NCBI GenBank assembly: GCA_013360295.1
Contig: JABWCL010000041.1
Location: forward strand, 1 to 45,420
Reading direction: 5' to 3'
Length of the DNA stretch: 45,420 nucleotides
Origin: Ignavibacteriaceae bacterium
GTDB lineage: Bacteria > Bacteroidota > Ignavibacteria > Ignavibacteriales > Ignavibacteriaceae
Under the pieces are notes generated by a model. It saw nothing but the letters and a program-made list of their open reading frames with translations, did not search any database and was not told where the DNA came from. Positions 1-45,420 of this stretch are shown one piece after another. The stretch's first letter is position 1, and each line of letters opens with the position of its first letter. The position numbers and the translations under genes are program-made.

Positions 1-11
1 TTTAAAACAAA

Positions 12-50
12 CAAGGAAACACGGTTGTGTTTCCTTGCTTGTGTGTGTTT
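12..50 (+). terminator. Hairpin, candidate terminator of a gene left of the window
   Basis: A perfect 11-bp inverted repeat, CAAGGAAACAC (12-22) and GTGTTTCCTTG (27-37), closes on a GGTT loop and is followed by a GT-rich stretch ending in TTTT. The flanking AAAACA and TGTTTT could lengthen the stem. The T-run is weak, so termination is plausible but not certain. The direction is taken as + because nothing on the minus strand of this window ends there. Confidence 0.5.
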
Positions 51-231
51 TATAGTTTATCAGTTCAGGAAGAGAACTTTATGTTGTGGAGGGCTAAGCT
101 AATTTCCGGCTTCTTTTCACTTTGCCGGTTCAAATTTTCCCCATCAGACAACTATCAAATAATCATAAATAATAGTTAATCTTTCTTACGATGTAAACTT
201 AGCCAACTTGCCCCGTGGTCTTCACAATTTA

Positions 232-320
232 TCGACGAACGCCCGTTTTTCATCGACAAACAAGCTTATATGTCGACGAATAGCAGGGCGCTCGACGAAT
301 CAATCCCGTTCGTCGATAAA
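232..320. repeat. Phased direct repeats, core TCGACGAA (five copies)
   Basis: Five octamers occur at a near-helical pitch: TCGACGAA at 232-239, TCGACAAA at 253-260, TCGACGAA at 273-280, TCGACGAA at 292-299 and TCGATAAA at 313-320. Start-to-start distances are 21, 20, 19 and 21 bp. The last copy overlaps an inverted copy, TTCGTCGA (309-316). A repeat every two DNA turns suggests a multimeric binding site. LytTR-family regulators (ComE, AgrA) bind direct repeats at about 21-bp pitch, but no such regulator lies in this window. The array sits beyond the 3' end of the DsbA-like gene, so its target would be a gene to the left. Confidence 0.5.
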
Positions 321-349
321 ACTTTAAGCCGCTTTTTTAAGGTTTTGTA

Positions 350-988
350 TCATTTCGACTTTGCATAAGCAGCTTCAAGTGTCCGGGTAAATACAGAAAC
401 ATCCTGCGCTCCGGAAACAGCGTACTTTCCGTCAAAAAGAAAAAACGGAACACCCTTAACTCCAATCTGATGCGCCTCATAAATATCCCGCTCCACCTCT
501 GCAAGATAAGCGTTGCCAGAGAGAACCTTTTCAGCGTTATCTTTGACAAGACCCGATTCTTCTGCAATCGTTAAAAGCGCAGAAACGTCATCTATGTTTC
601 TGCCCGCGGTAAAATATGAAGCGAAAAGATTCTCTTTCAATGCAGATTGTGCTTCATACTCTTTTGCAAGGTGAAGCAGCCGGTGAGCGTTAAGAGAATT
701 CGCGGCGATAGCAATATTTAAATTATATATAAGCCCGTCCCCCGCCGCCATTTGTGTAACGTAGTCGTTAAGCTTTTGTGCCTCTTCCATACTTATTCCC
801 TTATGTTCGGCAAGGAAGGCAACAGGATTCTTGTTGGGATCAGTCTTCAGGCCGGGGGACAACTGATAACTTTTCCAGATGACAGAAACCTCGCCTTTAT
901 ACGCGAAGTTATTTAAAGCCTTTTCAAAACGCCTTTTCCCGATATAACAGAAGGGGCAAACAATGTCGCTCCAGATTTCAATTTTCAT
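350..988 (-). CDS. DsbA-family oxidoreductase (FrnE-like)
   Basis: 212 aa, with the thioredoxin-like redox site CPFC at residues 11-14 in the strand-1 context DIVCPFCYIGKRRFEKAL. A helical insert follows, and the cis-proline strand is seen in GVKGVPFFLFDGKYAVSGAQ near residues 175-195. This is the pattern of FrnE/2-hydroxychromene-2-carboxylate isomerase-like DsbA proteins, which are usually cytoplasmic thiol-disulfide oxidoreductases. There is no signal peptide, which fits a cytoplasmic place. The start is supported by AAGGA six bases upstream. The length is normal for the family. The protein partner is unknown and the neighbours give no clue. Confidence 0.85.
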   Translation of the reverse strand: MKIEIWSDIVCPFCYIGKRRFEKALNNFAYKGEVSVIWKSYQLSPGLKTDPNKNPVAFLAEHKGISMEEAQKLNDYVTQMAAGDGLIYNLNIAIAANSLNAHRLLHLAKEYEAQSALKENLFASYFTAGRNIDDVSALLTIAEESGLVKDNAEKVLSGNAYLAEVERDIYEAHQIGVKGVPFFLFDGKYAVSGAQDVSVFTRTLEAAYAKSK

Positions 989-1232
989 TTTTTCCTTAAG
1001 AATAATGTGAATAACAGTGAAATTAATTAAATGTAACGTTGCCCCAAACTTAAGAGCTCAATAAATTGTAGTACTCCATATTCACAACCGGAAATCTTCC
1101 CCCGAAGTTTCCGTTCAAAAAAAGCAAAAGCCAGAAAATGTAAAAATTCAGCCGCTGATCAAAAAGGAAATTGAAAGGAGATAATTTTTTTATAAAATTG
1201 CGATGGAAATTCAAAAAACTAAAGAGGCACAA

Positions 1233-2600
1233 ATGAAATCTTTTTTTCTCACAGTTCTATTCTTAATATTTACCGCTTTAACTGCAGTACCGCAGGAGAA
1301 GGTGGTGAAATCATTACCCGAAATTAAAACCTTACTTCCCTATTCTGTAAAAATGATGGACGGGAAACCGGGAAGAATTACCCTTAATACTGCAACCGTT
1401 GCACTATACAGGGAAGAGTTATATCAGGAGTGGGCCGGCAGTGATTGGATGAATTATTTCCTGATCATTCAGGAGAATGATACAGCAGCGAAGAAACTAA
1501 CTACTGAAACAAAAATGTGGGATAACGGCTGGAAAAGTTACCAGAGGGCTGTTTTTACATATACGGGATCCTTTTCCGATACAACTGCACGTTTGCTTTC
1601 AATGGTTATGTCGATGTACCCCGATACGGCGTGGTCAGATTTCTCCATAACTGAATGGATTTATGATCAGAATAATTTTCTTGTAGAGTTCAGAACCAGT
1701 TATATTTTTGGCGGGGTCACAGCACCTGCCGAAAAGCAGGTTTTTGAAAATAATTCATTGGGCTTGCCCCAGGTAATTACAGTGCAGAGCGCCGAGTTCG
1801 GAACCGGTGTGTTGGAGAACGTGACCAGATACACGTATCAATATAATCAATCCAATCAGGCGGATTTAACGAGTATAACAGAGGCAGCTTGGGAAAATGC
1901 AAACTGGAAAGATACAAGTAAAATATTATATACGAGAAATGCAAAACTCAATCCATTAACAATAGTATATCAGAACATTACCGGCGGTAACGTTATTGAA
2001 AATATGTCCAGACAAGAATACGTTTATTACGCAGGCGATGAACTTGTTAACACTATGGAATATAAGTTTTGGAGCAGTTTTGGTTCAACATGGGGAAACT
2101 CAAGTCGCGAAAGCTATACTTACAATTCTAACGGCGATGTATTAACTTATAACTATGAAATATTCATTGATAACAATTATGTCCCGTTTTCGAGAGAAAC
2201 ATCCGCTTATGATTTGGCGGGGCTGAAATTATCCAATCTCCGTGAAAATTATGAAAATGGAAACTGGGTGAACGACGACAGGACTCTGTATTACTATGTG
2301 CCCACAACGGGAGTAAAAGAGAAAGAAACAGCTGTTGCATCATACGGTCTATCTCAGAATTACCCAAATCCGTTCAATCCTTCAACGGTAATCAGGTACA
2401 CATTAACAAATCCTGTTCAGATAACACTTAAAGTATATGATGCGCTGGGGAAAGAAGTATCAACGCTTGTGAACGCAGAGCAGAGCGCGGGTGAGTACAG
2501 AGTGGCATTTGACGGATCGGGATTGTCGTCGGGAATTTATTATTATACTTTAACAACTCCCGCGGGCAGTGTTAGCAAAAAAATGCTTTTGATGAAATAA
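1233..2600 (+). CDS. Secreted protein with T9SS type-A sorting domain, function unknown
   Basis: 455 aa. The ATG at 1233 is chosen over one 30 bases upstream because it follows AAAGAGG at 7-nt spacing and begins directly with a signal peptide (MKSFFLTVLFLIFTALTAVPQ). The middle part has repeated YxYNxxG/YTYQYNQS-type strands (for example TYNSNGDVLTYNYE), reminiscent of YD-type beta repeats but too weak for a family call. The last 80 residues are a standard T9SS type-A sorting domain: SQNYPNPFNPSTVIRY, then VYDALGKEV, then SSGIYYY, ending KKMLLMK. It is therefore expected on the cell surface or released. No enzyme motif is visible. Confidence 0.8.
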   Translation: MKSFFLTVLFLIFTALTAVPQEKVVKSLPEIKTLLPYSVKMMDGKPGRITLNTATVALYREELYQEWAGSDWMNYFLIIQENDTAAKKLTTETKMWDNGWKSYQRAVFTYTGSFSDTTARLLSMVMSMYPDTAWSDFSITEWIYDQNNFLVEFRTSYIFGGVTAPAEKQVFENNSLGLPQVITVQSAEFGTGVLENVTRYTYQYNQSNQADLTSITEAAWENANWKDTSKILYTRNAKLNPLTIVYQNITGGNVIENMSRQEYVYYAGDELVNTMEYKFWSSFGSTWGNSSRESYTYNSNGDVLTYNYEIFIDNNYVPFSRETSAYDLAGLKLSNLRENYENGNWVNDDRTLYYYVPTTGVKEKETAVASYGLSQNYPNPFNPSTVIRYTLTNPVQITLKVYDALGKEVSTLVNAEQSAGEYRVAFDGSGLSSGIYYYTLTTPAGSVSKKMLLMK

Positions 2601-2675
2601 ACCTTTTCAGGGATCAATGATCAAACATCAATGATCGCAAACAGATAAAGAGTTTTATGTTGGTAATTATTTACG

Positions 2676-2702
2676 GGCGAGGGCTTTCCTCGCCTTTTTT
2701 TT
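2676..2702 (+). terminator. Rho-independent terminator of the preceding secreted-protein gene
   Basis: The stem GGCGAGG (2676-2682) pairs with CCTCGCC (2688-2694) around a 5-nt loop and is followed by eight Ts. It lies about 75 nt behind the stop codon at 2600. Confidence 0.9.
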
Positions 2703-2883
2703 GTTAGCGGATCAACCGATCCCAGGTTTACGGGGATGTGTCATCATAATTAAGTCGCGAATAACAGGAATTAAATCTGGCAAAGCCTTATCAATCTGTA
2801 GTTATAGTGGCGCTTCGATATACCGTATAGAGCTAAATTGAAAAATTACCTGGAAACTAACAACTTAAATTTCTACCAAATTC

Positions 2884-3519
2884 TTAATCCTTCATTGGAA
2901 TAAAGCAAATCGCGTCATCTTCAACGAGTAAATTATATTTGGGATTCTTTGATTTGACAAAACGGCCAAGGTCATCAATCGTTGGATAATCCCCTTTCCC
3001 GACAAACAGTCTTGCATCATCGATCAGAATTACGTGTTCAAGAGCTTTGCCGCCGAATATAGCTTCGAGTTCTTCAAAGATCGGGCACTCCTTTTCTCCC
3101 CTTGCAGTCTCCCCCGCCGAATAATGTCCGTCGAGCCAGAATACTGCCGGGCGTTTAATTTCTTTTATCAGTTCAAAGAGTACTTTTCCGCTGTCTCCCT
3201 GAACGATCTTCACATTTTTGTCATTCTTAAATCTTGCGTGCGCTTTTTCGTAAAGTTCCCTACTAAGTTCAATTGAATAAACGAGATCGAAATATTTTTT
3301 TTGCGCTTCGACCATATCACCAAGAAACGTGCCGGTCTCAACCAGCATCTTTATTCCGTACATCTCACTGTATTTACGAATGCGTAATTGTTTAACCAGG
3401 TGCGGCGGCGGGACGGGGCGCCCGTTATTTAGCCACTCGCGGTATTGCTTTTTCTGAAATGCTGTTTTAAGTATGTTCCAAAGTTGTTGCGGAAGCATTT
3501 GTTTTAATAATTCTTTCAT
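2884..3519 (-). CDS. Class I SAM-dependent methyltransferase-like protein
   Basis: 211 aa. The glycine-rich motif VETGTFLGDMVEA (about residues 62-74) is followed by YSIELS, with an acidic residue at the end of strand 2, and by NVKIVQGDS and VFWLDGHYSAGET. The order matches the Rossmann core of class I methyltransferases of the small TylF/FkbM-like type often found near sugar or surface-polymer genes. The substrate is not identifiable. There is no signal peptide. No good Shine-Dalgarno precedes the ATG. The gene stands alone, divergent from the next exported protein. Confidence 0.65.
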   Translation of the reverse strand: MKELLKQMLPQQLWNILKTAFQKKQYREWLNNGRPVPPPHLVKQLRIRKYSEMYGIKMLVETGTFLGDMVEAQKKYFDLVYSIELSRELYEKAHARFKNDKNVKIVQGDSGKVLFELIKEIKRPAVFWLDGHYSAGETARGEKECPIFEELEAIFGGKALEHVILIDDARLFVGKGDYPTIDDLGRFVKSKNPKYNLLVEDDAICFIPMKD

Positions 3520-3828
3520 TCGTCAGCGGTTCGTTTTCATTTGTTTGGAAATATGATTTGAAAAATAGTGAATTATCCTCTTATCTCAGTGATACCGGGG
3601 GAGCGGAAAAACGCAGTAATTATAAAATAGTCTTTGTTATTCGCAGTCTGCTTAATTATTTTTACTAAGTTTAACTATCTGATTTACCGGAGAGCTTCGT
3701 CTTTCCTGTCGCGCCCCCCTGCTTATCCGGGAATCAAGCCGGACACTCCGTTGTCCCAACATATGCACAAACCGGTACCGGTAATTTTTTCGGTAACCGA
3801 TATTTCAAACTTTTAATTGAGGTGTGCG
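3520..3828. other. Divergent intergenic space, nothing recognised
   Basis: About 309 bp lie between the divergent starts of the methyltransferase-like gene and the exported protein. It must hold both promoters, but I find no convincing TTG/TAnnTTTG pair and no hairpin or repeat of note. A short reading frame at 3634-3816 has no ribosome site and looks non-coding. Confidence 0.4.
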
Positions 3829-4521
3829 ATGTTCTCAAGATTTTTTATTTCCTTTCTTTCCATTGTTACGGGTATTTTAATTTCCGCTTTTGTCCTAGCC
3901 GATCTTGATCCGAAGTATACAGAAGTCTTCGGTTACGGGTCAATTTGTGTCTCAAACAGCGGATTCCCACAAAAAGCGTTTTACAATCCCGGGCAATTTG
4001 ATTTCCGCGATGGTAAATTTTTCATTGATGCAGGAGGCACCATAAACCTTCGCGCAATGCTTCCCCGCGGAAAGACCTATAACGACCTGCTGCAATCATT
4101 TAACAAGACACATAAAGAGTTCACCAAGATGACTGAAGAACAGGTATACTGGAAAATTTATTCAAGTCACGATCCAGTGGGTAATGTGCTCTTTGCGAAG
4201 TGGCCGGCGGAAGCGTCCAAAATGCTGCACGAAAACAAGCCGCTCTGTTTTATTCAATTCAAAACCCCGTCTGATCTCCGTTCCTGGAATAGCTCAGGGG
4301 TAAATTGGGACGATACAGAAAATAATGATTTGCAGAGAGATGTGGGAATGTGGCTTTCCAATGCGCAGCCTGGATGGCAGTTATATATACTTCACACAGT
4401 CGGCTTCAGGCGCGATTGCCCGGAAGATAAATACTGGGACATTGCACAGGGAAAAGAGATTATTCCCACCGCGTTTGAAATGGCAGCTCCTTTTGCTTTC
4501 TGCATAGTTGAAGTTAAATAA
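3829..4521 (+). CDS. Exported protein of unknown function
   Basis: 230 aa. The frame opens at a TTG (3817), but the ATG at 3829 follows TTGAGG with good spacing and starts straight into a signal peptide (MFSRFFISFLSIVTGILISA, cleavage probably near FVLA). The mature part is about 205 aa with several aromatic residues (WKIYSSHDP, SWNSSGVNWDD, GWQLYILH) and no family motif I recognise. It has no T9SS sorting domain and no lipobox, so a periplasmic protein is the simplest reading. It ends 280 bp before the Asp-box genes and is followed by a hairpin. Confidence 0.65.
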   Translation: MFSRFFISFLSIVTGILISAFVLADLDPKYTEVFGYGSICVSNSGFPQKAFYNPGQFDFRDGKFFIDAGGTINLRAMLPRGKTYNDLLQSFNKTHKEFTKMTEEQVYWKIYSSHDPVGNVLFAKWPAEASKMLHENKPLCFIQFKTPSDLRSWNSSGVNWDDTENNDLQRDVGMWLSNAQPGWQLYILHTVGFRRDCPEDKYWDIAQGKEIIPTAFEMAAPFAFCIVEVK

Positions 4522-4545
4522 GATATAATTTAATTTATAGTTTTA

Positions 4546-4578
4546 GAGGGGGGCGGAAGAAAGTGTTACCGCCCCCTC
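4546..4578 (+). terminator. GC-rich hairpin behind the exported protein
   Basis: GAGGGGGGCGG (4546-4556) pairs with CCGCCCCCTC (4569-4578), with one bulged G and a 12-nt loop. The trailing Ts are short (CCCTTTG), so it is a terminator or an mRNA-end stabiliser. A hairpin with the same left arm (GGGGCGGAAG) recurs at 7324-7353. Confidence 0.55.
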
Positions 4579-4799
4579 CCTTTGACCGAAACACTTTAAT
4601 ATACTTTTCCCGGTAGTACCCGTCTATTCGTCAATATAACACTACAATTACTCCACTAATTGTGACACGAATCAAATATATCCCTGGACTAAATTTGTTG
4701 CGCATTACTGAATATATGTTGCATAACAGGGATAAGATTCAAGGCAATATATATTGTTAAGTTTAGGTGTATTTATTAATAAATTATGATAGAATCCTG

Positions 4800-7298
4800 A
4801 TGAACCTTCGTCACTTTTTAGCCTCTTTGATACTCTTCTTTTACGCCACAACATTATTTGCACAGACAACCCCGTCCAATAAATGGATCAATCCCCGCCC
4901 GTTTGGCCAGGGCGTCGCCTGGGTGAAAGTTTGGGATGAAAACCTTGTTTATGCGGCAGCGCAAAACGGTTCGTTTCTGAAATCAACTGACGGAGGAATG
5001 ACCTGGTCAATTAACACATTTTCCGGGATCCCCTCTTACAACCTCAATTCAAGCGATCTTTACTGCGGCTATTTTGTTAATCAGAATGTTGGTTTTGTTT
5101 CCGGTAACTACGGAATCACTAAGACAACCGACGGTGGAATGACGTTTAATCCGGTAGCGGGCAACTTTCCCGCCACTGCCACTGCCCGTAAGCTCTTCTT
5201 TTTTGACGAGAACAAAGGTTATGTTGTTGGGACATCAGGCTTGAGAATGTCTGAAACTTCGGATGGCGGAGCAACCTGGACTATGAACGCAGTGCTGCCA
5301 TCAACCACTTATTACGATTTATTCGTACATTCGCCAAAACGGATAGTCGTCGGAGGCAATACTTCCGCTTCGGCAAATATACGGGTGACGACTGACGCCG
5401 GGTTAACCTGGACGGTTTCGGCAGCGGGAACTGGCGTGATATACTCCCTTGAGTTTACCGACACACTCACAGGCTACGCGGGGAGCTCGACAGGAAGAGC
5501 TTACAAAACAACAGACGGCGGACTGACTTGGACACAGCTAACGATCCCCGCTCCTTCAAATGCCACCTTTTATGACATAGCAGCGATCGGAAACAAAGTA
5601 TACTTTCTCGATCAGGTGAACACATTATATGCAACCTCAGACGGCGGAGCAACTTTCACTTCATTGGTGTATAAACCGGCGAGTCTCGATATAGCCGCGG
5701 TGATCAGGACTGTCGGCGGTGTAGGTTCCAGACTTGTGGTTATGGGTGATTACGGACACGTATTTACTTCAATCAATGAAGGAGTTTCGTGGCAGACCCC
5801 CACAGTGTATGTAAAAACAAACTTTGTACAGGGAATCGCGGCATTTCCAAACGGACGTATTGTCGGAGTTGGTCCCAGCGACGGAACAACCAATCCCGGC
5901 CGCGGATTTGTTCACGGTATGTCAAGTTCGAATTATGGCGAAACCTGGAGCTACTTCAGCCTGTGGAATTCAAGCGTGGATATCAGGTCGCTTTATATGT
6001 TTAATCCGGAAAACGGTTTTGCCTGCGGAAGCGGCGGCTTGATATACAAAACCACTAATTCCGGCGTAACGTGGGATTCGGTCTATCAGACAAATATTTA
6101 CGCGCTCAGTAAGATAACTTTTTATGATTCACTCTACGGCGTGGTCTGCGGAAATAACGGCAATGTTTGGAAAACAACAGACGGCGGCACGAGCTGGGTT
6201 AGCATCGGTACAACAGGATCCACAGCCTCGCTTACAGCGGTCGCGATGGCCGACCGGAACACGATCATTGTCGGGGCAAGCACGATTAACGGAGTGTATC
6301 GTTCGACCGACGGAGGGGCAACCTGGGCTACGGGAAGCGCTGGAGGCACGGTGCCTTACGGAATTTCAAACACAATAATGACATCGGCAACAACGGGATA
6401 TCTAATCGGAACCGCGGGGGTAATTAATACAAGCGGATTTGTATATAGAACTGATGACGGCGGTGTTACCTGGAATTCCTGGAGCTTTCCTTACACCTCA
6501 AACAGGCTCTATATGATCGAAGCACGGAATGATTCCGATGTTGTGCTCACCGGCGCGGAGGGAGGGATCTTCCGCACCACTGATCGCGGAACCACCTGGA
6601 AATCTTACAATCTGGCAATGAGAGTTGGCTTAAACGGACAGGTGCTCGGACTGGATTTTATTAATGAAGACACGGTAATAGTCTCGGCGGCCGGCGGATA
6701 CATTCTTAAGTTCGCGCTTGAACCGCTTGTTATTCCGGTTGAACTTACGGGCTTTACCGCCTCGGTAACACCACAAGGCGTAAAGTTAAACTGGAATACA
6801 GCCACGGAGACCAACAACAAAGGTTTTGAAATTCTTCGCAGGGCTGTTGGGTCTGAGGAGTGGGTTGTTGTTGGATATATTGAGGGGAAAGGCACTTCAA
6901 CCGAAAAGAACAGCTATGCTTTTATCGATAACAGCGTAACCACCGGTAAATATAACTACCGTCTGAAGCAGATAGATTTTGACGGCACTTCAATGGTCTA
7001 TGAAATGTCGGGTGAAGTTTCATTTGATATGCCGGTCGACTTTGAGTTAAGCCAGAACTACCCGAACCCGTTCAATCCGGAAACCAAAATCAGATTCTCA
7101 CTCCCAACGGCAGAGAATGTCGTGATAAAGATCTATGATATTACCGGAAAGGAAGTGAAAACACTTGTAAACACAAGAATGGATGCGGGACGACATTCCG
7201 TTAACTTTAACGCGGAAGGGTTCTCCAGCGGTGTGTATTTATACAAAATGACGGCCGGTGGTTTTGTTTCCACAAAAAAACTGGTAGTAATAAAGTAA
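4800..7298 (+). CDS. Asp-box (BNR) beta-propeller protein, T9SS-secreted
   Basis: 832 aa. The ATG at 4800 is chosen because a signal peptide begins there (MNLRHFLASLILFFYATTLFAQ); the frame itself opens 33 bases earlier. Residues about 25-640 hold some thirteen Asp-box turns of the form S/T-x-D-G-G-x-T-W (STDGGMTW, TSDGGATW, TTDRGTTW and others), as in sialidases, Ycf48-like and GH74/sortilin-type propellers. No catalytic set is evident, so a binding or scaffold role is as likely as an enzyme. A fibronectin-like module follows (IPVELTGFTASV...LNWNTATE, about 650-740), then a T9SS type-A sorting domain (SQNYPNPFNPETKIRF, ending KKLVVIK). It is the upstream member of a tandem pair of equal length. 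Confidence 0.8.
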   Translation: MNLRHFLASLILFFYATTLFAQTTPSNKWINPRPFGQGVAWVKVWDENLVYAAAQNGSFLKSTDGGMTWSINTFSGIPSYNLNSSDLYCGYFVNQNVGFVSGNYGITKTTDGGMTFNPVAGNFPATATARKLFFFDENKGYVVGTSGLRMSETSDGGATWTMNAVLPSTTYYDLFVHSPKRIVVGGNTSASANIRVTTDAGLTWTVSAAGTGVIYSLEFTDTLTGYAGSSTGRAYKTTDGGLTWTQLTIPAPSNATFYDIAAIGNKVYFLDQVNTLYATSDGGATFTSLVYKPASLDIAAVIRTVGGVGSRLVVMGDYGHVFTSINEGVSWQTPTVYVKTNFVQGIAAFPNGRIVGVGPSDGTTNPGRGFVHGMSSSNYGETWSYFSLWNSSVDIRSLYMFNPENGFACGSGGLIYKTTNSGVTWDSVYQTNIYALSKITFYDSLYGVVCGNNGNVWKTTDGGTSWVSIGTTGSTASLTAVAMADRNTIIVGASTINGVYRSTDGGATWATGSAGGTVPYGISNTIMTSATTGYLIGTAGVINTSGFVYRTDDGGVTWNSWSFPYTSNRLYMIEARNDSDVVLTGAEGGIFRTTDRGTTWKSYNLAMRVGLNGQVLGLDFINEDTVIVSAAGGYILKFALEPLVIPVELTGFTASVTPQGVKLNWNTATETNNKGFEILRRAVGSEEWVVVGYIEGKGTSTEKNSYAFIDNSVTTGKYNYRLKQIDFDGTSMVYEMSGEVSFDMPVDFELSQNYPNPFNPETKIRFSLPTAENVVIKIYDITGKEVKTLVNTRMDAGRHSVNFNAEGFSSGVYLYKMTAGGFVSTKKLVVIK

Positions 7299-7323
7299 AT
7301 AGGCATTAAATTAATTTATAATC

Positions 7324-7353
7324 GGGGCGGAAGACGTTAATTGCTTCTGCCCC
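7324..7353 (+). terminator. Hairpin between the two Asp-box genes
   Basis: GGGGCGGAAG (7324-7333) pairs with CTTCTGCCCC (7344-7353) with one G-U pair and a 10-nt loop. There is no T-run. In an 80-bp gap between two co-directional paralogues it may attenuate or process the transcript rather than end it. Confidence 0.5.
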
Positions 7354-7378
7354 ACCATTATCAATCGGAGTGAACCAA

Positions 7379-9877
7379 ATGAAAAAATTATTGCTTTCTC
7401 TTTTGTTTTTTTCCACCTCACTATTTCTTAACGCGCAATCAGACCCCTCCATCAAGTGGCTGCACCCGCAACCGCAGGGAAACTGGCTTCGCTGGGTAAA
7501 AATGATAAATGAAAATACCTGGTATGTAGGCGGCGAACAGGGTTCGCTCTTTAAGACTACGAACGGAGGATTAACATGGACAGGCCATACTAAAGCAGGA
7601 TGGGTACACAATTCATACCCGGGCGCCTTCACTTACTGGCACAATTATGCGGCCTGGTTTTTTAATGAGAACAACGCCGTGCTGGTAGGCAGTAATATGG
7701 GCGGAATTCTGAGAACAACCGACGGCGGGCAGACTATCGACACAGTCAGGATTCTTGCTTCGGGCACAGCCACGCTTAATAATGTTTACTTTCTGAACGG
7801 GCAAGTAGGCTATATTTGCGGGGCATCAACCTACGGCGTACACCGCACTACCGACGGCGGCAACACCTGGTCAAAACTGTCGGCGCTGCCATCCGGTACC
7901 TACTATGACGTTTACGCAAAAGACACGAATAATATTATTACATCCTCATCAAGTGGAAAATTGTACCGCTCAACCGATGCGGGAGCGTCCTGGATACTTA
8001 TTCAACTCACGGGAACCTCCACCCTTAACGACCTTCACTTTATTAATCCGGATACTGGCTTTGTCGTTGGAACCTCCGGCCTTTTCGGAATAACCACAGA
8101 CGGAGGTGCAACCTGGACATCCTCACAGAATTCAATTATGGCGACACTGCGCGCGATGAAAGTTACGGGAAATGAAATTCTTACAGTTGGCTCTAATGAT
8201 GATTCCCTTTTCAGATCTACTGATTGGGGAGCAACGTGGACGGCATCACCGATAGTTGCTTCCGGCGATTACTCGCTCTGGGGTAATTATGGCCTGGATA
8301 AGTTTGGTTCGACCGTGGTTGTTGTGGGCGGATACGGCACAATCTTAAAATCCACAGACAACGGAACAACCTGGGTCAGTGTAAGCAGTAAAGTTTCTGA
8401 TGCGACTTTTCCCTACTCTCTCTATGTGAACCGCAATACCGGAAAAATACTCGCGCAAGGATATACTGCCGGTATGGGTAGTATATTTTATTCAAATGAT
8501 TTTGGAGGGAAATGGTTTGCAAGCCCGTTTGTGGGATCCACCGCTGACCGCCCAAATCGCACACAAATGTTTAACGACAGCATAGGCTATGTTGTAGGAA
8601 ATAACGCAAAGTTTTGGAAGACATCAGACGGCGGGTTGACTCTGACAACCGTGCCGGTAGGCGTTGCGGGAGTTAATAACCTTATTGCTCTCGAGTTTTA
8701 TGATTATGATAACGGTGTTATCGCAGGGGGATTGCCGGGTGTAGGCCCCGCACAGCAGACTTTTTTTGGAAAAACCACAGACGGAGGGCTTACCTGGACG
8801 GACAATACTCCTCAGCCGAATAATAATAATATTATTACCTGCCTTGATATGGCCGACAGGAGTACCGGCTACGCAGGAGGCGGACCGGGATTTGTATTTA
8901 AAACAAAAGATGGGGGAAATACCTGGACGCGCCTCGCGCCCCAGCTTAACGGCAGTGTAAACTCGGTAAAAGCTTTTGACTCCCTCAATGTTTACGCAGT
9001 AACCAGCAACGGAAAGTTTTATAAATCAACTGACGGCGCGGCCACCTGGACCGAAACACCAATTTCGGTTACGATCAGTTCAGCATTCGGGCAGGAGTGG
9101 CTGGATATGAACAACGGAATCATTTTCGGAACACTCGGTGTAATAGCTAAAACTTCAGATGCGGGCCTGACCTGGCGTATTATGAACGCGGGCGGATGGA
9201 CAGCTTACGGCGCTTATATGCCTCACCCAGATACCTTCTGGATTTCAGCCGGATACGGACAGGTGTCCAGATACGCGGCGGGGATAATTCCTGTTGAACT
9301 TTCTTCGCTTATCGGTTACGCGGAAGGCAATGATGTCCTCTTAAACTGGACAACTGCTACAGAGAAAAACAACCGCGGATTCCAGGTAGAACGCGCTTTA
9401 ACCGGAGGACGCTCTTTAGAAGCAGCGGCCGGCAGCGATTGGGCAATAATCGGTTTTGTTGAAGGCAGGGGAACGACCACAGAGAACAGTGTTTATTCAT
9501 TCCGGGACAAAAACCTGACGGAAGGCTCGTATATCTACCGGATCAAACAAACAGACTTTGACGGAACATACCATTATTATTATCTCGGTACTGAAATTGA
9601 GATCGGTACTCCCGGCGGATACACCTTAAGTCAGAATTATCCTAATCCGTTTAACCCCGTAACGCGCATAGATTTTTCCGTTCCCTCCGCCGGTAACGTA
9701 ACCATAAAACTGTATGACATTAACGGGTCAGAATTAAGAACTATTGTAAACGCAAAATATGATGCGGGCAGACATTATGCATATATAAGTGCCGAAGGCA
9801 TTTCCAGCGGAGTATACTTCTACCAGATGACTGCCGGCTCATTCACTTCAGTTAAGAAGTTATCGGTCTTAAAATAA
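7379..9877 (+). CDS. Asp-box (BNR) beta-propeller protein, T9SS-secreted (paralogue)
   Basis: 832 aa, exactly as long as its upstream neighbour. The ATG at 7379 follows CGGAG at 8-nt spacing and starts the signal peptide MKKLLLSLLFFSTSLFLNAQ; a GTG nine bases earlier is in frame but less likely. It has about thirteen Asp-box turns (TTNGGLTW, TTDGGNTW, STDAGASW, TKDGGNTW and others), the same fibronectin-like module (IPVELSSLIGYAEGN...LNWTTATEKN) and a T9SS sorting domain (SQNYPNPFNPVTRIDF, ending SVKKLSVLK). Both proteins also share the start of the mature chain (SxKWxxPxPxG). It is a tandem duplicate with diverged blades. Its last 50 coding bases and the bases behind the stop are identical to those of the gene ending at 33986. 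Confidence 0.8.
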   Translation: MKKLLLSLLFFSTSLFLNAQSDPSIKWLHPQPQGNWLRWVKMINENTWYVGGEQGSLFKTTNGGLTWTGHTKAGWVHNSYPGAFTYWHNYAAWFFNENNAVLVGSNMGGILRTTDGGQTIDTVRILASGTATLNNVYFLNGQVGYICGASTYGVHRTTDGGNTWSKLSALPSGTYYDVYAKDTNNIITSSSSGKLYRSTDAGASWILIQLTGTSTLNDLHFINPDTGFVVGTSGLFGITTDGGATWTSSQNSIMATLRAMKVTGNEILTVGSNDDSLFRSTDWGATWTASPIVASGDYSLWGNYGLDKFGSTVVVVGGYGTILKSTDNGTTWVSVSSKVSDATFPYSLYVNRNTGKILAQGYTAGMGSIFYSNDFGGKWFASPFVGSTADRPNRTQMFNDSIGYVVGNNAKFWKTSDGGLTLTTVPVGVAGVNNLIALEFYDYDNGVIAGGLPGVGPAQQTFFGKTTDGGLTWTDNTPQPNNNNIITCLDMADRSTGYAGGGPGFVFKTKDGGNTWTRLAPQLNGSVNSVKAFDSLNVYAVTSNGKFYKSTDGAATWTETPISVTISSAFGQEWLDMNNGIIFGTLGVIAKTSDAGLTWRIMNAGGWTAYGAYMPHPDTFWISAGYGQVSRYAAGIIPVELSSLIGYAEGNDVLLNWTTATEKNNRGFQVERALTGGRSLEAAAGSDWAIIGFVEGRGTTTENSVYSFRDKNLTEGSYIYRIKQTDFDGTYHYYYLGTEIEIGTPGGYTLSQNYPNPFNPVTRIDFSVPSAGNVTIKLYDINGSELRTIVNAKYDAGRHYAYISAEGISSGVYFYQMTAGSFTSVKKLSVLK

Positions 9878-9892
9878 TTTCATAAAAATAAT

Positions 9893-10023
9893 GTAGTGCG
9901 GATCGTGACCTGCGCGAAAGAAATTCAGGGCGGTGTGTTAACCCGCCCTTTTTTTTGCCGTGATGTGAAAAAGTAAAAATAATGTTTATAACCCGGCGCG
10001 GGCAGCTCACGAGCGGCACTACG
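9893..10023 (+). mobile_element. Terminator-carrying inverted-end module, copy 1
   Basis: The left end starts GTAGTGCGGATCGTGACC at 9893. The right end, GCAGCTCACGAGCGGCACTA, starts at 10002 in opposite orientation, and a terminator lies between. Right-to-left pitch and total length (131 bp) match two other copies at 34002 and 41609. The right half is diverged from theirs. It lies 16 bp behind the stop of the second Asp-box gene. No transposase is encoded inside. A REPIN or MITE-like origin is inference. Confidence 0.55.
9928..9956 (+). terminator. Rho-independent terminator inside module copy 1
   Basis: GGGCGG (9928-9933) pairs with CCGCCC (9943-9948) around a 9-nt loop, followed by eight Ts. 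It ends the tandem Asp-box gene pair. Confidence 0.88.
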
Positions 10024-10138
10024 AATATGTTATTGAGGGTAACTTGAGCCGAAATAATGTGAGTACCGGAGCGTAGGAAATATGGAAAACCAGCGTCTAA
10101 TAGTTTAAAATGAAACTTGAGATATCTTTTACAACTTG

Positions 10139-11791
10139 ATGGCAACCACCAGGAACGGAAAACTGCTCATATTATTTAGCTCTTTACAGCTTGCTCTGCA
10201 CTCGTATTATATTATTTCATCACGTGATCCAAGGATCTTTCTCCCCGGAACGATCGCTTTTTTCCACGATTTAACAATTCTTCTGCTCATCTATTTGATC
10301 AATATATCGGTTCTTAGCATCCTTCGTCGTAATATCAGCGCAGTAGATTTAATCGATAAACTGTTTTCAATTTTATTCATAATCGCCGGTGCTTTTTTAT
10401 CTGCATATCCTTCATTGACGAGAGAGTTTCTGAATTATCCCGTTAATCTTTTTGAAGGGGACTCGGGAGCCGCCTCGATGCTGATTACTGAGTACCTGGG
10501 CATTTCAGCATTTCTTGTTCCTGGAGCGGCTTTACTAGCGGGAATAATAATTACACTTCATAAAAAGAGAATAACTTTACCGGCAAAGATCGTTTTACCT
10601 GTAGTCGTAATTGTATTTATCATTAGTGCCTTAAGTTTGAGACAGGCATCGCCTCAACCGTTAATTTATTCAATTCAAAACAGTCTTGAGATGATGATGA
10701 AGAATGAAACCCGAGTAGTGCCCTCACTGGTTCACAGCACAAAATCAACCGAAATGAAGATAAAAACACTTGAGTTCCCGCCCAAAGAAATGGTTGAATA
10801 TGATAACATTCTGATGATTGTTCTCGAAGGAGTAACATCGGCAGACTTTGAGGAGGAATTCACCCAAATTAACGACGGCTTTTTCGAATCAAACAGGACT
10901 AATATTATCCATTATAACAATTATTTCGCGACTAACCTTGACTCATATACAAGTCTTATCTCTATGCTTACGGGAGTTCAGGTTCCTTACCGTGCATACG
11001 CGGATGCAGAGTCATACAGCAGGGTTAATGAAGCGCCTAATCTTGCGATGGATATGATTAACAGAGGATATAAAAACCTGTTTATCAGCACTTATCAGTA
11101 TCAGCCGTTTGTGCCGGTCAGTCAAAACTGGAGTGATATTATTGATATGTTGGGAATTAATTCCGACGGTGAATGGCTTGCACTGGGGAACAATAAGATG
11201 GAATCGGCAACTGAAGACAAAGCGGCAATTCCATATATAACAGACTACATAATGAAAAATGAAAAGGTATTCCTTATGGCAGAACTGGTCTATGGCCACT
11301 CACCCGAGTGGAGAGCCAAAACGGGAATAACACAGCTTAGGTATTATGATAGTTATTTAACCGAAATTAAGAACAAGCTGGACCTGGCAGGCGAACTTTC
11401 TAAAACGCTTTTTGTTGTTGTTTCAGATCACGGAAACAGGTCATTATCTGCAAGCGCGAGCAACTATAGGGTGCCGCTCTTTGTGTACAGTCCGGAATGT
11501 CAGGGGGGAACAAACAACGATTTTCTTTCGCACCTTGAGCTGCCCGAAATGATATATCATTACTCGGGAGCAGCAGAACATCCTAAGGCGCGGGATGAAA
11601 TTTTTGTAGTTGGATCAACGGAGAAGTGGATATTTGGGAAAATAAGTTCTAACGGGGACTATGCTTTTATTCTTGATTCGCGCGGAACGGTTGTTAATAG
11701 ATCAGGAGATATTTCTCCCGCAAAAATTCAGAAGCAATTCCAGGAGTATTTAAACAGCTTTAATTATAAATGGGGAAATATGAAGAAGTGA
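10139..11791 (+). CDS. Membrane phosphoglycerol transferase / sulfatase-fold protein (LtaS/MdoB-like)
   Basis: 550 aa. About five hydrophobic segments lie in the first 170 residues. A large soluble domain of the alkaline-phosphatase superfamily follows and should face the periplasm. The motif NILMIVLEGVTS (metal-binding Glu about 230) is followed by LDSYTSLISMLTG (candidate nucleophile Thr about 271) and by VVVSDHGNRS near residue 430. This spacing is that of LtaS/MdoB-type enzymes, which move phosphoglycerol or phosphoethanolamine groups onto surface polymers. The substrate here is unknown. The ATG at 10139 is preferred over an in-frame TTG three bases before; no clear ribosome site is present. 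It stands alone between repeat-bearing spacers and is convergent with the GH81 gene. Confidence 0.75.
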   Translation: MATTRNGKLLILFSSLQLALHSYYIISSRDPRIFLPGTIAFFHDLTILLLIYLINISVLSILRRNISAVDLIDKLFSILFIIAGAFLSAYPSLTREFLNYPVNLFEGDSGAASMLITEYLGISAFLVPGAALLAGIIITLHKKRITLPAKIVLPVVVIVFIISALSLRQASPQPLIYSIQNSLEMMMKNETRVVPSLVHSTKSTEMKIKTLEFPPKEMVEYDNILMIVLEGVTSADFEEEFTQINDGFFESNRTNIIHYNNYFATNLDSYTSLISMLTGVQVPYRAYADAESYSRVNEAPNLAMDMINRGYKNLFISTYQYQPFVPVSQNWSDIIDMLGINSDGEWLALGNNKMESATEDKAAIPYITDYIMKNEKVFLMAELVYGHSPEWRAKTGITQLRYYDSYLTEIKNKLDLAGELSKTLFVVVSDHGNRSLSASASNYRVPLFVYSPECQGGTNNDFLSHLELPEMIYHYSGAAEHPKARDEIFVVGSTEKWIFGKISSNGDYAFILDSRGTVVNRSGDISPAKIQKQFQEYLNSFNYKWGNMKK

Positions 11792-12065
11792 AATTAATTG
11801 TGGCGTAAATTCTTACCACAGTATATTACGGATCGCCGGAAAAGATCCTGCTTTGCAGTATACTGAGCAAAAGTAAAAATGCGGGACGAGCTGCCCGCTC
11901 GCCAACCGCCTATAACATTGGTTGGGGTTGGTAAACAAGAAAACCAATCAGAACTTAAGTATTATTGTAAACCTACGCGAGGGCAACCCGGCAAGCCGCC
12001 CAACAAATTAAACCTGATAGTTCAACAGGCGCAGCTCACGAGCTGCAGCACGGTATTACAATTGG
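11792..12065. other. Convergent intergenic space with hairpins
   Basis: This 274-bp space lies between convergent genes. It holds a small hairpin at 11799-11820 (TGTGG...CCACA), a GCGGG/CCCGC inverted repeat at 11881-11898, and one end of the dispersed repeat family at 12031. The GCGGG element may be a decayed left end of that family. I see no gene in it. Confidence 0.45.
12031..12053 (+). repeat. Dispersed palindromic repeat, single copy
   Basis: GCAGCTCACGAGCTGCAGCA followed by CGG matches the right end of the 131-bp modules with one or two changes. It sits 12 bp beyond the 3' end of the GH81 gene. Confidence 0.75.
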
Positions 12066-15000
12066 CTATTTGATGATTGTCATTTTCATAATCTTGCTGA
12101 ATGACGGGGCGCCGTCAGAGGGCTTCGCTTCCAGCTTATAAAAGTAAATACCGCTTGGAAGTTTTCCCGCGGAAAACGGCACGGTGTATCTGCTTGAAAA
12201 AGTAAAAGATGTTGAGGAATTATCAGTATGCGCGGCATTACCAAAAGGATTTGGATAATTCTGATATAACTCAAACGACAATGGAGTTTCATCGCGTTCA
12301 TTGACGGAGGTTGCCGTGGAATAGTTCATCTGAAAGTAATTAAGGCTAAATAGCCAGTTCTTTCTTTCAGAAGCTACGTCCGTATTTATCTCTATACGCA
12401 GGATCTGTGTCCCGGCGTTTAACCGCACTCCCCTGATTGGAATCGGCGCCCAGCTCTGCCAGCCGCCTGTGTTTAATACAAATCGCTTTCCGCTAACATC
12501 AATATTGTTTACAAATATTCTAAAATTACCAAATCCGGGGACAGTGGAGACGTATGGAATAATATCATAAACCGTGTCGGAAGGAACGGTGATAGTATAC
12601 TCAAGCCATTCACCCGCCACCATCCAGTATACATCATAACCCTGAGTGCTTGAGGGCTCAATGTCAACTCCTTCGTTCGGACGGTATGCCATTCCGATGT
12701 TATTTGCGTTCACATCGTGGTAAGCTATGCCTTCGCCGCCCAGATCAAAATTTTCAGCCTGAATTATACCCGGTATCATAACGGGCGAGCCTAAATACGG
12801 CGTTCCGTTACCAAGTACTTTTATTGTAACGCTGTCGTTTGAAGTTAAGTTAAGCTGATTGGTAACTGTAAGTACAGCTTTGTAAATACCAGGTACAGTA
12901 TAAATGTGCTGCGGGTCAGCTGCGGCAGCGGTTGCTCCGTCCCCGAAAGTCCAATGATATGAAAGCGGTGAATTATTCCTGTCAAAACTCCGGCTGCCGG
13001 TAAACCTTACAGTCAGCGGGGATTTGCCAGTCGTTTTGTCCGCCATCAAAATTGCAATCGGTGCGTTTATGTTCACCGAGGAAGTGTTTTGTGAACGCAT
13101 CTTCCGGGGGCCAACTCTCATTGAATATCCGTCCGAAAAAGTTACTGTCACGGAATCAGATGCCGCGTTATACGCGACATAAGTTTTCTCTCCCGCGCTG
13201 TTTTTGAAAACAGCATACGTCGGAATATTAGCCGTTACCGAAGGCTCCGGTCTACCCATTTTTTTGAGATTACCGAGCCAGTGATATGTATGTGCTTTTG
13301 TTCCTCCCTCTTCGGGAATATAAGCTGTATCGGCAAAAAAGGAAGTCAGCGCCGCGGCCGGATTAAAAAAGGACTGGTACTGCCACATAATGTCTTTCCA
13401 CGTTGGTTCGCTGCCGCTGAGTTCATTAACAATTTCCTGGTAAAGCAATTCAGCATACTCCGGACGGCGCCCGAGATACATAGAGCCGCCGGTAAAAGGA
13501 AGCATATTTATACCGTGAATAAAATCCGGATCAGCGCCAAACCAGGTTGAGTGAACTCCTTTCGCGCCCCAGACCATTCCAAGACCTTTATATGGATATG
13601 ATGCGGGAAAAACCGCATCGTCAACATCAAACCAGTATTGTTCTATCGCACTCCTTTCGGTAGCATAAAGATATATACCGAGATCGCGAATGTCATTCTG
13701 TTGGGTTATCTCGCCCCACAGGATAGTTGCAGTTGCAAAATTCATTGATTCCGAACTTGATTCCTCGTTGTTTCCGTCACCGAAATCGCCGTGCCCCGCC
13801 GCCCACGCGTGTCCCGCGTAAGGATCAAAAGAGCGGAGAAACGGGAACCTGGTATCAGAGCGGTCCCAGTTATTGCCGTCTTTAATAAGAAGATTAACCA
13901 TACCGCCCCAGTTTTCCTGTGCCGCCCACGCCGGGTCAAACTGAGCGACAATCGCTGCGGCCATAATCGCGTAGCCCGCGTGAAAATGGTGGTCGTTGAT
14001 CTGGTTATCCGCGCCGAATTCCGAAGGATAACCGGTAAGGGTTTTCCAGTTGGAATTGTAAACATAACTCTGCCTTCCTCCGGCAGTGAACCACTCCTGC
14101 AGGCGGGTTTTAATTTGTGACAGGAAATAATCGCGCGCGGTCACTGCGCCGATCTGATCGGCAATGTTAACAAGGTGCGCGAAACGCGCCATAAGTTTTC
14201 CGTTCCAGTAAGTTCCCGCGTTGTTCCCGCTATCGGGGAGTGTTTCTGATGTGACGGCATTGACCATCGCGAGCAGGTCGGTTTTATTGTAAACACCTTC
14301 ATCGGGAAGGGCGGGCAGAACACCTTCGTACGCAAGTTCCGTGCTGAACTGATTGCCGTCATAGACTTTCATTTTTCCCGCGACCGAGATGTATTCATAA
14401 GCCGTAAGCGGCGCGGTTGTGTTGAGCCACTGATGACGGTACAACGCGGTAAGGGTCTGGTTAAGGTTGCCGTTTCCGGACTCCTTTAATTCGGTGGTAT
14501 ATACAAAATCTGATAGAAGGATAGAAGCTGATTTGTCATAAGTCCAGGAGACAGCGCTTCCGGTTACGAAAGCGTAAGCGTGTTTACGGTAAAACTCAAG
14601 CGTTGCGGTTGTGTTATCCGGCAGCAGAGCGACGGAAAAATAATTCTTTCCGTTCAGTGAAGACTGAAGCGATGCTGTTCCCGTCCATACCGAACTATCA
14701 GGAGCGAAAACGCCATAATGCTTTCCTTCTACAGTCATACCAATCACACCACGCTGGTTGTACCATATAGCCGGAGTTGAATTGCTGGTTATAATCGCAT
14801 TCCCCCCAGAAATAGTGAAGAAGACAAAAGGAAGTCCGTGGCCGAATGTCGCTCTCAGCCTGCGGGTCCCGTCATACCACATCGCGGTTACAGTCCAGTC
14901 GCCGTAATCATCTGTGACGGTATTGGAAGAATTCAGTCCGGCAATTCCGGCGGTGAGTTGGTGCGAAAATGGAAAAAGATAATCCTGACCCGCGAAGACC

Positions 15001-15314
15001 GGCGTTGTGGTATAACCTATCTGCAGCCCGTTGTTCTTTGCCCGGAAGTTCATCGGGTGGGCAAACAAATTGTTTGAGTGCGGGTCTCCGTAAAAAGGAA
15101 ATATGAGACTGCTCCAGAAATCGCTGGTCTGTGCGGGTTTTTGAAACGAGGTGGAAACTTTTGGGAAAACAGGAGCCCCGGAAGAGGTTTGCGGACCAAC
15201 TGCGCCGGGCGGAAGCACTGTTCCATAACTGCCCGCGCCCACTTGCACATTCTGGGCAGAACATACTATTGATAGTGCTATTATTGTTATGCCGGCAAAA
15301 CGAACAAAATTCAT
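12066..15314 (-). CDS. GH81 endo-beta-1,3-glucanase with PKD, CBM6 and a shortened T9SS domain
   Basis: 1082 aa. The start is fixed by AGGAGT five bases upstream and a signal peptide (MNFVRFAGITIIALSIVCSA). Residues about 30-700 are a GH81 catalytic domain. DHHFHAGYAIMAAA (Asp441) and RSFDPYAGHAWAAG...DGNNEESSSE (Glu518, Glu522) are the family's acidic active-site motifs. A PKD domain follows (SYHWTFGDGA, about 745-835), then a CBM6-like module (IIQAENFD...GEWLEYTI...NYFQM, about 845-1005). The sorting domain keeps QNYPNPF and LPSGIYFYKLEA, but about 25-30 central residues, including the VYDxxGxEV strand, are missing. The enzyme should cut laminarin- or callose-type chains internally. It is the last gene of the left arm, 43 bp behind GH3. 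Confidence 0.88.
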   Translation of the reverse strand: MNFVRFAGITIIALSIVCSAQNVQVGAGSYGTVLPPGAVGPQTSSGAPVFPKVSTSFQKPAQTSDFWSSLIFPFYGDPHSNNLFAHPMNFRAKNNGLQIGYTTTPVFAGQDYLFPFSHQLTAGIAGLNSSNTVTDDYGDWTVTAMWYDGTRRLRATFGHGLPFVFFTISGGNAIITSNSTPAIWYNQRGVIGMTVEGKHYGVFAPDSSVWTGTASLQSSLNGKNYFSVALLPDNTTATLEFYRKHAYAFVTGSAVSWTYDKSASILLSDFVYTTELKESGNGNLNQTLTALYRHQWLNTTAPLTAYEYISVAGKMKVYDGNQFSTELAYEGVLPALPDEGVYNKTDLLAMVNAVTSETLPDSGNNAGTYWNGKLMARFAHLVNIADQIGAVTARDYFLSQIKTRLQEWFTAGGRQSYVYNSNWKTLTGYPSEFGADNQINDHHFHAGYAIMAAAIVAQFDPAWAAQENWGGMVNLLIKDGNNWDRSDTRFPFLRSFDPYAGHAWAAGHGDFGDGNNEESSSESMNFATATILWGEITQQNDIRDLGIYLYATERSAIEQYWFDVDDAVFPASYPYKGLGMVWGAKGVHSTWFGADPDFIHGINMLPFTGGSMYLGRRPEYAELLYQEIVNELSGSEPTWKDIMWQYQSFFNPAAALTSFFADTAYIPEEGGTKAHTYHWLGNLKKMGRPEPSVTANIPTYAVFKNSAGEKTYVAYNAASDSVTVTFSDGYSMRVGPRKMRSQNTSSVNINAPIAILMADKTTGKSPLTVRFTGSRSFDRNNSPLSYHWTFGDGATAAAADPQHIYTVPGIYKAVLTVTNQLNLTSNDSVTIKVLGNGTPYLGSPVMIPGIIQAENFDLGGEGIAYHDVNANNIGMAYRPNEGVDIEPSSTQGYDVYWMVAGEWLEYTITVPSDTVYDIIPYVSTVPGFGNFRIFVNNIDVSGKRFVLNTGGWQSWAPIPIRGVRLNAGTQILRIEINTDVASERKNWLFSLNYFQMNYSTATSVNERDETPLSFELYQNYPNPFGNAAHTDNSSTSFTFSSRYTVPFSAGKLPSGIYFYKLEAKPSDGAPSFSKIMKMTIIK

Positions 15315-15336
15315 GGGACTCCTATCCTAAATTTAT

Positions 15337-15355
15337 GGTGAGGCTGAGCCTCACC
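15337..15355 (-). promoter_or_regulatory. Perfect hairpin between GH3 and GH81 genes
   Basis: GGTGAGGC (15337-15344) and GCCTCACC (15348-15355) form an 8-bp stem with a 3-nt loop. It lies in a 43-bp gap of a probable operon, three to twenty-one bases behind the GH3 stop and ahead of the GH81 ribosome site. There is no T-run, so mRNA processing or differential stability is likelier than full termination. Confidence 0.55.
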
Positions 15356-15357
15356 GG

Positions 15358-17553
15358 TTATATTTGTATTAGCTCAAATTCAGCCCGGAGGTTGGCATCT
15401 GAATCGCCACCTATCCATAAATGGAATTTCCCGGGTTCGTATGTGTACTTCATATACTTGTTCCAGAATTTAAGGTCATTAACGGTTATTTCGAATTCAA
15501 CAACACTGCTTTTTCCGGCTTCAAGACGGATCTTCTTAAAACCTTTCAGCTCTTTTACCGGCCTTGTTATACTGCCCGCGAGATCACGGATGTATAACTG
15601 CACCGTCTCTTCCGCTTCGCGGTTCCCGGTATTGGTAACCGTTGCAGAGGCAAGGATCTTTCCTTGCGGTGTCAGTTTGTCTGAACTGAGGCGGATGTCG
15701 CTGTAATGAAATTCAGTGTATGACAATCCGAACCCAAACGGGAATAACGGCGTATAGTGAGTGTCGAGATGAAACGACGTATTCCCCACTGATACCTGGT
15801 GCGCGCGTATCGGCAGGTTATCAATATGATTAAAAGATTCCGGTGTTGCCGGGCGTCCAGTGTTTTTTTGTGAATAGTAAACAGGTATCTGACCCGTTAC
15901 TCTCGGAAACGTAACCGGCAGTTTGCCTGAAGGCGAATACTTTCCGAACAATATATCCGCGATGGCGGTACCGGACATTGTGCCGGGGTGCCACGCGTAA
16001 ACCAGCGCGTCAACTTTATCAATAATATACTCCAGTGCGAGAGGCCTGCCAGCCATTAATACAAGCACGATAGGCTTTCCCGTTTCCTTCAAAGCATTTA
16101 TCAGTTCAGCCTGGTTGCCCGGAAGACTGATATCCGAACGGCAGTGAGCCTCACCCGATAGTATTGATTCTTCGCCAAGGAATAACAATACAACATCAGA
16201 ATCATACGCCGCGGCTTTTGCCTCTTCAAAGAAATCGTACGACCTGCTTCTGGTCGTGTGCATTCCCCTGACATACTTCACGCTGAAGTTTTCTTTTCCT
16301 TCTTCCGTAATTGCGTGCAGCGCGGTTTCGCTGATATTTTCATCCCCGTCAAAAATCCAGGTGCCGAGTTGCTCATATTTATCATCAGCAAGCGGACCGA
16401 TAACGGCTACGTTTGTCAAATTGGTTTTCTTCAGCGGAAGCAAATAGTTGTTGTTCTTTAAAAGAACTAAACTTTTTCTCGCTGCTTCTTTTGCTATTTC
16501 AAGGTGTCCGTTCAGGTCGTATTCCCTGAAATAGCCAAGCCGTTCAGCATTGAAATTCAGCAGACCCATCCGCTCTTTAACGCGGAGAATGTTTTCTACC
16601 ATCTTGTCAATCGCTGCCATTGATATTTTATTCTCATCCAGCAGGGTTTTAATGTGATCTGCAAATGTACGGGATGCCATTTCCATATCCATTCCGGCAT
16701 TAATAGCTGCTTCAGCAGATTCCTTATCTCCCTCGGTTAACCCGGCTGTCTGCAGTATTCTCACGGATTCCCAGTCACTGACCACAAACCCGTTGAAGTT
16801 CCACTCGTTTCTGAGTACCTGCTTTAATAAAAATTCATTAGCTGACGCGGGTATCCCGTTGAGGTCGCTGAATGAAGTCATAACCGTTGCGGCGCCCGCT
16901 TCAATAGCGGCTTTAAACGGAGGAAGGTGAACATTCCTGAGTTCATTTTCGGGAATGTTTGTTATGTTATAGTCTTTTCCGCTTTCGCTCGCGCCGTATC
17001 CGGCAAAATGTTTCACGCACGCGGCAATACTGTCAGCGCCGGAAAGATTATCACCCTGGAATCCCTTCACCATAGCGGAGCCAAGAACGCTTGTGAGATA
17101 AGGATCCTCGCCCAATGTTTCGGCAATACGGCCCCATCTTGGGTCTCTGCAGATATCAAGCATAGGTGCGTATGTCCAGTTAACGCCTCTTGATTTTGCT
17201 TCAATGGCGGAAACGCGCGCGCATTGTTCAATAAGTTCCGGATCCCAGCTTGCCGCCTGTCCCAGCGGAATAGGGAACACTGTTCTGAAACCGTGAATAA
17301 CATCGCGCCCTATGAGCAAGGGTATTCTCAACCTGCTCTCTTCAATACAGATTCGCTGTAGTTCACGCACTGTTTCCGGATCCACTTCGTTCAGAATAGC
17401 TCCTATACGCCCCGCGCGAAGATCATCTTTAATTGAATTGATTGAATGCCCGCCCGGACTATTGATCAGCATAAGCTGCCCGATTTTTTCATCGAGCGTC
17501 ATTTCGTTGATTAATTTACCGACCGGGCTTTGCCACACGGACTGGTCTCTCAT
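15358..17553 (-). CDS. GH3 beta-glucosidase (BglX type), no signal peptide
   Basis: 731 aa. The N-terminal TIM barrel shows MTLDEKIGQL, GRDVIHGFRTVFPIPLGQAAS, RDPRWGRIAETLGEDPYL, KHFAGYG (181-187) and GFVVSDWESV, with the family nucleophile Asp260. The alpha/beta sandwich includes LFLGEE...SGEAHCR and VLVLMAGRPLALEY. A C-terminal fibronectin-III-like domain (EETVQLYIRDLAGSITRPVKELKGF) completes the BglX-like order at normal length. No signal peptide or sorting domain is seen, so it should act in the cytoplasm on imported beta-glucan oligosaccharides. It lies between the GH-A glycosidase (155 bp) and GH81 (43 bp) on the same strand. It is not the closest type to the GH3 domain at 27648-29453, which lacks the fibronectin part. 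Confidence 0.9.
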   Translation of the reverse strand: MRDQSVWQSPVGKLINEMTLDEKIGQLMLINSPGGHSINSIKDDLRAGRIGAILNEVDPETVRELQRICIEESRLRIPLLIGRDVIHGFRTVFPIPLGQAASWDPELIEQCARVSAIEAKSRGVNWTYAPMLDICRDPRWGRIAETLGEDPYLTSVLGSAMVKGFQGDNLSGADSIAACVKHFAGYGASESGKDYNITNIPENELRNVHLPPFKAAIEAGAATVMTSFSDLNGIPASANEFLLKQVLRNEWNFNGFVVSDWESVRILQTAGLTEGDKESAEAAINAGMDMEMASRTFADHIKTLLDENKISMAAIDKMVENILRVKERMGLLNFNAERLGYFREYDLNGHLEIAKEAARKSLVLLKNNNYLLPLKKTNLTNVAVIGPLADDKYEQLGTWIFDGDENISETALHAITEEGKENFSVKYVRGMHTTRSRSYDFFEEAKAAAYDSDVVLLFLGEESILSGEAHCRSDISLPGNQAELINALKETGKPIVLVLMAGRPLALEYIIDKVDALVYAWHPGTMSGTAIADILFGKYSPSGKLPVTFPRVTGQIPVYYSQKNTGRPATPESFNHIDNLPIRAHQVSVGNTSFHLDTHYTPLFPFGFGLSYTEFHYSDIRLSSDKLTPQGKILASATVTNTGNREAEETVQLYIRDLAGSITRPVKELKGFKKIRLEAGKSSVVEFEITVNDLKFWNKYMKYTYEPGKFHLWIGGDSDANLRAEFELIQI

Positions 17554-17598
17554 AGAATAATTTTCCTGATTATTAAAATCTTATAGTTTATTAATAAA

Positions 17599-17640
17599 TC
17601 ACCCGCGACATACGAGCAAGCCCATACATTCAGCGGGTGA
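17599..17640 (-). promoter_or_regulatory. Long-loop hairpin between the GH-A glycosidase and GH3 genes
   Basis: TCACCCGC (17599-17606) and GCGGGTGA (17633-17640) are perfect arms around 26 nt. A second GC-rich structure (CCCGC...GCGGG) lies at about 17660-17700, nearer the upstream stop codon. In minus-strand RNA these could partly terminate or stabilise the upstream message. There is no T-run. Confidence 0.35.
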
Positions 17641-17708
17641 GTAATTTTCAGTTACAAATAATGTACCCGCCCCCCTGCTGAAACAGGAAAGGAGCGGGCT
17701 TAAAAGTT

Positions 17709-20700
17709 TTAAATGCTGAAGTGGAGGTAAGTCCTGATTTCCCACTCATTTCCCTCCGGTTGTCCGGGGGAATTAAGGCTGGGAACAAGGTTACCTGCTT
17801 CGTTAAGCATCATAACCGGCTGATAACGCGAAGAGTATTTGTCGAGTGATCTCCAGGTCCCGCGTAATCCTATCCGTGTTTGCGGAAGTTCAAACCATTG
17901 GGGCGTGCCAAGGTTAGCTGATACGTCCGCCATTAACTGAAGCGGATACGTCAGGTTAAAGTCTTTGTGATAATCATACGGGCCCCAGTCATTAATCTTG
18001 ACCGACGCGGTTAATCTTATCGAGTTCATAATAAATCTGAAGTAACCGCCGTAACGGTGAATGAGCCTGCTGTCGCTGCCGTTTGGTTCTCCGGTACCGC
18101 CGTAAATATTAGCGATCATTCCGACGTTCTTGCCAAGCTTTGAAATAATCCTGGCGTAAGTTTCCCATACGTCTCTTGCCATCGGCGCGCCGGGGAAAGC
18201 AAAAAGCGTTCTTCCGTCAGCGAGTATGCCTATTGCCGCGTCCTGTGTCGTTGGTTGATGCCTGAAGATAAATCCGGCGCTGAACGCGTAAAGAGCGTCT
18301 TCTCTAATATCGCTGTCCCACGAATAGAGCCAGGTCGCGGGGGTCGGATCAAAGTTAATGAGCAGTTCACCAGCGATAGTTTCCCTGTTTGCCCTGACGG
18401 CGAACGGGTCTGAAAGTATGTTGCGCGGGCGTCCGGGAGCGGGAACATCACCGGGAATAGGACCTTCAATTGGCTTCTGATAGAGGAAATTAGGGGCGAT
18501 TTGCCACGAATCAATTGTATATGCAAAACCACTTAGGAAGTTATACTGGTTGCCGGTTCCCGCGTCTTTAAGCCTCCATCCGGTGAATGTCAGCGCGGGA
18601 TTCACGCCGCCATCCGCTACCAGGCCCATTGCGCCTCCCTGCGCGTACCAGTTGAAGGGGCCGTTTGAGAAGGTCACTTTAAGTTTTCCGCCGAATGCAT
18701 CGGAAGCTTTGATCTTATCCTGGTAAACAGTGTAATTTCCTGATGAGCCGGTTACTAACTGGAAAGTGTTTCCGACCTTTGTATTTCCGCCCCAGATACC
18801 GCCCGCCTCAACTCCAAACACGCCGTAGGTATACTTAACGTGAAGGGTTGCTTTGCGTGTCGGGGGAAGCGGAACCGCGAAAGAACTGACCGCGCCGCTT
18901 TGTTTGGCTAGATCCTCCTGGTAAATACCGGTCATATCAAAAGCGCCGAGCTGTCTCCTGTATTTAACAAGTACCGCCGGGTTAGCGCCCCACCATAGTT
19001 CCGGACCAAATGCTATCTTCAATCCGTCGAAAACCTGTTTGCCCGCAACTTCAAAACCGAGTGGTGCCGCGGCGTTATAAATGTCGTGATTTTCACCGTA
19101 GTTTGCTTCGGGATATAATCCGAAGAAGTCTCCTTCATATCCCCAGTGAAAATGCCCGGTGCGATAGAAGCCGTCGAGTTTGAAAACAGGACTTTCCCAG
19201 GTGATGCTTGCTTTGTAAATCTTTAATCTCTCATTACCGTAGAGTGTGGTTGTTCCCTCATTTGTCTTGACGGTTTTCTGTGTTCCCCTGTTCTCGTAAA
19301 ATATTTCATCTATAGGATTAAGCGGCACGTTGCCGAGCATATTGATTTCAACCTGCCCGCGAACATTCTCGGAAGGTTTCGCTTCGATCTGTGCGTAGAA
19401 TGATTGTAAGTGATCGAATCCTAAAAATGCCGGACGCGATGAACTTCCAGGAACAGGATCATCCGGAGTTGTAATTTTCTCGCCGCCGGTATTGAATGTT
19501 TCGAATTCCATCCTCAGTCCGCTGAGGCGTACTTTGCCGGTTCTCTCTGCCTGGAGCGCAGCCTTGTCTCCGCGAGCGGTAATAAAATCCGAGAAAGGAT
19601 CTATGTTGCCGAAATGGTTTTCTATAATGGAGAGGTTCATACCGGGTTTATATGGGTTGAGTGTGTTTACTCTCTTAAGTGTATAGTATGCGGCGCGCGG
19701 GTAAAGTTCGTAAAGTCCGTTTTGATCTGTCGGACCTTTAGCGCAGATACCAAACCATTCTTCATTCATATTATTAGAGCCTTCAACAAGGTCTTCTTTG
19801 TATCCGCCGTTAGCCCACGAAGCAGTTATATCGTGAACATCGAGATTAAACTCCTGACCCTGTTTCCACCAGCCATCGCTGAACTGGAATGTCATACCGC
19901 CAATGGAGATTCCGGTTTTGCCGGCGCCCGCGGCGTGTTCGTAAATATCTTTCCAGTTAGCGTGGAGGTATTTTGCCTGCATAAGCTGGTCTTCCCTGTT
20001 CTCTTTCGCGTTGAATGCGTCTGAACCAAACTCGGTAAACAAAATGGGTACGTTTAGTTTTTCTTTAACCTTATCAAACGCGTCGGTAAAAGTATAACCG
20101 CGGTACATATTGGTTCCGAAGATATCAAGGTTCTTTATTTTATCAGCTATAATATCGAGGAATAAAAGATCACCGTTAGCAATAGCAACCGGGTGTTTAT
20201 TATCTTTCTGTTTGATTAACGCGATGCCATCGCTGAAGAGTGAGTACATATGCTGGGCGCGGACGGATTCGAGGGTTTCACCGACGGGGATATCTTCAGT
20301 CGCGGCGCCGCCCCAGAAGAGGCCGTAGTTGTTTTCATTGCCAAGCAGCCAGAGAAGCAAACCGGGTACATCGCGGAATTCTTCAACCATCGCGGTTACC
20401 TCGCCAAGTATTACATCGCGTGTCGCGGGATCAGCATAATCGGTATGTGGTATATACGCGCCGTTAAGGTTAACGCCGTATCTTCCGAAGGAGTGGTTTA
20501 GGATGGTATATATACCGTATCGTTCGTATATATATTGTACCCATTTGGGTTGAACGCCGGTGTATTGGCGTATGACGTTAACGCCCATATTCCGGAGAAG
20601 CGACATCTCACGGTCAAGCGCGGCGCGGATTACATCATCCGGCTGTGTCCACAAACTGTAAGTATAGTTTGTACCGACAGGGAAAAAGTCCCAGTTCATT

Positions 20701-20882
20701 CCTTTAACAAAGAAATCTTTTCCGTCCACCTGAAGGCGCATTCCGGAAGAGTCCTTTTTTATTGTTACCTTCGCGGACTGTGCGACGGAATCCATACCGC
20801 CCGCCAGAAGAAAAAATAAAATCACGAATAATATTTTTGTTCCGCGTGAATAAAAAGCCGATCGATGTTTATTAAGAGCCAT
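17709..20882 (-). CDS. Clan GH-A glycosidase fused to a large beta-rich (possibly outer-membrane barrel) domain
   Basis: 1057 aa from the ATG at 20882, chosen because GAGG lies five bases upstream and the signal peptide (ILFVILFFLLAGGMDSVAQ) then sits near the N-terminus; the frame opens 57 bases earlier. Residues about 40-420 form a TIM barrel: DGKDFFVKGMNWDFFP, LRNMGVNVIRQYTG, LLWLLGNENN (acid/base Glu183) and PILFTEFGSDAF (nucleophile Glu284). This is the GH2/GH5-like clan A layout. Residues about 450-1057 are rich in alternating aromatic strands with Gly/Asn turns and end EIRTYLHFSI, like an outer-membrane barrel. The gene leads the left arm behind an operator-bound promoter. The substrate is inferred to be beta-1,3-glucan from its neighbours. 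Confidence 0.7.
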   Translation of the reverse strand: MALNKHRSAFYSRGTKILFVILFFLLAGGMDSVAQSAKVTIKKDSSGMRLQVDGKDFFVKGMNWDFFPVGTNYTYSLWTQPDDVIRAALDREMSLLRNMGVNVIRQYTGVQPKWVQYIYERYGIYTILNHSFGRYGVNLNGAYIPHTDYADPATRDVILGEVTAMVEEFRDVPGLLLWLLGNENNYGLFWGGAATEDIPVGETLESVRAQHMYSLFSDGIALIKQKDNKHPVAIANGDLLFLDIIADKIKNLDIFGTNMYRGYTFTDAFDKVKEKLNVPILFTEFGSDAFNAKENREDQLMQAKYLHANWKDIYEHAAGAGKTGISIGGMTFQFSDGWWKQGQEFNLDVHDITASWANGGYKEDLVEGSNNMNEEWFGICAKGPTDQNGLYELYPRAAYYTLKRVNTLNPYKPGMNLSIIENHFGNIDPFSDFITARGDKAALQAERTGKVRLSGLRMEFETFNTGGEKITTPDDPVPGSSSRPAFLGFDHLQSFYAQIEAKPSENVRGQVEINMLGNVPLNPIDEIFYENRGTQKTVKTNEGTTTLYGNERLKIYKASITWESPVFKLDGFYRTGHFHWGYEGDFFGLYPEANYGENHDIYNAAAPLGFEVAGKQVFDGLKIAFGPELWWGANPAVLVKYRRQLGAFDMTGIYQEDLAKQSGAVSSFAVPLPPTRKATLHVKYTYGVFGVEAGGIWGGNTKVGNTFQLVTGSSGNYTVYQDKIKASDAFGGKLKVTFSNGPFNWYAQGGAMGLVADGGVNPALTFTGWRLKDAGTGNQYNFLSGFAYTIDSWQIAPNFLYQKPIEGPIPGDVPAPGRPRNILSDPFAVRANRETIAGELLINFDPTPATWLYSWDSDIREDALYAFSAGFIFRHQPTTQDAAIGILADGRTLFAFPGAPMARDVWETYARIISKLGKNVGMIANIYGGTGEPNGSDSRLIHRYGGYFRFIMNSIRLTASVKINDWGPYDYHKDFNLTYPLQLMADVSANLGTPQWFELPQTRIGLRGTWRSLDKYSSRYQPVMMLNEAGNLVPSLNSPGQPEGNEWEIRTYLHFSI

Positions 20883-21134
20883 CATAGCCTCAAAAAAATA
20901 GTTGATAATTTTTTTTATTGTTCTCTCGCTCAAATTCATCCCCCGACGAACCCGGTACGGTAATTTCCGGAACCGAATCAGCGCTTAACTATATATAAGG
21001 TTTGCACGCCGGCGGCTTCCGGGGTTAATCAACGATCCCATATTAATCTGATTAACTTCTCTGTCCGTTTCTTAACTGCTGAAAAAGTGAATTTTTACCC
21101 GGGAGAGGAGCTAAAAACAGGGGAAATAAAATCA

Positions 21135-21157
21135 CTTTGTTCATTTAACGAACAAAG
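21135..21157. promoter_or_regulatory. Operator 1, CTTTGTTC-N7-GAACAAAG
   Basis: A perfect 8-bp inverted repeat with a 7-nt spacer. It overlaps the -7 box of the minus-strand promoter. The same sequence recurs at 21330-21352. ROK repressors bind palindromes of this size, and the ROK gene at 23888 is the natural candidate (inference). Confidence 0.8.
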
Positions 21158-21183
21158 ATAAGACATTGCCATCTATTTGTCAA
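21153..21183 (-). promoter_or_regulatory. Promoter of the left arm (TTGACA, 17 nt, TATCTTTG)
   Basis: On the minus strand TTGACA occupies 21183-21178. A 17-nt gap separates it from TATCTTTG (21160-21153), which matches the Bacteroidota -7 consensus TAnnTTTG. Transcription would begin near 21145-21148, giving a leader of about 265 nt before the glycosidase start. Confidence 0.75.
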
Positions 21184-21303
21184 GGAAAAAATCTCACTCA
21201 ACAAGAATTTCCCCGGTTTCGGAGCGGCCGTGCCTAAAAAACGGGAAATTTAGGGGGTTGGGATCGGGAAATGAAAAAAAATTCCAATAACTGCATTTTT
21301 AAC

Positions 21304-21334
21304 TTGACAAATACCGCCGTTTATATTAACTTTG
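21304..21334 (+). promoter_or_regulatory. Promoter of the right arm (TTGACA, 17 nt, TAACTTTG)
   Basis: TTGACA (21304-21309), a 17-nt spacer, then TAACTTTG (21327-21334). The geometry is identical to that of the divergent promoter. Its -7 box overlaps operator 2. The leader to the ATG at 21414 would be about 70-75 nt. Confidence 0.78.
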
Positions 21335-21352
21335 TTCGTAGCTCGAACAAAG
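21330..21352. promoter_or_regulatory. Operator 2, CTTTGTTC-N7-GAACAAAG
   Basis: This is the second copy of the operator. Its arms extend to a perfect 11-bp inverted repeat, AACTTTGTTCG (21328-21338) and CGAACAAAGTT (21344-21354). The centres of the two operators are 195 bp apart, so cooperative looping is possible. Overlap with the -7 box predicts repression. Confidence 0.82.
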
Positions 21353-21413
21353 TTAGGATAAAGTTCGGCTAAGCGTCAAATTAAATGGCACAAACATAAA
21401 ACCGGAGAATCAG

Positions 21414-23873
21414 ATGTTTTCTAAAAGTTACTCCCTCCTCGCCGTCTTAATTATTTCGGCGGCAGTATTAACCTGGAACGGTTGTCAGAGAGATGCTGAC
21501 ATACTTGAACCGGCTGCTTATCCCACGGATGCTGAAGTTTTTACTGATGGCTTCGGCCCTGGTGTAGAGTACCAGGCGTTTGGTGATGCAAAGCTCGATG
21601 CTCTGCAGATAGACTCGGAAGTGAAGTATGCCGGTAACTACGGTTTGAAAATATCCGTGCCATCCGAAGGATACGCTTTCGGAACATACGCGGGCGGAAC
21701 ATTTGTTTCAGGGTCCGGCAGAGACCTTCGCGGATATAACGCGGTTACCTTCTGGGCGAAGGCAAGTATACCGGCTCAAATCAACGTCGCGGGAATCGGG
21801 AACGACAACACAGCCAACGCCAAATTTACCGCTCAGCGCACCAACCTTCCAATCAACACCACCTGGCAAAAATATATAATCCCCATACCTGCTTCCGGAA
21901 AACTTACCAAAGAAAAAGGTTTGTTTTTCTTTGCAATTGCAAATGTCAGCGGTACCGGGTTTGAAGTGTGGATGGATGAAATAAAGTATGAGAACCTTGG
22001 CACGCTCGCTCATCCCCGCTTATCAATATTATCCAGATCGGTTGATCTCATCGCGGGCGATACCGTAAAAGTTAACGACCCTGTTGTTACGTTTGACAAC
22101 ATCGGCACCGCTGTCACGGTACAGGCTTCCGCAAGTTACCTTACCTTAATATCGTCAGATTCAAATGTCGCTATCGGAGATAACTTCGGAACCGTAAGGG
22201 CGGTCGGTGCGGGGACAGCAGTCATTACCGCAAAACTCGGAAGTGCGACGGCTACCGGCACCATCACCGTAAAATCTACTGCGGCGGCAGGACCGGCAAC
22301 GGCGGCGCCAACACCGACAATAGCAGCAGACAAAGTATTATCAATTTTCAGCGATTCATATACTAACCTCCCTGTGGACACCTGGGCGGCAACCTGGGGA
22401 ACAGGCCGGGTAACTGACACCTCCATTACCGGGAACAATGTTAAAATCTATTCCAATCTCGGTTTTGCGGCAATAGACTTCAGCAATCACCAGATAGATG
22501 CTTCAACAATGACACATATCTATATGAATATGTGGACAATCTATCCGACCACTTCACCGGCGGCATTTAAAATTAAACTTGTAGATTTCGGCCCCGATGG
22601 GATTCAGGGAACAATGGATGACATTGAGCAGGAAGTATCACTCACAGCGACAACCACCCCTGCCATAGCAACAGGATCGTGGGTAACGCTTGACATTTCT
22701 CTTTCTGAATTTGCACTCACATCTCAGGGAAACCTCGCACAGATTATTATATCTGGCGATTTAAAAACAGTATGGTTAGATAACATATTCTTTTATAAAG
22801 GGACGGGCGGCCCGGTTACTGTTCCTACCACTCCGCCACCGGCACCAACAGCCTCTGCTGCAAATGTTGTTTCGCTTCTCAGTAACTATTATACAAACGT
22901 TCCGGTTGAAACCTGGGCCGCAAGCTGGTTATACAGTACCGCTGTGGTAAGAGACAGGGTTGTAGGCGGCGAACTGCTGAAGTTATACACAGACCTCAAC
23001 TTTGCGGGAATACTGCTGGCAAGCCCGATAGATGTATCAACGATGACCCGTTTCCATATGGATATATGGACTCCGAACCCGACAGCATTGCCAAAATCAT
23101 TTAAAATATTGCTGATTGACTTTGGAGCAAACGGTGTTTCAGGCGGCGGGGATGATTCCCAGCACGAACTTTCTTTTACGGCGGCAACTACCCCGGGACT
23201 CGTTACGGGCTCGTGGGTAAGTATTGACGTTCCGCTATCCAATTTTACCGGACTAACCGGCAAGTCAAACCTCGCGCAGATGGTTATTTCTGGCGACCTT
23301 AAGACGGTTTGGGTCGGAAATGTCTACTTCTACAAAGGAGGCGGCACAACTCCGGGCGGCCCGACAACTCCGGCGCCGACACCGACGCTGCCGGCTTCAA
23401 ACGTGATTTCACTTTTCAGCGATGCATATACAAACGTTCCGGTTGACACATGGTCGGCTTCCTGGGATCAGGCGGACTTAACGGATACAACTATCGCGGG
23501 CAATAATGTTAAACTGTACCGGAATCTTGTTTATGCCGGCGTTGAATGCCTGACAAACACGATAAATGCCACGAGTATGACACACTTCCATATGGATATC
23601 TGGACACCAAACGCGACATCGGGCGGAGTAGTCTTTAAGATAAAACTGGTTGATTTCGGGGCGAATGGAAGTTTCGGCGGAGGAGATGATGTTGAGCACG
23701 AGTTGACATTCAGCGCCACAACGTCGCCCGCATTAACCACGGGTTCCTGGGTAAGTTTTGATATTCCGCTTTCCAGTTTTACGAGTCTTACAACGAAAGC
23801 TCATATGGCACAGTTTATTATATCAGGCGGACTAAATACTGTCTGGGTAGACAATATTTATTTCCACAATTAA
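21414..23873 (+). CDS. Lipoprotein with three tandem glycan-binding-like domains
   Basis: 819 aa. The ATG follows ACCGGAG at good spacing. The signal peptide ends in VLTWNGC, a lipobox-like site (Cys24). Residues about 40-195 form a carbohydrate-binding-like jelly roll (GYNAVTFWAKAS...FEVWMDEIKYEN). Residues about 200-285 are a bacterial Ig-like (BIG_2-type) domain. Three repeats of about 165 residues begin near 300, 476 and 654. Each has VxSxxSxxYTNxPVxTWxAxW, STMTxxxMxxW, FKIxLxDFGxxG, TGSWVxxDxxLS and LxTVWxxNxxFxx. Pro/Thr-rich linkers separate them. There is no catalytic motif and no T9SS domain. As first gene of the right arm it probably serves as a surface glycan-capture protein. The laminarin/beta-glucan ligand is inferred from context. 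Confidence 0.75.
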   Translation: MFSKSYSLLAVLIISAAVLTWNGCQRDADILEPAAYPTDAEVFTDGFGPGVEYQAFGDAKLDALQIDSEVKYAGNYGLKISVPSEGYAFGTYAGGTFVSGSGRDLRGYNAVTFWAKASIPAQINVAGIGNDNTANAKFTAQRTNLPINTTWQKYIIPIPASGKLTKEKGLFFFAIANVSGTGFEVWMDEIKYENLGTLAHPRLSILSRSVDLIAGDTVKVNDPVVTFDNIGTAVTVQASASYLTLISSDSNVAIGDNFGTVRAVGAGTAVITAKLGSATATGTITVKSTAAAGPATAAPTPTIAADKVLSIFSDSYTNLPVDTWAATWGTGRVTDTSITGNNVKIYSNLGFAAIDFSNHQIDASTMTHIYMNMWTIYPTTSPAAFKIKLVDFGPDGIQGTMDDIEQEVSLTATTTPAIATGSWVTLDISLSEFALTSQGNLAQIIISGDLKTVWLDNIFFYKGTGGPVTVPTTPPPAPTASAANVVSLLSNYYTNVPVETWAASWLYSTAVVRDRVVGGELLKLYTDLNFAGILLASPIDVSTMTRFHMDIWTPNPTALPKSFKILLIDFGANGVSGGGDDSQHELSFTAATTPGLVTGSWVSIDVPLSNFTGLTGKSNLAQMVISGDLKTVWVGNVYFYKGGGTTPGGPTTPAPTPTLPASNVISLFSDAYTNVPVDTWSASWDQADLTDTTIAGNNVKLYRNLVYAGVECLTNTINATSMTHFHMDIWTPNATSGGVVFKIKLVDFGANGSFGGGDDVEHELTFSATTSPALTTGSWVSFDIPLSSFTSLTTKAHMAQFIISGGLNTVWVDNIYFHN

Positions 23874-23887
23874 AACAATAAATATAA

Positions 23888-25147
23888 ATGAACGTGATCA
23901 ACGGTATCAGCAGAGTGAACGGGAAACAGTCGGGAGAGAATGATCTCCGCGGCTTCGGGAGCATCTCCGACAGAATACTAAGATTAATATGGAACGAGCA
24001 CCGGATCTCAAGAATAGAGATCGCGAAACGCCTGGGGCTGGCAAGATCAACCGTAACAGAAATAGTTAAAGAAATAATTGACAGCGGTTTTGTAAATGAA
24101 GTAGGCACCGGCAAGTCGAAAGGCGGCAGGCGCCCGATTGTGCTTGAATTCCAGGACGATACGAAGTGTATACTTGGGATAGATATAGGGCAAAATCACG
24201 TTTCTGTCGCGCTAACCAACCTGCGCGGAAAACTGATTCACTGGGTTGAAAGAAGTCATCCGGTACGGCATGACCTCGAAGGTACACTCAACCTGGTAAT
24301 TGAGTTGAGCGATATATGTCTTACTCGCGCAAAGATAAGTCAACAGTTAATGGGCATTGGAGTATCCCTCCCAAGTCCGATAGATCCTGTAAATCCCGGG
24401 GTAATACCGGAAGTAGTCCTGCCGGAATGGGGCGGAAGAAACAAACTGGAAAGAATTGCTCAGAAGTATAATGTGCCTGTATATATAGATAACGACGCGA
24501 ATCTCGGAGCGATTGCCGAACACAGGTGGGGCGCGGGGCGTGGCGTAGATGATATGATCTATATTAAATCATCCACAGGAATAGGCGCGGGATATATACT
24601 TGACGGGCAAATATACAGAGGCGCAACGGGATCCGCGGGTGAAATCGGCCATCTGCCGATTGATATCTACGGAAAACGATGTGTCTGCGGACTTCGGGGC
24701 TGCCTGGTGACTTATGTCGGGCAGCACGCTCTTGAGGCGAGAGCCGAACAATTATTCAATGATTACCCTGAAAGCACGCTTAAAGGAAAAAAGCCCTCGA
24801 TTATTGATATAGAAGATGCCGCGCTTTCGGGCGACACTCTCGCGCTCAGAGTAGTAAGAGAAGCCGCGGACTATCTCGGGACAGCCATCGCGGGCTGGCT
24901 TAATGTAATGAATCCGCGCATGGTGATTTTCGGCGGCGATCTCGCGAGGACGGGTGAACTGCTTCTAGAACCGATAAGAGAAAAGTTCAGGCATTGCACG
25001 ATAGTAAATTCCGTGGCTGACGTGAAAATAACGACAGGCGAACTGGGCGCGCAGGCCGTCGCGATTGGCGCGGCTACCCTGGCTATTGAAGAAACATTTG
25101 CCGAAACGGATATCCTGAAACAGAAGACTCATCCCGCGGCTCTCTGA
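23888..25147 (+). CDS. ROK-family transcriptional regulator
   Basis: 419 aa, starting 14 bp after the lipoprotein stop. A winged helix (residues about 25-70, ISRIEIAKRLGLARSTVTEIVKEII) precedes a ROK sugar-kinase-fold domain. That domain shows GIDIGQNHVSVAL, DNDANLGAIAEHRWG, GIGAGYILDGQ and the ROK zinc site GEIGHLPI...CVCGLRGC (His255, Cys265, Cys267, Cys272). This is the NagC/XylR/Mlc-like architecture. Such proteins sense a sugar or sugar phosphate and release DNA. Its place inside the right arm and the twin operators over both arm promoters make it the likely, auto-regulated, master repressor. No Shine-Dalgarno is obvious; translation may be coupled to the upstream gene. Confidence 0.92.
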   Translation: MNVINGISRVNGKQSGENDLRGFGSISDRILRLIWNEHRISRIEIAKRLGLARSTVTEIVKEIIDSGFVNEVGTGKSKGGRRPIVLEFQDDTKCILGIDIGQNHVSVALTNLRGKLIHWVERSHPVRHDLEGTLNLVIELSDICLTRAKISQQLMGIGVSLPSPIDPVNPGVIPEVVLPEWGGRNKLERIAQKYNVPVYIDNDANLGAIAEHRWGAGRGVDDMIYIKSSTGIGAGYILDGQIYRGATGSAGEIGHLPIDIYGKRCVCGLRGCLVTYVGQHALEARAEQLFNDYPESTLKGKKPSIIDIEDAALSGDTLALRVVREAADYLGTAIAGWLNVMNPRMVIFGGDLARTGELLLEPIREKFRHCTIVNSVADVKITTGELGAQAVAIGAATLAIEETFAETDILKQKTHPAAL

Positions 25148-25212
25148 TAAAGATTATGAAAACCTTCATTCTACATACAAATTTTTTTCAAACAACGAAT
25201 AGGAACGGGATT

Positions 25213-26040
25213 ATGAAATCCGGAAAACTGATTCTTGTCTTAGTGTTTAACGTGTTAATATTACCGGCAATTCTGGTGCTAAACGGATGCGAAAGCCCGG
25301 CGGAAAGCGAAGAAAGATCCTGGAAACTGGTATGGCAGGATGAATTTAACGGCGCCGCGGGATCACTTCCCGATACGCTGACGTGGAATTTTGATGTCGG
25401 TACAGGCTGGGGAAACGCGCAGCTTGAATATGACACAAAACGTCCTGAGAACGTATCGCTTAACGGCGAGGGATTCCTGGAGATCACAGCGAGGAAAGAA
25501 CCATACCTCGGATCAAACTACACCTCCGGCCGTATCACCACCAAGAATAACGTGGAGTTTACCTACGGAAAAATTGAAGCGCGGATGAAACTCCCCTGGG
25601 GACAGGGTATGTGGCCCGCGTTCTGGCTTCTCGGCGCGGATGTAGATACAAAAGGATGGCCTGCCTGCGGTGAGATAGATATTATGGAAAATCGCGGACA
25701 AATGCCGGCAAGAGTACACGGAACGGTTCACGGCCCCGGCTATTCCGGTTCCGCCGGTAAATCCAAGCAGTTTGATCTTGTGAACGACAGGTTTGATACC
25801 GGGTTTCATACATTCGCGGTGGAATGGTCGGAAAGAGAGATCAAATTTCTTGTTAACGGAATTTTATATCACACAGTAAAACCCGAAGACCTGCCGGGTG
25901 AATGGGTGTTTAATAAAAACTTTTTTATTATACTCAATCTGGCTGTAGGAGGCAACTACGTCGGTCCTGTCGGCACGAACACAGTTTTCCCCCAGTCGCT
26001 GGTTGTTGATTATGTAAGAGTCTACCGGGAGGAAAAATAA
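25213..26040 (+). CDS. GH16 endo-beta-1,3-glucanase (laminarinase), lipoprotein
   Basis: 275 aa from the ATG at 25213; the frame opens 57 bases earlier, but only this start follows AGGA and leads directly into a signal peptide. LVLNGCESP is a good lipobox (Cys26). The catalytic signature GEIDIMEN gives nucleophile Glu154, Asp156 and acid/base Glu159, the beta-bulge form typical of laminarinases. LVWQDEFNG, TSGRITTKN, GKIEARMKLPWGQGMWPAFWLL and the closing VVDYVRVYREEK are all family hallmarks. The enzyme is a compact single domain without a binding module. As a lipoprotein it probably sits on the outer membrane and makes laminari-oligosaccharides. It follows the ROK gene in the same operon. 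Confidence 0.93.
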   Translation: MKSGKLILVLVFNVLILPAILVLNGCESPAESEERSWKLVWQDEFNGAAGSLPDTLTWNFDVGTGWGNAQLEYDTKRPENVSLNGEGFLEITARKEPYLGSNYTSGRITTKNNVEFTYGKIEARMKLPWGQGMWPAFWLLGADVDTKGWPACGEIDIMENRGQMPARVHGTVHGPGYSGSAGKSKQFDLVNDRFDTGFHTFAVEWSEREIKFLVNGILYHTVKPEDLPGEWVFNKNFFIILNLAVGGNYVGPVGTNTVFPQSLVVDYVRVYREEK

Positions 26041-26129
26041 AATGAAGCTCCAAAGCCTCTGTATATCGGGCCGGTTGTGTCTGTGTTCACGAAAAAACTA
26101 TTTATTCAGGGGCGAAGGGAATTGACAAG

Positions 26130-29100
26130 ATGAGCGACAGCAGGCACTACACGACAGCACCCGAAGACCGCATTCCCTTTTCTCATAAACTGATTTATGG
26201 AGTAGGAGCTTTTATAAACAACCTTCTCGCGGCCGCAAGCGGCGGGATGATGATAGTGCTTAACCTGGGACTGGGAATGAATCCGGCGCTCGTCGGACTG
26301 CTCGGCGCGCTCCCAAGAATTACGGACGCCTTCACCGATCCGGTGATGGGCTATATCTCAGATCATACAAGGTCAAAGTGGGGACGCCGCCGCCCGTATA
26401 TATTTGCAGGTGCAATTTTATCAGGTTTAATTTTCGCGCTTCTCTGGCAGCTTCCCGAAGGAAAAAGCGAAACATTTTATTTTGTTTACTTCCTTCTCGG
26501 ATCAATTCTTTTCTACGCGGCTTATACGGTTTTTGCCACACCGTGGGTGGCGCTCGGTTACGAACTAACCCCCGATTACCATGAACGCACCAGGCTTATG
26601 GGCGTGCAGAATTTCTTCGGACAGATCGCTTATGTGGTCTCCCCCTGGTTCCTCTGGATAATGACCTACAAAGGATTTTTTGATAACCAGGTAAGCGGTG
26701 CGGCAGGGCTAGCGATCATTATAGCAGTCTTCACAATCGCGGTGGGAATAATCCCGGCAATCTTTCTTAAAGAGAGATTTAAGGAAATAGCCATCAGTGA
26801 AACGGAAAAAAGTGAAAAAGCCGCGGCGAAATCAAAATCATTTTTAAGCGGAATTACGGAGTTCTTCAGCAGTTTTTCTACAGTATTAAAATCAAAGAAT
26901 TTTCTGCTCCTGTGTGCGGCTACCTTCCTTGTATTCAACGGCTTTATGCTCATATCTTCATTCCAGTTTTATGTAATAATATATTATGTATTCAGCGGCG
27001 ACCAGATGGCAGGCGCGGAATATGCGGGCTATGCCGGAACAATTGGTGCCATATCAACGTTTGCGGTAGTCGCGCTGGTTACCTGGATGTCTACTAAGAT
27101 CGGTAAGAGGAAAGCATTTTTTGTATCAACCGGCGTATCAATGATTGGCTACGCTCTTAAGTGGATTTGCTATAACCCGAGTTATCCCTGGCTTCTGCTT
27201 CTTCCCGCGCCACTGCTATCCTTCAGCCTTGGCGGCTTGTTTACGCTTATGCCATCTATGATTGCAGACGTGGTGGATACAGACGAGATTAAAACCAACG
27301 AAAGACGTGAAGGGATGTTCGGGTCTATCTTCTGGTTTATGGTTAAACTCGGAATGGCGGCAGCGCTTGCAGGCGGCGGATACATTCTCAACGCGACAGG
27401 GTTTGACGTTGCGCTTGGCGGATCTCAGTCCGATACGACGATTTTCCTCCTCCGGTTGTTTGACGCCGGGTTCCCGGTGATAACCTCAGCGCTGGCGATC
27501 TGGGCCATATATGTCTACCCGATTACCGAAGAAAGGGCATACCAGACAAGGAAAGAACTAGAACGCCGCCGCGGACCGGCTTCCGTTGCCACCGGCGCTC
27601 CTGCTTTGCAATTACAAACATCACAATTAAAGATAAACGGTATTATCATGGAAAACAACATTGACACAAAAGTAAATGAACTGATGTCGAAAATGACACT
27701 GGATCAGAAGATCGGACAGATGACCCAGACCGAGAGGCTTTCGGTTACTCCGGCTGAAATTAAAGAGTACCATATCGGCTCAGTGCTCAGCGGCGGAGGG
27801 TCGCTTCCCGGTGATAATAACCCGATTGACTGGGTGAAAATGAATGACGCTTACTGGGCGGCATCAATGGAAGAAGATGAAAACCATCTTGCTATCCCCA
27901 TCCTTTATGGCGTAGATGCAATTCACGGAAACAATAACGTGAAAGGCGCCACGGTATTTCCGCACAATATAGGTCTTGGTGCGGCTAACGATCCCGAACT
28001 GATTCAGAAAGTTGCCCGGATTACCGCGCGCGAAATCCTTGCCACGGGAGTTGAGTGGACCTTCGCGCCTACACTTGCCGTTGTCAGAAATGAAAAATGG
28101 GGCAGGACTTACGAAAGCTATTCTGAAGATCCGGCTATTGTAAAGAGCTACGCCTACAATTTTGTAAGCGCAATGCAGGGTGATTATGGTCGGGACAGTG
28201 TTATTGCCTGCGCGAAGCACTGGGTCGGAGACGGCGGTACAAACGGTATTGACCAGGGAGAGACTACTCTTCCTTACAGCGAACTTGAGAGGTTGCATAT
28301 AGCTCCATATTACGATGCAATTGCCGCCGGTGTGCTTACCGTAATGGCATCATATAACAGCTGGAACGGGAATAAATGCCACGGGCACGAGTACCTGCTT
28401 AAGGAAGTACTGAAGAAGAAGATGGGATTCCAGGGATTTGTTATTTCAGACTGGAACGGAATAGATCAGCTTTCGAAGGATTACTCTGAGGCAATAGCGC
28501 TATCGGTAAATGCCGGAGTGGATATGTTTATGGTACCCGAGAAATGGAAAGAATTTATTCAACTGTTGAAAAAACACGTTGAGAACGGTACTGTATCAAT
28601 GGAAAGAATAGATGACGCTGTGAGAAGAATACTTCGTGTAAAGTTTATTTACGGACTGTTTGAAAAACAGCGGCCGGCGGAAAGATACTGGTCTGATCAT
28701 AAATCCTTCGGTTCGGCTGAACACCGTGAAGTCGCGAGGGAAGCAGTAAGAAAATCACTTGTTTTACTGAAAAATGACAATAATATTCTCCCGGTTAATA
28801 AATCGGCAAATATACTTGTAGCCGGTAAGAACGCGCATAACCGCGGGCATCAGTGCGGTGGTTTCACGGTGCTTTGGCAGGGTGCTACCGATAACGATAC
28901 GATTGTCGGTGGGACTTCAATTTGGGAAGGCATTAAAAACGTTGCTCCGAATGCTGTTCTTAATCCGGACGGCAGCGAAGCTGAAGCCGGAAAATATGAT
29001 GTGGCTATAGTTGTTATCGGCGAGAAACCATACGCAGAAGGATTGGGAGATGTACGTCCCGACGGTAACATCGAAGCGGGTTCGCAATTTATTCGTCCCG

Positions 29101-29453
29101 ACCTGCAGTTAAAACCTTATTCAAGCACCCTTGAACTTTCGAAGATGCATCCCGAGGATATTGAAACGATAAACAGGATTACTTCAAAAGGAATACCGGT
29201 GGTGGCAATTCTGATCTCGGGAAGGCCGCTTGTAGTCAATCGTGAACTCGCGGAGTCAAAAGCATTTGTAGCCGCATGGCTACCGGGGTCTGAAGGAGCC
29301 GGAGTATCTGATGTGATTTTCGGCGATTATGATTTCCAGGGTAAACTTAGTTTCTCCTGGCCGAAGAAAGAAGACGAGCTGTGGAACAAGGGTGATGTGA
29401 ATTATAGCCCGCTGTTCCCATACGGTTTTGGACTCAGATACACTGCTGTGTAA
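26130..29453 (+). CDS. Fusion: GPH-family sugar symporter + GH3 beta-glucosidase
   Basis: 1107 aa in one open frame. Residues about 15-475 are a 12-helix glycoside-pentoside-hexuronide:cation symporter: TDPVMGYISDHTRSKWGRRR near 70, TPWVALGYELTPDYHERT near 145, and ADVVDTDEIKTNERREGMFG near 380. A linker of about 30 residues leads to Met507 and a complete GH3 of about 600 aa: MTLDQKIGQMTQ, WGRTYESYSEDP, KHWVGDGGTNG, and GFVISDWNG with nucleophile Asp774. It ends YSPLFPYGFGLRYTAV without a fibronectin part. Both symporter ends should be cytoplasmic, so the GH3 would cleave imported beta-glucosides at the exit of the carrier. An internal start at 27648 could also yield free GH3; the AT-rich linker resembles a former intergenic stretch. 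GH17 follows after 9 bp. Confidence 0.88.
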   Translation: MSDSRHYTTAPEDRIPFSHKLIYGVGAFINNLLAAASGGMMIVLNLGLGMNPALVGLLGALPRITDAFTDPVMGYISDHTRSKWGRRRPYIFAGAILSGLIFALLWQLPEGKSETFYFVYFLLGSILFYAAYTVFATPWVALGYELTPDYHERTRLMGVQNFFGQIAYVVSPWFLWIMTYKGFFDNQVSGAAGLAIIIAVFTIAVGIIPAIFLKERFKEIAISETEKSEKAAAKSKSFLSGITEFFSSFSTVLKSKNFLLLCAATFLVFNGFMLISSFQFYVIIYYVFSGDQMAGAEYAGYAGTIGAISTFAVVALVTWMSTKIGKRKAFFVSTGVSMIGYALKWICYNPSYPWLLLLPAPLLSFSLGGLFTLMPSMIADVVDTDEIKTNERREGMFGSIFWFMVKLGMAAALAGGGYILNATGFDVALGGSQSDTTIFLLRLFDAGFPVITSALAIWAIYVYPITEERAYQTRKELERRRGPASVATGAPALQLQTSQLKINGIIMENNIDTKVNELMSKMTLDQKIGQMTQTERLSVTPAEIKEYHIGSVLSGGGSLPGDNNPIDWVKMNDAYWAASMEEDENHLAIPILYGVDAIHGNNNVKGATVFPHNIGLGAANDPELIQKVARITAREILATGVEWTFAPTLAVVRNEKWGRTYESYSEDPAIVKSYAYNFVSAMQGDYGRDSVIACAKHWVGDGGTNGIDQGETTLPYSELERLHIAPYYDAIAAGVLTVMASYNSWNGNKCHGHEYLLKEVLKKKMGFQGFVISDWNGIDQLSKDYSEAIALSVNAGVDMFMVPEKWKEFIQLLKKHVENGTVSMERIDDAVRRILRVKFIYGLFEKQRPAERYWSDHKSFGSAEHREVAREAVRKSLVLLKNDNNILPVNKSANILVAGKNAHNRGHQCGGFTVLWQGATDNDTIVGGTSIWEGIKNVAPNAVLNPDGSEAEAGKYDVAIVVIGEKPYAEGLGDVRPDGNIEAGSQFIRPDLQLKPYSSTLELSKMHPEDIETINRITSKGIPVVAILISGRPLVVNRELAESKAFVAAWLPGSEGAGVSDVIFGDYDFQGKLSFSWPKKEDELWNKGDVNYSPLFPYGFGLRYTAV

Positions 29454-29462
29454 CGGTATAAA

Positions 29463-30617
29463 ATGATTAAAAAAAATATAATATTACCCGGGATCATACC
29501 CGCGAATCAGATACTTGCAATTGCGGTTTTATTCTTTTTATGTACAGGGATGGTCGGTACGGTGTTTGGAAAAAACGGTGATAAGGAGAAGATGGATAAG
29601 ATCAGGAAAATACTTGAGGAGAATAATATCCCAGATGCGCCGGCTCAGTGGGTTACACGAAAGCCTCTCTTTCGCGATGGCGCTGACTTTAACCCGATGG
29701 CAATTGCCTACGGATGTTACCGGGAGGGACAGGCTCCGGGCGTGAAAGGGCCCTCGGTAAGCGAGATCAAAGAAGACCTTGCTATCATTGAAAAGTACTG
29801 GACGCTGATAAGGGTATACGGCGCGGACGACGATACAGAAAGAATATTAAGCGTTATTCAAAAAGGCGGACATAATATAAAAGTTGTTTTGGGGATATGG
29901 CTTGAAAATGAAGAAGGGAAACCGGAAAAAAAGGCAGCGAACATTAAACAGGTGCTGCGCGGAATAGAACAAGCGGACAAGTACGAAAATATAATCGAGT
30001 CAGTCTGTGTGGGAAATGAGACTATGGTTAGCTGGTCTTATCACAGAATGCAGCCAGAACACTTAATTAAATATTTACGCGTAGTGCGGAACTATGTTAA
30101 ACAGCCTGTTACCACCGCGGATGATTACAGTTACTGGAATCTTCCGGAAAGCAAAAAGATAGCCGCCGAGCTTGATTTTATTATAACTCACATTCACCCG
30201 CTCTGGAACGGTATTCAGCTGGAAGAATCAGTTAACTGGCTTGATAAAGTATATTATGAACAGCTGGTGACAAATCATCCTGGGAAAGAAATAGTGATAG
30301 GTGAAACCGGATGGTCAACCGATTATGACGCTACCAAGACCGGGCCGGGAGAACAGGGGGCGCTGATTAAAGGTGTGGTCAATGAAGAAGCTCAAAAAGA
30401 GTTTATGAAAATGATTTATAAATGGGTGGAGGATAAAAAGGTGGTTACATATCTCTTTGAAGCTTTTGACGAACCGTGGAAGGGCGGCGGCGATAAAACC
30501 GGTCCGCGCGAAGTTGAGAAACACTGGGGCATATTTGGCGAGGACAGGAAGCCCAAAATGGCTTTCAGAGAACTGGGCGAGACATTCAGGATCAAAAAAG
30601 AAAATAAGAAACCGTAG
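29463..30617 (+). CDS. GH17-type beta-1,3-glucanase, exported
   Basis: 384 aa. An N-terminal hydrophobic segment (ILAIAVLFFLCTGMVGTVFG, residues 17-36) is a signal peptide or anchor. The barrel shows IAYGCYREGQAPGV, TLIRVYGADD, VVLGIWLENE, ESVCVGNET (acid/base Glu186) and IVIGETGWST (nucleophile Glu281), with YLFEAFDEPWK before the end. This is the GH17 order of clan GH-A, as in fungal and bacterial 1,3-beta-glucanases and glucanosyltransferases. The start lies 9 nt after the symporter-GH3 stop, so the two are surely co-transcribed. It probably trims or remodels short glucans in the periplasm. Without a T9SS domain or lipobox, periplasmic placement is favoured. Confidence 0.87.
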   Translation: MIKKNIILPGIIPANQILAIAVLFFLCTGMVGTVFGKNGDKEKMDKIRKILEENNIPDAPAQWVTRKPLFRDGADFNPMAIAYGCYREGQAPGVKGPSVSEIKEDLAIIEKYWTLIRVYGADDDTERILSVIQKGGHNIKVVLGIWLENEEGKPEKKAANIKQVLRGIEQADKYENIIESVCVGNETMVSWSYHRMQPEHLIKYLRVVRNYVKQPVTTADDYSYWNLPESKKIAAELDFIITHIHPLWNGIQLEESVNWLDKVYYEQLVTNHPGKEIVIGETGWSTDYDATKTGPGEQGALIKGVVNEEAQKEFMKMIYKWVEDKKVVTYLFEAFDEPWKGGGDKTGPREVEKHWGIFGEDRKPKMAFRELGETFRIKKENKKP

Positions 30618-30704
30618 AAAATTTAACGCCGCCAAATCGCGGCAGTCATTAAAAAGTTTATCAAATAATATTCAGCAACAATATAATAATTAACCGGAGT
30701 CAAC

Positions 30705-32144
30705 ATGAAAACCAACAAATACACAGCACCCTCCCGGATTTTGTACAGGCAAGTGAATCGGGCTTTAGTCCTTTTCCTTCTCCTTGCGATACCCGGTATG
30801 CTTTCGGCGCAGACATTACCCTCTCTGCCGATAGATTTCGAGTCCACCACAGTGAACTATACTTTCACGGATTTTGACGGCGGGCTTGCCACAAAAATCG
30901 CCAATCCGCAGGTAAGCGGAATTAATACCAGCGCGAATGTAGCGCAAATGGTAAAAAATGCCGGACAAGTCTGGGCAGGCTCGTATCTAAACCTTAGCGG
31001 AGCCATAGACTTCTCCGTCAATAAAACATTTAAAGTGAAAGTCTTTATGCCGAGAGTCGGCGCAAAGATGCTGCTTAAAGTCGAGAATCAGGCTAACACC
31101 GCAATCAATTTTGAAAGAGAAAAAACAGGCACCGTAGCTAATGCCTGGGAAGAGCTTACGTTCGATTACAGTGCGATAAACGCTTCTAACCAGTACGACA
31201 GGCTCGTGTTCATTTTCGACCTTGGCACGGCAGGAAACGGTTCTGCTGATTTTACTTACCTCTTTGATGATATTAAACTGGTAAACGCGCCACCACCTCC
31301 ACCGGATACCACCCAGATGAACCTTCCGGTTACATTTGACATAACCTGGATCAATTACGGGCTTGTTGGTTTCGGCGGCGCGGATGTATCTACAATTGAA
31401 ACAGATCCTACCGCTCCATCAAACAAGGTGGCAAAAGTTATCAAATCAGCCACCGCGGAACTCTGGGCTGGAACCAGTATAACCGCTACAACAGGCGGCG
31501 TTCAGACAGGTTTTGCAACTAAAATACCTTTTACCACAACTGAACAAAAAATGAATGTTCGCGTCTGGTCCCCCCACGCAGGCATAGTTGTAAGGCTGAA
31601 GGTTGAGGATTACCTTGATCCTACAAAATCGGTTGAAACGGATGTTACAAATACAGTCGCGAATGCCTGGGAAACCCTGACTTTTAATTTTGCCAATCAG
31701 GCTGCTGGTACGGCGCCGATTAACCTGTCATATAACTATAACAAGGCTTCAATTTTCTTTAACTTCGGAGTAACCGGTGCGACCGCGGGTGAAAGAATTT
31801 ATTATTTTGATGATGTCAGATTCGGTGAACCAACTTCAGCAAAAGATGCTGTTCAGGCGCCTTCTGAATTTACGTTGTCACAGAATTATCCGAACCCGTT
31901 TAATCCTTCAACCGCTATTTCATACTATCTGCCGGCTGAATCAAAAGTTAAACTTTCAGTGTACAATTCACTCGGACAGGAAGTAGCCGTACTTAATAAC
32001 GGAACACAGCCATCGGGTTATCATTCAGTTAACTTTAACGCTTCAAATCTGACGAGCGGAATATACTTCTATGCTATACAGGCAAGTTCAGTTGACGGCG
32101 GGAAATCATTTAATCAGACAAGGAAGATGAGCTTAATAAAATAA
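30705..32144 (+). CDS. T9SS-displayed protein with two carbohydrate-binding-like domains
   Basis: 479 aa. CCGGAG precedes the ATG. The signal peptide ends near GMLSAQT. Two related jelly-roll-like domains follow (about 40-205 and 208-375). Each has FDxxxxNYxxxxFGG/FDGG, A/S-KxVKxAxxxWAG, K-M/T-NVRVWSPHAG or KVKVFMPRVG, RLKVEDY or LLKVENQ, ANAWEELTFDYS and YxFDDxxF/L. A full T9SS type-A sorting domain closes the chain (SQNYPNPFNPSTAISY, VYNSLGQEV, ending RKMSLIK). No catalytic residues are apparent. Being behind GH17 in the glucan arm, it is probably a surface glucan-binding protein. It is a close paralogue of the next gene across the first 370 residues, but with a different C-terminal part. 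Confidence 0.8.
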   Translation: MKTNKYTAPSRILYRQVNRALVLFLLLAIPGMLSAQTLPSLPIDFESTTVNYTFTDFDGGLATKIANPQVSGINTSANVAQMVKNAGQVWAGSYLNLSGAIDFSVNKTFKVKVFMPRVGAKMLLKVENQANTAINFEREKTGTVANAWEELTFDYSAINASNQYDRLVFIFDLGTAGNGSADFTYLFDDIKLVNAPPPPPDTTQMNLPVTFDITWINYGLVGFGGADVSTIETDPTAPSNKVAKVIKSATAELWAGTSITATTGGVQTGFATKIPFTTTEQKMNVRVWSPHAGIVVRLKVEDYLDPTKSVETDVTNTVANAWETLTFNFANQAAGTAPINLSYNYNKASIFFNFGVTGATAGERIYYFDDVRFGEPTSAKDAVQAPSEFTLSQNYPNPFNPSTAISYYLPAESKVKLSVYNSLGQEVAVLNNGTQPSGYHSVNFNASNLTSGIYFYAIQASSVDGGKSFNQTRKMSLIK

Positions 32145-32171
32145 GCTCTGACAGCAGTTTTCTATAAAGCA

Positions 32172-32200
32172 GCCGGGTGATGCGCTACACATCACCCGGC
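32172..32200 (+). promoter_or_regulatory. Strong hairpin between the two binding-protein genes
   Basis: GCCGGGTGATG (32172-32182) and CATCACCCGGC (32190-32200) form a perfect 11-bp stem with a 7-nt loop. No T-run follows, so an mRNA-stabilising or processing hairpin is more likely than a terminator. It lies 28 bp behind the stop codon. Confidence 0.65.
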
Positions 32201-32309
32201 GCATTGTGCAGTATAATTAAAGTAGCAAATTATGATAAAACCGGAATGCGTCAACAGACCGGTTAAATTAACTAACAATTAACTATACAATACAAATTTA
32301 GGAGTTTTT

Positions 32310-33986
32310 ATGAAAAACTTAAACTTTTTTCTACGCGCAAATACCCTCGTGGGCAGAATATTTGTGCTGGCCGCCCTGGCGGTATTTATGTTTGCCGCAA
32401 CTGCGTCCGCGCAGCAGCCGGTTCTTCCGCTTGATTTTGAATCAGGTACAGCTAATTATACTTTTACCGATTTCGACGGCGGGCAGGCTACTAAAGTTGC
32501 TAACCCCGTCAGCGGCGGTATCAATACCAGCGCTAATGTCGGTAAAATGGTAAAGAACGCGGGTCAGGTCTGGGGTGGTTCCTGGATTGCCCTCGCTTCA
32601 CCAATTGATTTCTCAACCAACAAAACCTTCAAGGTAAAAGTTTATATGCCGCGTGTCGGAGCAAAACTTCTGCTTAAAGTTGAAAATATGACAAACGGCG
32701 GAATAAACTTTGAAAGAGAAGTAGCCGGTACTGTAGCAAATGCCTGGGAAGAACTCACATTCGACTACAGCGCTATCAACACCGCGAATGAATACCAGAA
32801 GCTTGTTTTTATTTTTGATCTTGGTACAATGGGTACCGGTACAGCGGATTTTACTTACTATTTTGATGATATAAAGCTTGTCTCCGCTCCGCCTCCACCG
32901 GTAGATACTACACAGATGAACCTGCCTGTTACTTTTGATATTCCGTGGGTTAACTATGGATTAGCGGGTTTCGGCGGTGCTGAAAACTCAACCATTATTA
33001 ACAGTCCCGATGTTCCTGCGAACAAAATTGCAAAAGTTGTTAAGTCAGCTACGGCAGAGCTCTGGGCTGGAACGACTATAACCGCCGTAACAGGCGGCGT
33101 ACAGACCGGCTTCGCGACAAAAGTTCCGTTCAGTGAAACTGAAAAAAGAATGAACGTTAAAGTTTATTCCCCCCACGCGCCAATACAGGTAAGGCTTAAA
33201 GTTGAAGATTACTCTGATCCTACAAAATCCTGCGAAACAGAAGCAACGGTAACGGTAGCAAATCAGTGGCAGTGGCTTGTATTTGATTTCGCAAATCAGG
33301 CTTCAGGAACCGCGCCGCTCAATCTTGCGTTCAATTATAATAAAGCATCGATCTTTTTTAATTTTGGTGTAACCGGTGCCACTGCAGGCGAAAAAACCTA
33401 CTACTTTGACGAATTAGCATTCGGAATAACCCCGGTACCTGTTGAGTTAACTTCATTCACAGCCAGTGTAACAGACGGTGGTGTTGTTCTTAACTGGTCA
33501 ACCGCTACTGAAGTTAACAACAGAGGTTTCGAAATTGAAAAATCCGAAAACGGAAACTGGAACGTCATTGGATATGTTGAAGGAAACGGAACAGTAACCT
33601 CAACAAGAAACTACACGTTTACCGATGTAACCGCTCCGGGCAAATATTCCTACAGGCTGAAACAGATTGATTTCGACGGCTCATTCACATATTCAAATGC
33701 TGTTGAAACTGAATTTATGCCATCAGAATTTTCACTCGGACAGAATTACCCGAATCCGTTCAATCCCGAAACAAAGATCAGCTTTACGCTTCCGGTACAG
33801 GAAAACGTAACGATAAAGATATTTGATCTTACCGGTAAAGAAGTTAAGACACTTGTAAACGGAAAGATGGAAGCAGGAAAACATTCCTTAACACTGAACG
33901 CCGAAGGCCTCTCCAGCGGTGTTTACTTCTATCAGATGACCGCCGGCTCATTCACTTCAGTTAAGAAGTTATCGGTCTTAAAATAA
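32310..33986 (+). CDS. T9SS-displayed binding protein, paralogue with extra fibronectin-like module
   Basis: 558 aa. AGGAG lies close before the ATG, and a signal peptide ends near ATASAQQ. It repeats the two-domain design of the upstream neighbour with high similarity (for example TFKVKVYMPRVGAKLLLKVE and ANAWEELTFDYSAI). It then adds the fibronectin-like module found in the Asp-box proteins (VPVELTSFTASVTDGGVVLN...GKYSYRLKQIDFDG) before the T9SS domain (GQNYPNPFNPETKISF, ending SVKKLSVLK). A glucan-capture role is inferred from context. The last 20 residues equal those of the Asp-box gene ending at 9877, and the DNA is identical over 61 bp running past both stops, which suggests copying of the tail between loci. 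A terminator at 34037 closes the glucan arm. Confidence 0.8.
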   Translation: MKNLNFFLRANTLVGRIFVLAALAVFMFAATASAQQPVLPLDFESGTANYTFTDFDGGQATKVANPVSGGINTSANVGKMVKNAGQVWGGSWIALASPIDFSTNKTFKVKVYMPRVGAKLLLKVENMTNGGINFEREVAGTVANAWEELTFDYSAINTANEYQKLVFIFDLGTMGTGTADFTYYFDDIKLVSAPPPPVDTTQMNLPVTFDIPWVNYGLAGFGGAENSTIINSPDVPANKIAKVVKSATAELWAGTTITAVTGGVQTGFATKVPFSETEKRMNVKVYSPHAPIQVRLKVEDYSDPTKSCETEATVTVANQWQWLVFDFANQASGTAPLNLAFNYNKASIFFNFGVTGATAGEKTYYFDELAFGITPVPVELTSFTASVTDGGVVLNWSTATEVNNRGFEIEKSENGNWNVIGYVEGNGTVTSTRNYTFTDVTAPGKYSYRLKQIDFDGSFTYSNAVETEFMPSEFSLGQNYPNPFNPETKISFTLPVQENVTIKIFDLTGKEVKTLVNGKMEAGKHSLTLNAEGLSSGVYFYQMTAGSFTSVKKLSVLK

Positions 33987-34001
33987 TTTCATAAAAATAA
34001 T

Positions 34002-34132
34002 GCAGTGCAGGTCGTGACCCGCACGAAAAAAATTCAGGGCGGGTTAGCAACCCGCCCTTTTTTATTTGTTGAATTATTCGTAAACGAAAAGTCATTGAAT
34101 TCACCACTGGCAGCTCACGAGCTGCACTACGG
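34002..34132 (+). mobile_element. Terminator-carrying inverted-end module, copy 2
   Basis: The left end GCAGTGCAGGTCGTGACC begins at 34002, and the right end GCAGCTCACGAGCTGCACTA begins at 34110, in opposite orientation. The total is 131 bp, with a terminator inside. The right half (TTGAATTATTCGTAAACGAA...TTGAATTCACCACTG) aligns closely with copy 3 at 41609-41739. Confidence 0.65.
34037..34063 (+). terminator. Rho-independent terminator inside module copy 2, end of the glucan arm
   Basis: GGGCGGGTT (34037-34045) pairs perfectly with AACCCGCCC (34049-34057) on a 3-nt loop, followed by six Ts. Confidence 0.93.
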
Positions 34133-34240
34133 ATGAATTTTAAAACGGCGTTATAATTCATTTCTTTTTATTATATTATTTGAACTAAGTGTTACTGTTT
34201 ATAACTAATCATTTTTATTATCTGCTCGAAAGGAAGAGGT

Positions 34241-34795
34241 ATGGACTCCGCTGAAAAAACCATGATCGAAAACCTGTTTAAAAACACAGGAAAAACACTC
34301 GAACAATGGATTGAAATAGTTAAGAAGAAAAATTTCGCTAAGCACGGCGAAATAATAAAATTTCTGAAAGAAGAACATTCGTTCGGACACGGATTCGCGA
34401 ATCTTGTTGCGCACAAATCACGGGGCTCGGACGCTGGTTCAGCGGAAAATCCGGACGATCTTATCACGAAACAATACGCCGGCAAAGAACACTTCAAACC
34501 TGTTTATGATATGCTGATGAAAGAAATCGGTAAGTTCGGCAGCGATATTGAAACCGCTCCTAAAAATGCCTACGTGAGCCTTCGCAGGAAAAAACAGTTT
34601 GCAATACTTCAGCCCGCTACAAAAACCAGGTTCGAAATCGGGATTAACCTGAAGGGTCAGCCGGGTAAGGGTGTGCTGGAGGAAATTAAAACCGCAAACT
34701 CTATGTGCTCACATAAAATTACTATTGCATCTGAAAAAGATATTACCCCCGAAGTAATAAAGTGGATTAAAGAAGCTTACAAAAAAGCCGGGTAA
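34241..34795 (+). CDS. DUF4287 / DUF5655-like protein
   Basis: 184 aa. The ribosome site AAGGAAGAGG sits just ahead of the ATG. The first 70 residues (IENLFKNTGKTLEQWIEIVK, EIIKFLKEEHSFGHGFANLV) match the small helical DUF4287 pattern. Residues about 85-184 (KEHFKPVYDMLMKEIGKFGSD, APKNAYVSLRRKKQFAILQP, RFEIGINLKG, DITPEVIKWIKEAYKKAG) match DUF5655. The two are commonly found together in one cytoplasmic protein. No biochemical role is known to me; the positively charged C-terminal part recalls transport/DNA-uptake-like DUF1801 neighbours only loosely. It is a single gene flanked by repeats. Confidence 0.75.
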   Translation: MDSAEKTMIENLFKNTGKTLEQWIEIVKKKNFAKHGEIIKFLKEEHSFGHGFANLVAHKSRGSDAGSAENPDDLITKQYAGKEHFKPVYDMLMKEIGKFGSDIETAPKNAYVSLRRKKQFAILQPATKTRFEIGINLKGQPGKGVLEEIKTANSMCSHKITIASEKDITPEVIKWIKEAYKKAG

Positions 34796-34837
34796 CGCTA
34801 TTAGCCGAAATGATAATATGCCCTGAAATTAATAAGC

Positions 34838-34940
34838 GCAGCTCACGGGTTGCGCTACGGTTTTGTTGGGTGCCTTGCTAAGTCGTTCTGCAATGAAGAT
34901 TGGTTTGCCTTCTGCGCGCAGCTCACGAGCAGCACTACGG
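34838..34940 (+). repeat. Two dispersed palindromic repeat ends in tandem
   Basis: GCAGCTCACGGGTTGCGCTA starts at 34838 and GCAGCTCACGAGCAGCACTA at 34918. Each is followed by CGG, in the same orientation, 80 bp apart. They fill the space between convergent genes. They match the right end of the 131-bp modules. Confidence 0.75.
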
Positions 34941-34951
34941 GTATTTATTTT

Positions 34952-36643
34952 TTACTTGTTCGCGTTTTTGATGAAGAAGGAAGGGGATACGCCGGTAAAC
35001 TTCTGGAATGCTTTGTTGAATGATACCCTGTTGTTGAAACCGCATCTCTCTGCAATCCCTTCCATATTCAGGTGCTGAAGCTCTCCTGAGGATATCAGAT
35101 GAATTGCTTCTTTGATCCTCATATCATTGATATATGTAGCGAAATTGACATTATAAGCGCTGTTAATGGCTTTTGAAAGATAGCTCCTGTTGGTGCCGAG
35201 AAGATCCGCGATCTTTCCAAGTGAGATATCTTTATCCAAATATAGTTTATTGTTTGTCATCAGCTGTTCCAGATCTTTCACGATTGAATCAATCTTAGCG
35301 TCATCCGCTTCCCCAGGGGTTTTTATCTCTGATTCCGCGGGATCCGTTTGGGATACTTCCTGGTGAATATGCCCACCCACGACTTCAATGTTTTTTCGCA
35401 CAAGTTTTTTGTTAGCGCGATTGATTTTTACGTAAAGATACCCGATGACAAGCAAAGAAAAAGTAACAACTGAAATGATGGTTAGTAAAAGAGCCTGCCT
35501 GCTTTCGTAATTTTTTATCTCCCTGAGGTAGTTATTGTAATTATATTCCGCGAATGTGTTCATATATCGGGCACGGTAGAAGACGGAGTCCGATTTGTTC
35601 TTTGCGTTTACGAGTAAAAGCAGGTAATCATTGGCGCGTTTATCATCCTTTAAGAGACTGTAGGTTTTTGAAAGTCCGCTGTATATATTAACCTGGTTGC
35701 CGTAATCGGGAGAATCCCTGTCGAATTTTTCAGCCTTTTTAAAATAATATAATGCCGAATCCGGTTTTCCCTGCTCAAAGCAAAGAGTTCCTTTTGAGGT
35801 ATATAGACCGGGCAGTTCAGTTTTCTGTTGAAATCTATAACTTAATTGCTCCCCGAGAATAAAATATGTTTCTGCTTCAGTATATTTTTTTTGGTTAAGT
35901 GTAACTTCCAGCAACTTCCTGTACAGATAAGGCAAGCCGCTTGAGTCGGCGTAGTTCATCTTCCTCGCAGAAAGCTGCCTGAGTGATTCTTTGAAAATTT
36001 CCTCAGCCTCGGCGTAGCGGTGTTGTTTGATCCTTATCAGTCCGATGTTATTGTTGAGCGTTATCAGCCTCCAGCTGTTTTTATCTTTTGTTTTCTCAGC
36101 AAGAATCAATCTGTAAGTTTTTTCCGCTTCATCATAAGCTCCCGCGTAGTAGTGTAAATCAGCGATCATTTGCAGCACCCCGCCCATTTCGTATCTGGGG
36201 GCCAGGGATTCCAGGGCATCCTTTGCTTTAAGCGCGTAGTACATAGCGGAATCAGTCATAGAATTATCGCGGAAAACGATGGCTTTGAATGTATATGCCG
36301 CGGATAACAAGTAAATATTCCCCCGTTTTTCCGCAAGGTTCTGCGCCTTATTCAGCATCCGGATCTGGTCTTCGTATGCATAGAAGCGGTAGGAGTGTAT
36401 CAGGGTTTTAATGTATAGAGAGTTGTTATTTATTCCCGGCGAGACCCTCAGAAGTTTCCGGCTTAATTCCGTGGCAGAATCGTAAGAGGCAACGTACATT
36501 CTTAGGATCAGTTGTTCTTCTATCTTTTCCGCCTCTTCGGGTGTAGAATTTTTCATCAGTCCCAGAAGGCTGTCAGCATAATCACGGCTCTGGCCAAACA
36601 GCGCCGCGAAGAATAAAAAAGTAAACAATAAGGACTTAATCAT
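34952..36643 (-). CDS. Membrane-bound TPR-AraC family transcriptional regulator
   Basis: 563 aa. An N-terminal signal (MIKSLLFTFLFFAALFG) is followed by about 350 residues of TPR-like helices (AYDEAEKTYRLIL, RYAEAEEIFKESL, KPDSALYYFKKAEKF and others). A membrane span follows near 375-395 (LLTIISVVTFSLLVIGYLYV). The C-terminal 100 residues are an AraC helix-turn-helix pair (ISLGKIADLLGTNRSYLSKAIN...AERCGFNNRVSFNKAFQKFTGVSPSFF). This is a periplasmic sensor joined to a cytoplasmic DNA-binding end, a design frequent in Bacteroidota. It is divergent from the 1580-aa secreted protein, which is the likeliest target. The signal it senses is unknown. Confidence 0.85.
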   Translation of the reverse strand: MIKSLLFTFLFFAALFGQSRDYADSLLGLMKNSTPEEAEKIEEQLILRMYVASYDSATELSRKLLRVSPGINNNSLYIKTLIHSYRFYAYEDQIRMLNKAQNLAEKRGNIYLLSAAYTFKAIVFRDNSMTDSAMYYALKAKDALESLAPRYEMGGVLQMIADLHYYAGAYDEAEKTYRLILAEKTKDKNSWRLITLNNNIGLIRIKQHRYAEAEEIFKESLRQLSARKMNYADSSGLPYLYRKLLEVTLNQKKYTEAETYFILGEQLSYRFQQKTELPGLYTSKGTLCFEQGKPDSALYYFKKAEKFDRDSPDYGNQVNIYSGLSKTYSLLKDDKRANDYLLLLVNAKNKSDSVFYRARYMNTFAEYNYNNYLREIKNYESRQALLLTIISVVTFSLLVIGYLYVKINRANKKLVRKNIEVVGGHIHQEVSQTDPAESEIKTPGEADDAKIDSIVKDLEQLMTNNKLYLDKDISLGKIADLLGTNRSYLSKAINSAYNVNFATYINDMRIKEAIHLISSGELQHLNMEGIAERCGFNNRVSFNKAFQKFTGVSPSFFIKNANK

Positions 36644-36762
36644 AAGAATCAGACAAATATAAAAAACACAAAATAAATACGGGATGAACCCGTAATAAAA
36701 GATATAATTTTAAATTTTATGAAAAAACCGGATAAACTTTATCAATCTTAACAGCAAACCAC

Positions 36763-36794
36763 TTTACAAGGGGGGGTAAAATGATATAACTTTG
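36763..36794 (+). promoter_or_regulatory. Promoter of the large secreted-protein gene (TTTACA, 18 nt, TAACTTTG)
   Basis: TTTACA (36763-36768) is separated by 18 nt from TAACTTTG (36787-36794), a match to TAnnTTTG and the same -7 box as the right-arm promoter. A leader of about 40 nt to the ATG at 36843 results. No inverted repeat overlaps it. Confidence 0.55.
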
Positions 36795-36842
36795 CGGCGC
36801 TGTGTTTTTGTGTTACTAACCCCCTAAAATTTCGAGGTATTG

Positions 36843-39800
36843 ATGTCTGCTTTTAAGCAAGTCCGCAAAGCTATGTTTATTTTTATCTTATTTTGTGCGT
36901 TCGCTCACGACGGGACTAATGCCGCCGTTGGCAAAGATAGCCCCATATTGCAGCCCACTATAGAAGAGCGAATAAATGCAAATCAAAATGAGGCTTTTAA
37001 TGCAATTAATTCGTCTGCGGCAGATCCACAGAATCCCTTTTCAGCACCGGTGATTGAGTACCCTGAACCACGCGCGTCGAATACCGCCCATACAGTATCA
37101 CGGGTCATTTCCGGTATCAGGATATCTGGCTCTGCAGTACCGACAACCGGAAGCTATGTGCCAAGATTATACTACAAAAACTCTGATGCAAACTCGGCGT
37201 GGACGAGCACTCCCGGCACTCTGGTGAGCGGAGATGGTTCGGATGGCATCTGGAGTTTTACATTAACATTTGCAGATATCGGAGGAGTAAATAACGGACA
37301 AAGAGTGGCATATTACATTGTTGCCCAAAGTGAGGGAGCCGCAGTGGCGGTGCTACCATCCGCCGGGGCAAATCATACTGATGTTCTTACGCAAGTTACC
37401 GCACCAACATCACCCTATACATTCTTCAAGAGGCAGCTTTTTGTAAAAAATGTTGTAAAGGTGGGAGGAGCCGGGGCAGACTATCCGGCGTTGACAGGAA
37501 CGTCAGGCTTGTTCTATGCAATAAACACTTCGGTTTTCAGAGATGATCTTACTGTACAGATCAGCGCTGATCTTACAGAAGCTTACGCACAGCCGCAATC
37601 AAATTACAATCACCTTAATGAATTTTCCCGAGAAGATAATGCTCCATATAATCTTACCATTACGACAGATGGTAATGCAAGGGTAATTGCCGGCAATCTA
37701 GCGGGTAATTTAACCAATCCATTATCTGTATTGTATATAAGAGCATCAAGAATTATTATAGACGGTACCTCTCAAAAATTATTAACAATCAGAAACACCC
37801 GAAGCAGTGTAACCTCTCCCACAACCATTTTTCCGACAGTGCTATTTGCCACAACAGCATCTTATGATACTTTAAGGAATTGTATCATTGAGGGGGGGAC
37901 CAACACCCATAATACTGGTGCGGTAACAATACAGTCTGACGCACTTAATCCCCCGAAAAATACTGTTATCGAAAACTGCAACATTAAAGACTATAGCGGT
38001 GTACTGCCGGGGAAAGGAATTTTTATCGCAGGGGGCGATTCAATTACCATAGCCAATAACAATATATATAATTATGATACAACGGGGGTTTATCTTGCAG
38101 GTGGTACAGCAGGTCAAATTAAAATTGAGGGTAACAGTTTTTTTCGCACAATTGCTGTAACCAAACCACTTAATGTAATAATATCGACCGGCCTGGCTGA
38201 ATTTGTCCCGAATATTAGTGGTAATTATTTTGGCGGGCAGAATGTGAACAGCGGCGGCTCGGCGTTGAATATGCTGAGTTATAACTACACGGCCATCACT
38301 GCTCTTTCCGGAAATATCCACGGAAACGTTATTACTAATATTACCAACAACACAAACACAACCTCAACTTTCACGGGAATTAAAACGACAGCGGGCAGCG
38401 GCGCGGTGGTTAATATAGGCGGGCTGGCAGGTAATGTTATTGGGCACTCCGTAAATCCAAATGCGATTGCAAATGTCAGAAGCTTTTATGCAATTGATGC
38501 ATCAGCCACGACCGGCACCCTTAATGTTGAGAATAATACAATTGCAAATATAAACCGTCAGGGAACCGGAACCTTTACCGTAATTACCGGCAACGGAAGC
38601 GGCACAATTAAAAACAACACGATCTCGGTTATTAATACTCCCGCAAATGCAACTTTTACCGGAATAACCAGCAGCGGTGCCGATGCGATTGAGGGAAATA
38701 TTATTTCATCAATAAGTATGGCTGGTGCCGGTAATTTTACAGGAATCAACGGCAGATATGTAAGAAAGAATCGGATTTATTCCATTACTACGGGTTCAAC
38801 TGGCTCGCCCGTCATTACTGGTATAAAAGTCCCGGATGATGTTGCAAAAGAAATAAGCAATAATATGATATCCCTTCAGAATTCAACGGGAGTTACTGCG
38901 GCAATAAGAGGCATCCTATGCTCAAAACATACGGTTTCGGCAAATCCGTTTTTAATTTATCACAACAGTATTTTGATAACCGGGGTACAAAACAGTTCGA
39001 CAAAATATGCTGTTGAAATTGCAGGCACTCCGGTAAACACGATGATTTTTAATAATATATTTTCAAACAGAATAACGGGACAAAGCGCCACAGTACAATC
39101 CGGAGTATATAAATTTGGCACAACAACTATATCGGGGGTGGCAATTGACAATAATCAGACATACTCAGCCTCATCAGCATATTATGCCGTTCTAAACACA
39201 ACGAATGTTACCTTTGCTACATTATCAGGCGGTACTTATAAATACAGCGCAGGCACAAAAAATATGGATGGCAACTCCCGTAATCAGGATGTGACATTTC
39301 AATCAACCTCTAATTTGCTGCTGGCGGCTGATACCGGATATACGGCCTCTGTAATTACAGGCCTGAAGACAGCAGAGGTAATTACCGATATACAAGACTC
39401 ACTGCGGAGTGATCCTCCCGTTGTCGGGTGCCACGAACACGTGCCCAACAGAACGCTCACTTCATCAGGAACACTTCCTTCTTCCGGCAACATCGGCGGG
39501 CTTACACTTAACCTCAACACCGGAACCGCATCGCTTGGCGGAAACACCATTTTCACAGGTCAACTAACAATGAATAGCGGAACGTTAAATCTGGGCAATT
39601 ACACATTAACACTTAATCAGGGAATAAATTATACCGGTGGAACAATTATTGCCGGTCCCGGATCAAACATTATTATCTCCCACACCACAGCAAATGACAC
39701 CGCCACGCTTCCGCCTATCAATGGCGAGATGGGTAAGCTAAAGATAAATCACTCGCGGGGCGTGCGGCTGTCATCAAACATTGTTCTTAACGATACACTC

Positions 39801-41585
39801 GACCTTCAAAACGGTTCGCTTGTACTGGCAAATAATTCCGTTGAGATTAAGGGTGCGGTCAGGCAGTCTTCGGGATCGTTTAAGGGTGGTATCGGCGCGG
39901 GAATGAAAGTAAGCAGCGCTTCGCCGGTTATACTTCCGCAAATTACGGGCGGGCTTAAATCATTCACAAAATCGGGTGAGGCATCGTGTTCGCTTTCATC
40001 TGACCTAATTATTCACGATACCTTAATTATTACCGGAAGCGGATTTTCAATCGGGGCAAACAAACTTTCGTTTAAGGGAAAATCTCTGAATGCTCCGGTT
40101 GCAATTACCGGCGGAAGTACTTCGGAAATAGAGATCTCAGGCACCGGGGCGGATACATTTTCTCTGCCGAAAGTTAACGTCGGACTTAAAAAACTTTCAA
40201 TGAACAGACCGTCGGCAACCTTGCGGTTAACCGACACACTGTCACTTCAGGACACTCTGGATCTGAATAACGGTAATCTGTCATTAAACAGCAAACCGCT
40301 GATACTCAGCGGCCCGATAAAAAATGGCACCGGGAAAATAGTGGGGGGAGCGGGAAGTGCGGTGGTGCTTCAAGGGTCACCTTCTGATACAACAACTCTC
40401 CCGGAAATTCAAGGCGGTTTGTCGAAAATGGTAGTTAACCGGTCTGCCGGGGCAAAGCTTTCAACTAACCTTACTATTCTCGATACGCTGAAAGTTGAGT
40501 CCGGAAAACTGCTTACAGGCCCCAGCAAGGTTATTCTCTCAAATAACGCGGATATCGTTGGTGAGACGACCGGCAACTATATTGTTGGTTCACTTGAAAC
40601 CACCAGGTCCGCGGGAACCGGTTCTTCAAATTTTGGAGGTATTGGTTTAACAATGGCTTCGGGGGGGGATAACCTGGGAACCGTTACCGTCACTCGCAGA
40701 GCAGGTCCGCAGGCAAAGGTCTCTTTTGGAAGTGCTTCCAGCATTAACCGGACCTGGTCAATCGAAGCGGAAAATCAGCCAACCTCAGGAAGGACATTAA
40801 CATTTAACTGGGTGAAGGATGATGATAGTACATCCGCTTCGGTAAATGCCTGGTTCAGCACAGATAACGGTTCATCCTGGTCTAAGCACAGCGGGCCATA
40901 TAACCCGGGGACCGGTAACTTACGCTCGGTTACGATAAATACAACACATTTTTCCGAGTGGACTTTCAGTAACGAAGACAACCCTCTTCCTGTTGAGTTG
41001 GTATCTTTCACGGCAATGGTTAAAGCTGCTTCCGTGAGCTTAAACTGGGAAACCGCTACAGAGGTGAATAACTACGGATTCGAAATACAGAGATCTGAAA
41101 ACAGAGAGCAGGGAACAGGGAATAAAGAACAGGGAGCTATGGAGAAATGGGATATTGTGGGATTTGTTGCGGGGAGCGGGAATAGTAATTCACCGAAGGA
41201 ATATACTTTTGCGGATAAAAATTTAAAACCAGGAAAGTATTTGTACCGCCTGAAGCAGGTTGACACAGACGGCAGTTTCAGTTATAGTGCGGCTGTTGAG
41301 GTGGATTTTAACAGCATTCCGAAGGAGTTCTCTGTTTCCCAGAATTACCCGAATCCCTTTAATCCATCAACGACCATAGATTACAGTATCCCCTCAGCAT
41401 CGGATGTAAAGATTGAAGTGTATGATGTGATAGGAAACAAAGTAGCAGAATTGTTTAATGAGAAAAAGGAGGCTGGATATTATTCGGTACCGTTCAACGC
41501 ATCTGCACTGCCCTCGGGAGTATATGTATACAGAATAGAAGCGGGAGAATACAGGGCGGGGAAAAAGATGACGATAATAAAATAA
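36843..41585 (+). CDS. Large T9SS-secreted protein with beta-helix-like repeats
   Basis: 1580 aa. The ATG at 36843 has GAGG five bases upstream; a TTG just before is in frame. After the signal peptide, residues about 60-200 form an Ig-like domain (RVISGIRISGSAVPTTGSYV...DGIWSFTLTF). Residues about 350-700 show parallel beta-helix-like rungs (ENCNIKDYSG, IANNNIYNYDTTG, IKNNTISVIN). From about 880 to 1250 come four or five repeats of some 80 residues of the form LNDTLDLQNGSLxLxNN...IxGG. A fibronectin-like module (LPVELVSFTAMV...LNWETATEVNN) and a T9SS domain (SQNYPNPFNPSTTIDY, ending KKMTIIK) close it. A low-complexity insertion, REQGTGNKEQGAM, splits the fibronectin module. It is probably an adhesin or surface structure; no enzyme motif is seen. 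Confidence 0.75.
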   Translation: MSAFKQVRKAMFIFILFCAFAHDGTNAAVGKDSPILQPTIEERINANQNEAFNAINSSAADPQNPFSAPVIEYPEPRASNTAHTVSRVISGIRISGSAVPTTGSYVPRLYYKNSDANSAWTSTPGTLVSGDGSDGIWSFTLTFADIGGVNNGQRVAYYIVAQSEGAAVAVLPSAGANHTDVLTQVTAPTSPYTFFKRQLFVKNVVKVGGAGADYPALTGTSGLFYAINTSVFRDDLTVQISADLTEAYAQPQSNYNHLNEFSREDNAPYNLTITTDGNARVIAGNLAGNLTNPLSVLYIRASRIIIDGTSQKLLTIRNTRSSVTSPTTIFPTVLFATTASYDTLRNCIIEGGTNTHNTGAVTIQSDALNPPKNTVIENCNIKDYSGVLPGKGIFIAGGDSITIANNNIYNYDTTGVYLAGGTAGQIKIEGNSFFRTIAVTKPLNVIISTGLAEFVPNISGNYFGGQNVNSGGSALNMLSYNYTAITALSGNIHGNVITNITNNTNTTSTFTGIKTTAGSGAVVNIGGLAGNVIGHSVNPNAIANVRSFYAIDASATTGTLNVENNTIANINRQGTGTFTVITGNGSGTIKNNTISVINTPANATFTGITSSGADAIEGNIISSISMAGAGNFTGINGRYVRKNRIYSITTGSTGSPVITGIKVPDDVAKEISNNMISLQNSTGVTAAIRGILCSKHTVSANPFLIYHNSILITGVQNSSTKYAVEIAGTPVNTMIFNNIFSNRITGQSATVQSGVYKFGTTTISGVAIDNNQTYSASSAYYAVLNTTNVTFATLSGGTYKYSAGTKNMDGNSRNQDVTFQSTSNLLLAADTGYTASVITGLKTAEVITDIQDSLRSDPPVVGCHEHVPNRTLTSSGTLPSSGNIGGLTLNLNTGTASLGGNTIFTGQLTMNSGTLNLGNYTLTLNQGINYTGGTIIAGPGSNIIISHTTANDTATLPPINGEMGKLKINHSRGVRLSSNIVLNDTLDLQNGSLVLANNSVEIKGAVRQSSGSFKGGIGAGMKVSSASPVILPQITGGLKSFTKSGEASCSLSSDLIIHDTLIITGSGFSIGANKLSFKGKSLNAPVAITGGSTSEIEISGTGADTFSLPKVNVGLKKLSMNRPSATLRLTDTLSLQDTLDLNNGNLSLNSKPLILSGPIKNGTGKIVGGAGSAVVLQGSPSDTTTLPEIQGGLSKMVVNRSAGAKLSTNLTILDTLKVESGKLLTGPSKVILSNNADIVGETTGNYIVGSLETTRSAGTGSSNFGGIGLTMASGGDNLGTVTVTRRAGPQAKVSFGSASSINRTWSIEAENQPTSGRTLTFNWVKDDDSTSASVNAWFSTDNGSSWSKHSGPYNPGTGNLRSVTINTTHFSEWTFSNEDNPLPVELVSFTAMVKAASVSLNWETATEVNNYGFEIQRSENREQGTGNKEQGAMEKWDIVGFVAGSGNSNSPKEYTFADKNLKPGKYLYRLKQVDTDGSFSYSAAVEVDFNSIPKEFSVSQNYPNPFNPSTTIDYSIPSASDVKIEVYDVIGNKVAELFNEKKEAGYYSVPFNASALPSGVYVYRIEAGEYRAGKKMTIIK

Positions 41586-41608
41586 ATAACCTAAAAATAA
41601 AACAAATG

Positions 41609-41739
41609 TAGTGCAGCTCGTGAGCTGCACGAAAGAAAAGAAGGGCGATGTAGCAAGTCGCCCTTTTTTATTTATTGAATTATTGGTAAATGAAAGATCG
41701 CTGAATTTACCACGGGCAGCTAACGAGCTGCACTGCCGG
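41609..41739 (+). mobile_element. Terminator-carrying inverted-end module, copy 3
   Basis: The left end GTAGTGCAGCTCGTGAGCTG begins at 41609 and is itself a near-perfect palindrome. The right end GCAGCTAACGAGCTGCACTG begins at 41716. The total is 131 bp, with a terminator at 41641-41669. It sits 23 bp behind the stop of the 1580-aa T9SS gene. It is the best-kept copy on the left side. Confidence 0.65.
41641..41669 (+). terminator. Rho-independent terminator inside module copy 3
   Basis: AAGGGCGA (41641-41648) pairs with TCGCCCTT (41658-41665) around a 9-nt loop; the downstream arm runs into six Ts (41664-41669). Confidence 0.85.
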
Positions 41740-41790
41740 TGATTTTTTTATTGGGGGAATGGAAAAAAAGAAGTGTTGAATAAATCACGG

Positions 41791-41919
41791 GCAGCGCACG
41801 AGCTGCACTACGGTTATGGTTGCAGAGTGGGATGCAAAAACGCTTTTTCCGTTTATTGAACTATTGACAAGTGATAAATCTTTGAATTCATCACGGGTCG
41901 CTCACGAGCTGCACTACGG
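41791..41919 (+). repeat. Two further right-half repeat copies
   Basis: GCAGCGCACGAGCTGCACTA begins at 41791, and GGTCGCTCACGAGCTGCACT at 41896. The bases before the second (from about 41849: TTTATTGAACTATTGACAAG... TTTGAATTCATCACG) match the inner right half of modules 2 and 3, so the duplicated unit is about 60-70 bp, longer than the palindrome. Together with module 3 they form a small tandem cluster in a convergent intergenic space. Confidence 0.7.
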
Positions 41920-41973
41920 TTGTGTTTGTTGCGGTTGTGGTTAAAGGGTGAATGGGTAAGGTGCGATGCGATT

Positions 41974-42393
41974 TTACATCGGGGCTAAGGTGAGATAGCG
42001 GGCGGTGAATCTGTCTATTGAACAGGATAAGTCATAATTGAACGCCAGTACCCGGAGTGAATATAACTGCTCCCTGAAATTTGTAACCATCGCGCGAATT
42101 GCCTTACGATTCCGGCTGGCTCTGAGCCGCTCGGGTGAAATAAAAAAGGAAGCGAATCTTTCAAAGCCCGTTAATGTACCCGGGCTGCTGAAATCGAGAT
42201 TAAGTATGCTTACCCGGAATTTAACTATCTCGTTCAGACGGAAATCCTTCCTTATATTGTCCTGGAATTCATATAACATAAGCCTCAAAAATGCCAGCTC
42301 TTCACGGGTGCATCCGCCGTCGGATAATAGCCGTGATGAGGCTGCGATCATATTTTCAACTGTATGTAGAAAGTTTTCGTTAATGTCGTTCAT
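41974..42393 (-). CDS. Small hypothetical protein
   Basis: 139 aa, mostly predicted helix with regular hydrophobic spacing (LHTVENMIAASSRLL, REELAFLRLMLYEFQDNI, LRASRNRKAIRAMVTNFREQLYSLRVLAF). There is no signal peptide or membrane span. A purine-rich AAGAAGATGAT lies before the ATG. I recognise no family. An overlapping frame on the other strand (42038-42427) is Ser/Arg-rich and looks like a shadow. It is convergent with the 1580-aa gene across the repeat cluster. It could be a four-helix regulator or an anti-factor, but nothing shows this. Confidence 0.5.
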   Translation of the reverse strand: MNDINENFLHTVENMIAASSRLLSDGGCTREELAFLRLMLYEFQDNIRKDFRLNEIVKFRVSILNLDFSSPGTLTGFERFASFFISPERLRASRNRKAIRAMVTNFREQLYSLRVLAFNYDLSCSIDRFTARYLTLAPM

Positions 42394-43006
42394 ATCATCT
42401 TCTTGTTTCCATATGCAATTTACTTAAGCCGCAGCACGGAATTTTTGTTTTGGGTTACAAAGGTCACCCGGACACCCCCATCCGTGACCACCATCACACC
42501 GCACTTATAACCAGCCGTAAGGGCACATACCCGAGCCTTTATTTCAACTCGTGCTTTGATGCCCCCCTATATCCAGAGACAGAACAGAAATGGGGAGGCG
42601 TAACCGGACTGTCAGCTAATGAACTCAAACCGATCGTTTTCAAAATGTTGAATTTTAACGAAAAACAGGGGGGTAGAAGGACAAACTGCCAAAAAATGCT
42701 TTAGAATTGAAAAGTAGCCGGATGTTTATGTCAGCCGGGGTACCTATATTGTCATAGCGGTTTGCTTCCTTTAATAAACTGTGTCCGGGAGAAGGGGGGC
42801 TTTCCGGAACTATAATGTTATTGAATGGGTTTTACCTGTTAGTTCAAATCCGGGGACCGTAATTTAATTCTGTTTATCCCCTGTTATCTTTTCCCGGGTG
42901 TTCAACCGGAGCGCGCAAATTGTTTGACCTTAGAAAAAGTTTTAATAAAAATAAATCATAAATTCTTTCATTAGCCGGAAGTATGTAACAAAGGAGTTTA
43001 TTTCCA
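42394..43006. other. 613-bp space upstream of the histidine kinase, no clear gene
   Basis: This must hold the promoters of the small minus-strand gene and of the kinase. A minus-strand stretch ending near 42421 reads as a protein-like tail (about 45 codons, including VMVVTDGGVRVTF), but it has a stop ahead and no start, so it may be a gene remnant. A plus-strand frame at 42450-42704 has no ribosome site. AAGGAG at 42991-42996 serves the kinase. Confidence 0.4.
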
Positions 43007-44623
43007 TTGTTAGAATCAACAATAACCCATTTATATAACCAGCAAAAACTGCTCGCGGATATTTCGCAGCTTTTAATAAGGGCGGATGACCTGTATACGG
43101 TTATCAATCACATTCTTAAGCTGCTGGGAGAGCATACAAACGTAAGCCGTGTATACATATTTGAAAACACCCCGGACGGCATTCACACCAATAACACCTA
43201 TGAATGGTGCAACGAAGGAATAACCCCGCAGATAGGAATACTAAAAGATCAGCCCTGGGAGATCATTCCAACCTGGAAGCAGATCATGACAACAAAAGGG
43301 CGCATTTTTTCTGACAATATAAACGAACTTCCGGAGGATATCCGCGAAGTGCTCGCGCCGCAGGGGATTAAGTCCATACTCTCATACCCTCTTTACGTGG
43401 AGAACTGGTTCTTTGGGTTTATCGGATTTGATGAATGTGTAAGAACTAAAATCTGGCGCGAAGACGAGATGGATCTTCTGCGCACAGTATCGAACCTGCT
43501 CTCTAATGCGTTTGAAAGAAAAGTTGTTCACGATAAACTCAAACTAAATGAGATCAGGCTTAAGTTCGCGATTGATGCGGCAAATGAAGGGTTATGGGAA
43601 TGGTACAGCCAGACCGGCGAAGTTTATTTCAGCGATACCTGGAGCACTATGCTCGGGTTTGAACCCGGGGATCTGGAGATAAGTTATGACGGATGGGCGA
43701 AACTGGTTCACCCTGATGACTATCAGGAAGTGGTGAAGCAGCTGAGCGCGCACATAAAAGGTGAAACGGAATTTTATGAAGTGACATACCGTCTGCGCAC
43801 AAAGAGCGGGGAGTACAGGTGGATACTTGATCACGGAAGAGTAGTTCAGAGAGATGAAAATAATAACGCGGTGCGGATGCTGGGGACGCATATAGACGTT
43901 ACCAAGCAGAAAGAGATCGAACAGCAGCTCAAAGAATCAATAGAAACAAAAAACATTCTTTTCTACATAATCTCGCACGACCTCAGAGGACCGGTGGGAG
44001 ACATACTCGCTGCTCTTGAATTTATGACGAGCGGAGCGAAAGTTAATGACGAGACAAAGAATAAGTTCCTGGAAGAGATGAAAAAATCCTCGCGCACTAC
44101 GTACTCGCTTCTCGAAAATCTTCTTAACTGGGCGAAGCTTCAGACCAATAGCATAAAGGTGAATCCGGGAGCTTTTAAGATGCACGACATTATAGACGAA
44201 GGTATTTCACTTATCACCACTACCGCAAAGCAGAAAGACATTCAGATCGAAATTGTCGCTGACCCGCAGCACTCGGTATACGCTGATAAGGAACTCGCGG
44301 GCCTTGTAGTGAGAAACCTTGTCAGTAACGCGATTAAGTTCACACCCAGGAGCGGAAAGATAATGATCTCGGTAGAAAGAAAAGGAAAAGAAACGGTAGT
44401 CGAAGTAGCGGATACGGGCGTGGGGATGGAGAAAAAACTGATTGATAAAATATTAACATCGGCGGGTATTTATTCAACCCGCGGCACCGAGAACGAAAAA
44501 GGATCCGGTATCGGGCTTGTTCTCGTAAAGAATTTTGTGGAAAAGAACGACGGCAAGCTCCGCTTTGTCTCTTACCCCGGCAAAGGCACAAGGGCAATAT
44601 TTACGCTGCCTTCGGCAGAATAA
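43007..44623 (+). CDS. GAF-PAS hybrid sensor histidine kinase
   Basis: 538 aa. The start is a TTG 10 nt behind AAGGAG; no closer ATG gives a complete GAF domain. Residues about 10-170 are a GAF domain (LLADISQLLIRADDLYTVINH...LYVENWFFGFIGFDE). Residues about 185-300 are a PAS fold with PAC (GLWEWYSQTGEVYFSD...TYRLRTKSGEYRWILDHGR). HisKA follows with His324 in FYIISHDLRGPVG, and a HATPase_c with LVVRNLVSNAIKFT, DTGVGM and GSGIGL. No membrane span is present, so it is a soluble sensor. No response regulator lies next to it. A hairpin 44624-44663 begins directly behind its stop. Confidence 0.93.
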   Translation: MLESTITHLYNQQKLLADISQLLIRADDLYTVINHILKLLGEHTNVSRVYIFENTPDGIHTNNTYEWCNEGITPQIGILKDQPWEIIPTWKQIMTTKGRIFSDNINELPEDIREVLAPQGIKSILSYPLYVENWFFGFIGFDECVRTKIWREDEMDLLRTVSNLLSNAFERKVVHDKLKLNEIRLKFAIDAANEGLWEWYSQTGEVYFSDTWSTMLGFEPGDLEISYDGWAKLVHPDDYQEVVKQLSAHIKGETEFYEVTYRLRTKSGEYRWILDHGRVVQRDENNNAVRMLGTHIDVTKQKEIEQQLKESIETKNILFYIISHDLRGPVGDILAALEFMTSGAKVNDETKNKFLEEMKKSSRTTYSLLENLLNWAKLQTNSIKVNPGAFKMHDIIDEGISLITTTAKQKDIQIEIVADPQHSVYADKELAGLVVRNLVSNAIKFTPRSGKIMISVERKGKETVVEVADTGVGMEKKLIDKILTSAGIYSTRGTENEKGSGIGLVLVKNFVEKNDGKLRFVSYPGKGTRAIFTLPSAE

Positions 44624-44663
44624 GTAAAGCCCCCGGGAGAGAATTAGGATTTGGGGGCTTTAC
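44624..44663. terminator. Bidirectional terminator-like hairpin abutting the CRISPR array
   Basis: GTAAAGCCCCC (44624-44634) and GGGGGCTTTAC (44653-44663) form a perfect 11-bp inverted repeat with an 18-nt loop. It starts at the base after the kinase stop and ends at the base before the first CRISPR repeat. The A-G-C and G-C-T ends of the arms suit termination from both sides: the kinase message rightward and the array transcript leftward. Confidence 0.75.
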
Positions 44664-45420
44664 ACTTCAATCCACGCACGCGTATAGCGTGCGACGCCAT
44701 CTTCCACGGGGATAAAGTCTGACTGGACGGTTTCAATCCACGCACGCGTATAGCGTGCGACGAAGGAGTGTCTCGCGCGAGTAGGCAACAATGAAGTTTC
44801 AATCCACGCACGCGTATAGCGTGCGACCATAGATGACTTGTATGATAGAATAACAAATTTAGTTTCAATCCACGCACGCGTATAGCGTGCGACGTTGAAC
44901 CCTTCTTCCGCACCTTCGCTGAACTTGTTTCAATCCACGCACGCGTATAGCGTGCGACATTTGCGCATCACGAAAACGCCGCCGAACTCTGGTTTCAATC
45001 CACGCACGCGTATAGCGTGCGACCGAGCAGCCCAGATCTAATCAAAAATATCATCTGTTTCAATCCACGCACGCGTATAGCGTGCGACTTAAACTTCTGC
45101 TCAGTATTGTGTCCGGGTCAAATGTTTCAATCCACGCACGCGTATAGCGTGCGACTGACGATGGCTGTTAATCAGTTGGGTTTTGTGATGTTTCAATCCA
45201 CGCACGCGTATAGCGTGCGACCAACCGCTCAGGATGCTCTGCGCGTCGCTGAACACGTTTCAATCCACGCACGCGTATAGCGTGCGACCGAGCGTCGCAA
45301 ATGACCTTCTCTCAATGTTCGAGTTTCAATCCACGCACGCGTATAGCGTGCGACATGATATTGTAACACCAAAACCAAATTTATCAAAGTTTCAATCCAC
45401 GCACGCGTATAGCGTGCGAC
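44664..45420 (-). CRISPR. CRISPR array, type I-C-like repeat, 12 repeats and 11 spacers, open to the right
   Basis: The repeat is 32 bp; on the + strand it begins GTTTCAATCCACGC and ends AGCGTGCGAC. Copies start at 44664, 44730, 44796, 44862, 44927, 44992, 45057, 45124, 45190, 45257, 45323 and 45389. Spacers are 33-35 bp. On the minus strand the repeat starts GTCGCACGC and ends GTGGATTGAAAC, the usual orientation of type I-C repeats, with a CGCACGC/GCGTGCG stem and TATAC loop. The leftmost copy differs at its first two bases (AC for GT), as expected for the trailer end. Transcription is therefore inferred leftward, with the leader and cas genes to the right, outside the window. No cas gene is present here. 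Confidence 0.97.

Follow-up and report, generated by a model that had tools for sequence, protein, structure and literature searches.

The stretch of DNA analysed here, which we call the window, comprises 45,420 nucleotides of a contig from an Ignavibacteriaceae bacterium (JABWCL010000041.1). Positions 26130-29453 of its forward strand form a single ORF that starts with ATG and encodes a protein of 1107 amino acids, in which a GPH-type sugar symporter is followed by a GH3 enzyme. The gene lies in a cassette with the order glycan-binding-like protein, ROK regulator, GH16, GPH-GH3 and GH17, and three further genes for glycan-active enzymes lie on the opposite strand (Table 1); the ORFs scanned for domains lie between positions 12000 and 36840. 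The families represented point to the use of a laminarin-like beta-1,3-glucan, and because of them a beta-1,3-gluco-oligosaccharide is the most likely substrate of the fusion. Homologues of the glycan-binding-like protein were present in most cassettes (43-61%). Among the five other loci where we found a fused gene (see below), ROK and GH16 genes were directly upstream of the fusion in four, the contig of the fifth beginning at the fusion, and a GH17 gene was directly downstream in three.

Table 1. Position of the fused gene, its parts and its neighbours in the window.
Feature	Coordinates	Strand	Details
GH81	12066-15314	-	
BglX-type GH3	15358-17553	-	
GH2_C/GH72-like glucanase, divergent neighbour	17709..20939	-	Conserved cassette member, 63-67% homologues in L031, L032, L034 and L035
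Repeated glycan-binding-like protein (putative function)	21414..23873	+	Surface glycan-binding domain matched weakly, below cutoff
ROK-family regulator	23888..25147	+	PF00480
GH16 endo-beta-glucanase	25156..26040	+	PF00722
GPH-GH3 fusion gene	26130..29453	+	1107 codons and stop; one ORF, Pfam domain order, five fused homologues
GPH-type cation symporter domain	26130..27569	+	Residues 1-480; 12 TM segments with N- and C-terminus predicted in the cytoplasm
Interdomain linker	27570..27647	+	Residues 481-506; part predicted disordered
Met507, probable relic of the start of a formerly independent GH3 gene	27648..27650	+	
GH3 N-terminal catalytic barrel domain (Glyco_hydro_3)	27696..28640	+	Residues 523-837; PF00933, 278 bits
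Asp774, presumed catalytic nucleophile, SDW motif	28449..28451	+	D in 30/30 aligned GH3 rows; aligned with ExoP SDW
GH3 C-terminal domain (Glyco_hydro_3_C)	28758..29441	+	Residues 877-1104; PF01915, 123 bits
Glu970, probable acid/base	29037..29039	+	E in 30/30 aligned GH3 rows; aligned with ExoP GEEPYAE motif
GH17-like beta-1,3-glucanase	29463..30617	+	PF00332, 35.6 bits vs cutoff 28.2, partial match

The fused frame and its homologues

A preliminary description of this DNA had reported an uninterrupted frame of 1107 codons joining symporter and hydrolase. This was borne out by the single ORF and by the presence of three Pfam domains in one chain, with MFS_2 at residues 44-467 (228 bits) preceding the two GH3 domains, and all scores far over the Pfam cutoffs. 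Both partners are complete: the chain runs from an entire GPH/MFS_2 symporter through some 25 linker residues into an entire GH3 enzyme, which is of the ExoP/barley ExoI type. In an AlphaFold model (mean pLDDT 86.6, pTM 0.60) two confident domains were joined by a disordered stretch, with linker residues 483-495 below a pLDDT of 50. Both domains are well modelled and flexibly connected, and at a pTM of 0.60 the model does not fix their placement relative to each other.

The preliminary description had proposed a database search for the same domain order, and had taken relatives with two separate genes and no fused homologue as evidence against the fusion. The search was run and the fusion recurred in other genomes. 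Five other assemblies, of Ignavibacteria-type and Zixibacteria-group origin, carry a GPH-GH3 fusion with 69-72% identity. Scanning named genomes of bacteria and archaea gave 80 loci, all of which were taken through ORF analysis; besides the window, five had both domains in one ORF: L031 (bacterium MAG50), L032 (candidate division GN15), L033 (Bacteroidetes, also G157) and L034 (Ignavibacteria, also G097), all at 69-72% identity, and L035 (Ignavibacteriales), at 72%. The last lies on the same contig as G036, which supplied the one other full-length fused match (72% identical, frame open, no stop) when the 97 nearest genomes were searched at the protein level. At one more locus, L074 (Ignavibacteria BM516), the fused frame could be read as far as the GPH/GH3 junction, where a run of N interrupts the sequence, and the locus was not counted as fused.

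The fusion was found in at least two of the 97 nearest genomes (the window's own included), at least three of 391 genomes of the class, at least one of 296 genomes of the phylum (the window's own) and at least two of 132 genomes of the phylum to which the L032 genome belongs (those of L031 and L032). None was found in 198 genomes of the phylum of the L075 genome, with few candidates scored per genome and a strict E cutoff. These settings applied to all the wide searches and make the counts lower bounds, and the genome sets partly overlap. In a genome of the same genus (G001, 98% complete) nothing closely matched the fusion, and the top ROK matches reached only 28-32% identity, so that the cassette appears to be patchily distributed.

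Independent assemblies were used in place of raw reads to judge the integrity of the frame. Since the full-length fused homologues have no internal stops, and the indels in the linker among the six proteins are all of whole codons, neither chance nor a hidden stop is a likely explanation. Pairwise identity of the linker among the six is 8-27%, the exception being L031 and L032, whose linkers are 100% identical; across the fusion these two proteins differ at 105 of 1109 residues. Their linker codons 485-507 carry eight synonymous and no non-synonymous changes, an outcome with a chance of 2.5e-5 without selection, and the other two frames contain stops and mostly non-synonymous change, which argues that in this pair the linker is translated within a single protein. 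About 6% of 27-codon windows along the L031/L032 gene are equally free of amino-acid change. By extrapolation from this pair, the linker of the window's fusion would also be translated. A missed stop, a frameshift or a chimeric assembly might be invoked to explain the fusion, given that unfused relatives exist and that the case is built from assemblies and not from sequencing reads. The five further fused assemblies with their whole-codon indels, the synonymous-only change between L031 and L032, and the same flanking genes at other fused loci make this extremely improbable, and for the GPH-GH3 family an artefact is ruled out by the other fused assemblies and the selection on the linker. On the sequences at hand, GPH-GH3 is a real but rare natural fusion.

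The same preliminary account had suggested that an AT-rich linker and Met507 would also allow the GH3 half to be made separately. The base composition (about 64% A+T at 27595-27647, counted by eye) and the position of the codon (27648) were as described, and each of the six fused proteins has a methionine here or no more than one residue away. On the simplest reading, it is a probable relic of the old GH3 start codon. A GH3-only product from Met507 found no positive support in the window, where the upstream Shine-Dalgarno pairing is -3.0 kcal/mol, the 11th of 28 internal ATGs, compared with -5.6 for the true start of the gene. At the equivalent methionine, pairing is -6.4 to -6.5 in L031, L032 and L034, -3.0 in L033 and -0.3 in L035, and the true starts of the six fused genes range from -5.6 to -9.5. 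The test discriminates poorly, as pairing at the presumed starts of the adjacent ROK, GH16 and GH17 genes is 2.1, -1.7 and -3.0. A gene with two products, in which the whole fusion is accompanied by a GH3-only form made from Met507 or by proteolysis of the linker, would suit the shared methionine, the stronger pairing in three loci and the predicted disorder of the linker; with the pairing weak in the window, L033 and L035, we consider this improbable.

The symporter and the hydrolase

The symporter half matches the MFS_2 profile over positions 24-427 of 427, well above the cutoff of 27 bits, and covers all of NCBIfam TIGR00792 (1-437 of 437) with a score of 179.8, under that model's stricter cutoff of 231.35. 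It matched MelB and MFSD2A. Both of its ends had been described as cytoplasmic, and the prediction agrees, because there are 12 hydropathy peaks and a positive-inside charge distribution, with even-numbered loops holding 33 Lys/Arg residues and odd-numbered ones 2. This is presumably the topology of the GPH family, as in MelB. With the C-terminus of the symporter predicted to be cytoplasmic, GH3 would be placed inside the cell.

Alignment with MelB brought D66 and D70 (present in 27/27 and 28/28 covering rows) opposite MelB D55 and D59, and T133 and K406 were invariant in the covering rows. By the roles of their MelB counterparts, we take D66, D70 and T133 to be cation-site positions. The fusion is thus like MelB-type GPH symporters in its MFS_2 fold family and in the conserved cation-site aspartates and lysine, and differs from them in the appended GH3 and in its sugar site, where Asp19, Asp124 and Arg149 of MelB, which we take to be melibiose-binding, are replaced by N31, A136 and N161. 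The transported sugar therefore cannot be read from MelB, and this half looks like a working cation symporter for a sugar other than melibiose.

The enzyme half is closest in sequence to the exo-1,3/1,4-beta-glucanase ExoP of Pseudoalteromonas sp. BB1 (E 4.8e-165) and to barley ExoI (1.6e-153). The best 50 of 1055 Foldseek matches were all GH3 proteins, headed by ExoP at 46% identity, and the symporter half was absent from these 50. Asp774 is presumed to be the nucleophile from the GH3 literature and Glu970 to be the acid/base from barley ExoI. ExoP and ExoI are thus the best sequence and fold matches, with catalytic residues aligned; unlike the fusion, these solved proteins have no transporter, and ExoP has an additional C-terminal part with no counterpart in the fusion. 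None of the NCBIfam GH3 equivalogs reached its cutoff on the fusion.

A simple hydropathy test found no strong hydrophobic leader in any of 44 close unfused GH3 rows, three of which are cut at the N-terminus, and found one in 23 of 24 distant Ignavibacteria-type GH3 rows. Since the close unfused enzymes have no leader, GH3 was presumably cytoplasmic before the fusion, which would have tethered an enzyme already inside the cell. That the fusion had internalised a formerly secreted GH3 was an idea suggested by the distant leader-bearing proteins, and it was rejected on the close ones. Long GH3 frames of about 930-985 amino acids in relatives were also considered as transporter fusions and rejected, as they gave no GPH match in the loci examined; domain scans of two showed CBM6 and type IX secretion tails.

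Unfused relatives and the origin of the fusion

Many relatives have unfused pairs, or a GPH gene without a close GH3. These pairs, in Latescibacterota, Rhodothermales, Gemmatimonadota and Halieaceae, resemble the fusion in having GH3 (56-70% identical) and GPH (53-73%) side by side in the same cassette, but as two genes that overlap, converge or stand in reversed order. In Latescibacterota (L047, L079) GPH and GH3 are in tandem and overlap by 1-4 bases, according to which start codon is taken, and on a Rhodothermales contig with a coverage of 2.3 (L075) they overlap by 8 bases; in these unfused tandem relatives the stop of GPH overlaps the start of GH3. GH3 is ahead of GPH in Halieaceae-type loci (L040, L048, L110), the two are convergent neighbours in 18 Gemmatimonadota rows, and four loci (L072, L076, L083, L125) keep ROK-GH16-GPH with no close GH3 within the stretch examined. 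Tandem overlapping genes are likely to have been the raw material of the fusion, which probably arose when such a pair lost the stop and the frame break.

In a GH3 tree of 70 rows, the fused rows formed one clade (98/81, and 97% of 200 bootstrap trees). When the partial rows L074, L075 and L102 were added, the unfused L075 fell inside this clade (support 91/96), which suggests either one fusion and one split or two fusions. The six fused rows were not one clade in a GPH tree of 65 rows, where four changes are needed, and an AU test on that tree did not reject a single fused clade (p 0.228 with L074 and 0.218 without). Both histories, one fusion with later split or replacement and two fusions, fit these trees. 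The gene order shared by the window-type and Zixibacteria fusions suggests that the cassette may have moved between phyla as a block.

Proposed coupling of uptake and hydrolysis

We consider it probable that the gene encodes one membrane protein, in which GPH imports short beta-glucosides and the tethered cytoplasmic GH3 splits them to glucose. GH16, GH17 and GH81 would release beta-1,3-gluco-oligosaccharides of laminaribiose size outside the cell, the most likely substrate; the N-terminal half would import them with a cation, and GH3, loosely linked to its cytoplasmic end, would cleave them. Tethering would fix the stoichiometry at 1:1 and hold the hydrolase at the exit of the carrier. We infer the substrate, the direction of transport, the cytoplasmic side and this stoichiometry from the sequences and the cassette.

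What the tether adds can be read in more than one way. Hydrolysis would lower the inside concentration of the imported sugar whether the enzyme is tethered or free, and in a study on LacS the action of beta-galactosidase reportedly raised transport. The fusion may bring co-expression, 1:1 stoichiometry or anchoring only, with no kinetic gain, and may even be a near-neutral loss of a stop. In its favour, the same cassette often holds the two genes unfused, whether in tandem, convergent or apart, and the linker drifts freely between distant fused proteins, its divergence implying no specific docking; yet no stop has closed the frame in any of six genomes that differ at about 30% of residues, and the L031/L032 linker is under purifying selection. 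We put the chances of this reading at a little short of even. More tentatively, and with distinctly lower probability, the protein could be a covalent transport metabolon, in which GH3 would take oligosaccharides as they leave GPH, keep the cytoplasmic site empty and stop backflow, so that import would exceed that with free GH3 at the same level; the carrier might also sense the enzyme as LacS senses its IIA.

GPH carriers tolerate soluble C-terminal domains, as LacS of Streptococcus thermophilus shows (PMC10703360). LacS is a GPH symporter whose soluble C-terminal domain lies on the cytoplasmic side (PMC10703360), as GH3 is predicted to do in the fusion. It differs in that the added domain is a PTS-type regulator and not a hydrolase, its beta-galactosidase being a separate protein. 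By analogy with that regulatory cytoplasmic domain (PMC10703360), the GH3 half might mainly regulate the carrier by sensing substrate or product. We regard this as quite unlikely, because the retention of every catalytic residue speaks for an active enzyme; Pfam gave no IIA match in the fusion, the C-terminal half of which is GH3. A sugar-converting enzyme has been held at a sugar carrier in an artificial transport metabolon in yeast, where xylose isomerase was placed on Gal2 (Thomik 2017, described in PMC6349770). That system is an engineered scaffold (PMC6349770), whereas GPH-GH3 is a natural covalent fusion.

Transporter-enzyme fusions are already known as a kind, and we found no earlier description of the GPH-GH3 form. 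The preliminary description had known of none, and literature searches aimed at the fusion agreed, judged by titles and the opening lines of abstracts and with coverage lying mostly outside subscription papers, so that the absence carries little weight. Enzyme channelling at the exit of a transporter has often been proposed, and has been engineered in yeast, while a natural single chain of a sugar carrier and its own hydrolase is little described. As the same cassette occurs in nature in fused, overlapping and split forms, the effect of covalent coupling could be tested by swapping these forms in one host. The strong functional link of this GPH clade to beta-1,3-glucan use may also offer a guess at the substrate for many unassigned symporters.

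ROK-GH16-GPH operons and distant GH3 relatives

Four loci with an unfused GPH (L072, L076, L083 and L125) have a ROK-GH16-GPH operon as in the cassette, and a close GH3 was absent from the sequence stretch examined around it. Judged by their sequence features, the distant GH3s at two further loci are predicted to be secreted counterparts, of the same enzyme type as the GH3 half of the fusion.

Features in the window and at loci L024 and L021
Feature	Location	Strand	Basis or features
Protein with GH81 C-terminal, PKD and CBM6 domains	12066-15314	-	domain search
GH2_C/GH72-like protein, 1076 aa	17709-20939	-	Pfam
Repeated protein, 819 aa	21414-23873	+	
Distant GH3 relative, Ignavibacteria-type genome	L024:1303-4218		hydrophobic leader, CBM6, type IX secretion tail
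Distant GH3 relative, Ignavibacteria-type genome	L021:1393-4248		hydrophobic leader, CBM6, type IX secretion tail

Proteins of the cassette and its surroundings

The GH81 protein is a predicted additional beta-1,3-glucan enzyme adjoining the cassette. The GH2_C/GH72-like protein shows 54-67% conservation across many cassettes of this kind; the Pfam match covers its N-terminal half, and the search returned none for the long C-terminal half. For the repeated protein upstream of the ROK gene, no Pfam match was obtained at E 0.001 (sub-cutoff matches were weak only), and homologues at 43-61% occurred in most cassettes compared. This protein may perhaps represent a beta-1,3-glucan-binding repeat, so far undescribed.
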